From Stappia sp. 28M-7 (lineage in GTDB: Bacteria > Pseudomonadota > Alphaproteobacteria > Rhizobiales > Stappiaceae): a stretch of 64,000 nucleotides of DNA. Location of the stretch: positions 1,674,001 through 1,738,000 of the forward strand of contig NZ_JACMIA010000001.1 in NCBI RefSeq assembly GCF_014252955.1, in the 5' to 3' direction. Under the pieces are notes generated by a model. The model worked only from the letters and a program-made list of their open reading frames with translations. It was not told the origin of the DNA and ran no database searches. A program made the position numbers and the translations under genes. Every line of letters begins with the position of its first letter. Positions within the stretch are counted from its first letter, which is position 1. Below are positions 1 to 64,000 of the stretch, piece after piece.

Positions 1-1785
1 CGCGACGAGCTGACCGAGGCCTACCGTTTCCTGCGGGCCGTGGAGCACCGCATCCAGATGGTCAACGACGAGCAGACGCATATCCTGCCGGCGGAACCCG
101 AGGCACGGGCGCGCGTCTCCCGGTTGATGGGCTTTGCCGAACTGGAGCCCTTCGAGGAAGAGCTGCGCACGCGGCTGAAACGGGTGCAGAAGCACTATTC
201 GGCCCTGTTCGAGAACGAGCCGGAACTGGCCTCCGACCTCGGCAATCTGGTCTTCACCGGCGACGACGACGACCCGGAGACGCTGGAGACCCTGACACGG
301 CTCGGCTACAAGCGGCCGAAAGAGGCTGGCAAGATCATCCGTGCCTGGCATTTCGGCCGGTATCCGGCGGTGCGCTCCTCAAAGGCGCGAGAGCGGCTGA
401 CCGAGCTGCACCCGGTGCTGATCTCGGCGCTGGCCAGCACCGACAATGCCGATCAGGCCCTGATCGCCTTCGACGGCTTCCTGTCGAAGCTTCCCGCCGG
501 CGTGCAGTTGTTCTCGCTGCTGCGCTCCAATCCGCAGCTTCTGAAGCTCCTGGCGACCGTGATGGGGGCAGCTCCCCGGATGGGCGAGGTGGTGTCCAAG
601 CGGGTGCATGTGCTCGATGCGGTGATGGACCCGGCCTTCTTCGGTGCCATGCCGACATCCGCCGAGTTCCGCGCCGGCCTTGCCCGCACGCTCGACCTTG
701 CCCGCTTCTACGAGGATGCGCTCGACAGGGCGCGCATCTTTGCGCAGGAGCAGCAGTTTCTGATCGGCCTGCGGCTGCTTTCCGACACGCTGAACGCCCA
801 TCAGGTGGGAGAGGCGCTGGCGCGTCTGGCCGAGACCGTTGTCGCCGGTCTGATGCCTTTCGTGATCGACCAGGTGGCTGAGAGCCATGGCCGGCTGCCC
901 GGTGCCGAATGGGCTGTGGTCGCCATGGGCAAGCTCGGCGGGCGCGAGATGACTGCGGCCTCCGATCTCGACCTGATCCTGCTTTACGACCACCCGGAAG
1001 ACGAGGCGGAGACCGATGGCAAGCGGCCGCTCGCGGCCAGCCAGTATTTCATCCGCCTGACCCAGCGGCTGGTCGCGGCTCTGTCCGCGCCAACAGCGGA
1101 GGGGCGCCTCTACGAGGTGGACTTTCGCCTGCGCCCGTCGGGCAATGCCGGGCCGCTGGCAACACGCCTTGCCGCATTCGAGGCCTATCAGGCCAAGGAG
1201 GCCTGGACCTGGGAGCATATGGCGCTGACCCGGGCGCGGGTGATCGCCCGGTCCTCCGACGCCTTTGCCGAGCGCATCGATGCCAATATCCGCGAGACGC
1301 TGGCGCGGCCTCGCGAGGCGGACAAGATCGCTACCGAAGTCGCCTCGATGCGCGGCCGGATCGAGGCGGAAAAGGGGACCTCGGATATCTGGGACCTGAA
1401 ACAGGTCGCGGGCGGTATGGTCGATGTCGAGTTCGTCGCCCAGTACCTGCAGCTCGTCAACGCGCAGGCGCATCCCGAAATCCTGTCGCAGACGACCGAG
1501 ACCGTGCTGGAAAGGGCGCGCGACGCCGGTTTGCTGTCCGCCGGAGACGCCGAGGTCTTGTTGCCCGCGATACGCCTGTACCACGCGCTGACGCAGGTGC
1601 AGCGTCTTACGCTGGAGGGGACCTTCAAGGCCGAGGCCGTGCCGAAGGGCGTGCGCGAGCTGCTTGTTCATGCCGGCGAGGCGCCGGACTTTTCTCATCT
1701 CGAGGCGATGCTCGCCGACCGGCAGAAGCAGGTGCGCGAGACGTTCGAGAAGCTGGTGGGCAAGGTCACCGCCAAGGCCGAGTGA
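1..1785 (+). CDS. glnE: Bifunctional glutamine synthetase adenylyltransferase/deadenylyltransferase, 3' part
   Basis: The frame is open from the first base, so the gene starts outside the window and 594 codons are visible; full GlnE proteins are about 950-1000 residues. GlnE adds AMP to and removes it from glutamine synthetase in response to PII signals. The visible part begins at the end of the N-terminal deadenylylating domain (FLRAVEHRIQM). It continues through the helical linker and carries the C-terminal nucleotidyltransferase domain with AMGKLGGREMTAASDLDLI, whose G-G-R-E...S-D-x-D pattern is the catalytic metal-binding motif. A later EFVAQYLQL segment is also typical of the family. No defects are seen. 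Confidence 0.95.
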   Translation, partial: RDELTEAYRFLRAVEHRIQMVNDEQTHILPAEPEARARVSRLMGFAELEPFEEELRTRLKRVQKHYSALFENEPELASDLGNLVFTGDDDDPETLETLTRLGYKRPKEAGKIIRAWHFGRYPAVRSSKARERLTELHPVLISALASTDNADQALIAFDGFLSKLPAGVQLFSLLRSNPQLLKLLATVMGAAPRMGEVVSKRVHVLDAVMDPAFFGAMPTSAEFRAGLARTLDLARFYEDALDRARIFAQEQQFLIGLRLLSDTLNAHQVGEALARLAETVVAGLMPFVIDQVAESHGRLPGAEWAVVAMGKLGGREMTAASDLDLILLYDHPEDEAETDGKRPLAASQYFIRLTQRLVAALSAPTAEGRLYEVDFRLRPSGNAGPLATRLAAFEAYQAKEAWTWEHMALTRARVIARSSDAFAERIDANIRETLARPREADKIATEVASMRGRIEAEKGTSDIWDLKQVAGGMVDVEFVAQYLQLVNAQAHPEILSQTTETVLERARDAGLLSAGDAEVLLPAIRLYHALTQVQRLTLEGTFKAEAVPKGVRELLVHAGEAPDFSHLEAMLADRQKQVRETFEKLVGKVTAKAE

Positions 1786-1810
1786 GCGGCGCAGCGGCCG
1801 ACAAGACGGG

Positions 1811-1832
1811 GCGACGCGCCTGGGCGCGTCGC
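1811..1832. terminator. Hairpin between glnE and the convergent SRPBCC gene
   Basis: A perfect 10-bp inverted repeat (GCGACGCGCC, TG, GGCGCGTCGC) sits 25 bp after the glnE stop and 23 bp after the stop of the convergent gene. There is no clear T-tract on either side, so it may act as a weak bidirectional terminator or an mRNA 3' end. Confidence 0.55.
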
Positions 1833-1855
1833 CTCTGCCGGGCAGTGGGCAGGGT

Positions 1856-2332
1856 CTATCGCGACTTCAACAGCTCAAGCGCATAGGCGTCTAGCTGTTC
1901 CGATACCGTGCCCCAGCCGTCGTGGAAGCCCATGTCCTCGTGGGTCTTGCGGGCGTCGGTCGAGCGGTGCCGGGCGATTGCGGTGTAGGTCGTGCCGCCA
2001 TTGCCATCATCCTCCAGCAGCAGGATGGCCGTCATGAACGGATCCGGGGCGGGCTTCCAGTCCTCGGTGTAGGCATCGGTGAAAACCAGCTTCTCCTCCG
2101 GGACCACCTCGAGGAACACGCCCTCGTTCGCCATCTCGTTGCCTTCCACCTCGAAGGTGGTGTTGAAGCGGCCGCCGACCCGCAGGTCGATCTCGCAGGC
2201 AGTGACCTTGTGGGGCCGTGGCACGAAGAAGTGCTTGATGTGCTCGGGTGTCGTCCAGCATTCCCACAGGATCGAACGCGGCGCCTTGAGCGTGCGCTTC
2301 AGGATGAGATCGGTTTCCGGATCAAGTTTCAT
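1856..2332 (-). CDS. SRPBCC (AHSA1-like) family protein
   Basis: A 158-residue protein of the START/Bet v1-like fold, activator-of-Hsp90 type. The N-terminal strand (LILKRTLKAPRSILWECWT), the central VGGRFNTTFEVEGNE and the C-terminal helix ending in ALELLKSR match this family in order and length. Its molecular role is usually unknown; members often pair with an ArsR regulator. It overlaps the upstream ArsR gene by 11 bp, so the two are one transcript and probably translationally coupled. Substrate and reaction cannot be read from the sequence. Confidence 0.85.
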   Translation of the reverse strand: MKLDPETDLILKRTLKAPRSILWECWTTPEHIKHFFVPRPHKVTACEIDLRVGGRFNTTFEVEGNEMANEGVFLEVVPEEKLVFTDAYTEDWKPAPDPFMTAILLLEDDGNGGTTYTAIARHRSTDARKTHEDMGFHDGWGTVSEQLDAYALELLKSR

Positions 2333-2669
2333 CGTTTCTCTCTTTCACGATCTTGGCGACATAGGCGTCGAACTGGTCCATGCGGGACGTCCAGAGCGAC
2401 TGCTGTTCCACCAGCCAATGAGTGACGGGCGCTATCCCGTCCGCCGCAAGCCGGCAGTATCTCACGCGTCCCTTCTTCGTCGTCTCGATCAGCCCGGCCG
2501 CTTCCAGCCTGGACAGGTGACCCATGAACGAAGGGAGGGCCATGGCGTGAGCCGAGGCCAGTTCACTCACCGATGCAGGACCTCGTGCGAGGCGGGAGAC
2601 CACCGCCCTGCGGGTTTCGTCGCCAAGAGCGGCGAACTTGAGGTTCAGGTCCGGATCATGCTTAGCCAT
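2322..2669 (-). CDS. ArsR-family winged-helix transcriptional regulator
   Basis: A 115-residue single-domain DNA-binding protein. LKFAALGDETRRAVVSRLARG at the N-terminus and the recognition-helix region LASAHAMALPSFMGHLSRLEAAGLI are typical of ArsR proteins. No cysteine pair of the metal-sensing type is visible, so it belongs to the non-metal branch that is commonly co-transcribed with AHSA1-like genes. It is the first gene of a two-gene operon. Two TTAG-N6-GCCTAA elements at and upstream of its start codon suggest autoregulation. Confidence 0.88.
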   Translation of the reverse strand: MAKHDPDLNLKFAALGDETRRAVVSRLARGPASVSELASAHAMALPSFMGHLSRLEAAGLIETTKKGRVRYCRLAADGIAPVTHWLVEQQSLWTSRMDQFDAYVAKIVKERNDET

Positions 2670-2677
2670 TCGCCTAA
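2662..2677. promoter_or_regulatory. Putative ArsR operator 1, overlapping the start codon
   Basis: TTAGCCATTCGCCTAA has TTAG/CTAA arms and covers the arsR-type start codon at 2667-2669. It shares TTAG......GCCTAA, with the same 16-bp length, with a second element at 2711-2726. Inferred autoregulatory site. Confidence 0.35.
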
Positions 2678-2710
2678 CTATCCATTCGTCGTGAAGAGGT
2701 CAATTGAAAT

Positions 2711-2726
2711 TTAGGTCATTGCCTAA
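2711..2726. promoter_or_regulatory. Putative ArsR operator 2
   Basis: TTAGGTCATTGCCTAA is an inverted repeat (TTAGG/CCTAA, 6-bp spacer) about 45 bp upstream of the ArsR start codon. It lies within a longer imperfect repeat (GAAATTTAGG ... CCTAAGTTTC). It resembles the element at 2662-2677. Confidence 0.4.
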
Positions 2727-2780
2727 GTTTCAAAAAGGTGCGAGCTCGGCGGCGTGATGTCGCAGGGGGGCAGCCGCGCA

Positions 2781-2810
2781 AAAGAGAAAGGGCCCGCTAT
2801 GCGGACCCTT
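2781..2810 (-). terminator. Intrinsic terminator of the histidine kinase gene
   Basis: Read leftward, a 10-bp stem with one mismatch (AAGGGTCCGC, ATA, GCGGGCCCTT) is followed by TTCTCTTT. This is the usual arrangement of a factor-independent terminator, about 55 bp after the stop of the kinase gene. Confidence 0.7.
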
Positions 2811-2864
2811 CGTGTCGGATGGGAGTGGATAGAGCGGGAGAGGAAGGGGAGTGCCTCCGCCTCG

Positions 2865-5222
2865 TCACGCTGCCTTGATGGCCGGGCGCGCTTCCACCGG
2901 CAGGGTGACGGTCACCGTGGTTCCCTTGCCGACGCTGGAACGAATTTCCATCGTGCCGCCATGCATCTTCACCAGCGACTGGGCAATGGCGAGGCCCAAG
3001 CCCGATCCCTTGTGCGTCTTGGTGAACTGGTTCTCCACCTGGACGAAGGGCTTGGCCAAGCGGGCGATGTCGCTTTCCCGAATGCCGATGCCGGTGTCGG
3101 AGATGGCGATGACCACGGCGTCGGCGGCATCCATCCGGCCATGGGTCGCGGCCAGCGTCACCGAACCGTTGTCGGGCGTGAACTTGACCGCATTGGCGAG
3201 CAGGTTGAGCAGCACCTGCTTGACCGCGCGCCGGTCGGCGGAGAGCGTCAGGCCTTCCTCGGTCTCGCTGGTGACGGTGATGGCCTTTTCGGCGGCGGCG
3301 GCGGAGATGATGCGCGTGACGTCGGTGACGATCGCGCCGAGGTTGACCGCCTCGCGCTTCAGCTCCATGCGTCCGGCTTCGATCTTCGACATGTCGAGAA
3401 TGTCGTTGATGACGTTCAGCAGGTAGCGGCCGCTGTCGTGGATGTCCGTGCAGTATTCGCGGTACTTGTCGGAGCCGAGCGGGCCGAACATGCCCTGGTC
3501 CATGATCTCCGAGAAGCCGATGATCGCGTTGAGCGGCGTGCGCAGCTCGTGGGAGATGTTGGCCAGGAACTCGGACTTGGCCTGGTTGGCCTCTTCCGCC
3601 TTGGTCTTCTCTTCCGAGTACTTCTCGGCGAGTTCCACCAGCTGCTGGGCCTGCACTTCCAGCTTCTGGCGCGACTGGCGCAGGTCGGCGACCGTGGCCA
3701 TCAGCCGGCGCTCGCTCTCCATCAGCTTTTCCTCGTGGCGCTTCAGCGCCGTGATGTCCGTGCCGACGGAGACGAAGCCGCCATCCTTGGTCCGGCGCTC
3801 GGAAATCTGCAACCAGCGGCCGTCGGCCAACTGCGCCTCATAGGAGGAGGAGGGGTCGGACGCGTCGCTGCCGATGGTCGGGCTCGCCGACACAACGGTC
3901 TGGCGGGCTGCGGCCATCACCTGTGCATAGGGCGTGCCGGCCTTGATCGCGGAATTCGGCAGGTTGTGCAGCGTCTGGTAGTTCGAGTTGCACATCACCA
4001 GGCGGTTCTCGGTGTCCCACAGTACGAAGGCTTCCGAGATCGTTTCGATGGCATCGCGCAGGCGCAGGTCCGCGGTGCGGCTCTGCTCGGCAAGCTGCTT
4101 CTGCTCGGTGACGTCGATGCAGATGCCGATCAGGTGCGGCTCGGCGATGCCCGGCTCGCTCTGGACTTCGGCGCGGGCGCGCAGCCACACCCAGTCGCCA
4201 TTGGCATGGCGCATGCGGAACATGCGGTCGACGGTGGTCTCGCCGGTCTCGAGCAGCGACTCCGCCAGCTCGTAGAGATCGATGTCGTCCGGATGGGCGA
4301 GGGCGGAAATCTCCGCAAAGCCGAGAATGTCGTCGCGCGGCTGCAGGCCCAGCATCTCGTAGAGCGAGGCGGACCAGAAGATGCGGCCGCGGGAAAGATC
4401 CCAGTCGAACAGGCCGCAGCGGCCGCGATTGAGCGCCAGGTCGATCCGTGCACGGGTGGCGGCATAGATCTGGTCGGCCTGCTCGGCGCGGGTTGCCTGG
4501 GCGAAGAAGGCGTAGATGAGGACCAGAAGAACCGACGCGGTGCCGACGAACAGCGTGACGTTGGCCGAAACACTGGCCCGCCAATCGGCGAAGATCATGT
4601 CCTTCGACTGGATGAGGGCGACCATGCCGAGGCGGCCATCGAGGTGATGGACAGTGGCGTAGGATTCATCCGGCTCTCCAGCGGAGACGGTCAGAACGCC
4701 GGCACGGGCCCCGAAGACGGTCAGCGGCTGTCCGGCGCCGAGCAGGTCGGCGAGCGGGCGCCCCTCGAGATCGGAGCGGATCGGCGCGGTGGCCATGATC
4801 ACGCCGTCCGGGTCGGCGACGAGGATGCGGCGGCCGTCGCCGGTGGCGCGCGGCGGGAGGCTGTCGGCGAGGGCGGCCTGAAGAGCCGTGCTGAAACCTT
4901 GCTGCGGCAGTGCTGCCTCGGCGGTCGACAGGCGCGCGGCCAGCGTGGTTGCGATCATCGTCAGGTCGTCGCGGGCCCGCAGATCGGTTTCCTCATGCTC
5001 ATAGGAGAGCGTGAGGGCGCGATAGGTGGCAAGGGTCGCGATGAAGACGACGCAAAGGATGGGAATGGCGCGACGGAAGAACGGTTCCGCAGTCAGCAGA
5101 CGCTGATAGGCGGGCTGCGCCAGCAGGCGGATGTGCCCGGTCAGCGACTGCGAGTCACGCTGTCTTTTCAACATGTCCGCGAATCGACGCGCGGACGCAG
5201 CCCCTGCAAAGGCACGCGCCAT
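2865..5222 (-). CDS. PAS-domain sensor histidine kinase of the PleC/DivJ/PdhS type
   Basis: A 785-residue inner-membrane kinase. The order is: TM helix near residues 52-73, a periplasmic domain, TM near 220-240, PAS/PAC about 257-380, second PAS about 385-500, coiled coil about 490-550, HisKA with the phospho-accepting HELRTPLNAIIGF histidine near 558, and HATPase with DTGIGI and GSGLGLAIA. The sequence after the histidine (FGPLGSDKYREYC, LLNVINDILDMSKIEAGR) is the hallmark of the kinases that act on DivK/PleD-like regulators in alphaproteobacterial cell-cycle control. ATG at 5222 has a GGGGG element upstream and is preferred to an in-frame TTG at 5267. No response regulator gene is adjacent. 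Confidence 0.88.
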   Translation of the reverse strand: MARAFAGAASARRFADMLKRQRDSQSLTGHIRLLAQPAYQRLLTAEPFFRRAIPILCVVFIATLATYRALTLSYEHEETDLRARDDLTMIATTLAARLSTAEAALPQQGFSTALQAALADSLPPRATGDGRRILVADPDGVIMATAPIRSDLEGRPLADLLGAGQPLTVFGARAGVLTVSAGEPDESYATVHHLDGRLGMVALIQSKDMIFADWRASVSANVTLFVGTASVLLVLIYAFFAQATRAEQADQIYAATRARIDLALNRGRCGLFDWDLSRGRIFWSASLYEMLGLQPRDDILGFAEISALAHPDDIDLYELAESLLETGETTVDRMFRMRHANGDWVWLRARAEVQSEPGIAEPHLIGICIDVTEQKQLAEQSRTADLRLRDAIETISEAFVLWDTENRLVMCNSNYQTLHNLPNSAIKAGTPYAQVMAAARQTVVSASPTIGSDASDPSSSYEAQLADGRWLQISERRTKDGGFVSVGTDITALKRHEEKLMESERRLMATVADLRQSRQKLEVQAQQLVELAEKYSEEKTKAEEANQAKSEFLANISHELRTPLNAIIGFSEIMDQGMFGPLGSDKYREYCTDIHDSGRYLLNVINDILDMSKIEAGRMELKREAVNLGAIVTDVTRIISAAAAEKAITVTSETEEGLTLSADRRAVKQVLLNLLANAVKFTPDNGSVTLAATHGRMDAADAVVIAISDTGIGIRESDIARLAKPFVQVENQFTKTHKGSGLGLAIAQSLVKMHGGTMEIRSSVGKGTTVTVTLPVEARPAIKAA

Positions 5223-5405
5223 CGTAATGGCCCCCGATGTGTCGATTTTGCCGCAAACAGAACGCAACCGGCGCTCGAATCATTTTCATTTGAATCGCAT
5301 TCGACGGTTTTGTCCAGAGTCCCCCAAGAAAAATATAGTTAATGGAAGCTTAACGCGATTTGCAGAGTGCACAACTCTTACGAGTCCCGCGCGGCCAACA
5401 TGAAA

Positions 5406-5447
5406 CGGGCCGCCGGGGCGGTCTGGGATGACTGCCCGGGCGGCCCG
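5406..5447 (-). terminator. Long hairpin downstream of pepN
   Basis: An 18-bp stem with two mismatches (arms 5406-5423 and 5430-5447, six-base loop) lies 28 bp after the pepN stop. Read leftward it is followed by TTTCATGTT, a modest U-rich run. Probable terminator. Confidence 0.65.
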
Positions 5448-5475
5448 AAAGCCTGATTCGAACGGGTATTGCGCC

Positions 5476-8121
5476 TTACTGCAGGCAGCGCTCGACGATG
5501 TCGCGCATGTCGACGGAAAGATCCGTTTCCGCCGCAAGACCCCGAAGGGCGGCCTCGGCCTGGGCACGTCGTCCGGGCTCCAGCGCCCGCCAGGAGCGGA
5601 AGGCCGACATCATCCGCGCAGCTGCTTGCGGGTTGCGCCGGTCGAGATCGCGAGCGAAGTCCGCCACGAAGGCAAAGCCGGCACCGTCCGGGCGGTTGAA
5701 CTGGCTCTGGTTGCCGCTGGCGAAAGCTCCGACCAGTGCGCGGACGCGGTTCGGGTTGCCGGGCGAGAAGGCCGGATGCCCGGTGAGGTCGCGAACCCGG
5801 TCGAGGGTCGAGGCATTGGGCGCGGTTGCCTGCACCATGAACCACTTGTCCATGGCAAGCGGTACCGCGCGGTAGCGCTCCTCATAGGCGGCAAGCGCCG
5901 CGTCCCGGCCCGGCAGAGCGGCATGGGTAAGCACCGACAGCGCGGCGAAGCGGTCCGTCATGTTGTCGCTTGCCTCGAAATGGGTCTGCACGAGGGCGCT
6001 GCCGACCGGATCCGAGCCGTGGCCCAGGTAGTCGAGCAGCGTGTTGCGCAGGGCCCGGCGACCGGCCGAGCGGGCATCGGGGGAGAACTCCGCCTCGTCC
6101 CGCATCGCCTCGTAGGTGGCCCGGATCGTCGGAGCGATGCCGTCGGCGATGGCGCGGCGGAAGGCGGCACGCGCCGCATGAATGGCATCGGGATCCACGT
6201 CGTGACCGATCTCGCGCGCAATGTCGGCCTCGCCCGGAAGTTGCAGACACAGGGCCCGGAAGGCCGGCTCGAGGCTGTCGTCGGCGACATTGGCGGCGAA
6301 GGCTTCGATCAGCGCCGGGCTGACCGCCACGGCTTCCTGCCGGGCGGTGCCGGCCGTTGCTGCGATCAGGGCCGTCATCACGACGCTTTGCAGGGCCTCC
6401 CAGCGATTGAAGGGATCCTTGTCGTTTGCCGCAAGGAACAGGAGATCGCTCTCGCCGAGATCGCTCTTGAGCGAGACCGGCGCCGAGAAACCGCGCAGCA
6501 GCGAGGGAATGGGGCGCTCGGTGAGACCGGTGAAGACCACGGTCTGCACCGGGTTGCGGATGTGCAGCACATCTCCTGTCTGGTCCGCGCCGGTGATTGC
6601 TGCCGGCACGAGTTCCTCGCCGTCCGATCCCATAAGGCCGACGCGCACGGGAATGTGCATCGGCTTCTTGTCAGGCTGCTTGGGCGAGGGGGGGAGCTGT
6701 TGCCTGAAAGTGAGCGTGAGGCGTCCGGCTTCGGTCTCGTATGTGCTGTCGACCTTGAGCACAGGCGTTCCGGCCTGTTCGTACCACAGGGAGAACTGGT
6801 CGAGATCGAGCCCGCTTGCCTCCTGGAAACAGGCAAGGAACGCCTCGATCGTGGTCGCCTCGCCATCATGGCGGCGGAAGTAGAGGTCCATGCCCGCCCG
6901 AAATGCCTCGTCGCCGATGAGGCATTTCAGCATGCGGACGACTTCCGCGCCCTTCTCGTAGACGGTGGCCGTGTAGAAGTTGTTGATCTCGTGATAGAGG
7001 CGCGGGCGCACCGGATGGGCGAGGGGGCCGGCATCTTCCGGGAATTGGTGCGACTTCAGCAGACGGACGTCAGCGATGCGCTTGACCGCGCGCGAGCGCA
7101 TGTCGGCCGAGAATTCCTGGTCGCGAAAGACGGTCAGGCCTTCCTTCAGGCAGAGCTGGAACCAGTCACGGCAGGTGATGCGATTGCCCGTCCAGTTGTG
7201 GAAGTACTCGTGGGCGATGACGGTCTCGATGCCCGCATAATCCTGGTCGGTTGCCGTCTCCGGGCGGGCCAGCACGTATTTGTCGTTGAAGATGTTGAGG
7301 CCCTTGTTCTCCATCGCCCCCATGTTGAAGTCCGACACGGCGACGATGTTGAACACGTCGAGATCATAGGCCCGGCCGAAGACCTCCTCGTCCCAGCGCA
7401 TGGAGCGCTTCAGGCTGTCCATCGCCCAGTCGCAGGCGCCCTCGTTGCCGTGCTCGACATAGATGTTGAGCGCAACGTCGCGGCCCTCGCAGGTCCGGAA
7501 GCTGTCGCTGACGCAGGCAAGGTCTCCCGCGACCATGGCAAAGAGGTAGGCGGGCTTGGGGTGCGGGTCGTGCCAGATCGCATAATGGCGGTCGGTTCCC
7601 GGTATGGTGCCGCTTTCCACGGGATTGCCGTTGCCCAGCAGCACCGGCGCCTCGCCGAGCCGCGCCTCGATCCTGGTGGTGTAGACGGCCAGGCAGTCGG
7701 GCCGGTCGAGGAAATAGGTGATCCGCCGGAAGCCTTCCGCCTCGCACTGGGTGCAATAGGTGCCGTTCGAGCGATAGAGACCCATCAGCTTGGTGTTGGC
7801 ATCGGGATCAAGCGTCGTCTCGATCTCCAGCGTGAAGGGCCTTGAGGGGGGCGATGTGATTTCCAGCCGGTTCGGAGTGACGGCGAAGTCGGCATCCGCC
7901 AGAACCCGGCCATCAAGCGATAGGGCGGTCAGACGGAGCTCGTCGCCATCGAGAACCAGGGGCGTCCCTGCTGCCGTGTCGTCCGCCCGCTCCACCGCCA
8001 GCCGAGCCCGCACCTTCGCCGAGCGAGGTGCCAGGCGAATGTCGAGATGAACAGTGGAAATGCGATAGGCCGGTGCCCGGTAGTCTTCCAGGCGAACGGG
8101 AGCGGGGGATTCGGGGCGCAT
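5476..8121 (-). CDS. pepN: Aminopeptidase N (M1 family)
   Basis: An 881-residue zinc metallopeptidase of the usual PepN length, cytoplasmic (no signal peptide), releasing N-terminal amino acids from peptides. The substrate-anchoring GAMEN motif is at about residues 268-272. The zinc site HEYFH starts at His304, with the third ligand Glu at 327 (KEGLTVFRDQEFS). The C-terminal helical repeat typical of bacterial PepN follows. ATG at 8121 is preceded by AGGAAGGAG at good spacing. The arylformamidase-like gene upstream on the same strand is 121 bp away, so it may or may not share a transcript. Confidence 0.96.
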   Translation of the reverse strand: MRPESPAPVRLEDYRAPAYRISTVHLDIRLAPRSAKVRARLAVERADDTAAGTPLVLDGDELRLTALSLDGRVLADADFAVTPNRLEITSPPSRPFTLEIETTLDPDANTKLMGLYRSNGTYCTQCEAEGFRRITYFLDRPDCLAVYTTRIEARLGEAPVLLGNGNPVESGTIPGTDRHYAIWHDPHPKPAYLFAMVAGDLACVSDSFRTCEGRDVALNIYVEHGNEGACDWAMDSLKRSMRWDEEVFGRAYDLDVFNIVAVSDFNMGAMENKGLNIFNDKYVLARPETATDQDYAGIETVIAHEYFHNWTGNRITCRDWFQLCLKEGLTVFRDQEFSADMRSRAVKRIADVRLLKSHQFPEDAGPLAHPVRPRLYHEINNFYTATVYEKGAEVVRMLKCLIGDEAFRAGMDLYFRRHDGEATTIEAFLACFQEASGLDLDQFSLWYEQAGTPVLKVDSTYETEAGRLTLTFRQQLPPSPKQPDKKPMHIPVRVGLMGSDGEELVPAAITGADQTGDVLHIRNPVQTVVFTGLTERPIPSLLRGFSAPVSLKSDLGESDLLFLAANDKDPFNRWEALQSVVMTALIAATAGTARQEAVAVSPALIEAFAANVADDSLEPAFRALCLQLPGEADIAREIGHDVDPDAIHAARAAFRRAIADGIAPTIRATYEAMRDEAEFSPDARSAGRRALRNTLLDYLGHGSDPVGSALVQTHFEASDNMTDRFAALSVLTHAALPGRDAALAAYEERYRAVPLAMDKWFMVQATAPNASTLDRVRDLTGHPAFSPGNPNRVRALVGAFASGNQSQFNRPDGAGFAFVADFARDLDRRNPQAAARMMSAFRSWRALEPGRRAQAEAALRGLAAETDLSVDMRDIVERCLQ

Positions 8122-8242
8122 GAAGGCTCCTTCCTGCGGCGCTGTGGTCTACGGCCACCGAGATTGCGGGAGGGCCGGACCGGGCGCATTGACAAGGGTC
8201 ATCGGGCGGCCGGCGTCGCGACAACCGACGCGGCCCAGGGGG

Positions 8243-9070
8243 TCAGCAGATCGACCGCGCCATCTCGGCGAGACGCAGGGTCAGGTCGCTGTCCGGGTCG
8301 GCCAGCGGTGCAATGACGGTGAAATGGTTGTCCTGGCCTCGGATGTCGAGCTCGGTAGCCACGCCGCCGCGCTGCCAGATGTCCGCGATCACCCGCGACT
8401 GGCGAATGAACTCGGACGATTCGCCCCCGCCAACGGCCGCGACAAGGCGCGTGCCCGGCTGGGCGGCGAATGCGATCGGCGAAACATCGATCGCTTCCTT
8501 ACGGTCGAGGCGCAGCTTTTCGTTCAGCGACGTGCCGATCAGCGGCTGGAGATCGAAGACGCCGGAAATGGCCAGCCCGGCCGGAACGAGGCCGCGCGGC
8601 AATCCGCGGCTGCCCCAGTCGGTGGCAAGCAGCGCTGCGGTCAGCTGACCGCCCGCGGAGTGGCCATAGGCCAGCACAGGACGGCGATACCTCTCCCAGA
8701 GATGAGCGACGAGCCGCCGGATCTCCTCCACGATGTCGCCGACGCGCACCTGCGGGCAGAGCGAATAGCTGGGAACGGCGACGGGAATGCCATGGGCATT
8801 GAGGCCCTTGGCCATGTGGGAGAAGAACGTCCGGTCGAGGCCCTGCCAATAACCGCCGTGGATGAACAGGCCCAGCGGCCCGCGCTCCGGCATGCCGGTC
8901 TCGGGGAGAAAGAGGTCGTAGACCGTCCGCTCTCCCAGCTCATAGGCCGTGGCGAGCGTGCAATTGGCCTCGCTGCGATAGTGCGCGGCATCGCGCGCCC
9001 AGCCCTCGATGATCGCGGGATGCTCGGGCACCAGTGCCCGGTTGTTGTATTCGGCCTCGTAGTCGATCAC
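8243..9070 (-). CDS. Alpha/beta hydrolase, kynurenine formamidase (arylformamidase)-like
   Basis: A 275-residue protein with the oxyanion-hole motif HGGYW, the nucleophile elbow GHSAGG and a C-terminal GQDNHF supplying the catalytic histidine. This motif set is seen in the alpha/beta-hydrolase class of arylformamidases and small esterases. The start is taken as GTG at 9070 (VIDYEAEYNNRALVPEHP) because GGGAG lies seven bases upstream. The longer frame to 9319 has low-complexity, non-homologous-looking sequence. Kynurenine-pathway genes are not adjacent, so the substrate is uncertain. Confidence 0.75.
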   Translation of the reverse strand: MIDYEAEYNNRALVPEHPAIIEGWARDAAHYRSEANCTLATAYELGERTVYDLFLPETGMPERGPLGLFIHGGYWQGLDRTFFSHMAKGLNAHGIPVAVPSYSLCPQVRVGDIVEEIRRLVAHLWERYRRPVLAYGHSAGGQLTAALLATDWGSRGLPRGLVPAGLAISGVFDLQPLIGTSLNEKLRLDRKEAIDVSPIAFAAQPGTRLVAAVGGGESSEFIRQSRVIADIWQRGGVATELDIRGQDNHFTVIAPLADPDSDLTLRLAEMARSIC

Positions 9071-9317
9071 GCGTTCGCTCCCGTGTGTAGAGAAGTCTCT
9101 TAGCGGCTGTGCCGTGCCGAGTACAGAGACGGCGGGGTGCGCGTCCCGGGGGCGAGGGGAATATCCGTCCGGTTGTTGGCGACCATGAGATCGGTCGTGC
9201 AGGGTCGCGTTTCGGTCGCAATCCGCGCTATTGTGCCGGGAAAGGTAACGACCGGCGTATGACGCGAATGCGGGCGGGATATCTGGCGGGCACAGTGCAG
9301 GGACGGCGCAGCTACGC

Positions 9318-11225
9318 ATGGACGATCAGCGAGTTGAGCAGGTGGCGCGCAAACGTCGTGTCTATTCGATTACCTGGGTGGTGGGTACGGCTTTCGGTCT
9401 GTTGATCGGCGTCTCGATGCTTCTGGTGCTCGGACTTGCCGTCTCCGCCAACATGCGGAACACGTTTTCCCTTCTGAACGACAAGGCGGTGCTGACGACC
9501 AACTCGCTTGAGCGTCGGCTGCGCGATCATCTCGACCTTGCTTCGCAGGCCGTCGTCCAGCTCAAGACCGTGTTCGATGAACGCGAACTCGGCGAAAGAC
9601 TGGAGGACTTGCGCAGCGAACTGATCGCCGCCGTGCATGCCAATCCTTCGCTCGATGCCCTGGTCGTCAACGATGTCGCCGGGGATGGCTTCGGTATTTA
9701 TCGCTCGCCAACGGGCAAGCTCTGGCCGTTTCGCCGTCAGCAGATTCCTGAAGACGCCAGGCTCTACGCGCTTCCCGAGATGACCGCAAACTCGCCTGCG
9801 ACCTGGGGGCCGTTGGTGACCTCTAGCGGCATGCTCTACGCCAATGTGACCGTCCCGCTGGTCCGTGGCGGAGCCCTCATCGGCTATCTGACTGCGGCCG
9901 TCTCCATCGACGAACTGGGCCGTACCGTGCGCCAGCTTGACGAAGGAGAGCACTCCACCGTCTTCATCATCGCCAACGGCAACGAGGTGATTGCCCACTC
10001 CGACATCGAGGACTTTGCCGCGCCGGGCGGCGAGGTGCCGCGCCTTCCGATTACCGTCGAGCAGCTCGGCGATAGGGCGCTGGCCAGCCTCGCGACATCC
10101 AAGCCGATGGACAACTTTCAGCAGGCGAGCGCCGCAGGTGTCGAGGTCCGGGATCTGGAGAATGACGCAGGCGGCCCCGATTACCTGTCGATGACCAAGG
10201 TGATCGCCGGCTATGGGCCGGGCGTCTGGACCGTCGGCCAATACTACGTTGCGTCCACGATCTCGCGGGAAGTACGGCGGCTGTTCGGCTCTGCCATGGT
10301 CGGATTGCTGTCGATCGTGGTGGCGATCGGCCTGTCGGTTCTCCTTGTGCGACGCGCGACCCGCCCGCTGGCCGAGATTTCGCGGCAGGCGCGGTTCGTG
10401 GGAGAGCTGGATTTCGACAAGGTGCAGCAACTGCCGCACAACATGGTCCGTGAGATCGACCAGGTCTTTCAGGCGTTCAATGCCATGGTGACGGGCCTGC
10501 GGGCGATGAACACCTATGTTCCGCGTTCCTTGTTCCGCAAACTGATGCGGCTCGGTGTCGACCAGGCGGCGGTGGCGAGCGAGCGCGACCTGACCTTCAT
10601 CTTCACCGACATCGTCGGGTTTACCTCCATGTCGGAGAACCTGACGGCGGCGCAGACCGCGGATATCCTCAACGAGCATTTCGCCCTGCTGGTCGCGGCT
10701 GTCGAGCGGGAGGGCGGAACGGTCGACAAGTTCATCGGCGACGGCATGCTGGCTTTCTGGGGCGCGCCGGACGAACGGGCGGACCATGCGCTTGCAGCCG
10801 CTCGTGCCTGTCTCGGCATTGCTGCCGCGCTGCGGGAGGACAATGCACGGGCGAATGCCAATGGCGGCAAGGTGGTGCGCATGCGCATCGGCTTGCACAC
10901 CGGCCGTGTCGTCGTCGGCAACGTAGGGGCGCTGGATCGCTGGAACTACACGGTTGTTGGCGATGCGGTGAACCTGTGCGAGAGGCTCCAGTCCTTTGGT
11001 CGGGATGTGGGCCCGCAGGACGAGATGGTGATCCTGGCCAGCGATACCGCCGTCAGTCGCATCCAGGCCCAGTCGGGAGGAATGATCGCGGCGGGGGCGG
11101 CGCGGAAGGTGGGAACGCACCGACTGCGCGGTCGTAGCGAGGCGATTTCGGTCTGGCGGCTGGATGATACGGTCGAGCCGGATGGACTGTGCATACCCGG
11201 GACCGGCATCGATCTGGCCGGCTAA
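9318..11225 (+). CDS. Membrane adenylate cyclase, class III, with sensor domain and HAMP
   Basis: A 635-residue protein with an N-terminal TM helix (about 18-44), a large periplasmic sensor region of CACHE type (about 45-310), a second TM helix near 320-342, HAMP, and a C-terminal cyclase domain. The catalytic domain has metal-binding FTDIVGFT and GDGMLAFWGAP, the lysine of DKFIGD and the threonine of YTVVGDAVN. This Lys/Thr pair is the class IIIb signature for ATP as substrate. The final VNLCERL keeps the transition-state arginine. It should make cAMP in response to an extracytoplasmic signal. It is monocistronic and divergent from the hydrolase gene. Confidence 0.88.
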   Translation: MDDQRVEQVARKRRVYSITWVVGTAFGLLIGVSMLLVLGLAVSANMRNTFSLLNDKAVLTTNSLERRLRDHLDLASQAVVQLKTVFDERELGERLEDLRSELIAAVHANPSLDALVVNDVAGDGFGIYRSPTGKLWPFRRQQIPEDARLYALPEMTANSPATWGPLVTSSGMLYANVTVPLVRGGALIGYLTAAVSIDELGRTVRQLDEGEHSTVFIIANGNEVIAHSDIEDFAAPGGEVPRLPITVEQLGDRALASLATSKPMDNFQQASAAGVEVRDLENDAGGPDYLSMTKVIAGYGPGVWTVGQYYVASTISREVRRLFGSAMVGLLSIVVAIGLSVLLVRRATRPLAEISRQARFVGELDFDKVQQLPHNMVREIDQVFQAFNAMVTGLRAMNTYVPRSLFRKLMRLGVDQAAVASERDLTFIFTDIVGFTSMSENLTAAQTADILNEHFALLVAAVEREGGTVDKFIGDGMLAFWGAPDERADHALAAARACLGIAAALREDNARANANGGKVVRMRIGLHTGRVVVGNVGALDRWNYTVVGDAVNLCERLQSFGRDVGPQDEMVILASDTAVSRIQAQSGGMIAAGAARKVGTHRLRGRSEAISVWRLDDTVEPDGLCIPGTGIDLAG

Positions 11226-11276
11226 TGAGCCTTCTTTGGATTTTCACTACAGTTTTTCAAGGTGACGTCATTAATT

Positions 11277-11292
11277 TGTGATGCCGGTCACA
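11277..11292. promoter_or_regulatory. Perfect CRP-type palindrome
   Basis: TGTGA-TGCCGG-TCACA matches the classic cAMP-receptor-protein consensus (TGTGA-N6-TCACA) exactly. It lies 52 bp after the cyclase stop and 131 bp before the GTG of the ABC importer operon, a position suited to transcriptional activation of that operon. Binding is inferred. Confidence 0.5.
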
Positions 11293-11422
11293 CGAGCCTG
11301 CGCTAGCACTGTTAAGAGCGACAAGGGGGCAAGGGGCAACACGCACTTTCGTGCTGGCACTCGTCTCCTATAATGGCGCGACAACGGAAAACACCGAGGG
11401 CGCCTGGAGGAGGATAAGCCGC

Positions 11423-13315
11423 GTGGATGTGTTGACGATCGACGGGCTCAGTGTCGATTTCCTGACCGGCGAGGGCCGCATACGGGCCGTCGACGACGTG
11501 TCCTTCTCCGTGCCCCGCAACCGGACCGTTGCCCTTGTGGGAGAGTCCGGCTCCGGCAAGACCGTCATTTCCCAGACCATCATGGGGCTGCTGCCGGAAA
11601 AGGCGCAGATCTCCGGCGGCCGTGTGCTGTTCCGGGAGAACGAGACCACCGCACCGGTCGACATCGCAGCCCTCGACCGCAAGGGCGCAGCGATGCGCGC
11701 CATCCGCGGCAACCGCATCGCGATCATCTTTCAGGAGCCGATGACCTCGCTGTCGCCGCTCCACACGATCGGCGACCAGATCGGCGAGGCAGCCGAGCTG
11801 CACCGGGGCGTGAGCGCGCAGGAAGCCCGCGAGCTGACGCAGGAGATGCTGCGGCTGGTGCGCTTTCCCGATCCGGCGCGGGCGCTCGATTCCTATGCCT
11901 TCGAGCTGTCCGGCGGCCTGCGCCAGCGTGCGATGATCGCCATGGCGATGATCTGCCATCCCGCTTTGCTGATCGCCGATGAGCCGACCACGGCGCTCGA
12001 CGTCACCATCCAGGCCGAGATCCTCAAGCTCATCAAGGATGTCCAGGCCGAGCTGCATATGTCGACGCTGCTGATCACCCATGATTTCGGCGTCGTTGCC
12101 AACATGGCGGACGAGGTGGTGGTGATCTATCACGGCCGGATCATGGAGCGTGGCAGTGCGGCCTCGCTCTTTGCAAATCCTCGCCACGACTATCTCAAGG
12201 CGCTGCTTAACGCGGTGCCGCGCTTCGGGATGGAAGAGGGCGAAAGACTGGTGCCGATCCGCCCGATCGAGCCGCACGCGGAGGGCTTCCTCAAGAAGCG
12301 TCAGTCCGAGCGGGCCTGCGCCGTCGGACAGCCGCTGATGAGCATGACCGATGTCACCAAACGCTTCACGACCCGCAAGGGCGGGTTCCTGGGCGGCGGA
12401 ACACGAACGGTTCTTGCACTCGACAACATCAACCTGACGGTCAGGCGCGGCGAGTGTCTCGGCCTGGTCGGCGAGAGCGGCTCCGGCAAGACGACGGCCG
12501 CCAAGGCGATCCTGCGCGCTCTCGAGATCAACGAGGGCGCAATCCGCTACGACTGCGGCGACGGCCCCGTCGATGTTGCCAGCCTGCGGGGAGCGGACCT
12601 GCTGGAATACCGCCGCCGGGTCCAGCTGATCTTCCAGGACCCGTTCTCATCGCTCAACCCGCGCATGACCGTGAACGAGCTGCTGATGGAGCCGCTCGTG
12701 ATCCACAAGGTTGGAACGCCGGAGGAGAGGGCGGAGCGGGTGCGCGAACTGATGCGTCTCGTCGGCCTCGATCCGCGCTTCCTGCGCCGCTATCCGCACT
12801 CGTTCTCCGGCGGGCAGCGCCAGCGCATCGGCATAGCGCGGGCACTCGCGCTCAATCCGGAGTTCATCCTGTGCGACGAGCCGACGTCGGCGCTCGACGT
12901 CTCGGTGCAGGCGCAGATCCTCAACCTCTTGCGGGATCTGAAAAAGGAACTCGGGCTCACCTACCTTTTCGTCAGCCACAATCTTGCGGTCGTGGACTAC
13001 ATCGCCGAAAGGCTGGCCGTGATGTGCCGCGGCCGGGTCGTCGAAGTCGGCAGTACCCGCTCCGTTATCGGAAACCCGCTGCATCCCTATACGCGAGCCC
13101 TGCTGGCCTCCGTTCCCGAACCCGATCTGAACGCGCCGCTGGACTTTGCGGCGCTGGAAGCAGGGCGAGCCTCTGAACCCGATCTCTGGCCAGAGCCCTA
13201 CCGTATCGTCGATGGCGTCCGTCCGGTGCTGGTGGAAATGGAGAAGGATCACTTCGTCTGCGCGCCGGGTCTCGCCGGTGACGGGGCGTCTGCCTCCATG
13301 GAGGCCGCACAATGA
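11423..13315 (+). CDS. ABC importer ATPase with two fused nucleotide-binding domains
   Basis: A 630-residue cytoplasmic ATPase. The first domain has [17 protein letters not shown] and [12 protein letters not shown]; the second has [17 protein letters not shown] and [12 protein letters not shown]. Each has an oligopeptide/dipeptide-type C-terminal extension. This DppD-DppF fusion is organised like YejF. GTG at 11423 is chosen because GGAGGAGG lies just upstream; the same frame runs open to 11351. Its stop overlaps the start of the binding-protein gene (ATGA), showing tight coupling. Both sites look catalytically intact. Confidence 0.92.
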
Positions 13316-15210
13316 CATCCCGCACAGTGCTTCCTGCCGTCGTCCTGTTCTGTGCATCCGCTTTCATGGCATTGCCTGCATCGGCGTTGGTGCTGAAGGA
13401 GACGCCGTCGCTGGCGCCGCGCGTCGGCACGGACCTGCCTCCGGTCACGGAGCGGGTGCCTGACGAGCCGCTGATCGTCGATCTGGAGGCGCGCGGCCGC
13501 CAGATTGGCACGCCGGGCGGCAAGGTCGACACGCTGATCGGCCGCTCGCGTGATGTGCGCCTCATCAATGTCTGGGGCTATGCCCGTCTCGTTGCCTATA
13601 ACGAAAAACTCGAACTGGTGCCGGACATCCTCAAGGATTTCTTGGAGGAAGACGGGCGGCGCTTCACTCTTGTGCTGCGCAAGGGGCACAAGTGGTCGGA
13701 CGGCCACCCGTTCACTTCCGAAGACATCCGTTTCTGGTACGAGGATGTAGCCTCGAACGCCGAGCTCCAGCCCTCCGGCCTGCCGCAGTTCATGCTGACA
13801 GGCGGGAAGCCGCCGGTCTTCGAGGTGATCGACGAGACGACGGTGCGCTTCACCTGGGATGCGCCCAATCCGCTGTTCAAGCCGGAGCTGGCCAAGTCGC
13901 GCCCGCCCTTCATCTATCGCCCGGCCCACTATCTCAAGCAGTTCCATCACCGCTACGGCGATGCGCAGAAGATCGAGAAGCTCGCCGAACAGCGCAAGCT
14001 GCGCAGCTGGGCCGCGCTCTTCAACAAGATGGATGACATGTATGACGCCCGGAACCCGGAGCTGCCGAGCCTGCAGCCCTGGGTGAGGCTGGCCGATGAT
14101 AGCGAGCGGCGCTTCGTGCTGCACCGGAACCCCTACTATCACCGGGTCGACAAGGCGGGGCAGCAGCTGCCTTATCTCGACAGCGTCGTGATGACGGTGG
14201 CCGATGGCAAGATCATCGCTGCCAAGACCCAGGCGGGCGAAGCCGACCTGCAGGCGCGCAATATCGGCTTCTCCGACATCACGATCCTCAAGCAGGGCGA
14301 GAAGCTCGGCCGGTTCGAGACTTATCTCTGGCCGATCAGCAAGGGCTCGCAGATTTCCCTGCAGCCCAACCTGACGGTCGCCGATCCGGTTTGGCGCAAG
14401 CTGATGCTGGACACGCGCTTCCGCCGTGCGCTGTCCCTCGGCATCGACCGCGAGATGATCAACAAGGTCCTCTATCTCGGGCTTGCAACGCCCGGGAACG
14501 ACACGGTGCTCGAACAGAGCCCGCTGTATCGGCAGGAGTACCGAGATCTTTACGCGGGGTTCGATCCCGAAGAGGCCAACCGTCTGCTGGACGAGATCGG
14601 CCTGACGGAACGCCGGGGCGACGGGGTGCGGCTGATGCCGGACGGCCGTCCGCTCGAGATCATCGTCGAGGCGACCGGCGAGAGCCAGGAAGAGCTCGAC
14701 GCCCTGGAACTGGTGGGCGAGACTTGGCGCGAGATCGGCGTGAAGCTGTTCGCCAAGCCGAGCCAGCGCGACATCATTCGCGAGCGGGCGTTGTCGGGCT
14801 TGCTGGTCATGTCGGTCTGGGCTGGATTCGAGAACGGGATCCCGACCTCGGAAATGCCACCGGAGGACTTCGCGCCGGTGCGCAGCGATTTCCTGTCCTG
14901 GTCGCGGTGGGGCAACTGGTATGAAACCGACGGCCAGACCGGCGAGAAGCCGGACTGGGAACCGGCGATCCGTCTGACGAAGCTCTACGACGACTGGCTG
15001 CAGTCCAGCTCCGCGGAAGAACGCACAGAGATCTGGCACGAGATCCTGCAGATTCATGCCGAGGAGACCATCCATATCGGTTTGGTGTCGGAAGTCCGCC
15101 AGCCGGTGGTGGTGAAGGGCCTCGGCAACGTGCCGAAGGACGGCATCTACGGCTGGGATCCCGGGGCCCAGTTCGGCATTCACCGGATGGACGAATTCTA
15201 CCGGAAGTGA
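13312..15210 (+). CDS. Periplasmic solute-binding protein, SBP_bac_5 family
   Basis: A 632-residue exported protein. The first 25 residues form a signal peptide ending ALPASA. The mature part has the family-5 features ILKDFLEEDGRRFTLVLRKG and HPFTSEDIRFWYEDV, and a C-terminal Ile-His-rich region. At over 600 residues it is longer than dipeptide binders (about 530). It fits the subgroup found with fused ATPases and long DppC-type permeases, some of which bind oligosaccharides. It delivers solute to the two permeases encoded next. The ligand cannot be assigned from sequence. Confidence 0.9.
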   Translation: MTSRTVLPAVVLFCASAFMALPASALVLKETPSLAPRVGTDLPPVTERVPDEPLIVDLEARGRQIGTPGGKVDTLIGRSRDVRLINVWGYARLVAYNEKLELVPDILKDFLEEDGRRFTLVLRKGHKWSDGHPFTSEDIRFWYEDVASNAELQPSGLPQFMLTGGKPPVFEVIDETTVRFTWDAPNPLFKPELAKSRPPFIYRPAHYLKQFHHRYGDAQKIEKLAEQRKLRSWAALFNKMDDMYDARNPELPSLQPWVRLADDSERRFVLHRNPYYHRVDKAGQQLPYLDSVVMTVADGKIIAAKTQAGEADLQARNIGFSDITILKQGEKLGRFETYLWPISKGSQISLQPNLTVADPVWRKLMLDTRFRRALSLGIDREMINKVLYLGLATPGNDTVLEQSPLYRQEYRDLYAGFDPEEANRLLDEIGLTERRGDGVRLMPDGRPLEIIVEATGESQEELDALELVGETWREIGVKLFAKPSQRDIIRERALSGLLVMSVWAGFENGIPTSEMPPEDFAPVRSDFLSWSRWGNWYETDGQTGEKPDWEPAIRLTKLYDDWLQSSSAEERTEIWHEILQIHAEETIHIGLVSEVRQPVVVKGLGNVPKDGIYGWDPGAQFGIHRMDEFYRK

Positions 15211-15249
15211 CGTGAGAATGGCGCTGCGGGGCGCTGGGGGAACCGCTTG

Positions 15250-16269
15250 ATGCTCTACTATATCGTGCGCCGGGTGTTGACGATGATCCCGACGCTGTTC
15301 GTGATCAGCCTGCTGACATTCGTCATCATCGAGCTTCCGGCCGGTGACTACATTTCCAACCAAATTGCAGCGCTGCGGGCGACCGGCGAGAGCGCGTCTA
15401 TAGCCAAGCTCGAGTTCCTGCGGGCGGAGTTTGCACTCGATCGGCCGTTCCTGGAGCGCTATCTGATCTGGATCGGCCTGTGGCCGGGCGTCCACGGCTT
15501 CGACGGTCTGCTGCAAGGCAATTGGGGCTGGTCCTTCGAATACGAGAAACCGGTTTCGGAAGTGGTCGGGCCGACCCTCCCGCTGACCATCGTGCTGAAC
15601 ACTGCGACGATCCTGTTCGTCTATGTCGTCTCCTTCCCGATCGGTATCTACTCGGCGACCCGCCAGTACTCGTGGGGCGACTACGGTTTCACGTTCATCG
15701 GCTATATCGGGCTGGCAACGCCGAACTTCCTGCTCGGTCTGATCATGCTGTACTTCGCCAATCTGTGGTTCGGCCTGTCGGTTGGCGGCCTCATGGCGCC
15801 AGAGTATATCGGCCAGCCATGGAGCATGGGGAAGGCGCTGTCGGTGCTGGCGCACCTGATCGTGCCGACGGTTGTGATCGGAACGGCTGGTACGGCGGCG
15901 ATGATCCGCCGGCTGCGCGCCAACCTGCTGGATGAGCTGCACAAGCAATACGTGACGACGGCGCGCGCCAAGGGCCTGCGCGAATCCCACCTGCTGGTGA
16001 AGTATCCGCTGCGGATGGCGCTCAACCCGTTCATTGCCGATATCGGCAACCTGATCCCCTCGCTCGTCTCCGGCTCCGTCATCGTGTCGGTCGTGCTCAA
16101 CCTGCCGACCGTCGGGCCGGTGCTGCTGAATGCCCTGCAGTCGCAGGACCAGTTTCTGGCCGGCTTCATTCTGCTCTTCGTCGCGGTCCTGACATTGATC
16201 GGCATGCTGGTGTCCGATCTGCTTCTGGCGGTGCTGGATCCGCGTATCCGGCTTGGGGGGAAGGCGTGA
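15250..16269 (+). CDS. ABC importer permease, DppB type
   Basis: A 339-residue inner-membrane protein with the N-terminal MLYYIVRRVLTMIPTLFVISLLTF helix and five further helices. The cytoplasmic EAA loop is seen as RAKGLRESHLLVKYPLRMALNP, and the C-terminus ends in LLLAVLDPRIRLGG. This is the standard oligopeptide permease B layout. ATG at 15250 directly follows an in-frame TTG. The gap to the binding-protein gene is 39 bp and its stop overlaps the next start by one base (TGATG), so it is in the same operon. Confidence 0.92.
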   Translation: MLYYIVRRVLTMIPTLFVISLLTFVIIELPAGDYISNQIAALRATGESASIAKLEFLRAEFALDRPFLERYLIWIGLWPGVHGFDGLLQGNWGWSFEYEKPVSEVVGPTLPLTIVLNTATILFVYVVSFPIGIYSATRQYSWGDYGFTFIGYIGLATPNFLLGLIMLYFANLWFGLSVGGLMAPEYIGQPWSMGKALSVLAHLIVPTVVIGTAGTAAMIRRLRANLLDELHKQYVTTARAKGLRESHLLVKYPLRMALNPFIADIGNLIPSLVSGSVIVSVVLNLPTVGPVLLNALQSQDQFLAGFILLFVAVLTLIGMLVSDLLLAVLDPRIRLGGKA

Positions 16270-17429
16270 TGAACATGCGCAACGAGCCCGAGCACTACGT
16301 CAATCCGGATGCGTTCAACCCGTCTCACGCCGAAACGCTGACCCCGGAGCAGGAACGCTACTACCAGGCCTCGCAGTGGCAGATCATGTGGTGGAAGTTC
16401 CGCCGCCACCGCGTTGCCGTGTGGTCGGGTGTGATCCTCATCCTGTTCTATCTGTGTGTGCCGTTCGCGGAGGTCATCGCTCCCTACTCGCCTAACCAGC
16501 GCTCCAACGATCACCTGTATGCGCCGCCGCAGACGTTGCGCCTCTTCCACGAGGGCTCGTTCGTCGGACCGTTCGTCTATGGGCTGAAGGCGGAAGTCGA
16601 TCTGGAGACGGTTCGCTGGGTCTACACCGAAGACCGGGGGGACGTGCAGCCGCTGCGCTTTTTCTGCTTCGGGCCGCAATACAAGTTCTGGGGCTTGTTC
16701 GACGCTAGCTTCCACCTGGTGTGCCCTGCGAAGGATGGGACGCTCTACCTGCTCGGCACCGACCGGTTGGGGCGTGATGTGCTGTCCGGTCTCGTATACG
16801 GAGCACGCTTGTCGCTGACCGTCGGCTTGATCGGCGTGACCATCTCCATCGTGCTGGGACTGTTCTTCGGCGGGCTTGCCGGCTTTTTCGGCGGAATAAT
16901 CGACAGCGCGATCCAGCGTGTCATCGAGATCCTGCGGTCCCTGCCGGAGCTGCCTCTTTGGATGGCTCTGTCGGCGGCCCTGCCGGTCACCTGGTCGCCC
17001 GTGTGGATCTATCTGGGCATCACGGTGATCCTCGGTCTTCTCGACTGGCCGGGTCTGGCGCGTGCCGTGCGCTCCAAGCTGCTGGCCCTGCGCGAGGAGG
17101 AATATGCCAAGGCCGCACTGCTGATGGGCGCGAAACCGTCGCGTGTCATCCGCAAGCATCTGCTGCCGGGCTTCACTAGCCACATCATCGCATCGGCCTC
17201 GCTGTCGATACCGGCGATGATTCTCGGCGAAACGGCCCTGTCCTATCTGAATCTCGGTCTGCGCCGTCCTGCGGTGTCCTGGGGCGTCTTGCTCAACGAG
17301 GCGCAGGATATCTCCGTTGTGGTCATCTATCCCTGGCTGATGGCGCCGGTTGTTCCCATCATCATCGTGGTGCTTGCATTCAATTTCCTGGGCGACGGTT
17401 TGCGCGACGCGGCCGACCCGTATAAGTGA
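16269..17429 (+). CDS. ABC importer permease, DppC type, with extended N-terminal region
   Basis: A 386-residue inner-membrane protein. After the first TM helix (about 45-65) there is a long extracytoplasmic insert of about 100 residues with two cysteines. The conserved LGTDRLGRDVLSGLVYGARLSL segment and four or five more helices follow. The EAA loop is AALLMGAKPSRVIRKHLLPG. The insert is longer than in dipeptide permeases (about 300 residues in total) and resembles permeases of the Yej or oligosaccharide subgroups. It is the last gene of the four-gene importer operon. Confidence 0.9.
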   Translation: MNMRNEPEHYVNPDAFNPSHAETLTPEQERYYQASQWQIMWWKFRRHRVAVWSGVILILFYLCVPFAEVIAPYSPNQRSNDHLYAPPQTLRLFHEGSFVGPFVYGLKAEVDLETVRWVYTEDRGDVQPLRFFCFGPQYKFWGLFDASFHLVCPAKDGTLYLLGTDRLGRDVLSGLVYGARLSLTVGLIGVTISIVLGLFFGGLAGFFGGIIDSAIQRVIEILRSLPELPLWMALSAALPVTWSPVWIYLGITVILGLLDWPGLARAVRSKLLALREEEYAKAALLMGAKPSRVIRKHLLPGFTSHIIASASLSIPAMILGETALSYLNLGLRRPAVSWGVLLNEAQDISVVVIYPWLMAPVVPIIIVVLAFNFLGDGLRDAADPYK

Positions 17430-17445
17430 TGTCCGGCTGCGGGCG

Positions 17446-17467
17446 GGCAGATGTCGCGGCATCTGCC
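17446..17467. terminator. Hairpin after the importer operon
   Basis: A perfect 8-bp stem (GGCAGATG, TCGCGG, CATCTGCC) lies 16 bp after the permease stop and before the methyltransferase start. No T-tract follows, so termination is likely partial at best. Confidence 0.4.
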
Positions 17468-17520
17468 TGACAGGGGCGTTGAAAGACCGGCCGCCACGCC
17501 GGCGAACAGGAAGACAAGGC

Positions 17521-18114
17521 ATGTCCAAGAACGCATCGACCGCCGACGGCTGGGACGAGGAATATCGGCGCGGGCGCTGGGCCTTCCTTCGCGATCTGCC
17601 CGAAAGCGGTCGTTACGGCATCATCGGTATGTGGCTCGCACTGAACGGGTCGCTTGACCGGGTGCTGGACATCGGTTGCGGCGAAGGCCTGCTGTACGAG
17701 CGTCTGCAGCCTATGGGCATCGGCCGGTATGTCGGTGTCGATCTGGCACCTGCAGCGCTCGGCATCGCCAATGTGGACCCGGAGATCGCGTCGCTGCGCG
17801 CCGGCGACCTGCACACTTTCGCACCCGAGAAGGGCGAGACTTTCTCCGCCATCGTCTTCAACGAGGTGCTGCATTTTTCCGACGATCCGGCCGCGGCCGT
17901 GGCGCGTTATGTGCCGTTCCTGGCGCCGGGCGGCGTGATCGCCGTTTCGATGTATTCGCCCAAGCGCCTGGAATCGGGCGCCAACCGTCTGATCGCCCGG
18001 CTGTGGGAAGCGACCGACGGACCGGATTGGGAAGTTCTCGACGACTACCGCCTGACCTCCGACAAGAAGAACGTCACCTGGCGGCTGCGGCTGATCAGGC
18101 CGTCGGCTGGCTGA
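17521..18114 (+). CDS. Class I SAM-dependent methyltransferase
   Basis: A 197-residue cytoplasmic protein. The SAM-binding motif is VLDIGCGEGLLYERL, followed by YVGVDLAP, and a motif-IV-like IVFNEVLHFSDDP. Length and motif spacing fit a minimal Rossmann methyltransferase of the type that modifies small molecules or sugars. The ATG at 17521 has GGAAG upstream; the longer frame back to 17350 overlaps the permease gene. It sits next to deacetylase and glycosyltransferase genes, and its last 20 bp overlap the convergent deacetylase gene. A role in decorating the same glycan is inferred from position only. Confidence 0.8.
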   Translation: MSKNASTADGWDEEYRRGRWAFLRDLPESGRYGIIGMWLALNGSLDRVLDIGCGEGLLYERLQPMGIGRYVGVDLAPAALGIANVDPEIASLRAGDLHTFAPEKGETFSAIVFNEVLHFSDDPAAAVARYVPFLAPGGVIAVSMYSPKRLESGANRLIARLWEATDGPDWEVLDDYRLTSDKKNVTWRLRLIRPSAG

Positions 18115-18904
18115 CCGGAGGCAGGCCGTGCGCCGCGCGCTCGGCGTCCAGCAGCTCCAGGATGCGGGCAAAGCGGGCGCCGGGATGCGCCCGCAAGATG
18201 TCGAACGTCCTCTCCAGGAACTCGAAGCAGGCATCGTTTTGCGCGAGGTGATGGGAGAGGACGCCGAGCGGTTCTGCCGGGTTCGTGCGTCGTCGCGCCA
18301 GATGGTAGTCGAAGCGCAGGCCGGCCGAATGCCAGCCGATGAAACGTCGCTCCTTCTTCCACTTGATCATGTCCACATGCGTCTGCACCTGCATAAGCGC
18401 GCGCGGATGGAACTGCGTGAAGGTCGACAGGCCTGAAAGCCCGGCCTCCGCGAGGCGGGCGGAGATACGCGGCGCGATACGGTTCCACGGCGGCACCATG
18501 ACCGGCACGAAGCGTGTGCCGAACAGGTTCGTCAGGCGTTTGTGGCCGCAGGCAAGCAGCGCAACCGCTTCGTCGGGATCGCGCCGGCGGCCGAACTCGG
18601 CCGCTTTTTCTCCTCGCGACTTGTCCTGAAAGTTGCGGTGCTCGTATCCATGCTGAAGGACAGAGGCAAAGCGCTCGCCTGACAGACGGTCGGCAAGGGC
18701 CTCGGTCGCATTCGCGGGTATCACGGCCAGCGCAACTTCGACTTCATAAGTGTTCGCGATCCGAAGCAGCCGCTCGAGCGCCGGGGTCGGCTCGATTGCG
18801 TCGTCATCGCGCCACCAGATCGGGACGGCGAGGCCACGTTCGGCGAACCAGTCGAGATGCCGGACGAGACCGCCCCGATAGGCGCGAAACTCTGCCTCGC
18901 TCAT
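18095..18904 (-). CDS. Polysaccharide deacetylase-like protein
   Basis: A 269-residue protein with WWRDDDAIEPTPALERLL near the N-terminus and LQHGYEHRN near residue 85. These match the Asp-Asp and His-x-x-x-His metal-binding motifs of carbohydrate esterase family 4. A later VPPWNRI matches the usual substrate-groove motif. It has no signal peptide, so it would act in the cytoplasm or on a lipid-linked glycan. The gene is the last of a leftward run of five and overlaps the preceding glycosyltransferase gene by 4 bp (ATGA). Confidence 0.75.
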   Translation of the reverse strand: MSEAEFRAYRGGLVRHLDWFAERGLAVPIWWRDDDAIEPTPALERLLRIANTYEVEVALAVIPANATEALADRLSGERFASVLQHGYEHRNFQDKSRGEKAAEFGRRRDPDEAVALLACGHKRLTNLFGTRFVPVMVPPWNRIAPRISARLAEAGLSGLSTFTQFHPRALMQVQTHVDMIKWKKERRFIGWHSAGLRFDYHLARRRTNPAEPLGVLSHHLAQNDACFEFLERTFDILRAHPGARFARILELLDAERAAHGLPPVSQPTA

Positions 18905-20055
18905 CGGCGGGCCTCCAGCGCGTCCAGCAGGATTTCGGCGGCCGTTTCCGCTCCACCGAAGCGGACCGGGATATCGCGGCGCGGAAGGACCAATGCGTCA
19001 TCGGCAGCCTTTGCCAAGGCCTCTGGCGTTAGCCCCTTTTCCGGGACAGTGACGGCGCGCCCATGGCGCACCAGGGCATCGGCGCGCTGCTGTTGCTCCG
19101 TTTCCTTGATCTGGGCAAAGGGCACGAGCACGCTGGGAACGCCGGCATGGAGGATGTCGAGCACGGTGTTGTATCCCGCCTGGCTGATCGAAAGGCGTGC
19201 CCGTGCCAGCAGCGAGGGAAAGTCCCGCCGTGCCCTCTCGACGATGATCGTGTCCCCGCCCTGTGCGGCAAGCGCTGAAAAGCTCTCCTCGTCGATGTCG
19301 TGGCCGGCAAGGAGGCGCCAGCGACAGTCGCCGGCAAGACGGGAGAGGGCAGGGGCCTCGAGAGCCGCTCTGAGCAGCCCGATGCCGACGGCGCCGCCGC
19401 CGCAGGAAACGATGACCTCGTCGCGGCCGTCATCGCCGGGGGCGTCTCTACCGCCCGTGCCGGTCTCGGCAAAGCCCGTATAGCGCAGCAGATGCGACAC
19501 GCGGTCGGCGAAAGGAAAACTGTCCTCCAGCCGTATGAAGGACGGGTCGGAATGAACGAGGACAAGATCGTAGGCGGCCAGCGCCCGCTCGGCCATTTCC
19601 TCTTCCTTCCAGATCTCCTGCTTTCGTACCAGGATGTCGCGGATGGAGGAGGCGATGAGCGGCGGACGAGACAAAGCCTTGGCGGCGTCGACCAGGTTTT
19701 GCATCTCGAACGCGAATGGGCGTCGCCCGAACGGCCAGGTCTCGGTGAGCAACAGGTCGTAAGGTCGTGCCTGAAAGGCGTTCAGCGTTTCCCTGGTCCG
19801 GGCAGCCTTCCACGCTTCGTCGATCTCGCGTCCTTCCTGCGTCAGGAAGGTCTTGAACCGAGCGTCCTGCGCCCTGACCGGCGGCAGCTCGATGACATCG
19901 AGGCCCGAGGTGTCGAGCAGCGGCGGCAGGCTGTTTCCGGTCGCCAGGGTCACCGAAACGCCGCGCGCTGCGAGCGCGCGGCCGATAGCGGCAGCACGCA
20001 GTGCGTGGCCGGTGCCGAGCAGGTGCTGGACATGGATGAAGGCGGAGCGTGTCAT
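18901..20055 (-). CDS. Predicted glycosyltransferase, MurG/GT28-like fold (COG4671-like)
   Basis: A 384-residue cytoplasmic GT-B protein. The N-terminal IHVQHLLGTGHALRAAAIGRAL carries the G-x-G-H loop seen in MurG-like enzymes. The C-terminal half has VIVSCGGGAVG and the nucleotide-sugar region ISQAGYNTVLDILHAGVPSVLVPF. It begins at ATG 20055, overlapping the upstream gene by 4 bp; a longer frame to 20490 lies inside that gene. It is paralogous in layout to the gene at 22504-23724. Donor and acceptor are unknown. Confidence 0.8.
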   Translation of the reverse strand: MTRSAFIHVQHLLGTGHALRAAAIGRALAARGVSVTLATGNSLPPLLDTSGLDVIELPPVRAQDARFKTFLTQEGREIDEAWKAARTRETLNAFQARPYDLLLTETWPFGRRPFAFEMQNLVDAAKALSRPPLIASSIRDILVRKQEIWKEEEMAERALAAYDLVLVHSDPSFIRLEDSFPFADRVSHLLRYTGFAETGTGGRDAPGDDGRDEVIVSCGGGAVGIGLLRAALEAPALSRLAGDCRWRLLAGHDIDEESFSALAAQGGDTIIVERARRDFPSLLARARLSISQAGYNTVLDILHAGVPSVLVPFAQIKETEQQQRADALVRHGRAVTVPEKGLTPEALAKAADDALVLPRRDIPVRFGGAETAAEILLDALEARR

Positions 20056-21179
20056 TGCGGCGAAGCGGTAGCGCGCAGCGCGAAGTTGCGCAAGGCTCGC
20101 CCCAGCAGCCTGTCGAGGCTGGCAGCCCCGCTGGCTAGCGTGTGGCGCTCGCGGATGTGATTGCGGGCAGCAAGCCCCATGTCCGATGCGCGACCGGGGT
20201 TCGAGATGAGCACCGCGAGGTTCTGCGCGAAAGCCACGGCATCTCCCTCCGCAGACAGAAGCCCGGTCGTGCCATGGGCGACGATGTCGGGCACGCCGAA
20301 CGTGTCGCCTCCCACAATGGCAAGGCCGGCGGCCTGAGCCTCCAGGAAGACCAGGCCGAATGCCTCGCGGATCGCCGGCCAGACGAAGAGGTCGTGCGAG
20401 GCGCAAAGGGCCGGGATCTCTTCTCCCGCGACAGCGCCCATGAAGGTGACCGGATGGCGGGCCAGCAGCGCCTCGACCTCTGCCCTGCAAGGCCCGTCGC
20501 CAGCAACGGTGAGGGTGAAGCGGGACGAGGCGGGAAGTTGGTCCAGCGCCTCTGTAAGCAGGCGGTAAGAGGCGAGTTTCGCTCCCTCGCGCATCATGCC
20601 GATGGCGAGCAGCCGGACGGGCTCACCGTCTCGGCGCGGGATGCGCGGCGCCTGCAGGAACCGGCTTGCATCGAGAAACGGGGCAAGGACGGCAAGGCGT
20701 TCCGCTGGAACGACCGCTGCAAGGCACTCCCTGTCAGCCCTGTGCATGGCGGCAACCAGATCGGCGCGGTCGAGAGCTGCGTCGGCCGCAGCAAAGCCAT
20801 AGGCCCAGTCTCCAGTCCTGCGCTTCGGGGCGCGGCTTGCCTCGACAACCACATAGGGTATGCCCAGCCGTGAAGCGATCGCTGGGCCGATCCAGTCGGG
20901 AGCCTTGTGGTAGAGGTGATAGGTCAGGAAGATATCGGGGCGGTAGCCTGACGCCTCCCATGAGGACAGGACACGGCTCGCCTCCGCAAGTGCTGCCTGC
21001 TCGACCTCTTGCTGCGCATCGTTGCCGCCAGTCGCCCTCCACGAGCGAAATCGCGTGGCGACCGTCACTTCGTGTCCGGCAGTTTCCAGCGCCTGGACAA
21101 TCAGCCGTCCCATGGTCCGGTCCCCGGATGGCACCGGATCGTCCAGCGGCTTCATGGGGGCTGTGAAGGCAACACGCAT
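20052..21179 (-). CDS. Glycosyltransferase, GT4-type GT-B fold
   Basis: A 375-residue protein. The C-terminal half has LLAIGMMREGAKLASYRLLTEAL and FTLTVAGDGP. Next comes FMGAVAGEEIPALCASHDLFVWPAIREAFGLVFLEAQAAGLAIVGGD, in which the E-x7-E pattern (REAFGLVFLE) binds the nucleotide sugar. No TM helices are seen. It is flanked by glycosyltransferase genes on both sides and overlaps the next by 4 bp, so it belongs to one transcript. Sugar specificity is not predictable here. Confidence 0.85.
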   Translation of the reverse strand: MRVAFTAPMKPLDDPVPSGDRTMGRLIVQALETAGHEVTVATRFRSWRATGGNDAQQEVEQAALAEASRVLSSWEASGYRPDIFLTYHLYHKAPDWIGPAIASRLGIPYVVVEASRAPKRRTGDWAYGFAAADAALDRADLVAAMHRADRECLAAVVPAERLAVLAPFLDASRFLQAPRIPRRDGEPVRLLAIGMMREGAKLASYRLLTEALDQLPASSRFTLTVAGDGPCRAEVEALLARHPVTFMGAVAGEEIPALCASHDLFVWPAIREAFGLVFLEAQAAGLAIVGGDTFGVPDIVAHGTTGLLSAEGDAVAFAQNLAVLISNPGRASDMGLAARNHIRERHTLASGAASLDRLLGRALRNFALRATASPQ

Positions 21180-21198
21180 GCCGGTGTCCTGGATACCT

Positions 21199-22440
21199 CT
21201 AAGAGGCTTTTGCCTGGTCCTTCAGAAGGGAAGCGAACCGGACCGCCAGCCGGTCGAGCCCCGGATCCGTCGAAAAGCGCTGGCGAACATCCTTGGAGGC
21301 AGCCCGGCCAAGCCGCTCGCGCATCGCCGGATCGGCTATGAGCGAGGCAAGCGCGTCACGCAGGCGCGTGCGGTCTCCAGGCGGGACCAGCAGCCCGGTC
21401 TCTCCGCTGCGAATGAGCTCCGGAATTGCCGAGACGTCGGTGGCCAGGCAGCACAGGCCCATCGCCTGGGCCTCCATCAAGACGTTGGGTAGGCCATCGC
21501 GATCGCCGGACTTCGCCACCTTCGAGGCGAGGACAAAGAGATCGGCACGCTGTGTGGCTTCGATCACGTCCTCGCGCGGGCGTGCCCCGTGCCATGTGAC
21601 GTGGTCGGAGATGCCGAGGGAGCCGGCGAGATCCGCCAGGCGGGTCGCCTGCTCTCCGCCGCCGATATGCTCGAAGTGCCAGTCCAGTCCTTCTGGTAAG
21701 GCTGCCAGAGCCGCCAGAAGGTCGTCGTAGCCCTTTTTTTCCACGGCCCTGCCCACCGACATGATCCGGACCGGGCCTGCCTGTCCGCCGTCGCCTTTGC
21801 CGTAATTCTGACGGCCTGGGAAGGGGGAGAAGTCGAGCCCGTGATAGACCAGCTCCAGCTTGTCCGGCTGGGCGCAGAGCGAGCGGAGATGGTCGAGGTT
21901 GACCCGGGTGCAGGTGACACCCCAGGCGGCATCGTCGAGCTTCACCCGCAGATCCCATTCCTCGCTGGTCCAGATGTCCTTGGCATGGGCAGAAAACGAC
22001 CACCCGCGGCCCGAAAGGTGCGCCGCATACCGCGCGACCGAACAGGGCGTGTGCAGGTAATGGGTATGGATCCAGGCGATATCGCTGGGCAGTTCATGTG
22101 CGAAGACGCAGGCCTGAGCCCAGCGTCGCTGGCGATTGGCATTCGATTCCTTCGCGAAATCGGCCATGAACAGAGCATGGGCATCGCGATAAGTCGGTTG
22201 ACGTTCGGCCCAGCGTTTTGCCCGGGCGACGCGCGCTGCGTCGTCCTTCACATATTCCGGAAGATAGAGCACGTCGGCCGATATCTGCCGGTGCACTTCG
22301 TGGATAAAGGGGTCGTAAGGCTGGCGCAGGGCGACGATCAGCTGCCCGATCCCCCGGCGCTCAAGGCCTAGGATTTCCTGCGCGATGAAGGTCTCCGACA
22401 GGCGCGGATACCCTTTTACGACGACGGCAATGCGGGACAT
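21199..22440 (-). CDS. Glycosyltransferase, GT4-type
   Basis: A 413-residue GT-B enzyme. The N-terminus (VVVKGYPRLSETFIAQEI) is the acceptor-domain motif common in exopolysaccharide and colanic-acid GT4 enzymes. The C-terminal domain has RIMSVGRAVEKKGYDDLLAAL and a donor-binding region with DGLPNVLMEAQAMGLCCLATD (E-x7-E variant), then SGETGLLVPPGD. It is the second gene of the leftward operon, 63 bp after the first and 19 bp before the third. Confidence 0.87.
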   Translation of the reverse strand: MSRIAVVVKGYPRLSETFIAQEILGLERRGIGQLIVALRQPYDPFIHEVHRQISADVLYLPEYVKDDAARVARAKRWAERQPTYRDAHALFMADFAKESNANRQRRWAQACVFAHELPSDIAWIHTHYLHTPCSVARYAAHLSGRGWSFSAHAKDIWTSEEWDLRVKLDDAAWGVTCTRVNLDHLRSLCAQPDKLELVYHGLDFSPFPGRQNYGKGDGGQAGPVRIMSVGRAVEKKGYDDLLAALAALPEGLDWHFEHIGGGEQATRLADLAGSLGISDHVTWHGARPREDVIEATQRADLFVLASKVAKSGDRDGLPNVLMEAQAMGLCCLATDVSAIPELIRSGETGLLVPPGDRTRLRDALASLIADPAMRERLGRAASKDVRQRFSTDPGLDRLAVRFASLLKDQAKAS

Positions 22441-22503
22441 GCGATGCGAAGGTCCTGAAATCGTGAAGGTCGGTTCCGACCGGTGCGGATGAACGCGGAT
22501 CGC

Positions 22504-23724
22504 TCAGGCGCGCACGGACGCGAGTTCCCTGACAGCGCCGCTCCGCTGCGCAAGGATGCGCTCCACCCGGTCGCCGATCACGTCCAGGCCGCCGAGCAGG
22601 TTGTCTATGCCGGCGGTGGAGGGGGGCGCGAGCCACGGTAGTTCCGCCAGTGCGTCGATCATCTTGTCGACATCGGGGTAATCATCGATCGGCAGCACCT
22701 TCAGCAGACCGATGGTCTCGGCGCGCGTTGCGCGGATCGACTGTTCGCGGCGGGGAACGACACGCGGCACGAGAAGCGTCGGCTTGTCGAAGGACAGAAT
22801 CTCGCAGAACGTGTTGTAGCCGCCCATTCCCACGATCGCCTTGGCACCGGCCATATAGGGCTCGATGGTCGGAAGGAACCGCAGGATGTGCACGTCGCGA
22901 AGCGATTCTGCCCGTGCTTGGAACTCTGCCGCGGCCTGTGCCGGCATGAACGGGCCGAGTACGATCAGAGCGGGAAAGAGCGGTTGCGCGCGCGATTCGT
23001 AAGCGCGCATCACCCAGTCGACCATCTCCACACCGTCGCCACCGCCACCCGGCGTGACCAGAATGTACGGTTCGTCGTCGAAGGGCAGGGGCTCGGTGAT
23101 CCGCGCATCGGCCGGTACGTCACGGCGCAGATAGCCTGTGTTCACTGCCTTCGCGTGAACATTTGCGGACAGGCCCATGCCCGCCAGCGGGTCGTGCAGG
23201 TCGGGTGGGCCGTAGACCCAGATCTCGTCGTAGAGGCTCTCCAGGGCCGGGTCGACGTTCTTGCGCGTCCACTCTTCACGCAGCACCGTCGGGTCGTCCA
23301 TCACGTCGCGCAGGCCCAGGATCAGGCGGGTGTTGCCACGCTCCTTGAGCATCTCCAGCGTGCCGAGGATCTCGCCGCGCAGGCCGAGAGGTTCCTTGTC
23401 GACGATCAGGATGTCCGGGTCGAAGACCTTGGCCGTGTGCTCGATGATCGAGGTGCGGATGGCAAGGATGTGCTCGATGTTGAGCGACAGCGACAGCGGC
23501 GTGTACTCGCCGTTGCGCAGCTTGATCACACCGGGAATGCGGACGAAGTCGACGCGCGAGCGAAACTCGAAGCTGCCGATGATCGGCGATCCCGACAGGA
23601 TCAGTACGGACATGTCCGAAAAACGACGGGTCAGCGCATGCGCGATGGTACGGCACCGTCGCAGATGACCGAGCCCGAAGGAATCATGGCTGTAGATCAG
23701 CACTTTCGGGGCGCTATTGGTCAT
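22504..23724 (-). CDS. Predicted glycosyltransferase, MurG/GT28-like fold (COG4671-like)
   Basis: A 406-residue protein starting with VLIYSHDSFGLGHLRRCRTIAHAL, the G-x-G-H loop of GT28-like enzymes. The C-terminal ILVTPGGGGDG and AIVGMGGYNTFCEILSFDKPTLLVPRV form the donor site. It is the first gene of the five-gene leftward operon and is divergent, across 198 bp, from the ABC-exporter-like gene. A second protein with the same layout lies at 18901-20055. The function is unknown beyond sugar transfer. Confidence 0.82.
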   Translation of the reverse strand: MTNSAPKVLIYSHDSFGLGHLRRCRTIAHALTRRFSDMSVLILSGSPIIGSFEFRSRVDFVRIPGVIKLRNGEYTPLSLSLNIEHILAIRTSIIEHTAKVFDPDILIVDKEPLGLRGEILGTLEMLKERGNTRLILGLRDVMDDPTVLREEWTRKNVDPALESLYDEIWVYGPPDLHDPLAGMGLSANVHAKAVNTGYLRRDVPADARITEPLPFDDEPYILVTPGGGGDGVEMVDWVMRAYESRAQPLFPALIVLGPFMPAQAAAEFQARAESLRDVHILRFLPTIEPYMAGAKAIVGMGGYNTFCEILSFDKPTLLVPRVVPRREQSIRATRAETIGLLKVLPIDDYPDVDKMIDALAELPWLAPPSTAGIDNLLGGLDVIGDRVERILAQRSGAVRELASVRA

Positions 23725-23922
23725 GCCTACCCATTCGGTCAGCGCGTCGGTACTGCCGCACGACCACGCGTCCCCATTGTCAGTCTTTCTCTATCTTCCG
23801 ATTGCCGCCGATGCAAGGGCGAGGGCTATTGTTACTTGTAGCGATTTCGCTGGGCTGCGCTATGATGCGCGTGAGACCTGCCGGATGGTGAACAGGCCCG
23901 CGACCCGATAACGCGACCGACG
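23725..23922. promoter_or_regulatory. Divergent promoter region of the glycosyltransferase and ABC-like operons
   Basis: This 198-bp gap must hold start sites for both operons. I see no strong palindrome or tandem repeat in it. Local AT content is raised around 23780-23850, as in a promoter. Confidence 0.35.
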
Positions 23923-26517
23923 ATGGAAAAAAGCCTTTTCAAGTTCATCTGGCGATACAGCGCCCGTCAGCAACTGACGATCCTGCTCATCACGGTGATC
24001 GCCTATCCGGTCACCTATGTGCTGCTGGAACTGCCCAAGCTCATCGTCAACGACGCAATTCAGGGCGAGAACTTCCCGCGCGAGGTCTATGGGCTCGAGT
24101 TCGACCAGGTGTCCTACCTCGTCGTGCTCTGTCTCGCCTTTCTCGGCCTCGTGATCCTGTCCAACGGCATCAAGCTCGCCTTGAACGTCTACAAGGGGCG
24201 GCTGGGCGAGCGCATGTTGCGCCGCCTACGATTCGAGCTGTTCCAACGCGTCCTGCGTTTCCGACTGCCGCATTTCAAGAAGGTCAGCTCCGGCGAGATC
24301 ATCCCGATGATCACATCGGAGGTGGAAGACGTCGGTGGCTTCATCGGCGAGGCCGTGGCGCTTCCTGCCTACCAGGGCGGCATGCTGGCCGTACAGATCG
24401 GCTTCATCTTCATGCAGGACCCCTTGCTCGGGCTGGCGGCCATCTCGTCCTACCCGATGCAGGCCTATGTCATCCCGAAGCTGCAGAAGCGGGTCGTCCT
24501 GCTGTCGCGCCAACGGGTGCGCAACGTGCGCGTGATCGCCGACAAGATCGGCGAGAGCATCGGTGGCGTGTCGGAAATTCACGCCAACGATGCGTCCGCC
24601 TGGCACTCCGCGGACATCTCCGAGCGCCTCTACACGAATTACCAGATCCGCTTCAAGATCTTCAACTGGAAGTATTTCATCAAGTTTTTGAACAACTTCA
24701 TGAACCAGTTGACGCCGTTCCTGTTCTATCTGATCGGCGGTTGGCTGGTGATCGAAGGTGATCTTTCGATCGGTGCGCTGCTTGCCGTCATCGCTGCCTA
24801 CAAGGATCTTGCCGGCCCCTGGAAGGAGCTGCTGGCCTACTATCAGATGGTTGCGGACGTCGAGGTGAAGTACCAGACCGTGGTCGAGAACTTCGATCCT
24901 GCCGACATCTATCCGGTCACGCGGCTGACGGACGACAACGCGGACGTAGATCTGTCCGGCGATCTGGTGATGCGCAGCGTCAGCTTCTCCGGCGGCGCTG
25001 CGGGGCAGGAAGTCTTCGATGTCTCGTTGACGGTACCATCCGGGGCTCAGGCGGCGGTCGCCGGGCCGGACGGATCCGGTCGGTCCGAAGTCCTGCAGCT
25101 CGCAGCCGGCTTGCTGGGAGCGACGAGCGGGCGGGTCGAGATCGGCGGGCACAATCTCGACAATCTGGGCGAGGCGGTGCTGGGCCGTCAGATAGCCTAT
25201 GTCGGTCCTTCGGTGCATGTGTGGACCGGTACGGTACGAGACAACATTCTCTATGGCCTGCGCCATCGCCCGTTGCGCGTCCCAGAGCGGGAAGGCGAGG
25301 ACAAGGCCAGATACGCTCGCTGGCTGGCCGAGGCGCGTGCAACGGAGAACCCGGATTACGACATCCAGGCCGAATGGGAGGACTTCCAGGCCGCCGGTGT
25401 CGATACGATTGACGACCTGGACTCGCGCGCGCTTGAGCTCATCGAAATGACAGGCCTTGCGGCGGATGTTTTCCGAATGGGATTGCAGTCGCCCATCGAC
25501 CCGGCGCGCCATCCGGAGTTCGCCGACCGCGTGCTTGCCGTGCGCAGGGCGCTGGCCGACAGGGTTGCCGGAGACGGCCGTCTCGCTGCGATGGTCGAGT
25601 TGTGGGATGTCGAGCGGTTCAACAACTCTGCCAGCCTTGCCGAAAACCTGCTCTTCGCAATGCCGGTTGATCCGACGGTCGGCATCTACACCCTGGCATC
25701 GGACCCGGATGTTGCTGCTGCGCTCGACGAGACGGGCTTGCGGAGCCGGCTGGTCGAGATCGGCCTGAAGATCGCCGGCACGATGGTCGAGCTGTTCGCA
25801 AATGTCAGCGACGATTCCGGACTGCTCGGGGATTACTCCTTCATCACGCTCGACGAACTGCCGGAGTTCGACAGGATCGTGCGCACCTCTCGCCTTGAAT
25901 CGTCGAAGGGGCAGCTGCGCGATCCCGACCAGGAGCGGCTGATCGGCCTGGCCTTCAAGCTGATTCCTGCCCGTCACCGCCTCGGCGTCCTGGACGATGC
26001 CATGCGTGAGGAGATCGTTGCGGCGCGCGCGGCCTTCCACAAGCGGCTGAACGGCGACCAGAGCCGCTTCGTTGTCTTCGACCGCGACAGTTTCATCGCG
26101 CCGATGTCCATCGAGGACAATCTGCTGTTCGGGCGCCCACGCGTCGACCGGCGCGATGCGCGCGAGAAGATCGACGGTCTCATCCGGTCCATCGTCGACG
26201 AAATGGAACTGCGCCGTCCGATCGTGCGTGCGGGGCTCGACTTCCATGTCGGTGTCGCGGGATCGCGTCTGTCCACGGGGCAGCGGCGGCGCGTTGCGCT
26301 GGTGCGGGCGCTGATGAAGAACGCTCCGATCACCATCCTTGACGATACCGCGGGCAGCGGCAGCGACGACGACAAGGCCTTGCGCGCCTCGATCCGCAAG
26401 GCGCTCAAGGGCCGCATGTTGCTTTTCGGCGCGCCCAATTTGATCGTGGCGGGCGAATTCGACCATAGTATCGTTATGAACCAGGGACGTGTTGTGGATG
26501 AGGAAGGTGCCGGATGA
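23923..26517 (+). CDS. ABC-exporter-like membrane protein with degenerate, enlarged ATPase domain
   Basis: An 864-residue protein. Residues about 15-330 are an exporter-type TM domain (six helices by eye). The ATPase part is strongly altered. Walker A is GPDGSGRS (381-388), with arginine for the essential lysine. The Q-loop glutamine is missing in YVGPSVHVW (about 425). The catalytic Glu after Walker B is Asp (ILDD, 807-808). The H-loop reads LLFGAPN without histidine. Only the signature survives, as LSTGQ (783-787). About 335 residues separate Q-loop and signature, against about 50-60 normally. That insert repeats the post-Q-loop motif: TVRDNILYG, SLAENLLFA, SIEDNLLFG. ATP hydrolysis is doubtful; a regulatory or structural membrane role is possible. 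Confidence 0.8.
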   Translation: MEKSLFKFIWRYSARQQLTILLITVIAYPVTYVLLELPKLIVNDAIQGENFPREVYGLEFDQVSYLVVLCLAFLGLVILSNGIKLALNVYKGRLGERMLRRLRFELFQRVLRFRLPHFKKVSSGEIIPMITSEVEDVGGFIGEAVALPAYQGGMLAVQIGFIFMQDPLLGLAAISSYPMQAYVIPKLQKRVVLLSRQRVRNVRVIADKIGESIGGVSEIHANDASAWHSADISERLYTNYQIRFKIFNWKYFIKFLNNFMNQLTPFLFYLIGGWLVIEGDLSIGALLAVIAAYKDLAGPWKELLAYYQMVADVEVKYQTVVENFDPADIYPVTRLTDDNADVDLSGDLVMRSVSFSGGAAGQEVFDVSLTVPSGAQAAVAGPDGSGRSEVLQLAAGLLGATSGRVEIGGHNLDNLGEAVLGRQIAYVGPSVHVWTGTVRDNILYGLRHRPLRVPEREGEDKARYARWLAEARATENPDYDIQAEWEDFQAAGVDTIDDLDSRALELIEMTGLAADVFRMGLQSPIDPARHPEFADRVLAVRRALADRVAGDGRLAAMVELWDVERFNNSASLAENLLFAMPVDPTVGIYTLASDPDVAAALDETGLRSRLVEIGLKIAGTMVELFANVSDDSGLLGDYSFITLDELPEFDRIVRTSRLESSKGQLRDPDQERLIGLAFKLIPARHRLGVLDDAMREEIVAARAAFHKRLNGDQSRFVVFDRDSFIAPMSIEDNLLFGRPRVDRRDAREKIDGLIRSIVDEMELRRPIVRAGLDFHVGVAGSRLSTGQRRRVALVRALMKNAPITILDDTAGSGSDDDKALRASIRKALKGRMLLFGAPNLIVAGEFDHSIVMNQGRVVDEEGAG

Positions 26518-26606
26518 AGCATCTGCTCGCCCCTGTTGACGCCCCTTACCTGACTGCGGATGAGGCCGGTACCGTTCCGGCCGCACTCCCGAAGGAGGAC
26601 ATGTGA
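26514..26606 (+). CDS. Candidate 30-residue ORF coupled to both neighbours
   Basis: ATG at 26514 overlaps the stop of the ABC-like gene (ATGA) and has AGGAAGG at 26501-26507, six bases upstream. The ORF of 30 codons ends in ATGTGA at 26601-26606, overlapping the GTG start of the next gene at 26603. The peptide starts MKHLLAPVDAPYL and is acidic with no TM helix. A good ribosome-binding site and overlap at both ends favour translation. It may be a real small protein or only a coupling device. Confidence 0.45.
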   Translation: MKHLLAPVDAPYLTADEAGTVPAALPKEDM

Positions 26607-27061
26607 CCCTTGACGCGGAAGTCGATGCACTGCGGCGCGTACCGCTTTTCCGAGGCATCGACGCCACCAAGCTGAGGCTCCTGGCCTTCATTTCCGACCG
26701 GACGAGTTTTACGCCGGGCGAGCACCTTTGCGATCAGGGGGACGAGGGCGATTCCGCGTTCATCATCCTTGCCGGTGAGGCCGAGGTGCGGGTGAGCACG
26801 CCGGACGGCGAACGCGCAGTGGCGCGGCTGGGCGAGAATTCGATAGTTGGCGAGATCGCGATCCTGTGCGACGTTCCCCGGACGGCCACTGTCGTAGCTA
26901 CCAAGGAGATGGACGTCCTCACCGTTTCGAAGGACGATTTCCTCCGTCTCCTCAAGGAGTTCCCGGATATGTCGCTAGAGGTGATGCGTACGCTCGCCAA
27001 ACGCCTGGATCGTACTACCCAGGATCTCGTCGCACTCCAGTCCTCGGGCGGCAGGGCGTGA
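26603..27061 (+). CDS. Cyclic nucleotide-binding domain protein without DNA-binding domain
   Basis: A 152-residue protein that is almost only a cNMP-binding beta-barrel. The phosphate-binding cassette GEIAILCDVPRTATV keeps the Gly-Glu and Arg-Thr-Ala residues that hold the ribose and cyclic phosphate. C-terminal helices (EVMRTLAKRLDRTTQDLVAL) resemble the CRP dimer helix, but no helix-turn-helix follows, so it is not a transcription factor. GTG at 26603 has AGGAGG at 26593-26598. A class III cyclase is two genes downstream. It is probably a cAMP-responsive partner of the adjacent ABC-like protein. Confidence 0.85.
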   Translation: MTLDAEVDALRRVPLFRGIDATKLRLLAFISDRTSFTPGEHLCDQGDEGDSAFIILAGEAEVRVSTPDGERAVARLGENSIVGEIAILCDVPRTATVVATKEMDVLTVSKDDFLRLLKEFPDMSLEVMRTLAKRLDRTTQDLVALQSSGGRA

Positions 27062-27080
27062 AGACGGGGATGGCCTTTCT

Positions 27081-27899
27081 GTGACCCTTTCGCTGAAGCT
27101 GTGGGGCGTGCGCGGATCGACGCCGACGCCCGGTCCATCGACACTGCGCTACGGCGGAGAAACGACGTGTTTCGAAATTCACGCCGGCGATGACATCTTC
27201 ATGATCGACTGCGGATCGGGTGCGCGCAGTCTCGGTATGGAACTGCACGCCCGCCCGCCGGCGGAATACGATCTCTTCTTCACCCACACCCATCTCGATC
27301 ATATCTGTGGGTTGCCGTTCTTCACCCCTGCCTATGACGATAGGTTTTCCATCAATGCCTGGGCCGGGCATTTTGCCGACAGTTCCGGGCTGATGGATAT
27401 CATCTGTCGCATCATGTCTCCGCCGATCTTCCCCGTGGCGGCCAACACGCTGCGCGCCGTGACTTTCCGCAATTTCCGCGCTGGCGGCGAGGTCGAGCGA
27501 AAGGGCGCTGCACACCTGACGACGATTGCGCTCAATCATCCGGGCGGCGCGACGGGCTACCGGATCGCGCATGAGGGCAAATCGATCTGCGTGATCACCG
27601 ATCACGAGCACGGCGATGCCGAAGTGGATCGGGCTGTCCGGCGCTTCGTGGAAGGCGCCGACGTGATGATCTACGATGCCATGTACACGGACCAGGAATA
27701 CGCCCGCTACGCCGGTTGGGGGCACTCCACCTGGCAGAAGGGTGTGGAATTGGCGCTGGAAGCCGGCGTTTCGCAGATCGTCCTGCATCACCATGACCCT
27801 AAGAGGTCCGACGATGCGCTCGACGCCATCGGCGAGGAAGCTGCGCGCCGGCACGCCGGCGCCGTCGTCGGGCGTGAGGGGATGGTTGTCGTTCCCTGA
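27081..27899 (+). CDS. Metallo-beta-lactamase-fold hydrolase
   Basis: A 272-residue protein with a full dinuclear metal site: HTHLDH near residue 75, a histidine in NHPGG, an aspartate in MIYDAMYTD and a histidine in IVLHHHD. The N-terminal LWGVRGSTPTPGPSTLRYGGET is typical of the RNase Z/PhnP-like branch, whose members are often phosphodiesterases. It starts at GTG 27081, 19 bp after the cNMP-binding gene. Given a cNMP sensor upstream and a cyclase downstream, a cyclic-nucleotide phosphodiesterase role is attractive but unproven. Confidence 0.82.
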   Translation: MTLSLKLWGVRGSTPTPGPSTLRYGGETTCFEIHAGDDIFMIDCGSGARSLGMELHARPPAEYDLFFTHTHLDHICGLPFFTPAYDDRFSINAWAGHFADSSGLMDIICRIMSPPIFPVAANTLRAVTFRNFRAGGEVERKGAAHLTTIALNHPGGATGYRIAHEGKSICVITDHEHGDAEVDRAVRRFVEGADVMIYDAMYTDQEYARYAGWGHSTWQKGVELALEAGVSQIVLHHHDPKRSDDALDAIGEEAARRHAGAVVGREGMVVVP

Positions 27900-28023
27900 C
27901 CCGCGGGGCGATGTATCCTTTTGCAAGGGCGTGACGGCGAGGCATTCTATGCAGCAAAACGTCATGCGATGAGGCCGCGAGGGCATCTGGGCTCTTGGGG
28001 GCGTTCTGGCGAGGGGAGGGGCG

Positions 28024-29355
28024 TTGGCACAAGCCGATAACAGGGGCGACCCCGCAGGCGGCGTTCCGGCGCGGGTGCGATCCGAAATCGCTCAGCGTGA
28101 AAGCGAGGCAGAGCGCCTGATCGGCTGGATCCAGCTGGCGATGGTGCTGTTCTTTGCAGTGCTTTACACGCTCGCGCCCCGGGCGGAAGGCGGCGGCGGA
28201 TTCAACTTCGTCCCCCTTGCTCTTGGCGCCTACTTCCTCTTCACGATCCTGCGCCTGGTCCTGTCGTACCGGATGGTCCTGCCGTTTTGGTATCTGGTGA
28301 TCTCGATCATCGTCGACGTGGCGCTGTTGTGCGGGCTGATCTTCTCTTTCCACATCCAGTACGCCCAGCCGGCAACCTTCTATCTGAAGGCGCCGACGCT
28401 GATGTATCTGTTCCTCTTCATATCGTTGCGGGCGCTGCGCTTCGAACCGCGCTTCGTGCTGATCACCGGTCTTGTCGGAGCGCTCGGCTGGGGAGCGCTC
28501 GTGCTCTACGCCATCGTCCAGGGCATGGGGACCATGTCCATCACCCGCAACTACGTTGAGTACCTGACCTCCAACGCGATCCTTATCGGCGCGGAACTGG
28601 ACAAGGTAATCGTCGTGCTCGGTGTCACGATGTGCCTCTCTGTCGCGCTTTACCGCGGTCGCAGGATGTTCTTCGAGGCGGTGCGCGATCATACGGCGGC
28701 CGAAGACCTGCGACGGTTCTTCGCGCCAGAGGTCGCCCGGTCGATCACCGGCGCCGAGGAGGAACTGGTGGCCGGGCAGGGCAGCCTGCGCGATGTCGCG
28801 GTCATGATGGTCGATATCCGCGGCTTTACCCGTATTGCGGCGAGCCTGCCTCCCGAGACCGTGATGGTGGTCCTCTCCCGATACCAGGAATCTGTGCTCG
28901 AGGTGATTGCGCGCCACGGCGGCGAAGTCGATAAGTTTCTCGGCGACGGAGTTCTTGCAACCTTCGGAGCTGCGCGGGCGAGCTCGACGGCGGTTGCGGA
29001 CGCCCTGCGCGCTGGCATTGAACTGCCGGAGACGTTTGCCGCCCTGGCGCCGGAACTTTCGGCTCTCGGCTGGCCGGAGCCATTGCGGGCAGGCGCGGCC
29101 ATTGCGTCCGGCCCGGTCACGGTCGGGGTCGTCGGTGCAGCCGGCCGGCTGGAGTTCACCGTTATCGGAGACGCGGTGAACCGGGCGGCAAAGCTGGAAG
29201 ATGCCAACAAGGGGCAGGGCTCCATCGTGCTTACGGACCGCGCGACGTATGAGGCTGCTCTCAAGCAGGGAACCCCGGATTTCGGGCCGGAAATTCGACC
29301 TTGTCAGGTCGTTCCCGGACTGTCCGAACCGCTCGATCTCGTTGTTCTCGCATGA
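28024..29355 (+). CDS. Membrane class III nucleotidyl cyclase
   Basis: A 443-residue protein with about six predicted TM helices in residues 35-220 and a C-terminal cyclase domain. Metal-binding aspartates are in VDIRGFT and GDGVLATFG. Substrate-determining residues are Lys in VDKFLGD and Thr in FTVIGDAVN, the class IIIb pattern predicting cAMP. The usual transition-state arginine appears as lysine in VNRAAKLE, a conservative change. TTG at 28024 is supported by GAGGGGAGGGG just upstream. It follows the metallo-hydrolase gene by 124 bp and is the last gene of the rightward run. Confidence 0.83.
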   Translation: MAQADNRGDPAGGVPARVRSEIAQRESEAERLIGWIQLAMVLFFAVLYTLAPRAEGGGGFNFVPLALGAYFLFTILRLVLSYRMVLPFWYLVISIIVDVALLCGLIFSFHIQYAQPATFYLKAPTLMYLFLFISLRALRFEPRFVLITGLVGALGWGALVLYAIVQGMGTMSITRNYVEYLTSNAILIGAELDKVIVVLGVTMCLSVALYRGRRMFFEAVRDHTAAEDLRRFFAPEVARSITGAEEELVAGQGSLRDVAVMMVDIRGFTRIAASLPPETVMVVLSRYQESVLEVIARHGGEVDKFLGDGVLATFGAARASSTAVADALRAGIELPETFAALAPELSALGWPEPLRAGAAIASGPVTVGVVGAAGRLEFTVIGDAVNRAAKLEDANKGQGSIVLTDRATYEAALKQGTPDFGPEIRPCQVVPGLSEPLDLVVLA

Positions 29356-29467
29356 CGTTAGGTCATGGATGGCAGGTGCTTGACCGGCCGGTCGCTTCCT
29401 GCCACCTCTTGCTCACCGATACGGTCCAAGGGAGTGCGCTGCACTTCGATACAATCAGGGAGTGAAC

Positions 29468-30235
29468 ATGAAGCTTGGGGAAGGGATTGCCGCTGTCGTA
29501 ACGGGCGGTGCGTCGGGCCTTGGTGCTGCTACGGCTCGCCGTCTTGCCGCCGCTGGCGTCAAGGTCACGCTGTTCGACATGAACGCGGAGCAAGGCGAGG
29601 CGATTGCCAAGGAAATCGGCGGCGCCTTCGTTGCGGTCGACGTGACCAGCAATGACAGCGTGAAGGCCGGCTTTGCCGTCGCTCGTGAGCATTTCGGCGT
29701 CGAGCGTATTCTCGTCAACTGCGCGGGCATCGCGCCGGTCGCCAAGACCACCTCGCGCGGCGAGCCGCATCCGCTGGACATGTTCGAGAAGGTCATTGCG
29801 GTCAACCTGGTCGGTACCTTCCGCTGCATCGCGCATTCGTCGACGGCGATGGTGGAACTCGACCCCATCACGGCGGATGGCGAGCGCGGCGTGATCGTCT
29901 CCACCGCCTCGGTCGCGGCTTTCGACGGCCAGATCGGACAGGTCGCCTATGCCGCCTCCAAGGGCGGTGTTGCAGCCTCGACGCTGCCGATCGCTCGTGA
30001 CCTGTCGAAGTCCGGCATTCGCGTCATGACCATCGCTCCGGGCATCTTCGAGACGCCGATGTTGCTCGGCCTGTCGCAGGAAGTGCAGGACTCGCTCGGC
30101 CAGCAGGTGCCGTTCCCCTCGCGGCTCGGCCGCCCAGCGGAATATGCGGACCTCGTCGCTGCGATCTGCGAGAACCCGATGCTCAATGGCGAGACGATCC
30201 GTCTGGATGGTGCGATCCGCATGGCACCGCGCTGA
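29468..30235 (+). CDS. Short-chain dehydrogenase, 3-hydroxyacyl-CoA dehydrogenase type 2-like
   Basis: A 255-residue NAD-dependent oxidoreductase. It has the TGGASGLG cofactor loop, DMNAEQ (an acidic residue favouring NAD), NCAGIA and the YAASKGG catalytic Tyr-Lys pair. The later region APGIFETPMLLGL, PFPSRLGRP and GETIRLDGAIRM closely fits bacterial HSD10-like enzymes that oxidise 3-hydroxyacyl-CoA or 2-methyl-3-hydroxybutyryl-CoA. The ATG at 29468 has AGGGAG five bases upstream. Its last codons and stop form the first unit of a 35-bp tandem repeat. Confidence 0.88.
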   Translation: MKLGEGIAAVVTGGASGLGAATARRLAAAGVKVTLFDMNAEQGEAIAKEIGGAFVAVDVTSNDSVKAGFAVAREHFGVERILVNCAGIAPVAKTTSRGEPHPLDMFEKVIAVNLVGTFRCIAHSSTAMVELDPITADGERGVIVSTASVAAFDGQIGQVAYAASKGGVAASTLPIARDLSKSGIRVMTIAPGIFETPMLLGLSQEVQDSLGQQVPFPSRLGRPAEYADLVAAICENPMLNGETIRLDGAIRMAPR

Positions 30236-30347
30236 TGCGCAGGTGCCTGCAGAGGCTAGCACCGCGCTGATGCGCAGGTGCCTGCAGAGGCTAGCACCGC
30301 GCTGATGCGCAGGTGCCTCAGATGGTTGGCACCGTATTCATGAGCAC
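30224..30347. repeat. 35-bp direct tandem repeat, about 3.5 units
   Basis: Units start at 30224, 30259, 30294 and 30329. The first two are identical; the third matches for its first 25 bases; the fourth is short and degenerate. Each full unit starts GCACCGCGCTGA, the last three codons and stop of the SDR gene, so the repeat looks like tandem duplication of the gene's 3' end. Confidence 0.9.
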
Positions 30348-30353
30348 AAAATG

Positions 30354-30386
30354 AAACCGGCCGCCCAATGGGCGGCCGGTTTTTTC
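30354..30386. terminator. Bidirectional intrinsic terminator between the SDR gene and ilvD
   Basis: A perfect 13-bp stem (arms 30354-30366 and 30370-30382, loop AAT) runs directly into a T-tract rightward (30380-30385) and into CATTTTG leftward. It lies 20 bp from the ilvD stop, so it can serve both convergent genes. Confidence 0.88.
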
Positions 30387-30405
30387 GTATTCAGCGGCTG
30401 GTGGC

Positions 30406-32250
30406 TCAGTCGACGCGGCGCACAGCACCTTCTGCGGCCGAGGTCGCAAGCAGCGCATAGGCCTTCAGGGCCGTGGAGATCTTGCGCGTGCGCTTCTCAC
30501 CCGGCTTCCAGGCATCCGCGCCCTTGGCTTCCATCTCCGCGCGGCGACGTGCCATTTCCTCGTCAGAGACGACGAGATGGATCGTGCGGTTCGGGATGTC
30601 GATCTCGAGCGTGTCGCCCTCCATCGCAAGGCCGATCTCGCCGCCTTCCGCCGCTTCCGGCGAAACGTGGCCGATGGACAGGCCCGAGGTACCGCCGGAG
30701 AAGCGCCCGTCGGTGACGAGGGCGCACTTCTTGCCGAGGCCCTTCGACTTCAGATAGCTCGTCGGGTAGAGCATTTCCTGCATGCCGGGGCCGCCACGCG
30801 GACCTTCGTAGCGGATCAGCACCACATCACCTGCTTCGATCTTGCCGGTCAGGATGCCGCTGACGGCGCTGTCCTGGCTTTCGAAGATGCGGACGCGACC
30901 GGTGAACTTGAGGATGGACTCGTCGACACCCGCCGTCTTCACGATGCAGCCATCGCGGGCGATGTTGCCGTAGAGAACCGCAAGCCCGCCGTCCTGGGAG
31001 TAGGCATGCTCCTTGGCGCGGATCACCCCCTTCTCGCGGTCGGTATCGACGCTGTCATAGCGGCAATCCTGGGAGAATGCGGTCTGGCTGGGGATGCCTG
31101 CCGGACCGGCGCGGAAGAAGTCGTGAACGCTCTGGCTGGTCGTACGCTTGACGTCCCAGCGATCCAGCGCATCGGCAACGCTCGGCGAATGGACCATCGG
31201 CAGCGACGTGTCCAGCAGGCCGGCACGGTCGAGTTCGCCGAGAATGCCCATGATGCCGCCGGCTCGGTGCACATCTTCCATGTGAACATGCGAGACCGAC
31301 GGAGCGACCTTGCAGAGCACCGGCACCTTGCGCGACAGCTTGTCGATGTCTGCCATCGTGAAGTCGATCTCGCCTTCGCGCGCCGCGGCCAGCAGATGCA
31401 GGACGGTGTTGGTCGAGCCGCCCATGGCAATGTCGAGCGACATGGCGTTGTGGAAGGCTTGGCGGTTGGCAATCGAGCGCGGCAGCACGCTCTCGTCGTC
31501 CTGCTCATAGTAGCGGCGGGTGACGTCGACGATCAGGTGGCCGGCCTCGACGAACAGTCGCTTGCGGTCCGCGTGGGTGGCGAGCGTCGAGCCATTGCCC
31601 GGCAGCGACAGGCCGAGAGCCTCGGTGAGGCAGTTCATCGAGTTGGCGGTGAACATGCCGGAGCAGGAGCCGCAGGTGGGGCAGGCGGACCGCTCGATGG
31701 CCTGAACGTCCTCGTCCGACATGCTGTCGTCGGCAGCGGCGACCATTGCATCGACCAGGTCGAGGTGGCGCTCCTTGCCGTCCGCCAGCTTCACCTTGCC
31801 GGCTTCCATCGGACCGCCCGAGACGAACACGACCGGGATATTGAGGCGCATCGCGGCCATCAGCATGCCGGGGGTGATCTTGTCGCAGTTGGAGATGCAG
31901 ACCATGGCGTCGGCGCAATGCGCGTTGACCATGTACTCGACGCTGTCGGCGATGATCTCGCGCGAGGGCAGCGAGTAAAGCATGCCGTCATGGCCCATCG
32001 CGATGCCGTCGTCGACGGCGATCGTGTTGAACTCCTTGGCGACGCCGCCGGCAGCCTCGATCTCGCGAGCGACCAGCTGGCCGAGGTCCTTGAGGTGCAC
32101 GTGGCCCGGCACGAACTGGGTGAAGGAATTGACCACGGCGATGATCGGCTTGCCGAAGTCTCCGTCCTTCATGCCTGTGGCACGCCACAGGCCGCGCGCG
32201 CCCGCCATGTTGCGTCCGTGGGTGGTGGTTCTGGACCGGTAAGTCGGCAT
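30406..32250 (-). CDS. ilvD: Dihydroxy-acid dehydratase
   Basis: A 614-residue enzyme that dehydrates 2,3-dihydroxy-isovalerate and 2,3-dihydroxy-3-methylvalerate in valine and isoleucine synthesis. It is full length. It has the iron-sulfur ligand regions [12 protein letters not shown] and [19 protein letters not shown], and the C-terminal [23 protein letters not shown] motif. ATG at 32250 has GAGG seven bases upstream. The three cluster cysteines are present. The gene stands alone between a terminator and the liv-type operon. Confidence 0.97.
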
Positions 32251-32419
32251 GCTCGCCTCGATCAGTTCGTATGACTATTAGTTTGGAAGGATGGGGTACG
32301 AGATCGGAACCGCCGACGCAAGGAAATTGCGGGACGGGCTCGCAATACGGCCATGCATTGCGCGCAAGGGTGCCGGATCGGGGATACCGATCTCTCGCAA
32401 TGGCTGAAATTAGCGGTTT
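32251..32419. other. Intergenic region upstream of ilvD
   Basis: A 169-bp gap between ilvD and the 3' end of the liv-type operon. It should contain the ilvD promoter. I see no convincing terminator, leader peptide or palindrome. Confidence 0.4.
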
Positions 32420-33130
32420 TTACACGCTGAGATAGCGCTCGCGGATCGTCGGGTCAGCCTTCAACTCGGCGCTGGTACCGCTCCAGGCGACTTGCCCCTT
32501 CTCGACCACCACATGCCGGTCGGCCAGAACCTCCAGCGCCTCGACATTCTTGTCGACCACGAGGATCGACTGGCCGTCACCCTTGAGCCTTTCGAGGCAG
32601 GCCCAGATCTCCGCGCGGATCAGCGGAGCCAAGCCTTCAGTCGCCTCGTCGAGGATGAGGAGTTTCGGGTTGGTCATCAGCGCCCGGCCGATGGCGAGCA
32701 TCTGCTGCTCGCCGCCGGAAAGCTGGTTGCCCATATTGGAGCGGCGCTCTTTGAGCCGCGGAAAGAACTCGTAGACCCGCGACAGGGACCAGCCGGGCGT
32801 TGCGCCGAACCGGTTCGCGGAGGTGGCGACGAGGTTCTCTTCCACCGATAGGGTCGGGAACACCTGACGGCCCTCCGGCACCAGGCCGATCCCGCATTGT
32901 GCGATCCGATAGGAGGGCGCGCCCGTCAGATCCGCTCCTTCGAAGCGGATCCGGCCATTGCTGGCCGTCATCATTCCCATCAGCGTGCGGATGGTCGTGG
33001 TCTTGCCCATGCCGTTGCGGCCCATCAGCGTCACGACTTCGCCGGTGCCGACGGTGAAGCTCATGCCGAACAGCACCTGCGCCGCGCCATAGGCGGCCTC
33101 GATGCCGTCCAGTTCCAGCAGATGGCTCAT
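32420..33130 (-). CDS. livF: Branched-chain amino acid-type ABC transporter ATPase LivF
   Basis: A 236-residue ATPase with Walker A GRNGMGKTT, signature LSGGEQQM, Walker B LLILDEATEGLAP and H-loop ILVVDKN (Asn-containing variant, common in LivF). The start at ATG 33130 overlaps the livG stop by one base (TGATG); a longer frame runs back inside livG. With LivG it powers a heterodimeric importer. It is the last gene of the five-gene operon. Confidence 0.93.
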   Translation of the reverse strand: MSHLLELDGIEAAYGAAQVLFGMSFTVGTGEVVTLMGRNGMGKTTTIRTLMGMMTASNGRIRFEGADLTGAPSYRIAQCGIGLVPEGRQVFPTLSVEENLVATSANRFGATPGWSLSRVYEFFPRLKERRSNMGNQLSGGEQQMLAIGRALMTNPKLLILDEATEGLAPLIRAEIWACLERLKGDGQSILVVDKNVEALEVLADRHVVVEKGQVAWSGTSAELKADPTIRERYLSV

Positions 33131-33882
33131 CAGGCGGCCTCCTCGCCAAGATAGGCTTCCCGCACCTTGGTGCTGGCGCGGATCTGGTCCGGCGTGCCGG
33201 TCTCGATGATCTGTCCGTAGACGAGCACCGAGATCCGGTCGGCGAGCGCGAAAACCGCACTCATGTCGTGTTCGACCAGAAGCATCGCGTAGCGCCCCTT
33301 CAATTGGCCGAGGACCTCGACCAGACGGTCGGTCTCCTCGCGGCCAGTACCGGCCATCGGCTCGTCGAGAAGCAGCAGCTTGGGCTCGCAAGCCATGGCG
33401 ATGGCAAGCTCCAGCGCGCGCTTTTCCCCATGCGACAGGATGCCGGCCGGCAGGTCAGCGCGATGCGAAAGGCCGAGTTCTGCGAGGCAGGCGAGCGCGC
33501 GGTCATTGAGGTCGCGGTCGCGCGAGACGTTGCGCAGAAAGCGGAACGAATGGCCCTGTTTCGCCTGCAGCGCCAGAGCGACGTTCTCGCGGGCGGTGAA
33601 GGCAGGCAGGATCTCGGTGATCTGGAACGAGCGCGCAAGCCCGGCACGCGCCCTTGCATGCATCGGCAGATGGGTCACGTCCTCCCCGGCGAAGCGGATG
33701 CTGCCTCCGTCCGGGCGCAGCGAGCCGGAAATCTGACCGATCAGCGTGGTCTTGCCGGCGCCGTTCGGACCGATGATCGCGTGGATTTCGCCGGGCAGTA
33801 CGTCGAGAGAGACGTGGTCGGTGACCTTGAGCGCGCCATAGGCCTTGGTGAGGTCCTGAAGCTGCAGGATCGGATCAGCCAT
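33130..33882 (-). CDS. livG: Branched-chain amino acid-type ABC transporter ATPase LivG
   Basis: A 250-residue ATPase. Walker A is GPNGAGKTT, the signature region is ILSHGEKRALELAIAM (the LSHGE variant usual for LivG), and Walker B is LLLLDEPMAG, followed by MLLVEHD. It ends with a YGQIIETGTPDQIRA segment. It overlaps livM by 8 bp and livF by 1 bp, so the three genes are translationally coupled. Confidence 0.93.
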   Translation of the reverse strand: MADPILQLQDLTKAYGALKVTDHVSLDVLPGEIHAIIGPNGAGKTTLIGQISGSLRPDGGSIRFAGEDVTHLPMHARARAGLARSFQITEILPAFTARENVALALQAKQGHSFRFLRNVSRDRDLNDRALACLAELGLSHRADLPAGILSHGEKRALELAIAMACEPKLLLLDEPMAGTGREETDRLVEVLGQLKGRYAMLLVEHDMSAVFALADRISVLVYGQIIETGTPDQIRASTKVREAYLGEEAA

Positions 33883-34876
33883 TCTTGCGTCCTCCGCCGA
33901 GCATTGCGGTCAGGCCGCCCTTGCCGAACAGCACGACCAGGACGAGGAGCGGGCCGAAGATCAGCCGCCAGTGTTCGGTGAAAAGTGCCAGCACCTCTTC
34001 CAGTATGAGGAAGCTTGCGGCCCCGACGATGGAGCCTGCGAGCGAACCGAGACCGCCGAGTACCACCATGACGATGAGTTCGCCCGACCGGTGCCAGGAC
34101 ATGTAGGCCGGCGACACGAAGTTTGTGGCATTGGCCAGCAGCGCACCGGCAACACCGGCCATCATTCCCGCGATCACATAGGCGACCAGCCGGTACCAGT
34201 AGGGATCGATGCCGACGGCCCGCAGCCGCATCTCGCTCTGCTTGGCGCCCTGCAGAACCCGGCCGAAACGGGAAGCGACGATGACCCGGGCGATGACATA
34301 GCTCAGCATCAGCATGCCAAGGACGACATAGTAGAACGTTGTCCGGTCGCCGAGGACGGAAGCGCCGAAGATCTCGGTGCGGCCCCAGATGGTCAGCCCG
34401 TCGTCGCCGCCGTAGGCGGAGAGAGACGTGGCCGTATAATAGGCCATCTGACCGAAGGCGAGGGTGATCATGATGAAGTAGACGCCGCGCGTCTTCAGGC
34501 TGATCGCGCCGGTAATCGCGGCGAACAGGCCGCAGACGAGCAGGGTGACGGGGAGCGAGATAGTCACGTCCCAGTAGCCGTGCTCGGCCAGGATGCCCAC
34601 GCTATAGGCGCCAAGGCCCAGATAGGCCGCATGGCCGAAGCTGACGAGAGCGCCGAATCCGAGGATCAGCGACAGGCTGAGGGCCGCGATGGCAAATATC
34701 ATCACGCGGATGGTGAAGAAGACGAAGAACGTATCTTCCAGCACGATGGCCACCGGCGGCAGCAGGGCAAACAGGAGAAACGCGACGCCAGCGATCAGCG
34801 TCTCGCGAGAACGCCCCGGTGCAGGGGGAGCTGCACTCGTTGCGGGCTCTGTCGTGGAGAGGGGACTTGCAGTCAT
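33875..34876 (-). CDS. livM: Branched-chain amino acid-type ABC transporter permease LivM
   Basis: A 333-residue inner-membrane permease with eight to ten hydrophobic helices. It has the LivM hallmarks LSLILGFGALVSFGHAAYLGLGAYS and GVYFIMITLAFGQMAYY, and the cytoplasmic GIDPYWYRLVAYVIAGMMAGVAGAL. ATG at 34876 with GGAGG eight bases upstream is preferred to an in-frame GTG at 34891. It sits four bases after the livH stop. Confidence 0.92.
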   Translation of the reverse strand: MTASPLSTTEPATSAAPPAPGRSRETLIAGVAFLLFALLPPVAIVLEDTFFVFFTIRVMIFAIAALSLSLILGFGALVSFGHAAYLGLGAYSVGILAEHGYWDVTISLPVTLLVCGLFAAITGAISLKTRGVYFIMITLAFGQMAYYTATSLSAYGGDDGLTIWGRTEIFGASVLGDRTTFYYVVLGMLMLSYVIARVIVASRFGRVLQGAKQSEMRLRAVGIDPYWYRLVAYVIAGMMAGVAGALLANATNFVSPAYMSWHRSGELIVMVVLGGLGSLAGSIVGAASFLILEEVLALFTEHWRLIFGPLLVLVVLFGKGGLTAMLGGGRKNG

Positions 34877-34880
34877 CGGC

Positions 34881-35804
34881 TCAGCCTCCACGTGCCGGGA
34901 AGAGGCCGGTCGGCCGGAAGAACAGGACCGCAGCCATCAGGAGATAGATCAGCATCGAGGCGATGGCCGGGCCGACGCTGTTGGCGGCAGACGGCGACAT
35001 CACCAGCTTGGCAATGTCGGTGGCAAAGCCTCGGCCGAGCGTGTCGACGAGCCCGACGATCAGCGCAGCGATGAAGGCGCCGCGGATCGAGCCGATGCCG
35101 CCGATCACGATGACAACGAAGGCCAGGATCAGGAGGTTGTCGCCCATGCCCGGCTCGACGACCAGGATCGGCGCGGCGAGAATGCCGGCAAAGCCGGCAA
35201 GCATGGTGCCGAAGCCGAAGACCAGCATGAAGAGGCGGCGGATGTCGACGCCCAGTGCCGCGACCATCGGCGCGTTGGTGGCGCCGGCGCGCACCAGCAT
35301 ACCGGCGCGGGTGCGGGTGACGAGGATGTAGAGCACGGCCGCAACGACCAGGCCGGCAACGATCAGCGCGATGCGGTAGACCGGATAGAGCAGGCCGTCC
35401 ATCAGCTCGAAGGAACCGCTCAGCAGGTCCGGCATCGGCAGGGTCAGCGGGGTCGAGCCCCAGACCGTGCGGACCGCCTCGTTGAGAAACAGAATGATGC
35501 CGAAGGTCGCGAGCACCTGATCCAGGTGGTCTCGATCGTAGAGGTGTCGGAAGACCAGCAGCTCAAGCACAAGACCAACGACCAGTGCGCCGAGCATGCC
35601 GAACAGCAGGGCGCCCCAGAAGGTGCCGGTAAGGCTGTATCCGGTGACGGCGAGATAGGCGCCGAGCATGTACTGGACGCCGTGCGCCAGGTTGATGAAG
35701 TCCATGACGCCGAAGACCAGCGTCAGTCCAGCGGCGATCAGGAACAGCAGGATGCCGAGTTGCAGGCCGTTCAGCGTCTGGACGGCAAGAAGGGTGGCGC
35801 TCAA
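34881..35804 (-). CDS. livH: Branched-chain amino acid-type ABC transporter permease LivH
   Basis: A 307-residue inner-membrane permease. LNGLQLGILLFLIAAGLTLVFGVMDFINLAHG is the canonical LivH N-terminus. I start it at TTG 35804, with GACGAGG upstream, because the ATG of the longer frame at 35879 lies inside a stable hairpin and lacks a ribosome-binding site. The chosen length is normal for LivH. The start codon remains the least certain point. Confidence 0.85.
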   Translation of the reverse strand: MSATLLAVQTLNGLQLGILLFLIAAGLTLVFGVMDFINLAHGVQYMLGAYLAVTGYSLTGTFWGALLFGMLGALVVGLVLELLVFRHLYDRDHLDQVLATFGIILFLNEAVRTVWGSTPLTLPMPDLLSGSFELMDGLLYPVYRIALIVAGLVVAAVLYILVTRTRAGMLVRAGATNAPMVAALGVDIRRLFMLVFGFGTMLAGFAGILAAPILVVEPGMGDNLLILAFVVIVIGGIGSIRGAFIAALIVGLVDTLGRGFATDIAKLVMSPSAANSVGPAIASMLIYLLMAAVLFFRPTGLFPARGG

Positions 35805-35860
35805 CGGACCGGCCTCGTCGGTTGCGCAAGCTTTGCGGTGGGATGGGGTCGGGCGAAAGT

Positions 35861-35890
35861 CCCGCCGGGGCGTGCACATGCCCCGGCGGG
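35861..35890 (-). terminator. Hairpin between the binding-protein gene and livH
   Basis: A perfect 11-bp stem (CCCGCCGGGGC, eight-base loop, GCCCCGGCGGG) begins 8 bp after the stop of the binding-protein gene. It has no T-tract. Such hairpins commonly protect the upstream message and cut read-through, so the binding protein is made in excess over the membrane components. Confidence 0.65.
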
Positions 35891-35898
35891 GAACTGCA

Positions 35899-37065
35899 TC
35901 AGTTCATTCCGCACTCGCCGACATAGGCGTCGATCTTGTCGTCGAACACCATCTCGACGGTCTCTGTGGCATACTTGCCGTCGTCGCGCTTCACGGCCTT
36001 CACCACATACACGTCCTGGATCGGGAAGTGGTTGGTGTTGAACTTGAACTCGCCGCGCACGCTTTCGAACGGAGCTTCCTTCATCGCGGCCATCAGCTTG
36101 GCCTTGTCGGCCTTGCCGCCGGCCTTCTTCACGGCGCCGTCGATCAGGCGTGCCGCGTCGTAGCCCTGCGAGGCGTAGATGGACGGCACGTAGCCGTATT
36201 CAGCTTCGAAGGCGGCGACGAAGGCCTTGTTGGCCTCGTTGTCGAGGTTCGGCGCCCACTGCGCGCCCGACAGCAGGCCGAGTGCGGTGTCCTGGGTTGC
36301 CGGCAGTGTCGTCTCGTCGACGGTGAAGGCCGACAGGAACGGCACCTGACCGGACAGGCCGGCCTGGGCATACTGCTTGACGAGGTTGACGCCCATGCCG
36401 CCCGGCATGAACACGAACACGGCGTCCGGCTTGGCCGCGGCGATCTTGGTCAGCTCCGAGGAGAAGTCGAGCTGGCCGAGCTGCGTGTACATCTCGTCGA
36501 CGATTTCGCCCTTGAAGTAGCGCTTGAAGCCGGCGAGCGAGTCCTTACCAGCCTGGTAGTTCGGCGCCATGATGACCATGCGCTTGTAGCCGGCGTCCTC
36601 GGCATACTTGCCCATCGCCTCATGGTTCTGGTCGTTCTGGTAGGACGTGGTGAAGAAGTAGGGCGAGCAGGCCTTGCCGGCGATCGGCGAAGGACCGGCA
36701 TTGCCGCCGACGAAGATCGTCTCGGCATCGATGATCGGCTTGTAGACGGCCATCATCACGTTGGAGAAGACGATGCCGGCCAGCATGTCGACCTGGTCGC
36801 GCTCGATCAGGCCGCGCACCTTGGTCAGGGCCGCATCCGGCTTCAACTCGTCGTCGACCACCAGAACCTCGGTGTCGAGACCGCCGAGCTTGCCGCCTGC
36901 CTGCTTCACGCCGAGCAGGAAGCCATCGCGCATGTGCTCGCCAAGTGCGGCCGGCGGGCCGGACAAGGTGGCGAGGAATCCGATCTTCAGGCTTTCGGCC
37001 TGAGCGGCCATGCCGGTCAGGCCAAGCGCCGCTGCGGCTACTGCCGCCGTGAACATACGCTTCAT
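35899..37065 (-). CDS. Periplasmic binding protein, LivK/type I family, probably for an aromatic acid
   Basis: A 388-residue exported protein. The signal peptide MKRMFTAAVAAAALGLTGMAAQA is followed by ESLKIGFLATLSGPPAALGEHMRDGFLLGVKQAGGKLGG, typical of the Leu/Ile/Val-binding family. It has two lobes (GYKRMVIMAPNYQAGKD and PDAVFVFMPGG) and C-terminal cysteine ECGMN. It is the first gene of the importer operon. The palindrome upstream matches that of the aromatic-CoA cluster, so the ligand is more likely 2-aminobenzoate or a related acid than a branched-chain amino acid. That is an inference. Confidence 0.9.
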   Translation of the reverse strand: MKRMFTAAVAAAALGLTGMAAQAESLKIGFLATLSGPPAALGEHMRDGFLLGVKQAGGKLGGLDTEVLVVDDELKPDAALTKVRGLIERDQVDMLAGIVFSNVMMAVYKPIIDAETIFVGGNAGPSPIAGKACSPYFFTTSYQNDQNHEAMGKYAEDAGYKRMVIMAPNYQAGKDSLAGFKRYFKGEIVDEMYTQLGQLDFSSELTKIAAAKPDAVFVFMPGGMGVNLVKQYAQAGLSGQVPFLSAFTVDETTLPATQDTALGLLSGAQWAPNLDNEANKAFVAAFEAEYGYVPSIYASQGYDAARLIDGAVKKAGGKADKAKLMAAMKEAPFESVRGEFKFNTNHFPIQDVYVVKAVKRDDGKYATETVEMVFDDKIDAYVGECGMN

Positions 37066-37183
37066 TCTAGTCTCCCCTCAGGACCGCCCGCATCGAGGCC
37101 CCCTGGCCCCTGCGTGCATCTGGATGGCATATGGTCGTTATCGCGGCTGTTTGGCCGCACCCGCTCTCCCGGCGGTCTGGAAA

Positions 37184-37201
37184 TATTTTAAGCCTAAAAT
37201 A
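37184..37201. promoter_or_regulatory. Palindromic operator upstream of the liv-type operon
   Basis: TATTTTAAGCCTAAAATA, inside a perfect 12-bp inverted repeat with a 4-bp spacer (37179-37206), lies about 120 bp upstream of the binding-protein start. It differs at one base from the palindrome at 41866-41883, which points to one shared regulator. Confidence 0.7.
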
Positions 37202-37334
37202 TTTCCTCTGTGAAGCCCCGTCATGCACAGACCAGCAAGTTAAGCATGCGGAAAGCGGAAACCGAATAGGCTCCAAGGGTTTTCAGGTGTGCATCGTGCG
37301 AGAGCATCTGGGGCAAACGGCCGAAAGGGTGGCA

Positions 37335-37850
37335 ATGAGGGTGGCTTGGCACGGGAAGGGGAGAGCATCTGCGAGTGCTGCGGCACTTGCCGGCGCGCTC
37401 GCATGTGTGCTGGCGATGCCGCCGGCCGCACATGCTGATTCCGGCCCGGAGCCGGTTGATCCGGCCATGTCGCAAGCCTGCGCCGACATGGCCGCCGACT
37501 TTGCCGACCAGGACACACCGCGAGGCCCGGATGCGGGCGATGTTGCAGCTGCCGGCATCGATGGAGCAATCATCGGAGGCTTGGCCGGGCGCGACCGTTT
37601 CGGGACGGGCTGGAGTCCGGGAGGTGCTGCGCGCGGCGCACGTACCGGCGGCGGAATTGCCGCGCTCGAGGGGCTCGGCCGGGTGGACGAGCAGGCTTGG
37701 CAGGCCGCCTTCGACAGGGCTTATGCCGCCTGCATGGCGGGCAAGCCGCGCCCGCTGACCCGCCGGGAGCGCTGCCGGTCGACGGGTGTCGTTGTGGGAA
37801 GCGGGCAGCAGGGCGGCGTCGGCGTTTCCTCGCGCCGGGATTGCGACTGA
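37335..37850 (+). CDS. Exported glycine-rich protein of unknown function
   Basis: A 171-residue protein with a signal peptide (hydrophobic stretch ALAGALACVLAMPPAAHA) and a glycine-zipper-like segment IDGAIIGGLAGRDRFGTGWSPGG. It contains six cysteines if those in the signal are counted. ATG at 37335 is preceded by AAGGGTGG. The glycine-rich helix could insert in or associate with a membrane. I do not recognise a named family. It is a single gene, convergent with the DUF418 gene. Confidence 0.6.
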   Translation: MRVAWHGKGRASASAAALAGALACVLAMPPAAHADSGPEPVDPAMSQACADMAADFADQDTPRGPDAGDVAAAGIDGAIIGGLAGRDRFGTGWSPGGAARGARTGGGIAALEGLGRVDEQAWQAAFDRAYAACMAGKPRPLTRRERCRSTGVVVGSGQQGGVGVSSRRDCD

Positions 37851-37863
37851 CGGCCGACCCGCC

Positions 37864-39258
37864 TCAGGCTTTCCGGTTGCCGTCCATGGGCGCCTGCGGT
37901 CCTTGCTGCACCAGCCAGCGCAGAAGCCATTCCAGCGGTCCCTGGCGCCCCGTGCGCTGCCAGGCGAGGGCGAAGAGGATCTGGGCGACGTTGATTGCGA
38001 ACGCCGCCAACAGAAGCTGATGGTGCTCCATCGATCCGAACAGCCCGAAACCGAAGCCGTAGAACACGATGCCGCAGATCACCGTCTGGCCGATATAGAC
38101 GGTAAGGGGGATCTTGCCGACCGCTACGAACGGCGCGAGCAGGATCCGCCCTGCGCTCCCGCGCGCCAGGAGGTTGGCCAGACCGATCAGGCCCAGACCG
38201 ATCAACAGTCGGCGAAGATTGTAGAAATAGGCATCCCATGACCCGAGCGACCAGCTCTCGAAGCCCGGGATCGCGTTGGTGCCGTGCACCAGGAAGCCGA
38301 GGAAGATACCGCCCGACAGTCCGACGAGCGCCATCGCGGCATACTGCCCGGTGCTCCAGCTGCCCGAAAAGGCTCCCAGGCGATAGAGGGCCATGCCGAA
38401 GAACATCATCGCGCCGACATCGAGGATGTGGTCCGTGAAGAACAGCGTTGTCTGCTCCTGGAAGGTTTCGGGGGCAAGGTTTCGCACCACATCGGTATAG
38501 CCGGCGAGGCGTTCGTCCATCTCCGCCAGAGCCATGCGCTCCAGCTCCTCGAACATGGCGGCCTCGTCGTCGCTCTCCTGCTGTTCGGTATCTGGCTGGG
38601 TGCTGTCGTCCTGCGGCTGGGCGAGGGGAGGCTGAGTGGCCTCCGCCGGCTGCGTGTCGATTCCGTCGCCCGGTTGCACTTGTTCGCTCTGGGCGGCCTC
38701 GAATGCGTCGCTCGAGATCTGGTCCAGCGACAGGCCGGTTCCGTCCTTGAACGAGGAGATGGCGAAGATCACCAGTCCGATCGCCAGTAGCTTGCGGCCC
38801 GACAGGTTGCGAAAGACGAACAGGAACATGCCGAGGAGGCCGTAGACGTAGAGCACGTCATGCGGCCACAGCAGCAGGTATCCGTGGACGATGCCGAACA
38901 CGATCAGCCACATCAGCCGGCGGAAGTAGAGGTCCGCCGCAGCCAGGCCGCCCGGGTTTCGGGCGTGCCGTTCCATCAGCAGGATCGCGGTCGCGCCGAA
39001 GATCAGCGAGAACAGCCCGCGCATCGTGCCATCTACGAAGATGACCACGAACAGCCAGGAGGCGACGTTCGAGACGACGGCCTCGCCCCATTCCTCAGGG
39101 AGGGAGAACGCGACCGCCGGCATGCCGAAGACGAAGATGTTGCGCCACAGGATGCCGAGGGCCGCAAGGCCGCGCAGGGCGTCCAGCACGACCAGGCGGC
39201 TCGACCCGTTCGCGCTGGCGAGCGAGTCGGCGCTGGTCCGACGGATGCTTTGATCCAC
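37864..39258 (-). CDS. DUF418 (YeiB-like) integral membrane protein
   Basis: A 464-residue inner-membrane protein with about ten helices. It begins SRLVVLDALRGLAALGILWRN, the signature of this acyltransferase-3-related family. The DUF418 C-terminus includes PLTVYIGQTVICGIVFYGFGFGLFG. An acidic, glutamine-rich insert at residues about 180-240 (repeats of TQP and QPQDD) lies between membrane parts. The start is a GTG at 39258 with weak ribosome-binding sequence. Family function is unknown. Confidence 0.82.
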   Translation of the reverse strand: MDQSIRRTSADSLASANGSSRLVVLDALRGLAALGILWRNIFVFGMPAVAFSLPEEWGEAVVSNVASWLFVVIFVDGTMRGLFSLIFGATAILLMERHARNPGGLAAADLYFRRLMWLIVFGIVHGYLLLWPHDVLYVYGLLGMFLFVFRNLSGRKLLAIGLVIFAISSFKDGTGLSLDQISSDAFEAAQSEQVQPGDGIDTQPAEATQPPLAQPQDDSTQPDTEQQESDDEAAMFEELERMALAEMDERLAGYTDVVRNLAPETFQEQTTLFFTDHILDVGAMMFFGMALYRLGAFSGSWSTGQYAAMALVGLSGGIFLGFLVHGTNAIPGFESWSLGSWDAYFYNLRRLLIGLGLIGLANLLARGSAGRILLAPFVAVGKIPLTVYIGQTVICGIVFYGFGFGLFGSMEHHQLLLAAFAINVAQILFALAWQRTGRQGPLEWLLRWLVQQGPQAPMDGNRKA

Positions 39259-39331
39259 GTTCTGATGTCCGGAAAAGGTGAAAACTCGCGCGAATGCTTA
39301 CTCTCGAGCGTCGAGTCGCACAAGCGCGATT

Positions 39332-39371
39332 GCAAAGGGCGCGGCCTGCTGCCGCAGGTCGCGCCCCTTGC
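39332..39371 (-). terminator. Hairpin after the monooxygenase/reductase gene
   Basis: An 18-bp stem with two mismatches (arms 39332-39349 and 39354-39371, loop TGCC) lies 21 bp after the stop of the leftward monooxygenase gene. There is little T-richness after it. Confidence 0.5.
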
Positions 39372-39392
39372 CGTTTCGCCGGTTTTCCGGGT

Positions 39393-41732
39393 CTATTCCG
39401 CGGCTTCGCGGTAGGCCGGGTTGTGCGTCTTCGGCTTGGCCTTGAGCTTCAGCTCCTTCAATTCCTCGCGAGCGCGCTCGGCATTGCGCAGCAGTTGGAA
39501 CTTGCCCGGCTGGTACTGCTTCGGCGCGAAAATATCGCCGGCGCCGTAGTCGCCGGCCGCGCGGAGCGTGAAAGCCGGATCCGCCAGATGCGGACGCCCC
39601 AGCGCGATCAGGTCGGCGCGTCCTGCCGCCAGGATCGTGTTGGCCTGGTCCGCCGAGGTGATGGCGCCGACTGCCATCGTGGCAATATCGGCCTCGTTGC
39701 GGATCTGGTCTGCAAAGGAGGTCTGGAACATGCGGCCGTAGACCGGCGAACTGGCCGGGCTGGTTTGTCCGGTGGAGACGTCGATGAGGTCTGCCCCGGC
39801 CTGCGCGAAGGCGCGGGCGATCACCACGCTGTCGTCGCCGGTGATGCCGCCCTCGATCCAGTCCGTCGCTGAAACGCGGACCGACATCGGCTTGTCCTTC
39901 GGCCAAGCCGCCCGCATCGCCTCGAACACCTCCAGCGGATAGCGCAGGCGGTTCTCGATGGAGCCGCCATACTCGTCGTCACGCTGGTTTGTGACCGGCG
40001 ACAGGAAGCTGGCCAGCAGGTAGCCGTGGGCGCAGTGCAGCTCGATCATGTCGAAGCCGCAGGCGATCGCCCGTTCGACGGCGGCGACGAAATCCGCCTT
40101 CACCGCATCCATGTCCGCCCGGTCCATCGCCTTTGGCGTCTGGCTCTCCGGATAGTAGGGCAGGGCGGACGCCGACAGGATCGGCCATGCCTCGGCTTCG
40201 GGAAGCGGACGGTCCATGCCCTCCCACATCAGCTTCGAGGCGCCCTTGCGTCCGGCATGGCCGAGCTGCAGACAGATCTTTGCCTCGGACTGTCCGTGGA
40301 CGAAATCGACGATGCGCGTCCAGGCTGCCTGCTGCTCGTCGGTCCATAGGCCTGCGCAGCCCGGGGTGATGCGGGCGGTCGGCGAAACGCAGGTCATCTC
40401 CGTGAAGACCAGACCTGCGCCGCCCATGGCGCGCGAGCCATAGTGGACAAGGTGGAAGTCCTGCGGCATGCCGTCGACGGCGGAATACATGCACATCGGC
40501 GAGACGACGAAGCGGTTCGAGACCTGCATCTCACGCAGCCGCAGCGGCTGGAAGGCGGGCACCGTCGGGTCCTGCGTGTCGACGTCGAGACCGGACGCCT
40601 TGACCTTCTCGGCAAAGGCGCGGGTCGCGGCTGCCACGAAGTCGGGCGCGCGCAGCTCCAGATTGTCGTAGGTGATCGCCTTGGAACGGGTCATCACGCC
40701 GAAGGCGAAGGTGACCGGATCCATGTGCCAGTAGCGCTTCACGTGCTCGAACCACACCAGCGACACGTCCGCCGCGTGCTGGGTCTTCTCCACCTCTTCG
40801 CGGCGCGTTTCCTCGAAATCGGCAAGAGCGTCGGCAATGCTCGGCTTGCGCATGACGCTCTCGTAGAGCGCGATGGCGTCCTCCATGGCCAGCTTGGTGC
40901 CGGACCCGATGGAGAAGTGGGCCGTCGACTTGGCGTCGCCCAGCAGCACCACATTGCCCATCGTCGTGCGGGCGTTGCGGATCATCGGGAAGTTGCGCCA
41001 CATCGAGCGGTTGATCAGCAGCTTGTGGCCGTCGAGCTCCTCCGCGAACACGCCTTCCAGGAAGTCGGCGGATTCCTGCTCCGACATCGCACCGATGCCG
41101 GCCTTCTCGAAGGTCTCCGGATCGGTCTCCAGGACCCAGGTCGAGCGGCCCGGCTCATACTGGTAGGTGTGAGCGATGAAGATGCCGTGCTCGGTTTCCT
41201 TGAAGTAGAAGGTGAAGGCGTCGAGCGGCTTGGTGGAGCCCATCCATGTGAACTTGTTCGGGCGCATGTCGACGGACGGGCGGAAGTGGTCCCGATGCGC
41301 CTCGCGCACCGCCGAATTGATGCCGTCGGCTGCGACGATCAGGTCGGCGTCGGGGAACTGTTCGATACCCGGCACGTCCGCCTGGAAGTGCATCTCCACA
41401 CCCAGTTCGCGGGCGCGCTCCTGCAGGAGCAGCAGCAGCGTACGGCGGGAGCAGCCGCAGAAACCGTTGCCGCCGACACGGAAGCTCGCGTCCTTGTAGT
41501 GGATCGCGATGTCGTCCCAATAGGCGAAGTTCTCGGTGATGGCGCGATAGCTCTCGCGGTCGTATTTCTCGAAGGTTTCCAGCGTCTGGTCGGAAAACAC
41601 CACGCCGAAGCCGAACGTGTCGTCCGCCCGGTTGCGTTCATGCACGGTGATGCGGGCCGACGGGCGCGCCTTCTTCATGAGGATCGCGAAATAGAGCCCT
41701 GCCGGGCCGCCGCCGATGACCTCGATACGCAT
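39393..41732 (-). CDS. 2-aminobenzoyl-CoA monooxygenase/reductase-type two-domain flavoprotein
   Basis: A 779-residue cytoplasmic enzyme. Residues 1 to about 390 are an FAD monooxygenase ([13 protein letters not shown], and the second FAD motif [18 protein letters not shown]). Residues about 395-760 are an Old Yellow Enzyme domain ([45 protein letters not shown]). This fusion is characteristic of 2-aminobenzoyl-CoA monooxygenase/reductase, also annotated as bifunctional salicylyl-CoA 5-hydroxylase/oxidoreductase. It hydroxylates and then reduces the aromatic ring as a CoA thioester. ATG at 41732 has AGGGAAGGA upstream. It is divergent from the rest of the pathway genes across a shared palindrome. 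Confidence 0.9.
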
Positions 41733-41865
41733 GACCAGATCCTTCCCTGTCCGTTCTCGGTTTGCGGGACATCGCCGCCGGCTGGATCTCCGCTGGCCTC
41801 CCGTCGGGCCAGCGTGCTGCCGGTATCGGGTCGCCGCATGGATGCGCTTGCGTCCCCCTCGCAGA

Positions 41866-41883
41866 TATTTTAAGCTTAAAATA
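41866..41883. promoter_or_regulatory. Palindromic operator in the divergent promoter of the aromatic-CoA cluster
   Basis: TATTTTAAGCTTAAAATA is a perfect 18-bp palindrome midway between the monooxygenase start (41732) and the SDR start (41944). It is one base different from the site at 37184-37201. The MarR protein encoded at 42728 is the likely binder. Confidence 0.72.
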
Positions 41884-41943
41884 ATTCGGGACGCAACGTC
41901 GTTCTGGTGGTGCGGCAACGACCGGAAAATTTCGGGGAGAGGC

Positions 41944-42717
41944 ATGGCGAAAGAGGCTCCGTTTCACGGCCGTCACGCCCTGGTAACCGGGGGAACGCGC
42001 GGTATCGGGCTTGCCATCGCCCGCCGGCTGATCGCTGGCGGAGCGACCGTCACCATCCTCGGTCGGAACGCCGAGCGGGCGGCAGAGACCGCGCGCGAGA
42101 TCGGGGCAGCGGGCTTTGCTGCCGCAGATGTCACCGACCGCGACGCCCTGACCGAGGTGCTCCGCAAGGCCGCCGCCGAGCACGGCCGGATTGCCATCCT
42201 CGTCAACAATGCCGGCCAGGCCGAGAGCGCGCCCTTTCTCAAGACGTCGCCCGAGCGCTTCGAACGGATGTTCTCCGTCAATCTGATGAGCATCGTGAAC
42301 GCCTGCCATGCCGTGCTTCCGGACATGATCGAGGCTGGCGAGGGGCGCATCGTCAACGTCGCCTCCACCGCCGGGCTCAAGGGCTACCGCTATGTTTCGG
42401 CCTATGTGGCCGCCAAGCATGCGGTGATCGGCCTGACGCGCTCTCTGGCACTCGAAACAGCCGAGACCGGCGTGACCGTCAATGCGGTCTGTCCCGGGTT
42501 CGCCGATACCGATCTGGTGCGCGAGAGCGTTGCGAAGATCCGCGAGAAGACGGGCCGCGAAGAGGCGGACATCATCGCGGACATGGTGCGCGATAACCCG
42601 CAGAAGCGGCTGATCGATCCCGATGAGGTGGCAGATACGGTCGCCTGGCTTGCGGGAGACGCCGCCCGCTCGGTGACGGGGCAGGCGATTGCGGTCGCCG
42701 GCGGTGAGGTGATGTGA
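41944..42717 (+). CDS. Short-chain dehydrogenase/reductase of the 2-aminobenzoyl-CoA cluster
   Basis: A 257-residue NAD(P)-dependent oxidoreductase with [15 protein letters not shown], a catalytic serine region NVASTAG and the YVAAKHA Tyr-Lys pair. The tail [22 protein letters not shown] is typical of 3-oxoacyl-ACP/3-hydroxyacyl-CoA-type SDRs. ATG at 41944 has GGGGAGAGG close upstream. As first gene of the rightward operon it probably oxidises a hydroxyacyl-CoA intermediate formed after hydration of the ring-derived enoyl-CoA. Confidence 0.87.
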
Positions 42718-42727
42718 GGGCGGGCCG

Positions 42728-43303
42728 ATGGATGAGACCGGAAATGGCGGCATGACGGGCGGTGAAGCGAACACTGCCGCGATCCTGCTCGACGCGGAAA
42801 CTCGCGTGCATGGCGACGATCATCGCGCGGAGCTGCGGCTCTGGCTGCGCCTGCTGACCCTGACGAACCTGATCGAAAGCGAGATCCGCTCGCGGTTGCG
42901 CGGCGAGTTCGATGTGACGCTGCCGCGTTTCGACCTGATGGCGCAGCTGGAAAAGGCGCCCGGCGGGCTGACCCTCGGCGACCTGTCCCGGCGCATGATG
43001 GTCTCGGCCGGCAATGTCACCGGCCTTGTCGAGCGTCTCGTCCAGGATGGGCTTGTCGAGCGGCGCCCCGCGCCGGGCGACCGACGCTCGGCCCTCGTCA
43101 GTCTTACGCCGGAAGGGCGCTCCGGCTTCGAGGCGATGGCGCATGCCCATGGCGACTGGATCGGCGATCTTTTCGCGGACCTTTCCGATGCCGACATCGA
43201 CGACCTGATGCGCCTGTTGGGACGGGCGAAGACATCGGCACGCACCGCTGCCGACCCGACACGCACAACGACTTCCACCGACAAGGAGCCGTCCAATGGC
43301 TGA
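42728..43303 (+). CDS. MarR-family regulator of the 2-aminobenzoyl-CoA cluster
   Basis: A 191-residue winged-helix regulator. [50 protein letters not shown] holds the recognition helix and the wing with the D-x-R motif. It has an N-terminal extension of about 30 residues. MarR relatives in aromatic-CoA pathways are commonly repressors released by the CoA thioester. Its gene is second in the operon and overlaps the hydratase gene by 8 bp. It is the best candidate to bind the palindromes at 37184 and 41866. Confidence 0.88.
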
Positions 43304-44165
43304 TGCCGCCGTTTCCGCCCCGCCCGCTGGCGCGCAGGAGACCTATTCGATCACGCTACCCGTGCGGGAGTATCGGCCGACCCATTTCCGTCTGGACGTG
43401 GACGGCAAGACGGCGGTGATCACGCTGAACCGGCCGGAGCGCAAGAACCCGCTCACCTTCCATTCCTATGCGGAGCTGCGCGACCTGTTCCGCGCCCTGC
43501 AGTTCGACGAGGAAGTGAAGACGGTGGTCGTGACCGGCGCCGGCGGCAATTTCTGCTCGGGCGGCGACGTCTTCGAGATCATCGAGCCGCTCCTTTCGCG
43601 CGACATGCCGGGGCTGCTGCAGTTCACCCGCATGACCGGCGAACTGGTCAAGGCGATGCGTGCGTGCCCGCAGCCGATCGTTGCGGCCATCGACGGCATC
43701 TGCGTCGGCGCTGGGGCCATCGTTGCCATGGCATCGGACCTGCGCGTCGGCACGGCGGGTGCCAAGGTCGCGTTCCTGTTCAACCGCGTGGGCCTTGCCG
43801 GCTGCGACATGGGCGCCTGCGCCATCCTGCCGAGGATCATCGGGCAGGGACGTGCCTCGGAGCTTCTTTACACCGGTCGCGTCATGAGCGGCGAGGAGGC
43901 CGAACGCTGGGGCTTCTTCAACCGACTGGCGGCGCCCGAAGCCGTGCTCGAGGAGGCAAAGACGCTGGCCGACAGCCTGTCCGCCGGCCCGACGTTCGCC
44001 AACGCCATGACCAAGCGCATGCTTCACATGGAGTGGGACATGTCGGTCGACCAGGCCATCGAGGCCGAGGCGCTGGCACAGGCGGTCTGCATGAAGACCG
44101 AGGACTACCGCCGCGCCTTCGAGGCCTTTGCCGCGAAGCAGAAGCCTGTCTTCGAGGGTAATTGA
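43296..44165 (+). CDS. Enoyl-CoA hydratase/isomerase family protein
   Basis: A 289-residue crotonase-fold enzyme. The oxyanion-hole motifs are [14 protein letters not shown] and [19 protein letters not shown]. The usual catalytic glutamate region reads [18 protein letters not shown]. The extra N-terminal 30 residues are family variation. In this operon it is expected to hydrate or ring-open a cyclohexene-carboxyl-CoA intermediate produced after monooxygenation and reduction of 2-aminobenzoyl-CoA. Confidence 0.88.
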
Positions 44166-44192
44166 CGCGCCGTCGTTGAGGAGGAGGATCCG

Positions 44193-45392
44193 ATGACCGA
44201 CCTGAGCTTTCTCGACTGGCCGTTTTTCGACGATGGGCATCGGGCCTTCGCCGCACGTGTGGAGGCCTTCGCCGCGGCTGAGGTTGCCGGCCTTGCCGAT
44301 CACCACGACGTCGACGGATCCTGCCGCCGGCTGGTCGCCGCGCTCGGAAGAGCCGGTCTGCTGCGCGCCGCGGTGCCAGCGTCCCATGGCGGCCTGCATG
44401 AGCGGCTGGACGTCCGCAGCCTGTGCATCGCCCGGGAAACGCTGGCCCGCTACAACGGCCTCGCCGATTTCGCCTTCGCCATGCAGGGGCTCGGTACGGG
44501 TTCGATCACGCTTGCCGGCTCCGACGAGCTGAAGGACCGCTACCTGCCGCCGGTCATGCGCGGCGAGAAGATCGCGGCATTTGCCCTGTCCGAACCCGAG
44601 GCCGGGTCGGATGTGGCGGCCCTCGCCACCGTCGTGGAGGCCGACGGGCCGGATCATGTCCGCATCACCGGCGAGAAGACATGGATCTCGAACGGCGGCA
44701 TCGCCGATCACTATGTGGTTTTCGCCCGCACCGGCGAGGCGCCGGGCGCCCGTGGACTGTCGGCCTTCGTGGTGGATGCCGATGCGGCCGGGTTCTCGGT
44801 CAAGGAGCGCATCGACACCGTGGCGCCGCATCCGCTGGCGACCCTGTCCTTCGATGGCGTTCGCGTGCCGCTTTCGGCGCGTCTCGGCCGGCCGGGCGAG
44901 GGTTTCAAGGTCGCGATGGCCACGCTCGACATCTTCCGCTCGACCGTTGGCGCAGCCGCGCTCGGCTTTGCGCGACGGGCACTGGCCGACACGCTGGAGC
45001 ACACCACCAGCCGTCAGCTCTTCGGGGCGCCGCTGGCCGATCTGCAGCTGACCCAAGGCGCGCTCGCCGACATGGTCGCCGACGTCGATGCCGCCGCGCT
45101 GCTGGTCTATCGCGCCGCCTGGACCAAGGATATGGGCGCGCCGCGTGTGACCCGCGAAGCGGCGCTGGCCAAGATGGTGGCGACCGAGAATGCCCAGAAG
45201 GTGGTGGACCGCGCGGTCCAGCTCCATGGCGGCCACGGCGTGCGCGTCGGCTGCAAGATGGAAGAACTCTACCGCGATGTCCGCGCATTGCGCATCTACG
45301 AGGGTGCAACCGAAATCCAGAAGATCGTGATCGCGCGTCAGGCGATCGCCGACCATGCCGCTCGCCGCTCCTCCGCGGCAGCGGCCGAATGA
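44193..45392 (+). CDS. Acyl-CoA dehydrogenase
   Basis: A 399-residue flavoprotein with [16 protein letters not shown] and [18 protein letters not shown] (FAD and substrate sites). The C-terminal domain has [58 protein letters not shown]; the E of IYEGATE is the usual catalytic base in this branch. Complete. It lies 27 bp after the hydratase gene with GGAGGAGG ahead. It likely introduces a double bond into an alicyclic or ring-opened CoA ester and passes electrons to ETF. Confidence 0.92.
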
Positions 45393-45446
45393 CGACCATA
45401 AAACGCGCCGGAAACCGGCCGCCCCAACCTTCCACAGGAGTGCCGA

Positions 45447-47099
45447 ATGGCCCGCTCAGCCCACACCGACACCTTCGCGGCGGACAATCTGCCACCGCGT
45501 GAGCTCTGGCCCGATTTCATCAATCTGGAGAAGCTCGGCTATCCCGAGCGGATGAACTGTGCAGTCGAGCTGATCGACAAGAACGTTGCGGAAGGCCGCG
45601 GCGACAAGCTGGCGCTTGTTTCCCCGACCGAGCGCTGGACCTACGGCGAACTCGCCGAAAAGGTGAACCGGATCGCCAATGTGCTGGTGGCCGATTTCGG
45701 CCTGCAGCCGGGCAACCGCGTGCTCCTGCGCTTTCCCAATACGCCGATGATGACGGCGGTCTACTTCGCGATCCTGAAGGCTGGCGGCATTGTCGTCGCC
45801 ACCATGCCGCTGCTGCGCGCCAAGGAGCTGGCGGTCATCGTGGACAAGGCCGAGCTGTCGTTCGCCGTCTGCGACCATCGCCTTGCCGAAGAGATGGAGC
45901 TGACCCGCGGCCGCACCGACCGGCTGACGACGATCCTTTATGCCGGCAGCGGCGACGAAGGCTCGCTGGAGCGCCGCATGGAAGCCGCCTCGCCGGACTT
46001 CACGGCCTGCGACACTGCCTCGGATGATGTCTGCCTGCTCGGCTTCACCTCCGGCACGACCGGCGTCCCGAAGGCGACGATGCACTTCCACCGCGACATG
46101 CTGGCGATCTGCGACTGCTATTCGCGCGAAGTGCTGCGCCCGCAGGAAAGCGACGTGTTCATCGGCTCGCCGCCGCTCGCCTTCACCTTCGGCCTCGGCG
46201 GCCTGGTCCTGTTTCCCTTCCGCGTCGGCGCGACGGCCATCCTGCTGGAGCGGGCCGGCCCCGACGATCTGCTGAAGGCGATCCCGGAGATGCGTCCGAC
46301 GGTGATGTTCACCGCACCGACCGCCTATCGCGCGATCCTTGCCAAGAAGGGCGATGCGGATCTTTCCTCCTTGCGCAAATGCGTGTCGGCCGGAGAGGCG
46401 CTCCCCAAGGCGACCTGGGACGACTGGCAGGCGGCGACCGGCATCCGCATTCTCGATGGCATCGGCGCGACTGAGATGCTGCACATCTTCATTGCCGCGC
46501 GCGAGGACGAGGTGCGCCCAGGAGCAACCGGCAAGCCCGTGCCCGGCTATGAGGCGAAAGTCATCGGTGCCGACGGCAAGGAGGTGTCGGACGGCATGCC
46601 CGGGCGGCTCGCCGTGCGCGGGCCTACCGGTTGCCGCTATCTCGCCGACGACCGCCAGACCGCCTATGTGATCGACGGCTGGAACGTGACGGGCGATACC
46701 TACATCCGCGATGCCGACGGCTACTTCTGGTACCAGGCCCGCTCCGACGACATGATCGTATCGGCAGGCTACAACATCGCCGGCCCGGAGGTGGAAGGCA
46801 CGATGCTCGCCCACCCGGCAGTTGCCGAATGCGGTGTCGTGGGCGCCCCGGACCCGGATCGTGGCCGTATCGTCAAGGCCTATGTGGTGCTGAAGCCGGG
46901 CGTCACCGGTGATGCAGCCCTGGTCAAGACGCTGCAGGACTACATCAAGGCGGAGCTCGCTCCGTACAAGTATCCGCGCGCCATCGAATTCGTCACTGCG
47001 CTGCCGCGGACCGAAACCGGCAAGCTGCAGCGTTTCGCGCTGCGCGAGCTGGCGGCTGGAGAGGGCGAACCGCCGGCCGCAAGATCCGCCGCGTCGTGA
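45447..47099 (+). CDS. 2-aminobenzoate/benzoate-CoA ligase
   Basis: A 550-residue AMP-forming acyl-CoA synthetase. The ATP-binding motif is LLGFTSGTTGVPKATMHFHRD. Further motifs are GIGATEMLHIF, the YFWYQARSDDMIVSAGYNIAGPEVE hinge, and the C-terminal PRTETGKLQRFALREL lysine. The closest functional class is benzoate/2-aminobenzoate-CoA ligase. It activates the aromatic acid entering the pathway. The start at 45447 has CACAGGAG upstream, 54 bp after the dehydrogenase gene. The 2-aminobenzoate preference is inferred from the neighbouring two-domain flavoprotein. Confidence 0.88.
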   Translation: MARSAHTDTFAADNLPPRELWPDFINLEKLGYPERMNCAVELIDKNVAEGRGDKLALVSPTERWTYGELAEKVNRIANVLVADFGLQPGNRVLLRFPNTPMMTAVYFAILKAGGIVVATMPLLRAKELAVIVDKAELSFAVCDHRLAEEMELTRGRTDRLTTILYAGSGDEGSLERRMEAASPDFTACDTASDDVCLLGFTSGTTGVPKATMHFHRDMLAICDCYSREVLRPQESDVFIGSPPLAFTFGLGGLVLFPFRVGATAILLERAGPDDLLKAIPEMRPTVMFTAPTAYRAILAKKGDADLSSLRKCVSAGEALPKATWDDWQAATGIRILDGIGATEMLHIFIAAREDEVRPGATGKPVPGYEAKVIGADGKEVSDGMPGRLAVRGPTGCRYLADDRQTAYVIDGWNVTGDTYIRDADGYFWYQARSDDMIVSAGYNIAGPEVEGTMLAHPAVAECGVVGAPDPDRGRIVKAYVVLKPGVTGDAALVKTLQDYIKAELAPYKYPRAIEFVTALPRTETGKLQRFALRELAAGEGEPPAARSAAS

Positions 47100-47135
47100 A
47101 CGCGAACAATTGAAGATCGGGACCTGGAAGACCCA

Positions 47136-47585
47136 ATGAGCAAGACAGCCGACACCGCCGCCGCGATGCCTGCGCGTGCCTCCGTTCCTTCGCCGCTCGC
47201 GGCCCTGCAGCCGGAAGGTTGGCCGACCCCGAGAGGCTATGCCAACGGCATGGCCGGCGAGGGGCGGATGGTGCTGACCGGCGGCCAGATTGGCTGGACA
47301 CCGGATGGCGTCTTCCCACCCGACTTCCTCGGCCAGATCCGCCAGACGCTTGAAAACGTCGTAGCGGTCGTGGGCGCGGCGGGCGGTGGTCCGGAGCACA
47401 TCGCCCGGCTGACCTGGTACGTCACGGACATCGATGCCTACCGGGAATGCCTGAAGGAACTCGGCCCGGTCTACCGCGCGGTCATGGGTCGCAACTATCC
47501 GGCCATGGCCGTGGTGCAGGTGGTCGCGCTGGTAGAGCCGGAGGCGAAGGTCGAGATCGAGGGAACGGCGATCGTACCGGTGTGA
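47136..47585 (+). CDS. RidA/YjgF-family protein of the 2-aminobenzoyl-CoA cluster
   Basis: A 149-residue protein of the RidA fold (GYANGMAGEGRMVLTGGQIGWTP ... AMAVVQVVALVEPEAKVEIEGTAIVPV). It is longer at the N-terminus than typical RidA (about 128). RidA enzymes hydrolyse imines and enamines, releasing ammonia. The monooxygenase/reductase product, 2-amino-5-oxocyclohexene-carboxyl-CoA, is an enamine, so this protein could perform or aid the deamination. That role is inferred. It is the last gene before a hairpin. Confidence 0.85.
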   Translation: MSKTADTAAAMPARASVPSPLAALQPEGWPTPRGYANGMAGEGRMVLTGGQIGWTPDGVFPPDFLGQIRQTLENVVAVVGAAGGGPEHIARLTWYVTDIDAYRECLKELGPVYRAVMGRNYPAMAVVQVVALVEPEAKVEIEGTAIVPV

Positions 47586-47632
47586 GCGGCCCCGCCGTTC
47601 CGCAAGACCTCTTGATTGCATCGTACGGCAAG

Positions 47633-47662
47633 GGCAGGGTGGCCCTCCTTCGCCACCCTGCC
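47633..47662 (+). terminator. Hairpin after the RidA-like gene
   Basis: A perfect 11-bp stem (GGCAGGGTGGC, eight-base loop, GCCACCCTGCC) lies 47 bp after the stop. No T-tract follows and the nitroreductase gene starts 17 bp later, so termination may be incomplete. Confidence 0.6.
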
Positions 47663-47679
47663 GCCGGACGCACCTTGCG

Positions 47680-48351
47680 ATGAATGTTCTCGACGCGCTC
47701 GACAGCCGCTATTCCTGCCGTGCCTTCCGCCCCGATCCGGTGCCGGAGGGTACCGTTCGGGAGATCCTTGTTGCCGCCGGACGCGCGCCGTCGGGCGGCA
47801 ATCTTCAGCCCTGGCATATCCATGCGCTGACCGGTGCTCCCCTGGCCGAGCTTCTGGCCGACGTCGAGGCGACGATGCAGGAGATGCCGCGCGGCGAGAC
47901 GCCGGAGTATCGCATCTATCCGGCGGACCTGAAGGAACCCTACGCTTCCCGCAGGTTCGGTGCAGGGGAAGCGCTCTATGCGGCGCTCGGCGTGTCCCGC
48001 GAGGACAAGGCGGGCCGCGGCCGCCAGTTCCGCCAGAATTTCCGCCTCTTCGGTGCACCTGTCGGTCTTTTCGTCTATCTCGACCGCTCGATGGGCCCGC
48101 CGCAATGGGCCGACTGCGGCATGTTCCTGCAGTCGGTGATGCTGGCCGCTCGCGCGCACGGGCTGCATACCTGTGCCCAGGAAGCCTGGGCACAGTGGCA
48201 CGGGCTGTTGGCGCGCCATCTGCGGCCCGACCCGGAACACATGTTGTTCTGCGCTATCGCGCTTGGGCATGCGGATGCGGATGCGCCGGTCAACCGTTGG
48301 AGGAGCGAGCGCGTTCCGCTCTATGACATCGCAAGCTTCAGGGGATTCTGA
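47680..48351 (+). CDS. Nitroreductase-family flavoprotein
   Basis: A 223-residue FMN enzyme. SRYSCRAFRPDPVPEGTVREILVAAGRAPSGGNLQPW is the N-terminal FMN-binding signature. GMFLQSVMLAARAHGLHTCAQEAW and the C-terminal IALGHADADAPVNRWRSERVP complete the fold. It reduces nitro, quinone or similar acceptors with NAD(P)H. It follows the aromatic cluster on the same strand, so it may serve aromatic metabolism, but a hairpin separates them. Confidence 0.9.
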   Translation: MNVLDALDSRYSCRAFRPDPVPEGTVREILVAAGRAPSGGNLQPWHIHALTGAPLAELLADVEATMQEMPRGETPEYRIYPADLKEPYASRRFGAGEALYAALGVSREDKAGRGRQFRQNFRLFGAPVGLFVYLDRSMGPPQWADCGMFLQSVMLAARAHGLHTCAQEAWAQWHGLLARHLRPDPEHMLFCAIALGHADADAPVNRWRSERVPLYDIASFRGF

Positions 48352-48422
48352 GCGCGTGCTTGTGCTGTCTTGCTCCATGTGAAATAGACAGCCGGACCAA
48401 CGAACGGGACGCGTCCGCCGCC

Positions 48423-50429
48423 GTGACACCTGCTGCCTACCGACCGGATATTGATGGCCTTCGCGCCGTGGCCGTCCTGTCGGTGGTGGTGTTCCACCTC
48501 AATGCGGACTGGCTGCCCGGCGGCTTTGCCGGCGTCGATATCTTCTTCGTCATCTCGGGTTACCTGATCACCGGCATCGTCTGGTCGGAACTTGCTGCCG
48601 GACGTTTCACGCTCAAGACCTTCTACCAGCGACGTATTCTGCGCATCGTGCCGGCCTATTATCTGGTGCTTGCCGCAAGCTTTCTCGTTGGGGCTGTCGT
48701 GCTGATGCCGGTGGAGTTCGACGCCTTCTCCATGTCGGCGCGGGCATCCGTGCTCTTTGCAGCTAACTTCTGGTTCGCTCAGCGGATCGACTATTTCGAC
48801 CAGGCCTCTGAGCAGGATCACCTGCTGCATCTCTGGTCGCTGGCGGTCGAGGAACAGTTTTACGTCGTCTTCCCGCTGCTTCTGATGCTGCTCGTGCGCT
48901 TTGCCGGTGCGTCCGCACGCAAGGCTCTGTTGCTGGTTCTGGTGCTGGGCGCCGTTTCGCTCGCCGCCAGCATCGCCATGGCCGTACTGGCGCCGCGGGC
49001 GGGCTTCTTCATGCCTCACACGCGCGCCTTCGAGCTGATGATCGGCGCGCTGCTCGCGGTATCGGGGGCAGGTGCCGGGCTTTCACCCGCCGCTCGAGAA
49101 GTCGCCGGAGGCCTTGGGCTTGCGCTGATCGCTGCCTCCTTCGTTCTTCTGTCGGACGGATTGGCGTATCCCGGCGGCTGGGCGCTATTGCCGTGTGTCG
49201 GGGCCGGGCTGGTCATCCTGTCTGGAAAGGGCGCCGAGCCGCGCATCACCTCCGTCCTGCGCTGGCCGGTCTGCATTGGTATCGGCCTTGTCTCCTATTC
49301 CCTCTACCTCTGGCACTGGCCGGTGATCGCCTTCGCCCGCACTCTGGGCTTTGACCCCGCTGCGCCGGCAACAACGGTCTCCCTTGTCCTGTTGATGGCG
49401 GCTCTTTCGGCAGCGACCTGGCGCTTTGTCGAACAGCCTGTCCGGGGCTGGCGGCACAAGGGGGCGCTACGCGCCTTCGGACTTTTCGCCGGCCTCTCGC
49501 TGTCAACGCTGGCGATCACAGCGGTGGTGGAGGCGACCGACGGTTTGCCGCAGCGCATCCCGCCGCATGTGGCCGGGCTGATGGCGGTGAACGAGGAATG
49601 GCGCGCCAGCGACCGCCTCGTCTGCATGAGCCGCTGGCGCGAGGAGGACTTTACTCTTGCCGAGCGCGGCCAGCCTGACAGCGTCTGTCGCCTGGGGTCG
49701 GATGAGGGGAGAGCCCAGGTGGTGCTTTGGGGCGATTCCCACGCCGCCGCCCTGGCGCCGGGCGTTGATGCCGCACTGACAGAACTCGGCACAGGCGGAC
49801 TTCTGGTCGCCAAGGCCGGCTGCCCGCCGCTGGTGGATCCGCGTATCGTGGGCTCCGAGCTGGACGGGACATGCCAGCAATTCACGGCACGGGTACTGGA
49901 CGAGATCGTGACCGCCCGTCCCGATGCCGTGATCCTTGCCGCTCGCTGGACGCTCATCGCCGAGGGCGGTACGGGCGTGGACCTTCGCTTTGCACCGCCC
50001 CTTTCGGAATCACAGCGCCTTGCGCGTTTGAACGCGCTTGAGGAAGCGGCCGAGGCTCTCGCAGCTCGGTTCGCTCAGGCAGCAATTCAGGTGATCCTGG
50101 TTCACACGGTACCTGAGCCGGGCATCAATGTGCCCTCGGCAATCGCCGTGTCGGATCGTTTCGGCTTTGCAGAGCCTGTCGGGCCTAAGCGTGGCGCTGC
50201 ACTGGTTCGCCAGCAGTCTACGCGCGCCGCGCTGGAACATACTGCAACGCGCCACAACTGGCGTGTGGTCGATCCGATCGACCCGCTATGCGGCGCCGGT
50301 GAGGGTTGCCGGATCGCCGCGGAGGGCGAGCCGCTCTACTTCGATTCCAATCATCTGACGGTGCGCGGCGCCGAAACGCTTTCGCCGGCCCTGGTCGAGG
50401 CGCTGGCACCGCTGCTCGGCCGCTACTAG
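48423..50429 (+). CDS. OafA/YrhL-type membrane acyltransferase with C-terminal SGNH domain
   Basis: A 668-residue inner-membrane protein. The N-terminal acyltransferase-3 domain (about ten helices, residues 10-350) has YRPDIDGLRAVAVLSVVVFHL, GVDIFFVISGYLITG and RRILRIVPAYYLVLA. A periplasmic SGNH hydrolase-like domain follows, with VVLWGDSHAAALAPG and FDSNHLTVRGA (Asp/His of the SGNH triad). It acylates, usually acetylates, cell-surface polysaccharides. I use GTG 48423; an in-frame TTG at 48360 overlaps weak sequence. The target glycan is unknown. Confidence 0.9.
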   Translation: MTPAAYRPDIDGLRAVAVLSVVVFHLNADWLPGGFAGVDIFFVISGYLITGIVWSELAAGRFTLKTFYQRRILRIVPAYYLVLAASFLVGAVVLMPVEFDAFSMSARASVLFAANFWFAQRIDYFDQASEQDHLLHLWSLAVEEQFYVVFPLLLMLLVRFAGASARKALLLVLVLGAVSLAASIAMAVLAPRAGFFMPHTRAFELMIGALLAVSGAGAGLSPAAREVAGGLGLALIAASFVLLSDGLAYPGGWALLPCVGAGLVILSGKGAEPRITSVLRWPVCIGIGLVSYSLYLWHWPVIAFARTLGFDPAAPATTVSLVLLMAALSAATWRFVEQPVRGWRHKGALRAFGLFAGLSLSTLAITAVVEATDGLPQRIPPHVAGLMAVNEEWRASDRLVCMSRWREEDFTLAERGQPDSVCRLGSDEGRAQVVLWGDSHAAALAPGVDAALTELGTGGLLVAKAGCPPLVDPRIVGSELDGTCQQFTARVLDEIVTARPDAVILAARWTLIAEGGTGVDLRFAPPLSESQRLARLNALEEAAEALAARFAQAAIQVILVHTVPEPGINVPSAIAVSDRFGFAEPVGPKRGAALVRQQSTRAALEHTATRHNWRVVDPIDPLCGAGEGCRIAAEGEPLYFDSNHLTVRGAETLSPALVEALAPLLGRY

Positions 50430-50444
50430 CGGCGCGAGCTGTCG

Positions 50445-50663
50445 TCACTGCTCCGCGGCAGCTTTCTTGCGGGCGCGGAAGACATCCGTCTGCACGCCGG
50501 CGATCCCCCAATTCTCCAGCTCGACCTCGTCGATCACGACGAAGGTGGTCGCAGGATCCTTGTCGAGCACCTCAACCAGAAGGTCGCTGACACCGGCGAT
50601 CAACCGGGCTTTCTGCTCGCGGGTAACACCTTCGCGAGTCACCTTGATGTTCACGTAGGGCAT
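50445..50663 (-). CDS. 4-oxalocrotonate tautomerase-family protein
   Basis: A 72-residue protein starting PYVNIKVTREGVTREQKARLIAGVSDLL after Met removal. The N-terminal proline is the catalytic base of this family. The C-terminal WGIAGVQTDVFRARK is typical. It isomerises 2-hydroxymuconate or related enols in aromatic catabolism. It lies 16 bp after the SnoaL-like gene on the same strand and converges on the acyltransferase gene with a 15-bp gap. Confidence 0.88.
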   Translation of the reverse strand: MPYVNIKVTREGVTREQKARLIAGVSDLLVEVLDKDPATTFVVIDEVELENWGIAGVQTDVFRARKKAAAEQ

Positions 50664-50679
50664 GGGAACCTCGTTGGTG

Positions 50680-51081
50680 TCAGGCCGCCGCGTCGCGCGA
50701 CCGGGTGGTGTAGTCGAACACCTTGGCGGCGATCAGCCAGCGGCCATCGATCTTCACCAGCGACAGGAAGTCGGTGAAAAAGCGCTCGCCGATGGAGCTG
50801 CGCACCTGAGCCAGTGCCGCATGGCGGCCGGCGAAGGTGACCGATACGACTTCCCCGTCCGCAGGCTCGCCGCGCGAGGCGGGTGAGGGGCGGTCGGCAA
50901 CGATCGGCAGATAGTGGTCCATGGTCCAGAAGCGGATATCGCCGTCGGTCGTCGTCGCATAGAGGGCATTGTCGTGGAACAGGCTACCCAGCAGCTCCGC
51001 ATCGCTGCGATGCAGGGCATCGTGATAGTGCCCGCATAGATCTAGGATCGCGGCGAAGTCCGCCGTTTCGCTGGATGTCAT
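50680..51081 (-). CDS. SnoaL/NTF2-like protein
   Basis: A 133-residue protein with a single cone-shaped alpha+beta domain. The N-terminal DFAAILDLCGHYHDALHRSDAELLGSLFHDNALYA and the C-terminal FLSLVKIDGRWLIAAKVFDYT match the SnoaL-like/nuclear transport factor 2 fold. Members are small dehydratases, isomerases or stress proteins. It is co-directional with the tautomerase and glutathione transferase genes. No specific reaction can be assigned. Confidence 0.8.
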   Translation of the reverse strand: MTSSETADFAAILDLCGHYHDALHRSDAELLGSLFHDNALYATTTDGDIRFWTMDHYLPIVADRPSPASRGEPADGEVVSVTFAGRHAALAQVRSSIGERFFTDFLSLVKIDGRWLIAAKVFDYTTRSRDAAA

Positions 51082-51167
51082 TTGAAGGCTCCGGTTGCGA
51101 CCTTGCCGGAAGCGGCGGACGGACTGCCCGCCCGCCGTTTCCGTATCTCACGCAGGAAGCAGCTTCT

Positions 51168-51782
51168 TCAGGCCGCCTTGAGCAGGCCTTCGCGCTCCAG
51201 CGCGTGGCGGGTGGCCGCGCGGGCTCCGGCACGGGCATGGAAGGCCTTCACGTTCGGGAATTCATCCAGCGAGATGCCGACGAAGCCGGTCCAGTTCAGC
51301 ACGGTGAAGAGATAGGCGTCAGCCACCGAGAACGTCTCGCCCATGAGGTAGGAGCGGCCATCAGCAAAGATCGGCTCGAAATGTGCAATCCGCTTGAGTG
51401 CCTTCTCGACCGCCGCCTCGCGCGCAGCACCTTCCGCTCCCTGGAACAGCGGTCCGAAGGACTTGTGCAGCTCGGCGGAGATGAAATTCAGGTGCTGGTG
51501 CAACTGCGTGCGCTCCCAGGAACCGGGTGCCGGCGCCAGCTCGGATGCCGGGTGCTGGTCCGCCAGGTACTGCAGGATCGCGGCGCCTTCGGTCAGCACG
51601 TTGCCATTGTCCAGCTCCAGCGCGGGCACATAACCGTCCGGGTTGATCTCGAGGAAGTCGCGCCCGCCGGCGGTCTTCTTTGCAGCCGTGTCGACGCTCT
51701 CGACGTCGAACGAGAGGCCCAGCTCGTTGAGGACGATATGCGTGGCGAGCGAGCAGGCGCCCGGCTTGTAGTAGAGCTTCAT
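51168..51782 (-). CDS. Glutathione S-transferase, beta-like
   Basis: A 204-residue protein with an N-terminal thioredoxin-like domain (MKLYYKPGACSLATHIVLNELGLSFDVESVD, in which Cys10 is the beta-class catalytic residue). The glutathione-binding GYVPALELDNGNVLTEGAAILQYLAD is followed by a helical C-domain. ATG at 51782 has GGGAG ten bases upstream. It is divergent from the HxlR regulator gene, the usual arrangement for genes induced by electrophiles or quinones. Confidence 0.92.
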   Translation of the reverse strand: MKLYYKPGACSLATHIVLNELGLSFDVESVDTAAKKTAGGRDFLEINPDGYVPALELDNGNVLTEGAAILQYLADQHPASELAPAPGSWERTQLHQHLNFISAELHKSFGPLFQGAEGAAREAAVEKALKRIAHFEPIFADGRSYLMGETFSVADAYLFTVLNWTGFVGISLDEFPNVKAFHARAGARAATRHALEREGLLKAA

Positions 51783-51879
51783 ACTGTCAGTGCTCCCGTA
51801 TGTCCGACCGTCCGGTTGCATCCGGATCGGGACGAGTTGTTGCGGTCGTTTTCCGCGTCACCGGCATCTAGGAAGCTTT

Positions 51880-51896
51880 GGTTACCTTTGTAAACC
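51880..51896. promoter_or_regulatory. Putative HxlR-type operator
   Basis: GGTTACCTTTGTAAACC is an imperfect inverted repeat (GGTT(T)AC/GTAAACC) in the 228-bp region between the divergent glutathione transferase and HxlR genes. A related GGTAACC half-site follows near 51937. Assignment to the HxlR protein is inferred from position. Confidence 0.35.
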
Positions 51897-52010
51897 TGCA
51901 AACCTTGTGTTACGGGAAAATGAGATTTCCGACCGGTAACCCGTTTGGTCCGCACTCCGGTGTGTCGAGGGCGAGGGAAGGTCGGAACTTATTTATCCGG
52001 GAAGGCAGAC

Positions 52011-52400
52011 ATGGCCCTTAAGATCCGAAAGAACCAAAGCCCGCCGCCGCCGGAAGGGTGCCCGCTCAGTCATTGCATGGAGATCCTGAAGGGCGCCTGG
52101 ACACCGAACGTCATCTGGTGCCTGGCCGCAGGGCCGCGCCGGTTCTCCGAGCTGCGGCTGGACATTCCGGCCGTCTCGGCAAAGGTGCTGACCGTCCGTC
52201 TCAGGGATCTGGAGAAGAAGGGCGTGGTCGCGCGCACCGTCCGTCCGACATCGCCGCCGTCGGTGGAATATTCGCTGACCGATCTGGGGGCGGAGCTTCT
52301 GCCTGCGATCCGGGCCATTGTCGAGGTGTCGCACAAGCTGAAGGTGCGCAACCGGCAGACCTGTCTCGGCAAGCAGGCGGAGGTCGAGGCCGCCGAATAA
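52011..52400 (+). CDS. HxlR-family transcriptional regulator
   Basis: A 129-residue winged-helix protein. GCPLSHCMEILKGAWTPNVIWCLAAGPRRFSELRLDIPAVSAKVLTVRLRDLEKKGVVART is the defining HxlR region. A cysteine precedes the first helix (GCPLSHC), as in redox- or quinone-sensing members. ATG at 52011 has GGGAAGG five bases upstream. The divergent glutathione transferase gene is its probable target. Confidence 0.9.
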   Translation: MALKIRKNQSPPPPEGCPLSHCMEILKGAWTPNVIWCLAAGPRRFSELRLDIPAVSAKVLTVRLRDLEKKGVVARTVRPTSPPSVEYSLTDLGAELLPAIRAIVEVSHKLKVRNRQTCLGKQAEVEAAE

Positions 52401-52450
52401 AGGCGACGGGCGCGGTGATGCCGCGCCCGCTTGAAGGTCTCTGCCGCCGG

Positions 52451-54637
52451 TCAGCTGGCGGCGGCCATCGCTTGCGGCGTCTGCCGGGCAAGGCGTGTCA
52501 CCACATTCTGGATGATGCGGTGACCGGCATCCTGATCGAGCGACATGATCGACTCGGGATGGAATTGCACCGCCGCGACCGGCTCGCTCTCATGCTCGAT
52601 GGCCATGATCACCCCGTCCTCGGTTTCCGATGTGATCCGGAAGCCGGCCGGCAACATCTCCCGCTGCGCGTGCAGCGAGTGATAGCGCCCGACCGTCACC
52701 GGGGAGGCCAGCCCGTCGAAGAGCATCGAACCTTCGGTGAAGGAGACCGGCGAGGGCTTGCCGTGCATGGGGACGGCAAGCTGGGCGAGTTCGCCGCCAT
52801 AGGCCTCCGTCAGCGCCTGCAGGCCGAGGCAGACGCCGAAGATCGGTAGCCCGCGTGCTCGTGCCCGGCCGATGGTCGCCGCGCAGTCGAAGTCCTTCGG
52901 GCTGCCGGGACCGGGCGACAGCACCACCAGGTCCGGCGCGACATCGTGAAACACGCTGTCAGCCACGGGAGAACGGTAGGTCGCAACCTCCGCGCCTGTC
53001 TGGCGGAAGTAGTTGGCGAGCGTGTGGACGAAGCTGTCCTCGTGGTCGACGAGCAGGATCTTCAGTCCCTTGCCAGGCTGGGCGGCCATCGGATCGAGCT
53101 TGCGCTCGCGGGCAAGCCCGGCCTCGCGCACGGCGGCGCGCATCGCCTCCGCCTTCAGCTCCGTCTCGGCCTCTTCCTCCTCCGGCACGCTGTCGTAGAG
53201 CAGCGTCGCACCGGCACGGATCTGCGCGACGCCGTCCTTGATCCGCACGGTGCGCAGCGTCAGGCCGGTGTTCATGTCGCCGTTGAACAGGATCGCGCCG
53301 ATGGCGCCGCCATACCAGGCGCGCGGGCTCTTCTCGTGACGCTCGATGAACTCCATCGCCCACCGCTTCGGCGCGCCGGTCACCGTCACCGCCCATGTGT
53401 GCGACAGGAATGCGTCGAGTGCGTCCAGATCGTCGCGCAGGATGCCCTCGATATGGTCGACCGTATGGATCAGGCGGGAATACATCTCGATCTGGCGCCG
53501 TCCGATCACCCGGACGGAGCCCGGCACGCATATGCGGCTCTTGTCGTTACGGTCGACATCCGAGCACATGGTCAGTTCGGCCTCGTCCTTGGCCGAGTTC
53601 AGTAGCTTGCGGATCTGTGCCTCGTCCTCGATGGCATTGCGGCCGCGCCGGATGGTGCCGGAGATCGGGCATGTCTCCACGCGCCGTCCGCCGGACACGC
53701 GCACATACATCTCCGGGCTTGCGCCGACGAGATACTCGGCATTGCCCAGGTTGATGAAGAAGCCGTACGGGGACGGGTTGATCTCCGTCAGTCGGCGGCT
53801 GACGGCGGAGGGAGCCGCCGGGCAGGCCTCGTAGAACACCTGGCCGGGAACCGTCTCGAACAGGTCGCCGCGCCGGAAGTAGTCCTTGGCGGCATCCACC
53901 AGCTTTGCATATTCGCCGGGAACATGGTCGCCGCGTCCGGGATCCTCGTTGGCCGGACTATAGGCCTCCTTCTTGCCGCCGCGCGGCAGGTCGGCGGTGC
54001 TGACCCCATCCACCTCGAAGTCGTAGCAGCGCACATGCGCCTTGCGGCCGTAGTGGTCGACCAAGAGGATTTCGTCGGGCAGATAAAGCACCACGTCGCG
54101 CTGGTCGTCGGGGCGGGCTAGCACCAGTTCGATGGGCTCGAACTGAAAGGCGAGGTCGTAGCCGAAGGCGCCGTAGAGGCCGAGATGGCCATCGTCGCAG
54201 GCAAACAACGCGTTGATCGCCCGGATCACCGAAAACACGGAAGGTTGGCGCGAGCGCTCTTCCTCGGAAAATGCACGGGTTGCCGGGCGCACCCTCAAGG
54301 TGAGCATCCCGCCGTCGCGCACGAGCCCCTCTACGTCCTCGTGCGCGGCAAGGCTGCGCTCGATGGCCGGCAGCAGCAGCTGCCCGCGCTCGTTCAGCGC
54401 TTCGATACGCACGTCGGACCCGCGCGATTCCAGCACCAGCGGCGGGTTGACCAGCGCCATGTCCCAGCGGGTATAGCGGCCGGGATATTCGTAGGAAGAC
54501 GAGAAGACCGCACCGCGCTCGGCGTCCAGCCGGTCGATCCAGGGCGAGGTGCCCTGCTCGTAGTCGGCTGCCCGCGTCACGACGCTGATGCCGATGCTTC
54601 CCTTCGTCACGAAGGTCTCTTCGCGTCCTGTCTGCAT
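52451..54637 (-). CDS. trpE(G): Fused anthranilate synthase, components I and II
   Basis: A 728-residue fusion that makes anthranilate from chorismate and glutamine. The N-terminal synthase part includes LVLESRGSD (Trp feedback-site region) and the chorismate-binding [15 protein letters not shown] and [16 protein letters not shown]. After residue about 520 comes a class I amidotransferase with the nucleophile [15 protein letters not shown] and VQFHPES. The fused form is a Rhizobiales trait. A leader peptide with Trp codons lies upstream, so transcription is under attenuation control. Confidence 0.96.
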
Positions 54638-54685
54638 GTCCGTCTTCCCTGCCTCCGCTGGCCGCGATCCTCCCGGCCGGACATG

Positions 54686-54720
54686 ACAAAGCCGCCGGCG
54701 GGACCCCGCGGCGGCTTTGT
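54686..54720 (-). terminator. trp attenuator hairpin
   Basis: A perfect 12-bp stem (arms 54686-54697 and 54709-54720, ACAAAGCCGCCG and its complement) lies between the leader peptide and trpE(G). The 3' arm ends GGCTTTGT in the reading direction. A competing GTGACGT/ACGTCAC element at 54733-54747 lies between it and the leader peptide stop. Confidence 0.75.
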
Positions 54721-54767
54721 GAAACTCCTCGAGTGACGTTACGTCACGCGCTGTCGTTCGCCGCCTG

Positions 54768-54815
54768 TTACCAGGAGCGCCACCACCAGCCGTTGATCGT
54801 CGTCATCATCGTCAT
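54768..54815 (-). CDS. trpL: trp operon leader peptide
   Basis: Read leftward, a 15-codon ORF encodes [15 protein letters not shown] followed by TAA, with three consecutive Trp codons and a fourth before the stop. It lies 130 bp upstream of the trpE(G) start and is followed by the attenuator hairpin. The start may be any of the first Met codons; upstream sequence ACAAGAG is a modest ribosome-binding site. Ribosome stalling at the Trp codons would prevent terminator formation when tryptophan is scarce. Confidence 0.85.
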
Positions 54816-54876
54816 GCTCTTGTCAGTAGCGCATGCGCGGTTCCGCCGCAACGGCGAAAGTCACCTGGCCGGCTCC

Positions 54877-55836
54877 TCACGTGCCGGCAACGAAGCGCCC
54901 CAGACGAACAGCTGTCTGGCCCTTCACCGGTCGCCGGTTCGGCATGATCAGCACCGTGCGGTCTTCCGGCACGGTCACGGGCGTGTCGCCGTCATGGGCA
55001 ATCACCGTACCGGCTTTCTCGATCACCTCCTGACCGACATAGTCCTCCACGAAGCGGAAGGCGTCGGTCATGATCGTCACCGGCTCGATGATCTCGATGA
55101 AGCTCTGGGGCGCGGGGGCGGGGAAGCGCGCAAGTTCGTCGGCAAAGGCGTTTTCGGCCACTGCACCGGTCACCTGCAGGAAGCGGAGAGTGGTCTCCAG
55201 TGCCACATCGGCGCTTGCGTCCTCCCAGTGCTGGCCGCATTCCACCAGCAGCGCGTTCTTGTCGCTGGCCGGATCTCCGAAGCCGGCATAGTCGCGCATC
55301 CGCTTTCCGGCCGCGTGGCCCTCGTCGCTGACCACCAGTGCCGGCGTTCCGACGGCACGGGCAAGCGCGCGCCCCTTGGCCAGCGGGCCGGCGATGTAGA
55401 GCGGCGCGGTTGCACTCTGCATCGAGTGGATGTCGAGTAAGAGGTCGACGTCGTCGATGAAGGGGCGCAGTTCCTTGGCACGCTTGCGCTCCAGGGTCTC
55501 GCCCCCGCCCAGCGTTTCCGGCTGCCACAGGCGGTTCATGTCCTCGTCCGCCCAGCGCGAGGAGAAGGGATCGGCCGGGTCGAAGCGGTCGTAGGCATCC
55601 AGGTTGATGAAGGCGAGGGACAGCTTGCCCCGCACGGGGCGGACATCCATGCGGAACAACCAGTCCAGCGCGATCGGACCGCACAATTCGTTGCCATGCA
55701 CCACGGCCGTCACGGCCACATGCGGGCCGGCGACGCCGCTGTCGAAGGTGGTGACGCCCTCGATGCCGGTGTTCCCGGCACGGTAGGGGGTGATGTCGGT
55801 TTTCGACAGTTCGACGGGCGGAGTTGTTGCGGTCAT
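54877..55836 (-). CDS. Succinylglutamate desuccinylase/aspartoacylase-family zinc hydrolase
   Basis: A 319-residue M14-like hydrolase. Zinc ligands are in VVHGNELCG (His and Glu) and LLDIHSM (His); the catalytic glutamate is in LLVECGQHWE. The family removes acyl groups from N-acyl amino acids. It lies 40 bp downstream of the ArgE-type gene on the same strand and may share its transcript. Length matches AstE-like and DoeB-like enzymes, but the specific acyl amino acid cannot be assigned. Confidence 0.88.
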   Translation of the reverse strand: MTATTPPVELSKTDITPYRAGNTGIEGVTTFDSGVAGPHVAVTAVVHGNELCGPIALDWLFRMDVRPVRGKLSLAFINLDAYDRFDPADPFSSRWADEDMNRLWQPETLGGGETLERKRAKELRPFIDDVDLLLDIHSMQSATAPLYIAGPLAKGRALARAVGTPALVVSDEGHAAGKRMRDYAGFGDPASDKNALLVECGQHWEDASADVALETTLRFLQVTGAVAENAFADELARFPAPAPQSFIEIIEPVTIMTDAFRFVEDYVGQEVIEKAGTVIAHDGDTPVTVPEDRTVLIMPNRRPVKGQTAVRLGRFVAGT

Positions 55837-55876
55837 GGCGTTTCTCTCAGGGAAGGTGGAGACAGAAGACTGCGGT

Positions 55877-57043
55877 TCAGCGAGCGGCTTCCTCGATCAG
55901 CCGGTCAAGGAAGGCCTCGCACTTGACGAGTTCCGAGACGGCGATGAACTCGTCCGCCTTGTGGGCCTGTTCGATGGAGCCGGGACCGATCACCACGGTC
56001 GGGATCGCGGCGATCTCGACGAACCGGCCGCCTTCGGTGCCGTAGGCCACCTTGGCGTGGTCGTTTCGCTCGGCCAGCCGCTTGGCGAGGCGGGTTACGT
56101 CCGCATCGGCTGCGGTGTCGAGACCGGGGAAGCTGGAGATCTGTTCGAAGGCGATCCCGGTTTCGGGCGCACGCGCCTTCATCTCGGGCTCGATCTCCTC
56201 GCGGGCAAAGCGCATCACCTCGTCGACCAGCGCGTCGGCATCCTCGCCGGGCAGGACCCGGAATTCGAAGGCGAATTCGCAATGGTCCGGCACGATGTTG
56301 AGCGCCGTGCCACCCGAAACCGTGCCGGTGTGGGCCGTCGTCACCGGCACGTCGTAGAGCGGATCGCTCGGCCCATCCGCAAGCTCCATGCCCATCTCTC
56401 GGACCTTGAGGATCAGCCGCGCGGCGTGATCGATGGCGTTGACGCCCTGCGGGGCCAGCGAGGAGTGGCAGGTGCGACCCGTCACGATGGCCCGGTACGA
56501 GCGCTTGGCCTTGTGGCCGATGATCACCTGCATTTCCGTCGGCTCGCCGACGAAGCAGGCCTCCGGCAGGGCGACGGTCTCGACAAGCCGCTCGATGAGG
56601 CTCGGCACGCCCTTGCAGCCCACTTCCTCGTCATAGGAGAAGGCGAAGTGGATCGGCTTGGCGAGATCGCGGGCCAGCATGTCGTCGACCTTGGCCAGGC
56701 AGCAGGCAAGAAAGCCCTTCATGTCGCAGGAGCCGCGCCCGTAGAGCAGTCCGTCGCGTTCGGTCAGCGTGAAGGCGTCGCTGGTCCAGTTCTGGCCGTC
56801 GACCGGCACGACGTCCGTGTGACCGGACAACACGTAGCCCGGAACATCCTTCGGTCCGATGGTGGCGATCAGGTTCGCCTTCTCGCCGGTCTCGTCCAGC
56901 ACGCGCGTCGTGGCGATCCCGCGTGCGGCAAAGAACGCCTCCACATGGGCAATCAGCGCGAGGTTGGAGTTGCGGCTCGTCGTGTCGAAGCCGACGAGGT
57001 CCTTCAGGATGCCGGCCGAACGCGGGGCAGCAAGCTGGAGCAT
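55877..57043 (-). CDS. argE: Acetylornithine deacetylase-type M20 peptidase
   Basis: A 388-residue M20 metallohydrolase. Zinc ligands and catalytic residues are visible in LSGHTDVVPVDGQ, GRGSCDMKGFLAC, SYDEEVGCKG and FVGEPTEMQV, and in the last histidine IEQAHKADEF. It closely fits ArgE, which releases acetate from N2-acetylornithine. Its position beside an aspartoacylase-family gene, a LysR gene and a peptide importer suggests a catabolic paralogue for N-acyl amino acids rather than the biosynthetic enzyme. Confidence 0.85.
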   Translation of the reverse strand: MLQLAAPRSAGILKDLVGFDTTSRNSNLALIAHVEAFFAARGIATTRVLDETGEKANLIATIGPKDVPGYVLSGHTDVVPVDGQNWTSDAFTLTERDGLLYGRGSCDMKGFLACCLAKVDDMLARDLAKPIHFAFSYDEEVGCKGVPSLIERLVETVALPEACFVGEPTEMQVIIGHKAKRSYRAIVTGRTCHSSLAPQGVNAIDHAARLILKVREMGMELADGPSDPLYDVPVTTAHTGTVSGGTALNIVPDHCEFAFEFRVLPGEDADALVDEVMRFAREEIEPEMKARAPETGIAFEQISSFPGLDTAADADVTRLAKRLAERNDHAKVAYGTEGGRFVEIAAIPTVVIGPGSIEQAHKADEFIAVSELVKCEAFLDRLIEEAAR

Positions 57044-57068
57044 GCGGTGTCCTTTCCTTGCGGCCTGG

Positions 57069-58031
57069 TCAGGCCGGATGCGAGTAGGCGTCGACCGGGA
57101 CGGTGCGGCGCGCGTGTTCGATGAAACGCTGGGCGATCGGCGAGGCGCGCCCGGCAGGGACGAAAAACTGGGTGAGGTAGTCGACCCGCGGCGAGAAGCG
57201 GCGGAAGACGACGCCTTCCAGGGGGCGCAGGCTGACCGGGAACGGGTTCACCAGCCCGATTCCCATTCCCTCGCGCACCAGTTCGCAAATGGCGATGCTG
57301 GTTGCCGTTTCCGCCCGGATCTTCCGCTCGATGCCTCGCTCGGCGAAGATCCGGTCGTAGACGTTGCGCTGGTGAAAGCGGCGGGTCAGCGCGATGAAGG
57401 ATTCGCCGGCCAGATCCTCGGGGACAATTTCGTCCTTGCCCGCAAGCCGGTGATCGGCCGGGATCGCCGCATGGGCGATCGCCTGCCGGAACGGATACAT
57501 CCTCAGCCCGTCGTGCCGCACCCGCCCGTCGCTGATGCCCAGGTCGGCGTTCTCGTCGGCGACGGCGGCCGTCACATAGGTCGACATGCCGATTTCCAGA
57601 TGGACGGAGGCTTCCGGGTTCTCCGCCAGGAAGCCCGGAAGCAGCTTGGTGATCAGCCTGTGGGCATGGGTCGGCGGCGCCGCGATGCGCAGCCGCTTGG
57701 CATTGAGATCTTCCGTTTCCGCCGCATCGAGACGCGCGAGCGTGGCGAAGATCGGCTCGATCTGCTCGTTGAACGCGAGCCCTTCCGAGGTCGGCAGGAT
57801 CTTGTTGCCGTTGCGGTGGAAGAGCTGACGGTTGAGCCGCGCCTCGAGCTGGGCGATGGCGCGGCTGACCGCCGGCTGGGAGATCCCGAGCCGATGCGCC
57901 GCCGCCGTCGTCTTGCCTTCGGAGATGACCGCCCGCAGCACTTCCAGCTCCCGAAGCGTCAGGCCGCTGCGGTTGAGGCCGTTTGCGGCTTGTCGGGCAG
58001 GGGGCTCGTCCGTAACCTCTGTATTTGTCAT
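57069..58031 (-). CDS. LysR-family transcriptional regulator
   Basis: A 320-residue regulator. The N-terminal helix-turn-helix is LTLRELEVLRAVISEGKTTAAAHRLGISQPAVSRAIAQLEARL, followed by the periplasmic-binding-fold effector domain. It is divergent from the importer binding-protein gene across 176 bp and lies 25 bp ahead of the ArgE-type gene. It probably controls both arms of this locus, sensing the imported solute or its product. Confidence 0.92.
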   Translation of the reverse strand: MTNTEVTDEPPARQAANGLNRSGLTLRELEVLRAVISEGKTTAAAHRLGISQPAVSRAIAQLEARLNRQLFHRNGNKILPTSEGLAFNEQIEPIFATLARLDAAETEDLNAKRLRIAAPPTHAHRLITKLLPGFLAENPEASVHLEIGMSTYVTAAVADENADLGISDGRVRHDGLRMYPFRQAIAHAAIPADHRLAGKDEIVPEDLAGESFIALTRRFHQRNVYDRIFAERGIERKIRAETATSIAICELVREGMGIGLVNPFPVSLRPLEGVVFRRFSPRVDYLTQFFVPAGRASPIAQRFIEHARRTVPVDAYSHPA

Positions 58032-58039
58032 GGGAATAG

Positions 58040-58091
58040 AATTATGCGTCTAGGTTATCGTTTTTCGATTGTCGATCATATAAACGCATAA
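58040..58091. promoter_or_regulatory. Widely spaced inverted repeat in the LysR/importer promoter region
   Basis: ATTATGCGT (58040-58048) and ACGCATAAT (58083-58091) are perfect complements 34 bp apart, just upstream of the LysR start codon (58031). This suits two dimers of a LysR tetramer, or a loop. Inferred only. Confidence 0.4.
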
Positions 58092-58176
58092 TAGCCTTTC
58101 CCACAAGCCAGCGGGACGTTCGATCCCGACACAAGGCAGCAGACGGGGACCAGTCGATCCCGCCCCGTCCGTAAAA

Positions 58177-58198
58177 ATCCAGAGGGGATCCAGAGGGG
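58177..58198 (+). repeat. 11-bp tandem duplication covering the ribosome-binding site
   Basis: ATCCAGAGGGG occurs twice in direct succession (58177-58187, 58188-58198), each with an AGAGGGG Shine-Dalgarno-like core. The second copy leads into GGGGAG ahead of the ATG at 58208. Confidence 0.7.
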
Positions 58199-58207
58199 AG
58201 TTACCTG

Positions 58208-59800
58208 ATGAAACCTGCAAGGACGCCGCTCGCGCGCGCGCTCATGGGGGCGGCATGTGCCATTGTCGCCTTCTCCGCGCCCGCGGCCGCCGAGGATCTC
58301 GTGATCGGGCTCGATTCCGAGGCGACCTCGATCGATCCGCATTTCCACAATCTGGGACCGAACAACCAGCTCGGCTTCATGATGTTCGACCGCCTGGCCA
58401 ATCCGGACGAGCGGCAGAACTTCAAGCCGGGTCTTGCCGTTTCGTGGAAGCCGATCGACAGCACGACATGGGAGTTCAAGCTGCGTGAGGGTGTGAAGTT
58501 CCATGACGGATCGGATTTCAATGCCGATGACGTCATCTGCACCTTCGAGCGCGCGCCCAACGTGCCGAACTCGCCGGCCGGCTTCGACACCTACACCAAG
58601 GGAAAGACCTTCGAGAAGATCGACGACTTCACGGTGCACGTGAAGACGGAAGCTCCCTATCCGGTCATGGTCAACGATCTCGGCAACGTCGCCATCGTCT
58701 CCAACGAGACCGGTTGCAAGGGTACGACCGAAGCCTTCAACTCGGGCGAGGCGGCCGCCGGCACCGGTCCTTACAAGTTTGCCGAATACGTACCGGGCGA
58801 CCGGATCGTGCTGGAAGCCAATCCGGACTACTGGGGCGAAAAGCCGATTTGGGACAAGGTCACGCTGAAGCCGATCAAGTCCGGTCCCTCGCGCGTCGCC
58901 GCCCTGCTGGCCGGCGATGTCGACATCATCAACGGCGTGCCGACCACGGACATCGAGACGCTGAAGGGCCGCGACAGCGTGGTTCTCTCGCAAGGCGTTT
59001 CCAACCGCGTCATCTATCTCCATCTCGACCACTTCCGCGAGAATTCGCCCTTCGTGAAGGCGAATGGAGGCGGCGAGATCAAGAACCCGCTCCAGGACCT
59101 GCGCGTCCGTAAGGCGATTTCCAAGGCGATCTCGCGCGAGCTGATCCGCGACCGTGTCATGGAAGGGCTCGCCATTCCCGCCGGCCAGCTGCTGCCGGAA
59201 GGCTTCTTCGGCGTTTCGGAGAACCTGAAGGCCGAAGCCTACGACGTGGAGGGTGCGAAGGCGCTTCTCGCCGAGGCAGGATTGCCGGATGGCTTCGAAC
59301 TGACCATCCACGGGCCGAACGACCGCTATCTGAACGATGCCAAGATCGCCGAGGCCATCGCGCAGATGCTGACGCGGGCCGGCATCAAGACGGCAGTCGA
59401 GACGATGCCTCGGTCGGTCTACTTCACCCGTGCCTCCACGGGTGCGGACGGCCTGCCCGAGTTCTCGCTTATCCTTGTCGGCTGGGGCGCCGGTTCCGGC
59501 GAGGCCTCTTCGCCGCTGCGCGCTCTCATCGCCACGTTCGACAATGACAAGGGTATGGGTACGGCCAACCGTGGCCGCTACTCCAACCCGGAAGTCGACA
59601 AGCTGATCGAGGATGCGCTGTCCGAGGTGGACGACGAGAAGCGTGCAGGCTTGCTGGCCAAGGCGACGGAAGTGGCCATCGGTGATCTCGCGATCATTCC
59701 GATCCACTACCAGGTCAACACCTGGGCGAGCCGCAAGGGCCTCAAGTACATCCCGCGCACGGACGAGTACACGGTCGCCTATGGCGTGCTGAAGGACTGA
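58208..59800 (+). CDS. Peptide-type ABC transporter binding protein
   Basis: A 530-residue exported protein of the SBP_bac_5 family. The signal peptide ends FSAPAAA before EDLVIGLDSEATSIDPHFHN. The family segments FKPGLAVSWKPIDSTTWEFKLREGVKFHDGSDFNADDV and GTGPYKFAEYVPGDRIVLEANPDYWG are clear. Length is normal for DppA/GsiB. It opens a five-gene importer operon divergent from a LysR gene. Ligand unknown; neighbouring hydrolases point to N-acyl amino acids or small peptides. Confidence 0.92.
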   Translation: MKPARTPLARALMGAACAIVAFSAPAAAEDLVIGLDSEATSIDPHFHNLGPNNQLGFMMFDRLANPDERQNFKPGLAVSWKPIDSTTWEFKLREGVKFHDGSDFNADDVICTFERAPNVPNSPAGFDTYTKGKTFEKIDDFTVHVKTEAPYPVMVNDLGNVAIVSNETGCKGTTEAFNSGEAAAGTGPYKFAEYVPGDRIVLEANPDYWGEKPIWDKVTLKPIKSGPSRVAALLAGDVDIINGVPTTDIETLKGRDSVVLSQGVSNRVIYLHLDHFRENSPFVKANGGGEIKNPLQDLRVRKAISKAISRELIRDRVMEGLAIPAGQLLPEGFFGVSENLKAEAYDVEGAKALLAEAGLPDGFELTIHGPNDRYLNDAKIAEAIAQMLTRAGIKTAVETMPRSVYFTRASTGADGLPEFSLILVGWGAGSGEASSPLRALIATFDNDKGMGTANRGRYSNPEVDKLIEDALSEVDDEKRAGLLAKATEVAIGDLAIIPIHYQVNTWASRKGLKYIPRTDEYTVAYGVLKD

Positions 59801-59809
59801 CCGGGCCAT

Positions 59810-59844
59810 GCCCCTGTTTCCGGCCTCGTGCCGGGGGCAGGGGC
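59810..59844 (+). terminator. Nested hairpin after the binding-protein gene
   Basis: Outer arms GCCCCTG/CAGGGGC enclose inner arms CCGGC/GCCGG, starting 10 bp after the stop. No T-tract follows. It probably stabilises the upstream message or causes partial termination. Confidence 0.55.
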
Positions 59845-59873
59845 TCCCTCGGTTTTCCGTCGCGATGAACTGG

Positions 59874-59903
59874 CCGGAAATGGCGGTGTCCCGCCATTTC
59901 CGG
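59874..59903 (+). terminator. Second hairpin between the binding-protein and permease genes
   Basis: A perfect 13-bp stem (CCGGAAATGGCGG, TGTC, CCGCCATTTCCGG) lies 51 bp before the permease ATG. No T-tract. With the preceding hairpin it should lower expression of the membrane genes relative to the binding protein. Confidence 0.6.
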
Positions 59904-59953
59904 TCATTGACATCGCTTTTCCAGTTCATGCCGCAACGCCGGGAGACCGCTTG

Positions 59954-60931
59954 ATGAGCGTCTTCATTCTTCGCCGCCTCCTGCAGAGCGCGCTGGTCAT
60001 GGTTGCCATGGCCATGATCGTTTTCTTCGGCGTCCATCTCGTCGGCGATCCCGTCTACATGTTCGTCACGCCGGACATGGACCAGCAGGACATCGAGAAC
60101 GTCACACGGGCACTCGGTCTCGACAGGCCGATCTGGGAACAGTTCTGGCTGTTCATCGTCAATGCCCTCAGCGGCAATCTCGGCCAGTCCTTCATCTTCG
60201 GTGAGCCGGCTCTCGGCCTCATCATCCAGCGCATGCCCGCGACGCTGGAGCTCGCCTTCGCTGCGCTTCTGCTGGCGGTGGTGATCGGCATTCCGCTCGG
60301 CCTTTATGCCGGGCTCTATCCCGACAGTTTTTCCTCACGGGCCATCATGGCCGGCTCGATCGTCGGCTTCTCGCTGCCCACCTTCTGGGTCGGGATCATG
60401 ATGATCATGGTCTTCGCCGTGATGCTCGGCTGGCTTCCCTCGACCGGGCGGGGCGATACCGTGCAGGTCTTCGGCATCCACCTGTCGTTCCTCACCCTGG
60501 ACGGATTGCGGCATCTGGCGCTTCCAGCGCTCAATCTTGCGCTGCTGAAGATCTCGCTGGTGATCCGCCTGACCCGGGCCGGCACGCGCGAGGCGATGCT
60601 GCAGGACTACATCAAGTTCGCCCGCGCCAAGGGTCTTTCGCGCTCGCGCATCGTCGGCGTGCACCTGCTGAAGAACATCATGATCCCGGTCGTCACCGTT
60701 CTCGGCCTGGAGTTCGGCTCGCTGATCGCCTTCTCGGTGGTGACGGAGACGATCTTCGCATGGCCAGGCATGGGCAAGCTGCTGATCGAGTCGATCCAGC
60801 AACTCGACCGGCCGATCATCGTCGCCTACCTGATGATGATCGTCTTCCTGTTCGTCGTCATCAACCTGGTGGTCGACATCCTCTATTCGGTCCTCGATCC
60901 GCGGGTGCGGCTCGGCGACCGCGGCCAGTGA
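59954..60931 (+). CDS. Peptide-type ABC transporter permease, DppB-like
   Basis: A 325-residue inner-membrane protein with six helices. FILRRLLQSALVMVAMAMIVFFGVHLVGDPV is the N-terminal helix and ARAKGLSRSRIVGVHLLKNIMIPVVTVLG the EAA loop that contacts the ATPase. It ends in VVDILYSVLDPRVRLG. ATG at 59954 has GGGAG upstream; the frame extends back to 59828 through the hairpins and is not used. Confidence 0.93.
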   Translation: MSVFILRRLLQSALVMVAMAMIVFFGVHLVGDPVYMFVTPDMDQQDIENVTRALGLDRPIWEQFWLFIVNALSGNLGQSFIFGEPALGLIIQRMPATLELAFAALLLAVVIGIPLGLYAGLYPDSFSSRAIMAGSIVGFSLPTFWVGIMMIMVFAVMLGWLPSTGRGDTVQVFGIHLSFLTLDGLRHLALPALNLALLKISLVIRLTRAGTREAMLQDYIKFARAKGLSRSRIVGVHLLKNIMIPVVTVLGLEFGSLIAFSVVTETIFAWPGMGKLLIESIQQLDRPIIVAYLMMIVFLFVVINLVVDILYSVLDPRVRLGDRGQ

Positions 60932-60942
60932 AGGCGGACCCC

Positions 60943-61866
60943 ATGGCATCCACGCACACTCCGGCCGGCGGCGCGCCTCCCGCCCGACGCGCGGCCGATA
61001 CGCCGTTCCGCCGCTTCCTGTCGGACTTCACCGACAGCCGGCTTGCGGTTCTCGCGGCCGTCCTGCTCGTGATCATCATTTTTCTCGCGGTCTTCGCACC
61101 CTGGATCGCACCGCAGGACCCCTATGATCTCGCCGTCGTCTCGATCTTCGACGCCCGCCTGCCGCCGGGTTCGCAGAGCATGGACGGCGTCACCTTCTGG
61201 CTGGGCACGGACGGGGCCGGTCGCGACCTGCTCTCCGCCATCATCTACGGATTGCGCATCTCGCTGTCGGTCGGTGTCGCCTCGGCCATCATCGCGCTCA
61301 CGGTCGGCATGATCGTCGGTCTGCTTGCGGCCTATGCCGGTGGCCGGACCGAGGGGCTGATCATGCGCATCGTCGACATTCAGCTGTCGCTGCCGGCCGT
61401 GCTGATCGCGCTGATCCTTCTCGCCATCCTCGGCAAGGGCATAGACAAGATCATCATCGCGCTCGTGATCGCGCAGTGGGCCTATTACGCGCGCACCGTG
61501 CGGGCCTCGGCGCTGGTCGAGCGTCGGCGCGAATATGTCGAGGCGGCGGCCTGTCTCGGCCTGTCCCATGCGCGCATCGTCTTCCGGCATATCCTGCCGA
61601 ACTGCATCGCTCCGCTGATCGTCGTCGGCACCGTGCAGACCGCCCACGCCATCGCGCTGGAGGCGACGCTCTCCTTCCTCGGCGTCGGCCTGCCGCAGAC
61701 CGAGCCTTCCCTTGGTCTTCTGATCTCCAACGGCTTCGAATACATGCTGTCCGGCAAGTACTGGATCGCCGTGTTCCCAGGCGTTGCACTTCTGATCACC
61801 ATCGTCACCATCAACATTGTCGGCGACCAGCTCCGCGACGTGCTGAACCCGCGGCTGCAGAAGTGA
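60943..61866 (+). CDS. Peptide-type ABC transporter permease, DppC-like
   Basis: A 307-residue inner-membrane protein. It has an N-terminal helix (LAVLAAVLLVIIIFLAVFAPWIAPQDP), the conserved WLGTDGAGRDLLSAIIYGLRISL, and the EAA loop AAACLGLSHARIVFRHILPNC. A GTG at 60928 overlapping the upstream stop is an alternative start; ATG 60943 has AAGGCGG upstream. It forms the transmembrane pore with the preceding permease. Confidence 0.92.
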   Translation: MASTHTPAGGAPPARRAADTPFRRFLSDFTDSRLAVLAAVLLVIIIFLAVFAPWIAPQDPYDLAVVSIFDARLPPGSQSMDGVTFWLGTDGAGRDLLSAIIYGLRISLSVGVASAIIALTVGMIVGLLAAYAGGRTEGLIMRIVDIQLSLPAVLIALILLAILGKGIDKIIIALVIAQWAYYARTVRASALVERRREYVEAAACLGLSHARIVFRHILPNCIAPLIVVGTVQTAHAIALEATLSFLGVGLPQTEPSLGLLISNGFEYMLSGKYWIAVFPGVALLITIVTINIVGDQLRDVLNPRLQK

Positions 61867-61873
61867 GGGCCGC

Positions 61874-62872
61874 ATGACCCGTGAAACCATTCTCGAGGTC
61901 CAGGATCTACGGACCCATTTCTTCACCAAGGCAGGCGTCGCTCGCGCCGTCGATGGTGTCTCGTTCTCGCTTGCCCGCGGCGAGGTGCTCGGCCTCGTCG
62001 GCGAAAGCGGCTCGGGCAAGACTGTCACCGGCTTCTCGCTGATGGGCCTTGTCGATCCCCCGGGACGCTTGGTCTCGGGCTCGATCCGCCTGGGCGGAGA
62101 GGAACTGGCCGGCCTGCCGGAAGAGGGGTGGCGACGGCTCCGGGGCCGGCGGATCGCCATGATCTTCCAGGACCCGATGATGACGCTCAATCCGGTCCTG
62201 CGCATCGATACGCAGATGATCGAGGCGATCCGCGCTCATGCCGGTGTGTCGCACGAGGCGGCCCGCGAGCGGGCCCGTGAGGCGCTTGCCCGTGTCGGCA
62301 TTCCCTCGCCGGACGAGCGGCTCGCCGCCTATCCGCACCAGTTCTCCGGCGGCATGCGCCAGCGCGTCGCCATCGCCATTGCCCTCCTCAACGAACCGGA
62401 GGTGATCGTTGCCGACGAGCCGACCACGGCGCTCGACGTCACCATTCAGGCGCAGATCCTCTATGAGGTGCAGAAGCTGTGCGCCGACACGGGGCTTGCG
62501 ATGATCTGGATCACCCATGATCTCGCCGTCGTCGGCGGCCTCGCGGACCGGGTGGCGGTGATGTATGCCGGCCGGATCGTCGAGCAGGGGCCGGTCGATG
62601 CCGTTCTCGATGCGCCCTTCCATCCCTATACGCACGGGCTGATCGGGTCCGTGCCCAGTCAGAACCGGCGCGGCGCGCGCCTGACCCAGATCCCCGGCAT
62701 GGCGCCGTCGCTGTTGTCCCTGCCTGAGGGCTGCAGCTTTGCCGCCCGCTGTCCGCGCGCCGATACCGCCTGCACGGTCATGCCGGATCTGGCCGAGCTG
62801 GAGGCCGGCCGGTTCTCGCGCTGCCACCATCCGCACCGAACTCTCGAAACCGCCAGGGGAGGTGCCGCATGA
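61874..62872 (+). CDS. Peptide-type ABC transporter ATPase, DppD-like
   Basis: A 332-residue ATPase with [19 protein letters not shown] (Q-loop), [24 protein letters not shown] and WITHDLAVV. The C-terminal oligopeptide extension has [14 protein letters not shown], a four-cysteine-type motif. It begins seven bases after the permease stop and overlaps the next ATPase gene by 4 bp (ATGA). All catalytic residues are present. Confidence 0.95.
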
Positions 62873-63867
62873 GCGCCGCGCCGCTTCTTGCCCTCGATGC
62901 CGTGTCGAAGCGCTTCGTGCGCCGTCTCGACGCCGCCGAGAAGATCGTCAACCTGTTCGGCGGCAACCGGCAGGAGGAGGTCGTCCACGCCGTCGACAAT
63001 GTCTCCCTGCAGATCGCCGAAGGCGAGGTGGTCGGCCTTGTCGGCGAGAGCGGTTGCGGCAAGTCCACGCTCGGGCGCGTGGTTGCCGGGGTTCATGCCC
63101 CCAGTGCCGGCCGCGTCCTGTGGCGCGGGCAGGATATCGAAAGCCTGTCCGGGGCCGAGCGCCGCGATGCGGCGCTGAAAATCCAGATGATCTTCCAGGA
63201 CCCCATGTCCTCGCTCAATCCGCGCATGCGCGTGCGCGACATCGTCGGCGAGGCGCCGAGGGTGCATGGTCTGGTGTCGGGCGGCGAGGTCGCCGACTAT
63301 GTCGACCGCATGTTGCTGCGGGTGGGCCTCGACCCCAGCTACAAGAGCCGCTATCCGCACCAGTTTTCCGGCGGTCAGCGCCAGCGCATCGGCATCGCCC
63401 GGGCCCTTGCCGTGCAGCCCGACTTCCTGGTCTGCGATGAAAGCATCGCCGCGCTCGACGTCTCGATCCAGGCGCAGGTGCTCAATCTCTTCATGGACCT
63501 GCGCGAGGATCTGGGGCTCACCTACCTTTTCATCTCCCACGACCTCGGCGTGGTCGAGCATCTCGCCGACCGGGTGGTGATCATGTATCTCGGCCGCGTG
63601 GTGGAAAGCGCGCCGGCGGCGGAGCTCTTCGCCGACCCCAATCATCCCTACGCCAGGGCGCTGCTGGAAGAGGTGCCGCGGATCGATACGCGCAAGCGGG
63701 TGTTCCAGCCGGTGAAGGGCGAGATCCCGTCGCCGCTCGCCCCGCCGACCGGTTGCCATTTCCACCCGCGATGCCCGCATGCAAAGCCGCGCTGCCGCGA
63801 GGAAGCGCCGGCCCTGCGCGAGATTGCGCCGGGTCGCATCTCCGCCTGTCACCTCAACGAGGCATAG
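62869..63867 (+). CDS. Peptide-type ABC transporter ATPase, DppF-like
   Basis: A 332-residue ATPase. It has Walker A GESGCGKST, Q-loop QDPMSSLNPR, signature [11 protein letters not shown], Walker B FLVCDESIAALDV (Ser-Ile in place of the usual Pro-Thr) and FISHDLGVV. The C-terminal GCHFHPRCPHAKPRCREE is the oligopeptide-type cysteine motif. It pairs with the DppD-like ATPase. The N-formylglutamate amidohydrolase gene starts three bases after its stop. Confidence 0.95.
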   Translation: MSAAPLLALDAVSKRFVRRLDAAEKIVNLFGGNRQEEVVHAVDNVSLQIAEGEVVGLVGESGCGKSTLGRVVAGVHAPSAGRVLWRGQDIESLSGAERRDAALKIQMIFQDPMSSLNPRMRVRDIVGEAPRVHGLVSGGEVADYVDRMLLRVGLDPSYKSRYPHQFSGGQRQRIGIARALAVQPDFLVCDESIAALDVSIQAQVLNLFMDLREDLGLTYLFISHDLGVVEHLADRVVIMYLGRVVESAPAAELFADPNHPYARALLEEVPRIDTRKRVFQPVKGEIPSPLAPPTGCHFHPRCPHAKPRCREEAPALREIAPGRISACHLNEA

Positions 63868-63870
63868 GGC

Positions 63871-64000
63871 ATGTGCGCGGTGCCGAAGGGCGGGGAGGGG
63901 GAGGTGTTCGACATCCTGCGACCTGCCGGCTCGGCGGTGCCGCTAGTCCTCGACAGCCCGCACTCCGGCACGCTCTATCCGCCGGACTTTAGGCCGGCCC
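63871..64000 (+). CDS. N-formylglutamate amidohydrolase, 5' part
   Basis: The gene runs off the window; 43 codons are visible. VFDILRPAGSAVPLVLDSPHSGTLYPPDF contains the family-defining DSPHSG motif, with the histidine near the zinc site. These enzymes hydrolyse N-formyl-glutamate and related N-acyl amino acids. It is the sixth gene of the importer operon, supporting an acyl-amino-acid role for the locus. Identification rests on a short segment. Confidence 0.75.
   Translation, partial: MCAVPKGGEGEVFDILRPAGSAVPLVLDSPHSGTLYPPDFRPA

Follow-up and report, generated by a model that had tools for sequence, protein, structure and literature searches.

Within the window, the 64,000-nucleotide stretch of Stappia sp. 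28M-7 DNA that was analysed, genes for four glycosyltransferases and a CE4-like deacetylase are divergent from genes for an ABC-exporter-like protein (ABC), a cyclic-nucleotide-binding protein (CNB), an MBL-fold hydrolase and a membrane cyclase (Table 1). This arrangement had been described in the initial annotation of the sequence, and both coordinates and Pfam matches agree with it, the CE4-like protein scoring under its cut-off. The extent originally given to the locus (17521-29355) holds these genes but omits an adjacent importer at 11351-17429, which is a member of the system.

Table 1. Features of the locus, in window coordinates.
Feature	Position	Strand	Evidence or remark
Importer ATPase (impATP), two fused ABC_tran domains	11351-13315	+	Pfam ABC_tran (two) and oligo_HPY
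Importer substrate-binding protein (SBP), SBP_bac_5 family	13312-15210	+	PF00496, 181.9 bits
Importer permease B (permB)	15247-16269	+	PF00528
Importer permease C (permC)	16266-17429	+	PF00528 and OppC_N
SAM methyltransferase	17521-18114	+	PF13489/PF08241; convergent with CE4, peripheral
CE4-like deacetylase (CE4)	18095-18904	-	Weak Pfam match; WWRDDD, HG..H, PWNR, H.D and HH invariant in 42/42
GT28b, MurG-like glycosyltransferase	18901-20055	-	PF04101, 49.9 bits; ATGA overlap at either end
GT4b glycosyltransferase	20052-21179	-	PF13692, PF00534
GT4a glycosyltransferase	21199-22440	-	PF00534, 122.7 bits
GT28a (P0002)	22504-23724	-	PF04101, 27.8 bits; putatively COG4671-type in the initial annotation
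Divergent intergenic region, 198 bp	23725-23922		Between GT28a and ABC
ABC-exporter-like protein (P0001)	23923-26517	+	PF00664 and PF00005
CNB, stand-alone cNMP-binding protein, 152 aa	26603-27061	+	PF00027, 78.6 bits
MBL-fold hydrolase, optional	27081-27899	+	PF12706
Putative membrane class III cyclase, optional	28024-29355	+	PF00211, 43.2 bits; six hydrophobic segments

Both GT28 proteins passed the PF04101 gathering score (22 bits), and GT28b did not reach the curated NCBIfam score for MurG (41.7 vs a cut-off of 250.25 bits). The CE4-like protein of the window scored 13.5 bits against PF01522, under the gathering score of 23.1, and 7 of 42 CE4-like sequences reached this model at E 0.01. 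CE4 deacetylases hold their metal with an Asp/His/His site; the Asp and His columns were invariant in all 42 sequences, the window copy among them, and hydropathy gave no hydrophobic segment at the N-terminus of the protein. Start/stop overlaps had been reported for both runs. They occur in the left run, as ATGA at GT4b/GT28b and GT28b/CE4, but genes of the right run are separated by about 85, 19 and 124 bp (ABC/CNB, CNB/MBL and MBL/cyclase, from the coordinates). No convincing CRP-type site was found in the 198-bp divergent region, where the best candidate had three mismatches. Compared with one or two same-genus relatives, 12 window genes including an adjoining SDR gene all gave dN/dS of 0.21 or less (GT28a 0.007 and 0.066); this set is without the importer ATPase, SBP and permB, and L070 and L071 stop short of permB.

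Homologues were counted at loci that we divided into near (L100-L125, at least 51% identity) and far (L126-L179, at most 48%), using bit-score thresholds of our own choosing. The methyltransferase at 17521, at first assigned to the left arm, is encoded on the + strand, convergent with the gene for the deacetylase, and so falls outside the left run; its homologue was present at 11/26 near and 0/54 far loci.

The importer carries the PF00496, BPD_transp_1 and ABC_tran matches of an SBP family 5 importer. The closest PDB sequences to its SBP were 5ipw, SPH1118 (7veq, 7ver) and an alpha-galactoside-binding protein (6epy), and we counted this likeness to sugar-binding members towards the leading interpretation given below; the cargo could also be peptides. 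An impATP homologue was found at 29 of the 35 far loci with sufficient flank, and in distant loci it lies near CE4 on the same strand, while permB was found in all eight of the distant loci L192-L199. Among 240 genomes of the class, permC was present in 78, 73 of which also had ABC (five genomes had only the one and five only the other), and it was present in 17/18 genomes of the family, in several of them away from the ABC locus.

The ABC protein passed the PF00664 ABC_membrane cut-off (65.9 vs 28 bits), and its top NCBIfam match was MsbA (TIGR02203) at 168.7 bits, short of the cut-off of 602. Active ABC exporters have a Lys and a Ser/Thr in Walker A, an Asp and a Glu in Walker B, and a His in the H-loop. 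The five positions in the window protein are R, S, D, D and P, with Walker A Lys replaced by Arg and the H-loop His by Pro, and at least one of the five canonical residues was missing in 46/47 family sequences as scored on a single alignment. Loss of the Walker A Lys throughout the family was considered and rejected: it held in the first 23 sequences, but 18/47 of the wider set retain the residue. Some family members may therefore hydrolyse ATP, as L171 even has all five scored residues. The TMD was the best-conserved part of the protein (identity 0.62 vs 0.38-0.41 in the remaining segments), and the NBD, in which a segment of about 265 residues lies (456-720 by our own segmentation), was under purifying selection (dN/dS 0.025-0.20).

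PF00027 was the sole Pfam match of the CNB, and no helix-turn-helix or other DNA-binding domain was found in it. Its gene adjoins ABC at 26/26 near and 52/54 far loci, and the two proteins are fused in four records (L087, L180, L182, L183), the binding motifs being altered in two of the four fused CNBs. A ribose-contacting Glu and a phosphate-contacting Arg make up the motif of cNMP-binding domains, and after removal of duplicates these were present in 98/101 and 101/101 distinct sequences, respectively. On this sequence evidence, involvement of cAMP through the CNB is plausible.

The cyclase and the MBL hydrolase, originally proposed to make and remove cAMP, are recurrent members of the system, but optional ones. 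The cyclase was present in 37 and missing in 41 of the 78 ABC genomes (class draw, E ≤ 1e-50), and its co-occurrence with ABC (Jaccard 0.43) was no tighter than that of a control SBP. It lay within 10 kb (start to start) of ABC or permC in 21 of the 45 cyclase-bearing genomes, five genomes had the cyclase with neither, and its tie to the system thus comes from adjacency rather than overall co-occurrence. Class III cyclases use two metal-binding Asp and a transition-state pair of Asn and Arg. In 39 distinct sequences (at least 38% identity, more than 350 residues, duplicate genomes removed) both Asp and the Asn were found in 39/39, and the Arg position was Lys in 33/39. The MBL homologue was found at 26/26 near loci and, within the fetched flanks, at 1/54 far loci; in 6/8 longer distant stretches it lay close to the cyclase or importer. 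It did not reach the curated score of the MBL cyclic-nucleotide phosphodiesterase family NF041851 (43.1 vs 400 bits). From the cyclase count in ABC genomes and the single far-locus MBL, we consider both to be optional equipment at best. Identity of the cyclase with CyaC of Sinorhizobium meliloti was rejected, since CyaC neighbours TetR and LysR genes, a different gene set, in the part of its description available to us (PMC10463352).

In the 240 class genomes, ABC was present in 78 and GT28a in 77; 74 had both, four had ABC only, three had GT28a only and 159 had neither. The Jaccard index with ABC was 0.91 for GT28a and 0.88 for permC, as against 0.43 for the control SBP from the same window. 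The Fisher test was also significant for the control protein (p = 6e-12) and is weak evidence when taken alone, so weight was placed on the Jaccard values, within-genus contrasts and gene order. Three genera with mixed ABC content in a phylum draw (n = 299) were concordant: g237 had five genomes with both arms and three lacking both, g234 had one and three, and g33 one and one, counts that cover the listed genomes only, among which matchless genomes appear in part. The arms also co-occurred when far apart on one contig (e.g. G228, G191), a GT4a homologue was found at 34 of the 35 far loci with sufficient flank, and the gene order recurs over families and orders. The proposal that the two arms form one functional unit, for which co-occurrence and conserved order had been named as the check, thus stood, and the arms are not mostly independent. 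Co-function of the glycan arm, the ABC/CNB arm and the importer is well supported.

The order in distant loci was GT28a-GT4a-GT4b-HP-GT28b-CE4-M180-impATP-SBP-permB-permC. Extra genes there encode a histidine phosphatase (present in most), a small membrane protein and a methyltransferase. Neither the importer nor the histidine phosphatase, nor further partners, had been included in the first gene list. The genes form one co-directional run in L152 and in plasmid 4 of A. lipoferum. Azospirillum carries the system (L132, L133, L135), many Rhizobium plasmids hold relatives of the ABC gene, and a related form lies on pSymB of S. meliloti (836.7-846.7 kb in strain 1021). Genes for a nucleotide sugar dehydrogenase and a polysaccharide lyase accompany the S. 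meliloti copy; the lyase was not found outside the S. meliloti stretches. The accessible text of a paper on the Clr regulon names a polysaccharide cluster, nodP2-smb21248, and no tie between it and this locus was found there (PMC5498481).

No description of the system was found in the literature searched, and several known systems resemble parts of it. Like MsbA and other ABC flippases of lipid-linked glycans, the ABC protein has an exporter-type TMD and is located with glycosyltransferases, but it scores far under the MsbA cut-off and differs in its degenerate ATPase, its insert of about 265 residues and its constant CNB partner. In S. meliloti, the msbA2 operon (SMb21188-21191) combines glycosyltransferase genes with an ABC exporter for an unknown polysaccharide, according to the text available (PMC3687685). 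The system is not that operon, as a partial msbA2 sequence maps to 938 kb on pSymB, away from the system copy. Wzm/Wzt (ABC-2) systems share ABC-linked glycan export as a concept, whereas the window system has an exporter-type fused TMD-NBD and no ABC-2 permease was found. With the alpha-galactoside-binding protein (6epy) and SPH1118-type importers, the importer of the window shares an SBP_bac_5 protein that is related to both, along with permeases of the OppB/OppC type, but its genes lie among those for glycosyltransferases and for a pseudo-ABC exporter. CRP/FNR regulators share the cNMP-binding domain, and the S. meliloti CNB homologue is publicly annotated as Crp/Fnr; the CNB differs in that no DNA-binding domain was detected and in having a membrane-protein partner, to which it is sometimes fused.

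Our leading interpretation, to which we assign a probability of roughly 0.4, is that a partly deacetylated glycan made in the cytosol is moved by a degenerate ABC protein under cyclic-nucleotide control, with fragments being re-imported. In the cytoplasm, the two GT28 and two GT4 enzymes and the CE4-like deacetylase would build a short glycan or glycolipid carrying one or more free amino sugars, joined in most distant loci by the histidine phosphatase. The ABC-like protein would transfer this product across the inner membrane, or gate its transfer, and the nucleotide-loaded CNB would act on it directly through protein contact rather than as a transcription factor. The dedicated SBP-dependent importer would retrieve either this glycan in the form of oligosaccharide fragments or its building blocks. 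In genomes that have them, the membrane cyclase would provide the cyclic nucleotide and the MBL hydrolase might clear it. In favour of this interpretation are the co-occurrence and gene-order data, the fusions of ABC with the CNB, the conserved cNMP-site and cyclase metal residues, the constraint on TMD and NBD, the likeness of the SBP to sugar binders and the neighbours of the S. meliloti copy. Against it count the Walker A Lys retained in 18/47 sequences, the complete residue set of L171, the lack of the cyclase in 41 ABC genomes, the Lys at its transition-state Arg position, the altered motifs of two fused CNBs, a possible peptide cargo and the confinement of the lyase to S. meliloti. A stronger version is unlikely: the ABC fold would serve as a glycolipid channel or flippase gated by bound cyclic nucleotide via the CNB instead of ATP, in a closed loop by which the cell exports the glycan of its own synthesis pathway and reads or recycles it.

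Alternatively, the unit may be real but the ABC-like protein no transporter. It would then be a membrane receptor or scaffold, following the logic of SUR, whose pseudo-NBD together with the CNB would keep the glycosyltransferases or the importer in place or switch them, and the glycan would exit by a different route or remain in the cell. The loss of catalytic residues in most family sequences, the long segment within an NBD that is still under purifying selection, and the constancy of the CNB as a partner would all fit such a role. The best-conserved part is nevertheless the TMD, which matches exporters, and the Walker A Lys is retained in 18/47 sequences; we regard this reading as somewhat doubtful. 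Less probable still is a small diffusible glycan, serving as a signal or scavenger, that would leave through ABC under the control of cNMP and return by way of the SBP and importer, letting the cell read or recover what it has made. Four glycosyltransferases with no polymerase among the scanned window genes, permC in 73/78 ABC genomes and a cyclase near permC in many genomes speak for this, but the small size is deduced, any receptor or response is putative, and the S. meliloti copy, with its adjoining lyase, speaks for a polymer.

It is highly improbable that this is a conventional locus for a surface polysaccharide, of the Wzx/Wzy, ABC-2 or synthase kind, whose neighbours have nothing to do with it. 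GT4 and GT28 enzymes and deacetylases are found in many polysaccharide loci, but no Pfam match to Wzx, Wzy, an ABC-2 permease or a synthase was obtained among the window genes scanned, as had been stated at the outset for the first three, and the neighbours recur and co-occur. That the two arms are independent, and adjacent by chance or clonal history, can practically be dismissed: co-occurrence is partly due to descent and the control protein also gave a significant Fisher p, yet the Jaccard of 0.91 against 0.43, the joint presence or absence inside three genera and the persistence of co-occurrence where the arms lie far apart argue against it.

The system is present in roughly one third of the sampled class genomes (78/240). 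It would add a glycan, an ABC-exporter family with a selected degenerate ATPase, and a direct non-transcriptional target of cyclic nucleotides. S. meliloti and Azospirillum lend themselves to genetic work, which makes both its function and its proposed gating directly testable.

The genome that hosts the window measures 5.1 Mb, and among loci with a genus name those of Stappia were the closest. ORF and Pfam scans placed four importer genes on the + strand (left to right, the ATPase impATP, SBP, permease B and permease C), followed on the same strand by a methyltransferase gene. The left arm, on the - strand, reads left to right CE4-like deacetylase, GT28b, GT4b, GT4a and GT28a, the GT28 genes being MurG-like. 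Beyond a 198-bp divergent gap after GT28a, the + strand carries the degenerate ABC-exporter-like gene (ABC), the stand-alone cNMP-binding gene (CNB), an MBL-fold hydrolase gene (MBL) and a membrane class III cyclase gene. The initial annotation counted the methyltransferase in the left run, but its gene sits tail-to-tail with the deacetylase gene, outside that run. Overlapping starts and stops had been claimed for both runs; two ATGA overlaps occur in the left run, and short gaps separate the genes of the right run. A second cyclase gene immediately precedes the importer ATPase gene in the same orientation, and its matches in 29 related loci averaged a weak 70 bits.

We put the probability that these genes make up one functional system at about 0.9. 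Of 61 genomes (37 of the family, 24 from other families of the order), every one of the 37 family genomes had an ABC orthologue (broken into pieces in G022 and G027), as did 9 of the 24 others, at 35-55% identity. The same 37 also carried GT28a at orthologue strength, G027 in fragments, and so did eight of the 24, each of which had ABC too; G042 had ABC and a weak GT28a match only. In G027 (L081) ABC, GT28a and the cyclase are all broken into several pieces, and in G022 (L080) ABC breaks near residue 458, through either decay or assembly errors.

The initial annotation had joined the two arms in a single system, and their co-occurrence bore this out. Of 240 genomes drawn from the class (cut-offs E<=1e-60 for ABC, E<=1e-40 for GT28a), 78 had ABC, 77 had GT28a and 74 had both, leaving four with ABC only (G104, G131, G229, G270) and three with GT28a only (G085, which is 86% complete, G184 and G130, whose 34% match possibly belongs to another family). 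The Jaccard index with ABC was 0.91 for GT28a versus 0.43 for an SBP of the window used as control (56 genomes, 40 in common with ABC). In 299 genomes drawn from the phylum, ABC was found in 22 (21 in the same class), GT28a in 24 and the pair in 21; GT28a stood without ABC in G130, G387 and G526 (matches of 34-36%), and ABC without GT28a in G408, a partial match. Among the genomes listed, both genes were present or both absent within genera g237 (5 with, 3 without), g234 (1 and 3) and g33 (1 and 1); g32 lacked ABC, and its weak GT28a match was that of G130. Since ABC and GT28a lie on separate contigs in G449 and G574, and more than 1 Mb apart on one contig in G228, their joint presence is more than linkage. 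L095 (G009:C19) has another GT28a-like gene (55% identity) in the vicinity of a partial match to ABC (29%), possibly a paralogous locus.

The system is larger than the two arms and includes the importer. Permease C was found in 78 of the 240 class genomes, 73 of them with ABC, and in 17 of 18 family genomes searched; it was not found in G027, where other system genes are also broken. Measured between gene starts, its distance from ABC in these 17 was within 10 kb in nine and about 15 kb in G022; in the other seven it was more distant or on a different contig. Counts were made in loci whose flanks extended 9 kb or more before ABC and 1.5 kb or more after it. All 25 near loci (at least 51% identity) had CE4, the four glycosyltransferases, CNB and MBL; the cyclase was present in 21 and permease C, within the fetched flank only, in 11. 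The 35 distant loci (at most 48%) held CNB (35), GT4a (34), GT4b, GT28b and a histidine phosphatase, HP (32 each), GT28a and CE4 (30 each), impATP (29), the small membrane protein M180 (28), SBP (23), a second methyltransferase (PF12692; 18), the cyclase (5) and MBL (0).

In eight longer distant stretches, within the reach of each, the cyclase was convergent with permC-permB-SBP-impATP-M180-CE4-GT28b-HP-GT4b-GT4a. Among these eight, no match was found to the cyclase in L194 or to CE4 in L196, and no M180-type ORF was listed in L193, L197 or L199; L195, L196 and L197 had extra sequence between cyclase and permC. Most system genes form a single co-directional run in L152 and on Azospirillum lipoferum plasmid 4. 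Six of the eight, L192 and L194-L198, had MBL, adjoined in four of them by an ORF of about 285 aa, with Methyltransf_24 in both that were scanned. A response-regulator-like ORF stands 0.2-1.6 kb before MBL in four stretches.

Features with coordinates in the window and in fetched loci
Feature	Location	Remark
Second cyclase	window:9318-11225	dCache + HAMP + class III cyclase
Response-regulator-like ORF	L192:4946-5638	
Response-regulator-like ORF	L195:1302-1985	
Response-regulator-like ORF	L196:1422-2105	
Response-regulator-like ORF	L198:4238-4966	Response_reg + Trans_reg_C domains
Polysacc_lyase gene	L185:5102-6070	beside S. meliloti pSymB copy
Nucleotide sugar dehydrogenase gene	L185:1978-3315	beside S. 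meliloti pSymB copy

The cyclase was found in 45 of the 240 class genomes, 40 of them with ABC or permease C; in 21 of the 45 its start lay within 10 kb of that of either gene. It occurred in 37 of the 78 ABC genomes; its Jaccard index (0.43) was no tighter than that of the control SBP, so the case for its membership is adjacency. Cyclases of the window type without ABC or permease C in G074, G075, G113, G195 and G296 show that it has other uses. Both metal Asp residues were kept in 39 of 39 distinct sequences; the places that we take to be base-selecting held Lys (33/39) and Thr (39/39), and the transition-state Arg place held Lys in 33/39. MBL scored 43.1 bits against a phosphodiesterase model with a curated cut-off of 400, and also fell far under the curated RNase Z cut-off.

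CNB is 152 aa long, with no DNA-binding domain found by Pfam scan. Its phosphate Arg was invariant in 101 distinct sequences, 98 of which kept the ribose Glu; Thr followed the Arg in 92, which we take to be compatible with cAMP or cGMP. ABC and CNB share a single reading frame in L087 (1025 aa), L180 (1048 aa), L182 (1031 aa) and L183 (1027 aa), with an altered CNB binding motif in L180 and L182.

By sequence, ABC matches ABC exporters: its best NCBIfam match was MsbA (168.7 bits versus a cut-off of 602), and ABCB proteins headed its PDB profile matches. Of 47 sequences including that of the window, 18 kept the Walker A Lys (3 of them along with the Ser/Thr), 8 kept both Walker B residues, Asp and Glu, 18 kept the H-loop His, and L171 alone had all five ATPase residues; at the corresponding positions the window protein carries Arg, Ser, Asp, Asp and Pro. 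By our segmentation, mean identity to the window protein was 0.62 in the TMD versus 0.38-0.41 in other segments. In four valid within-genus comparisons, dN/dS was 0.01-0.07 across the TMD and 0.025-0.24 across other segments, ratios that are approximate because some dS values were near 1. Judged by its sequences, ABC is thus degenerate as an ATPase, yet not decaying.

Hydropathy analysis found no hydrophobic segment in the deacetylase-like protein (motifs invariant in 42 of 42 sequences), GT4a, GT4b or GT28a, and the sole segment of GT28b is internal, so glycan assembly is probably cytosolic. The nearest sequence relatives of SBP were 5ipw, SPH1118 and an alpha-galactoside-binding protein, which suggests that the importer may take up an oligosaccharide. 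The S. meliloti copy comprises a cyclase (a 28% match to that of the window), a polysaccharide lyase, the importer, GT28a, GT4a, GT28b, ABC, CNB and an FkbM-type methyltransferase. The nucleotide sugar dehydrogenase was found in S. meliloti stretches and, at the edge of L094, as a fragment. The lyase, found in S. meliloti stretches only, points to polymer turnover in that lineage. The S. meliloti msbA2 operon was rejected as a copy of this system, being a separate locus.

No description of the system was found by keyword and gene-name searches of openly licensed papers, which may miss an account under other names. Gene content, order, co-occurrence, fusion, residue conservation and selection are observed; the mechanism that we build on them is tentative, and as a whole somewhat less likely to be right than wrong. 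A glycan would be built inside the cell, ABC would move it or gate its movement, CNB would control ABC through contact, and the importer would bring back glycan pieces or building blocks.
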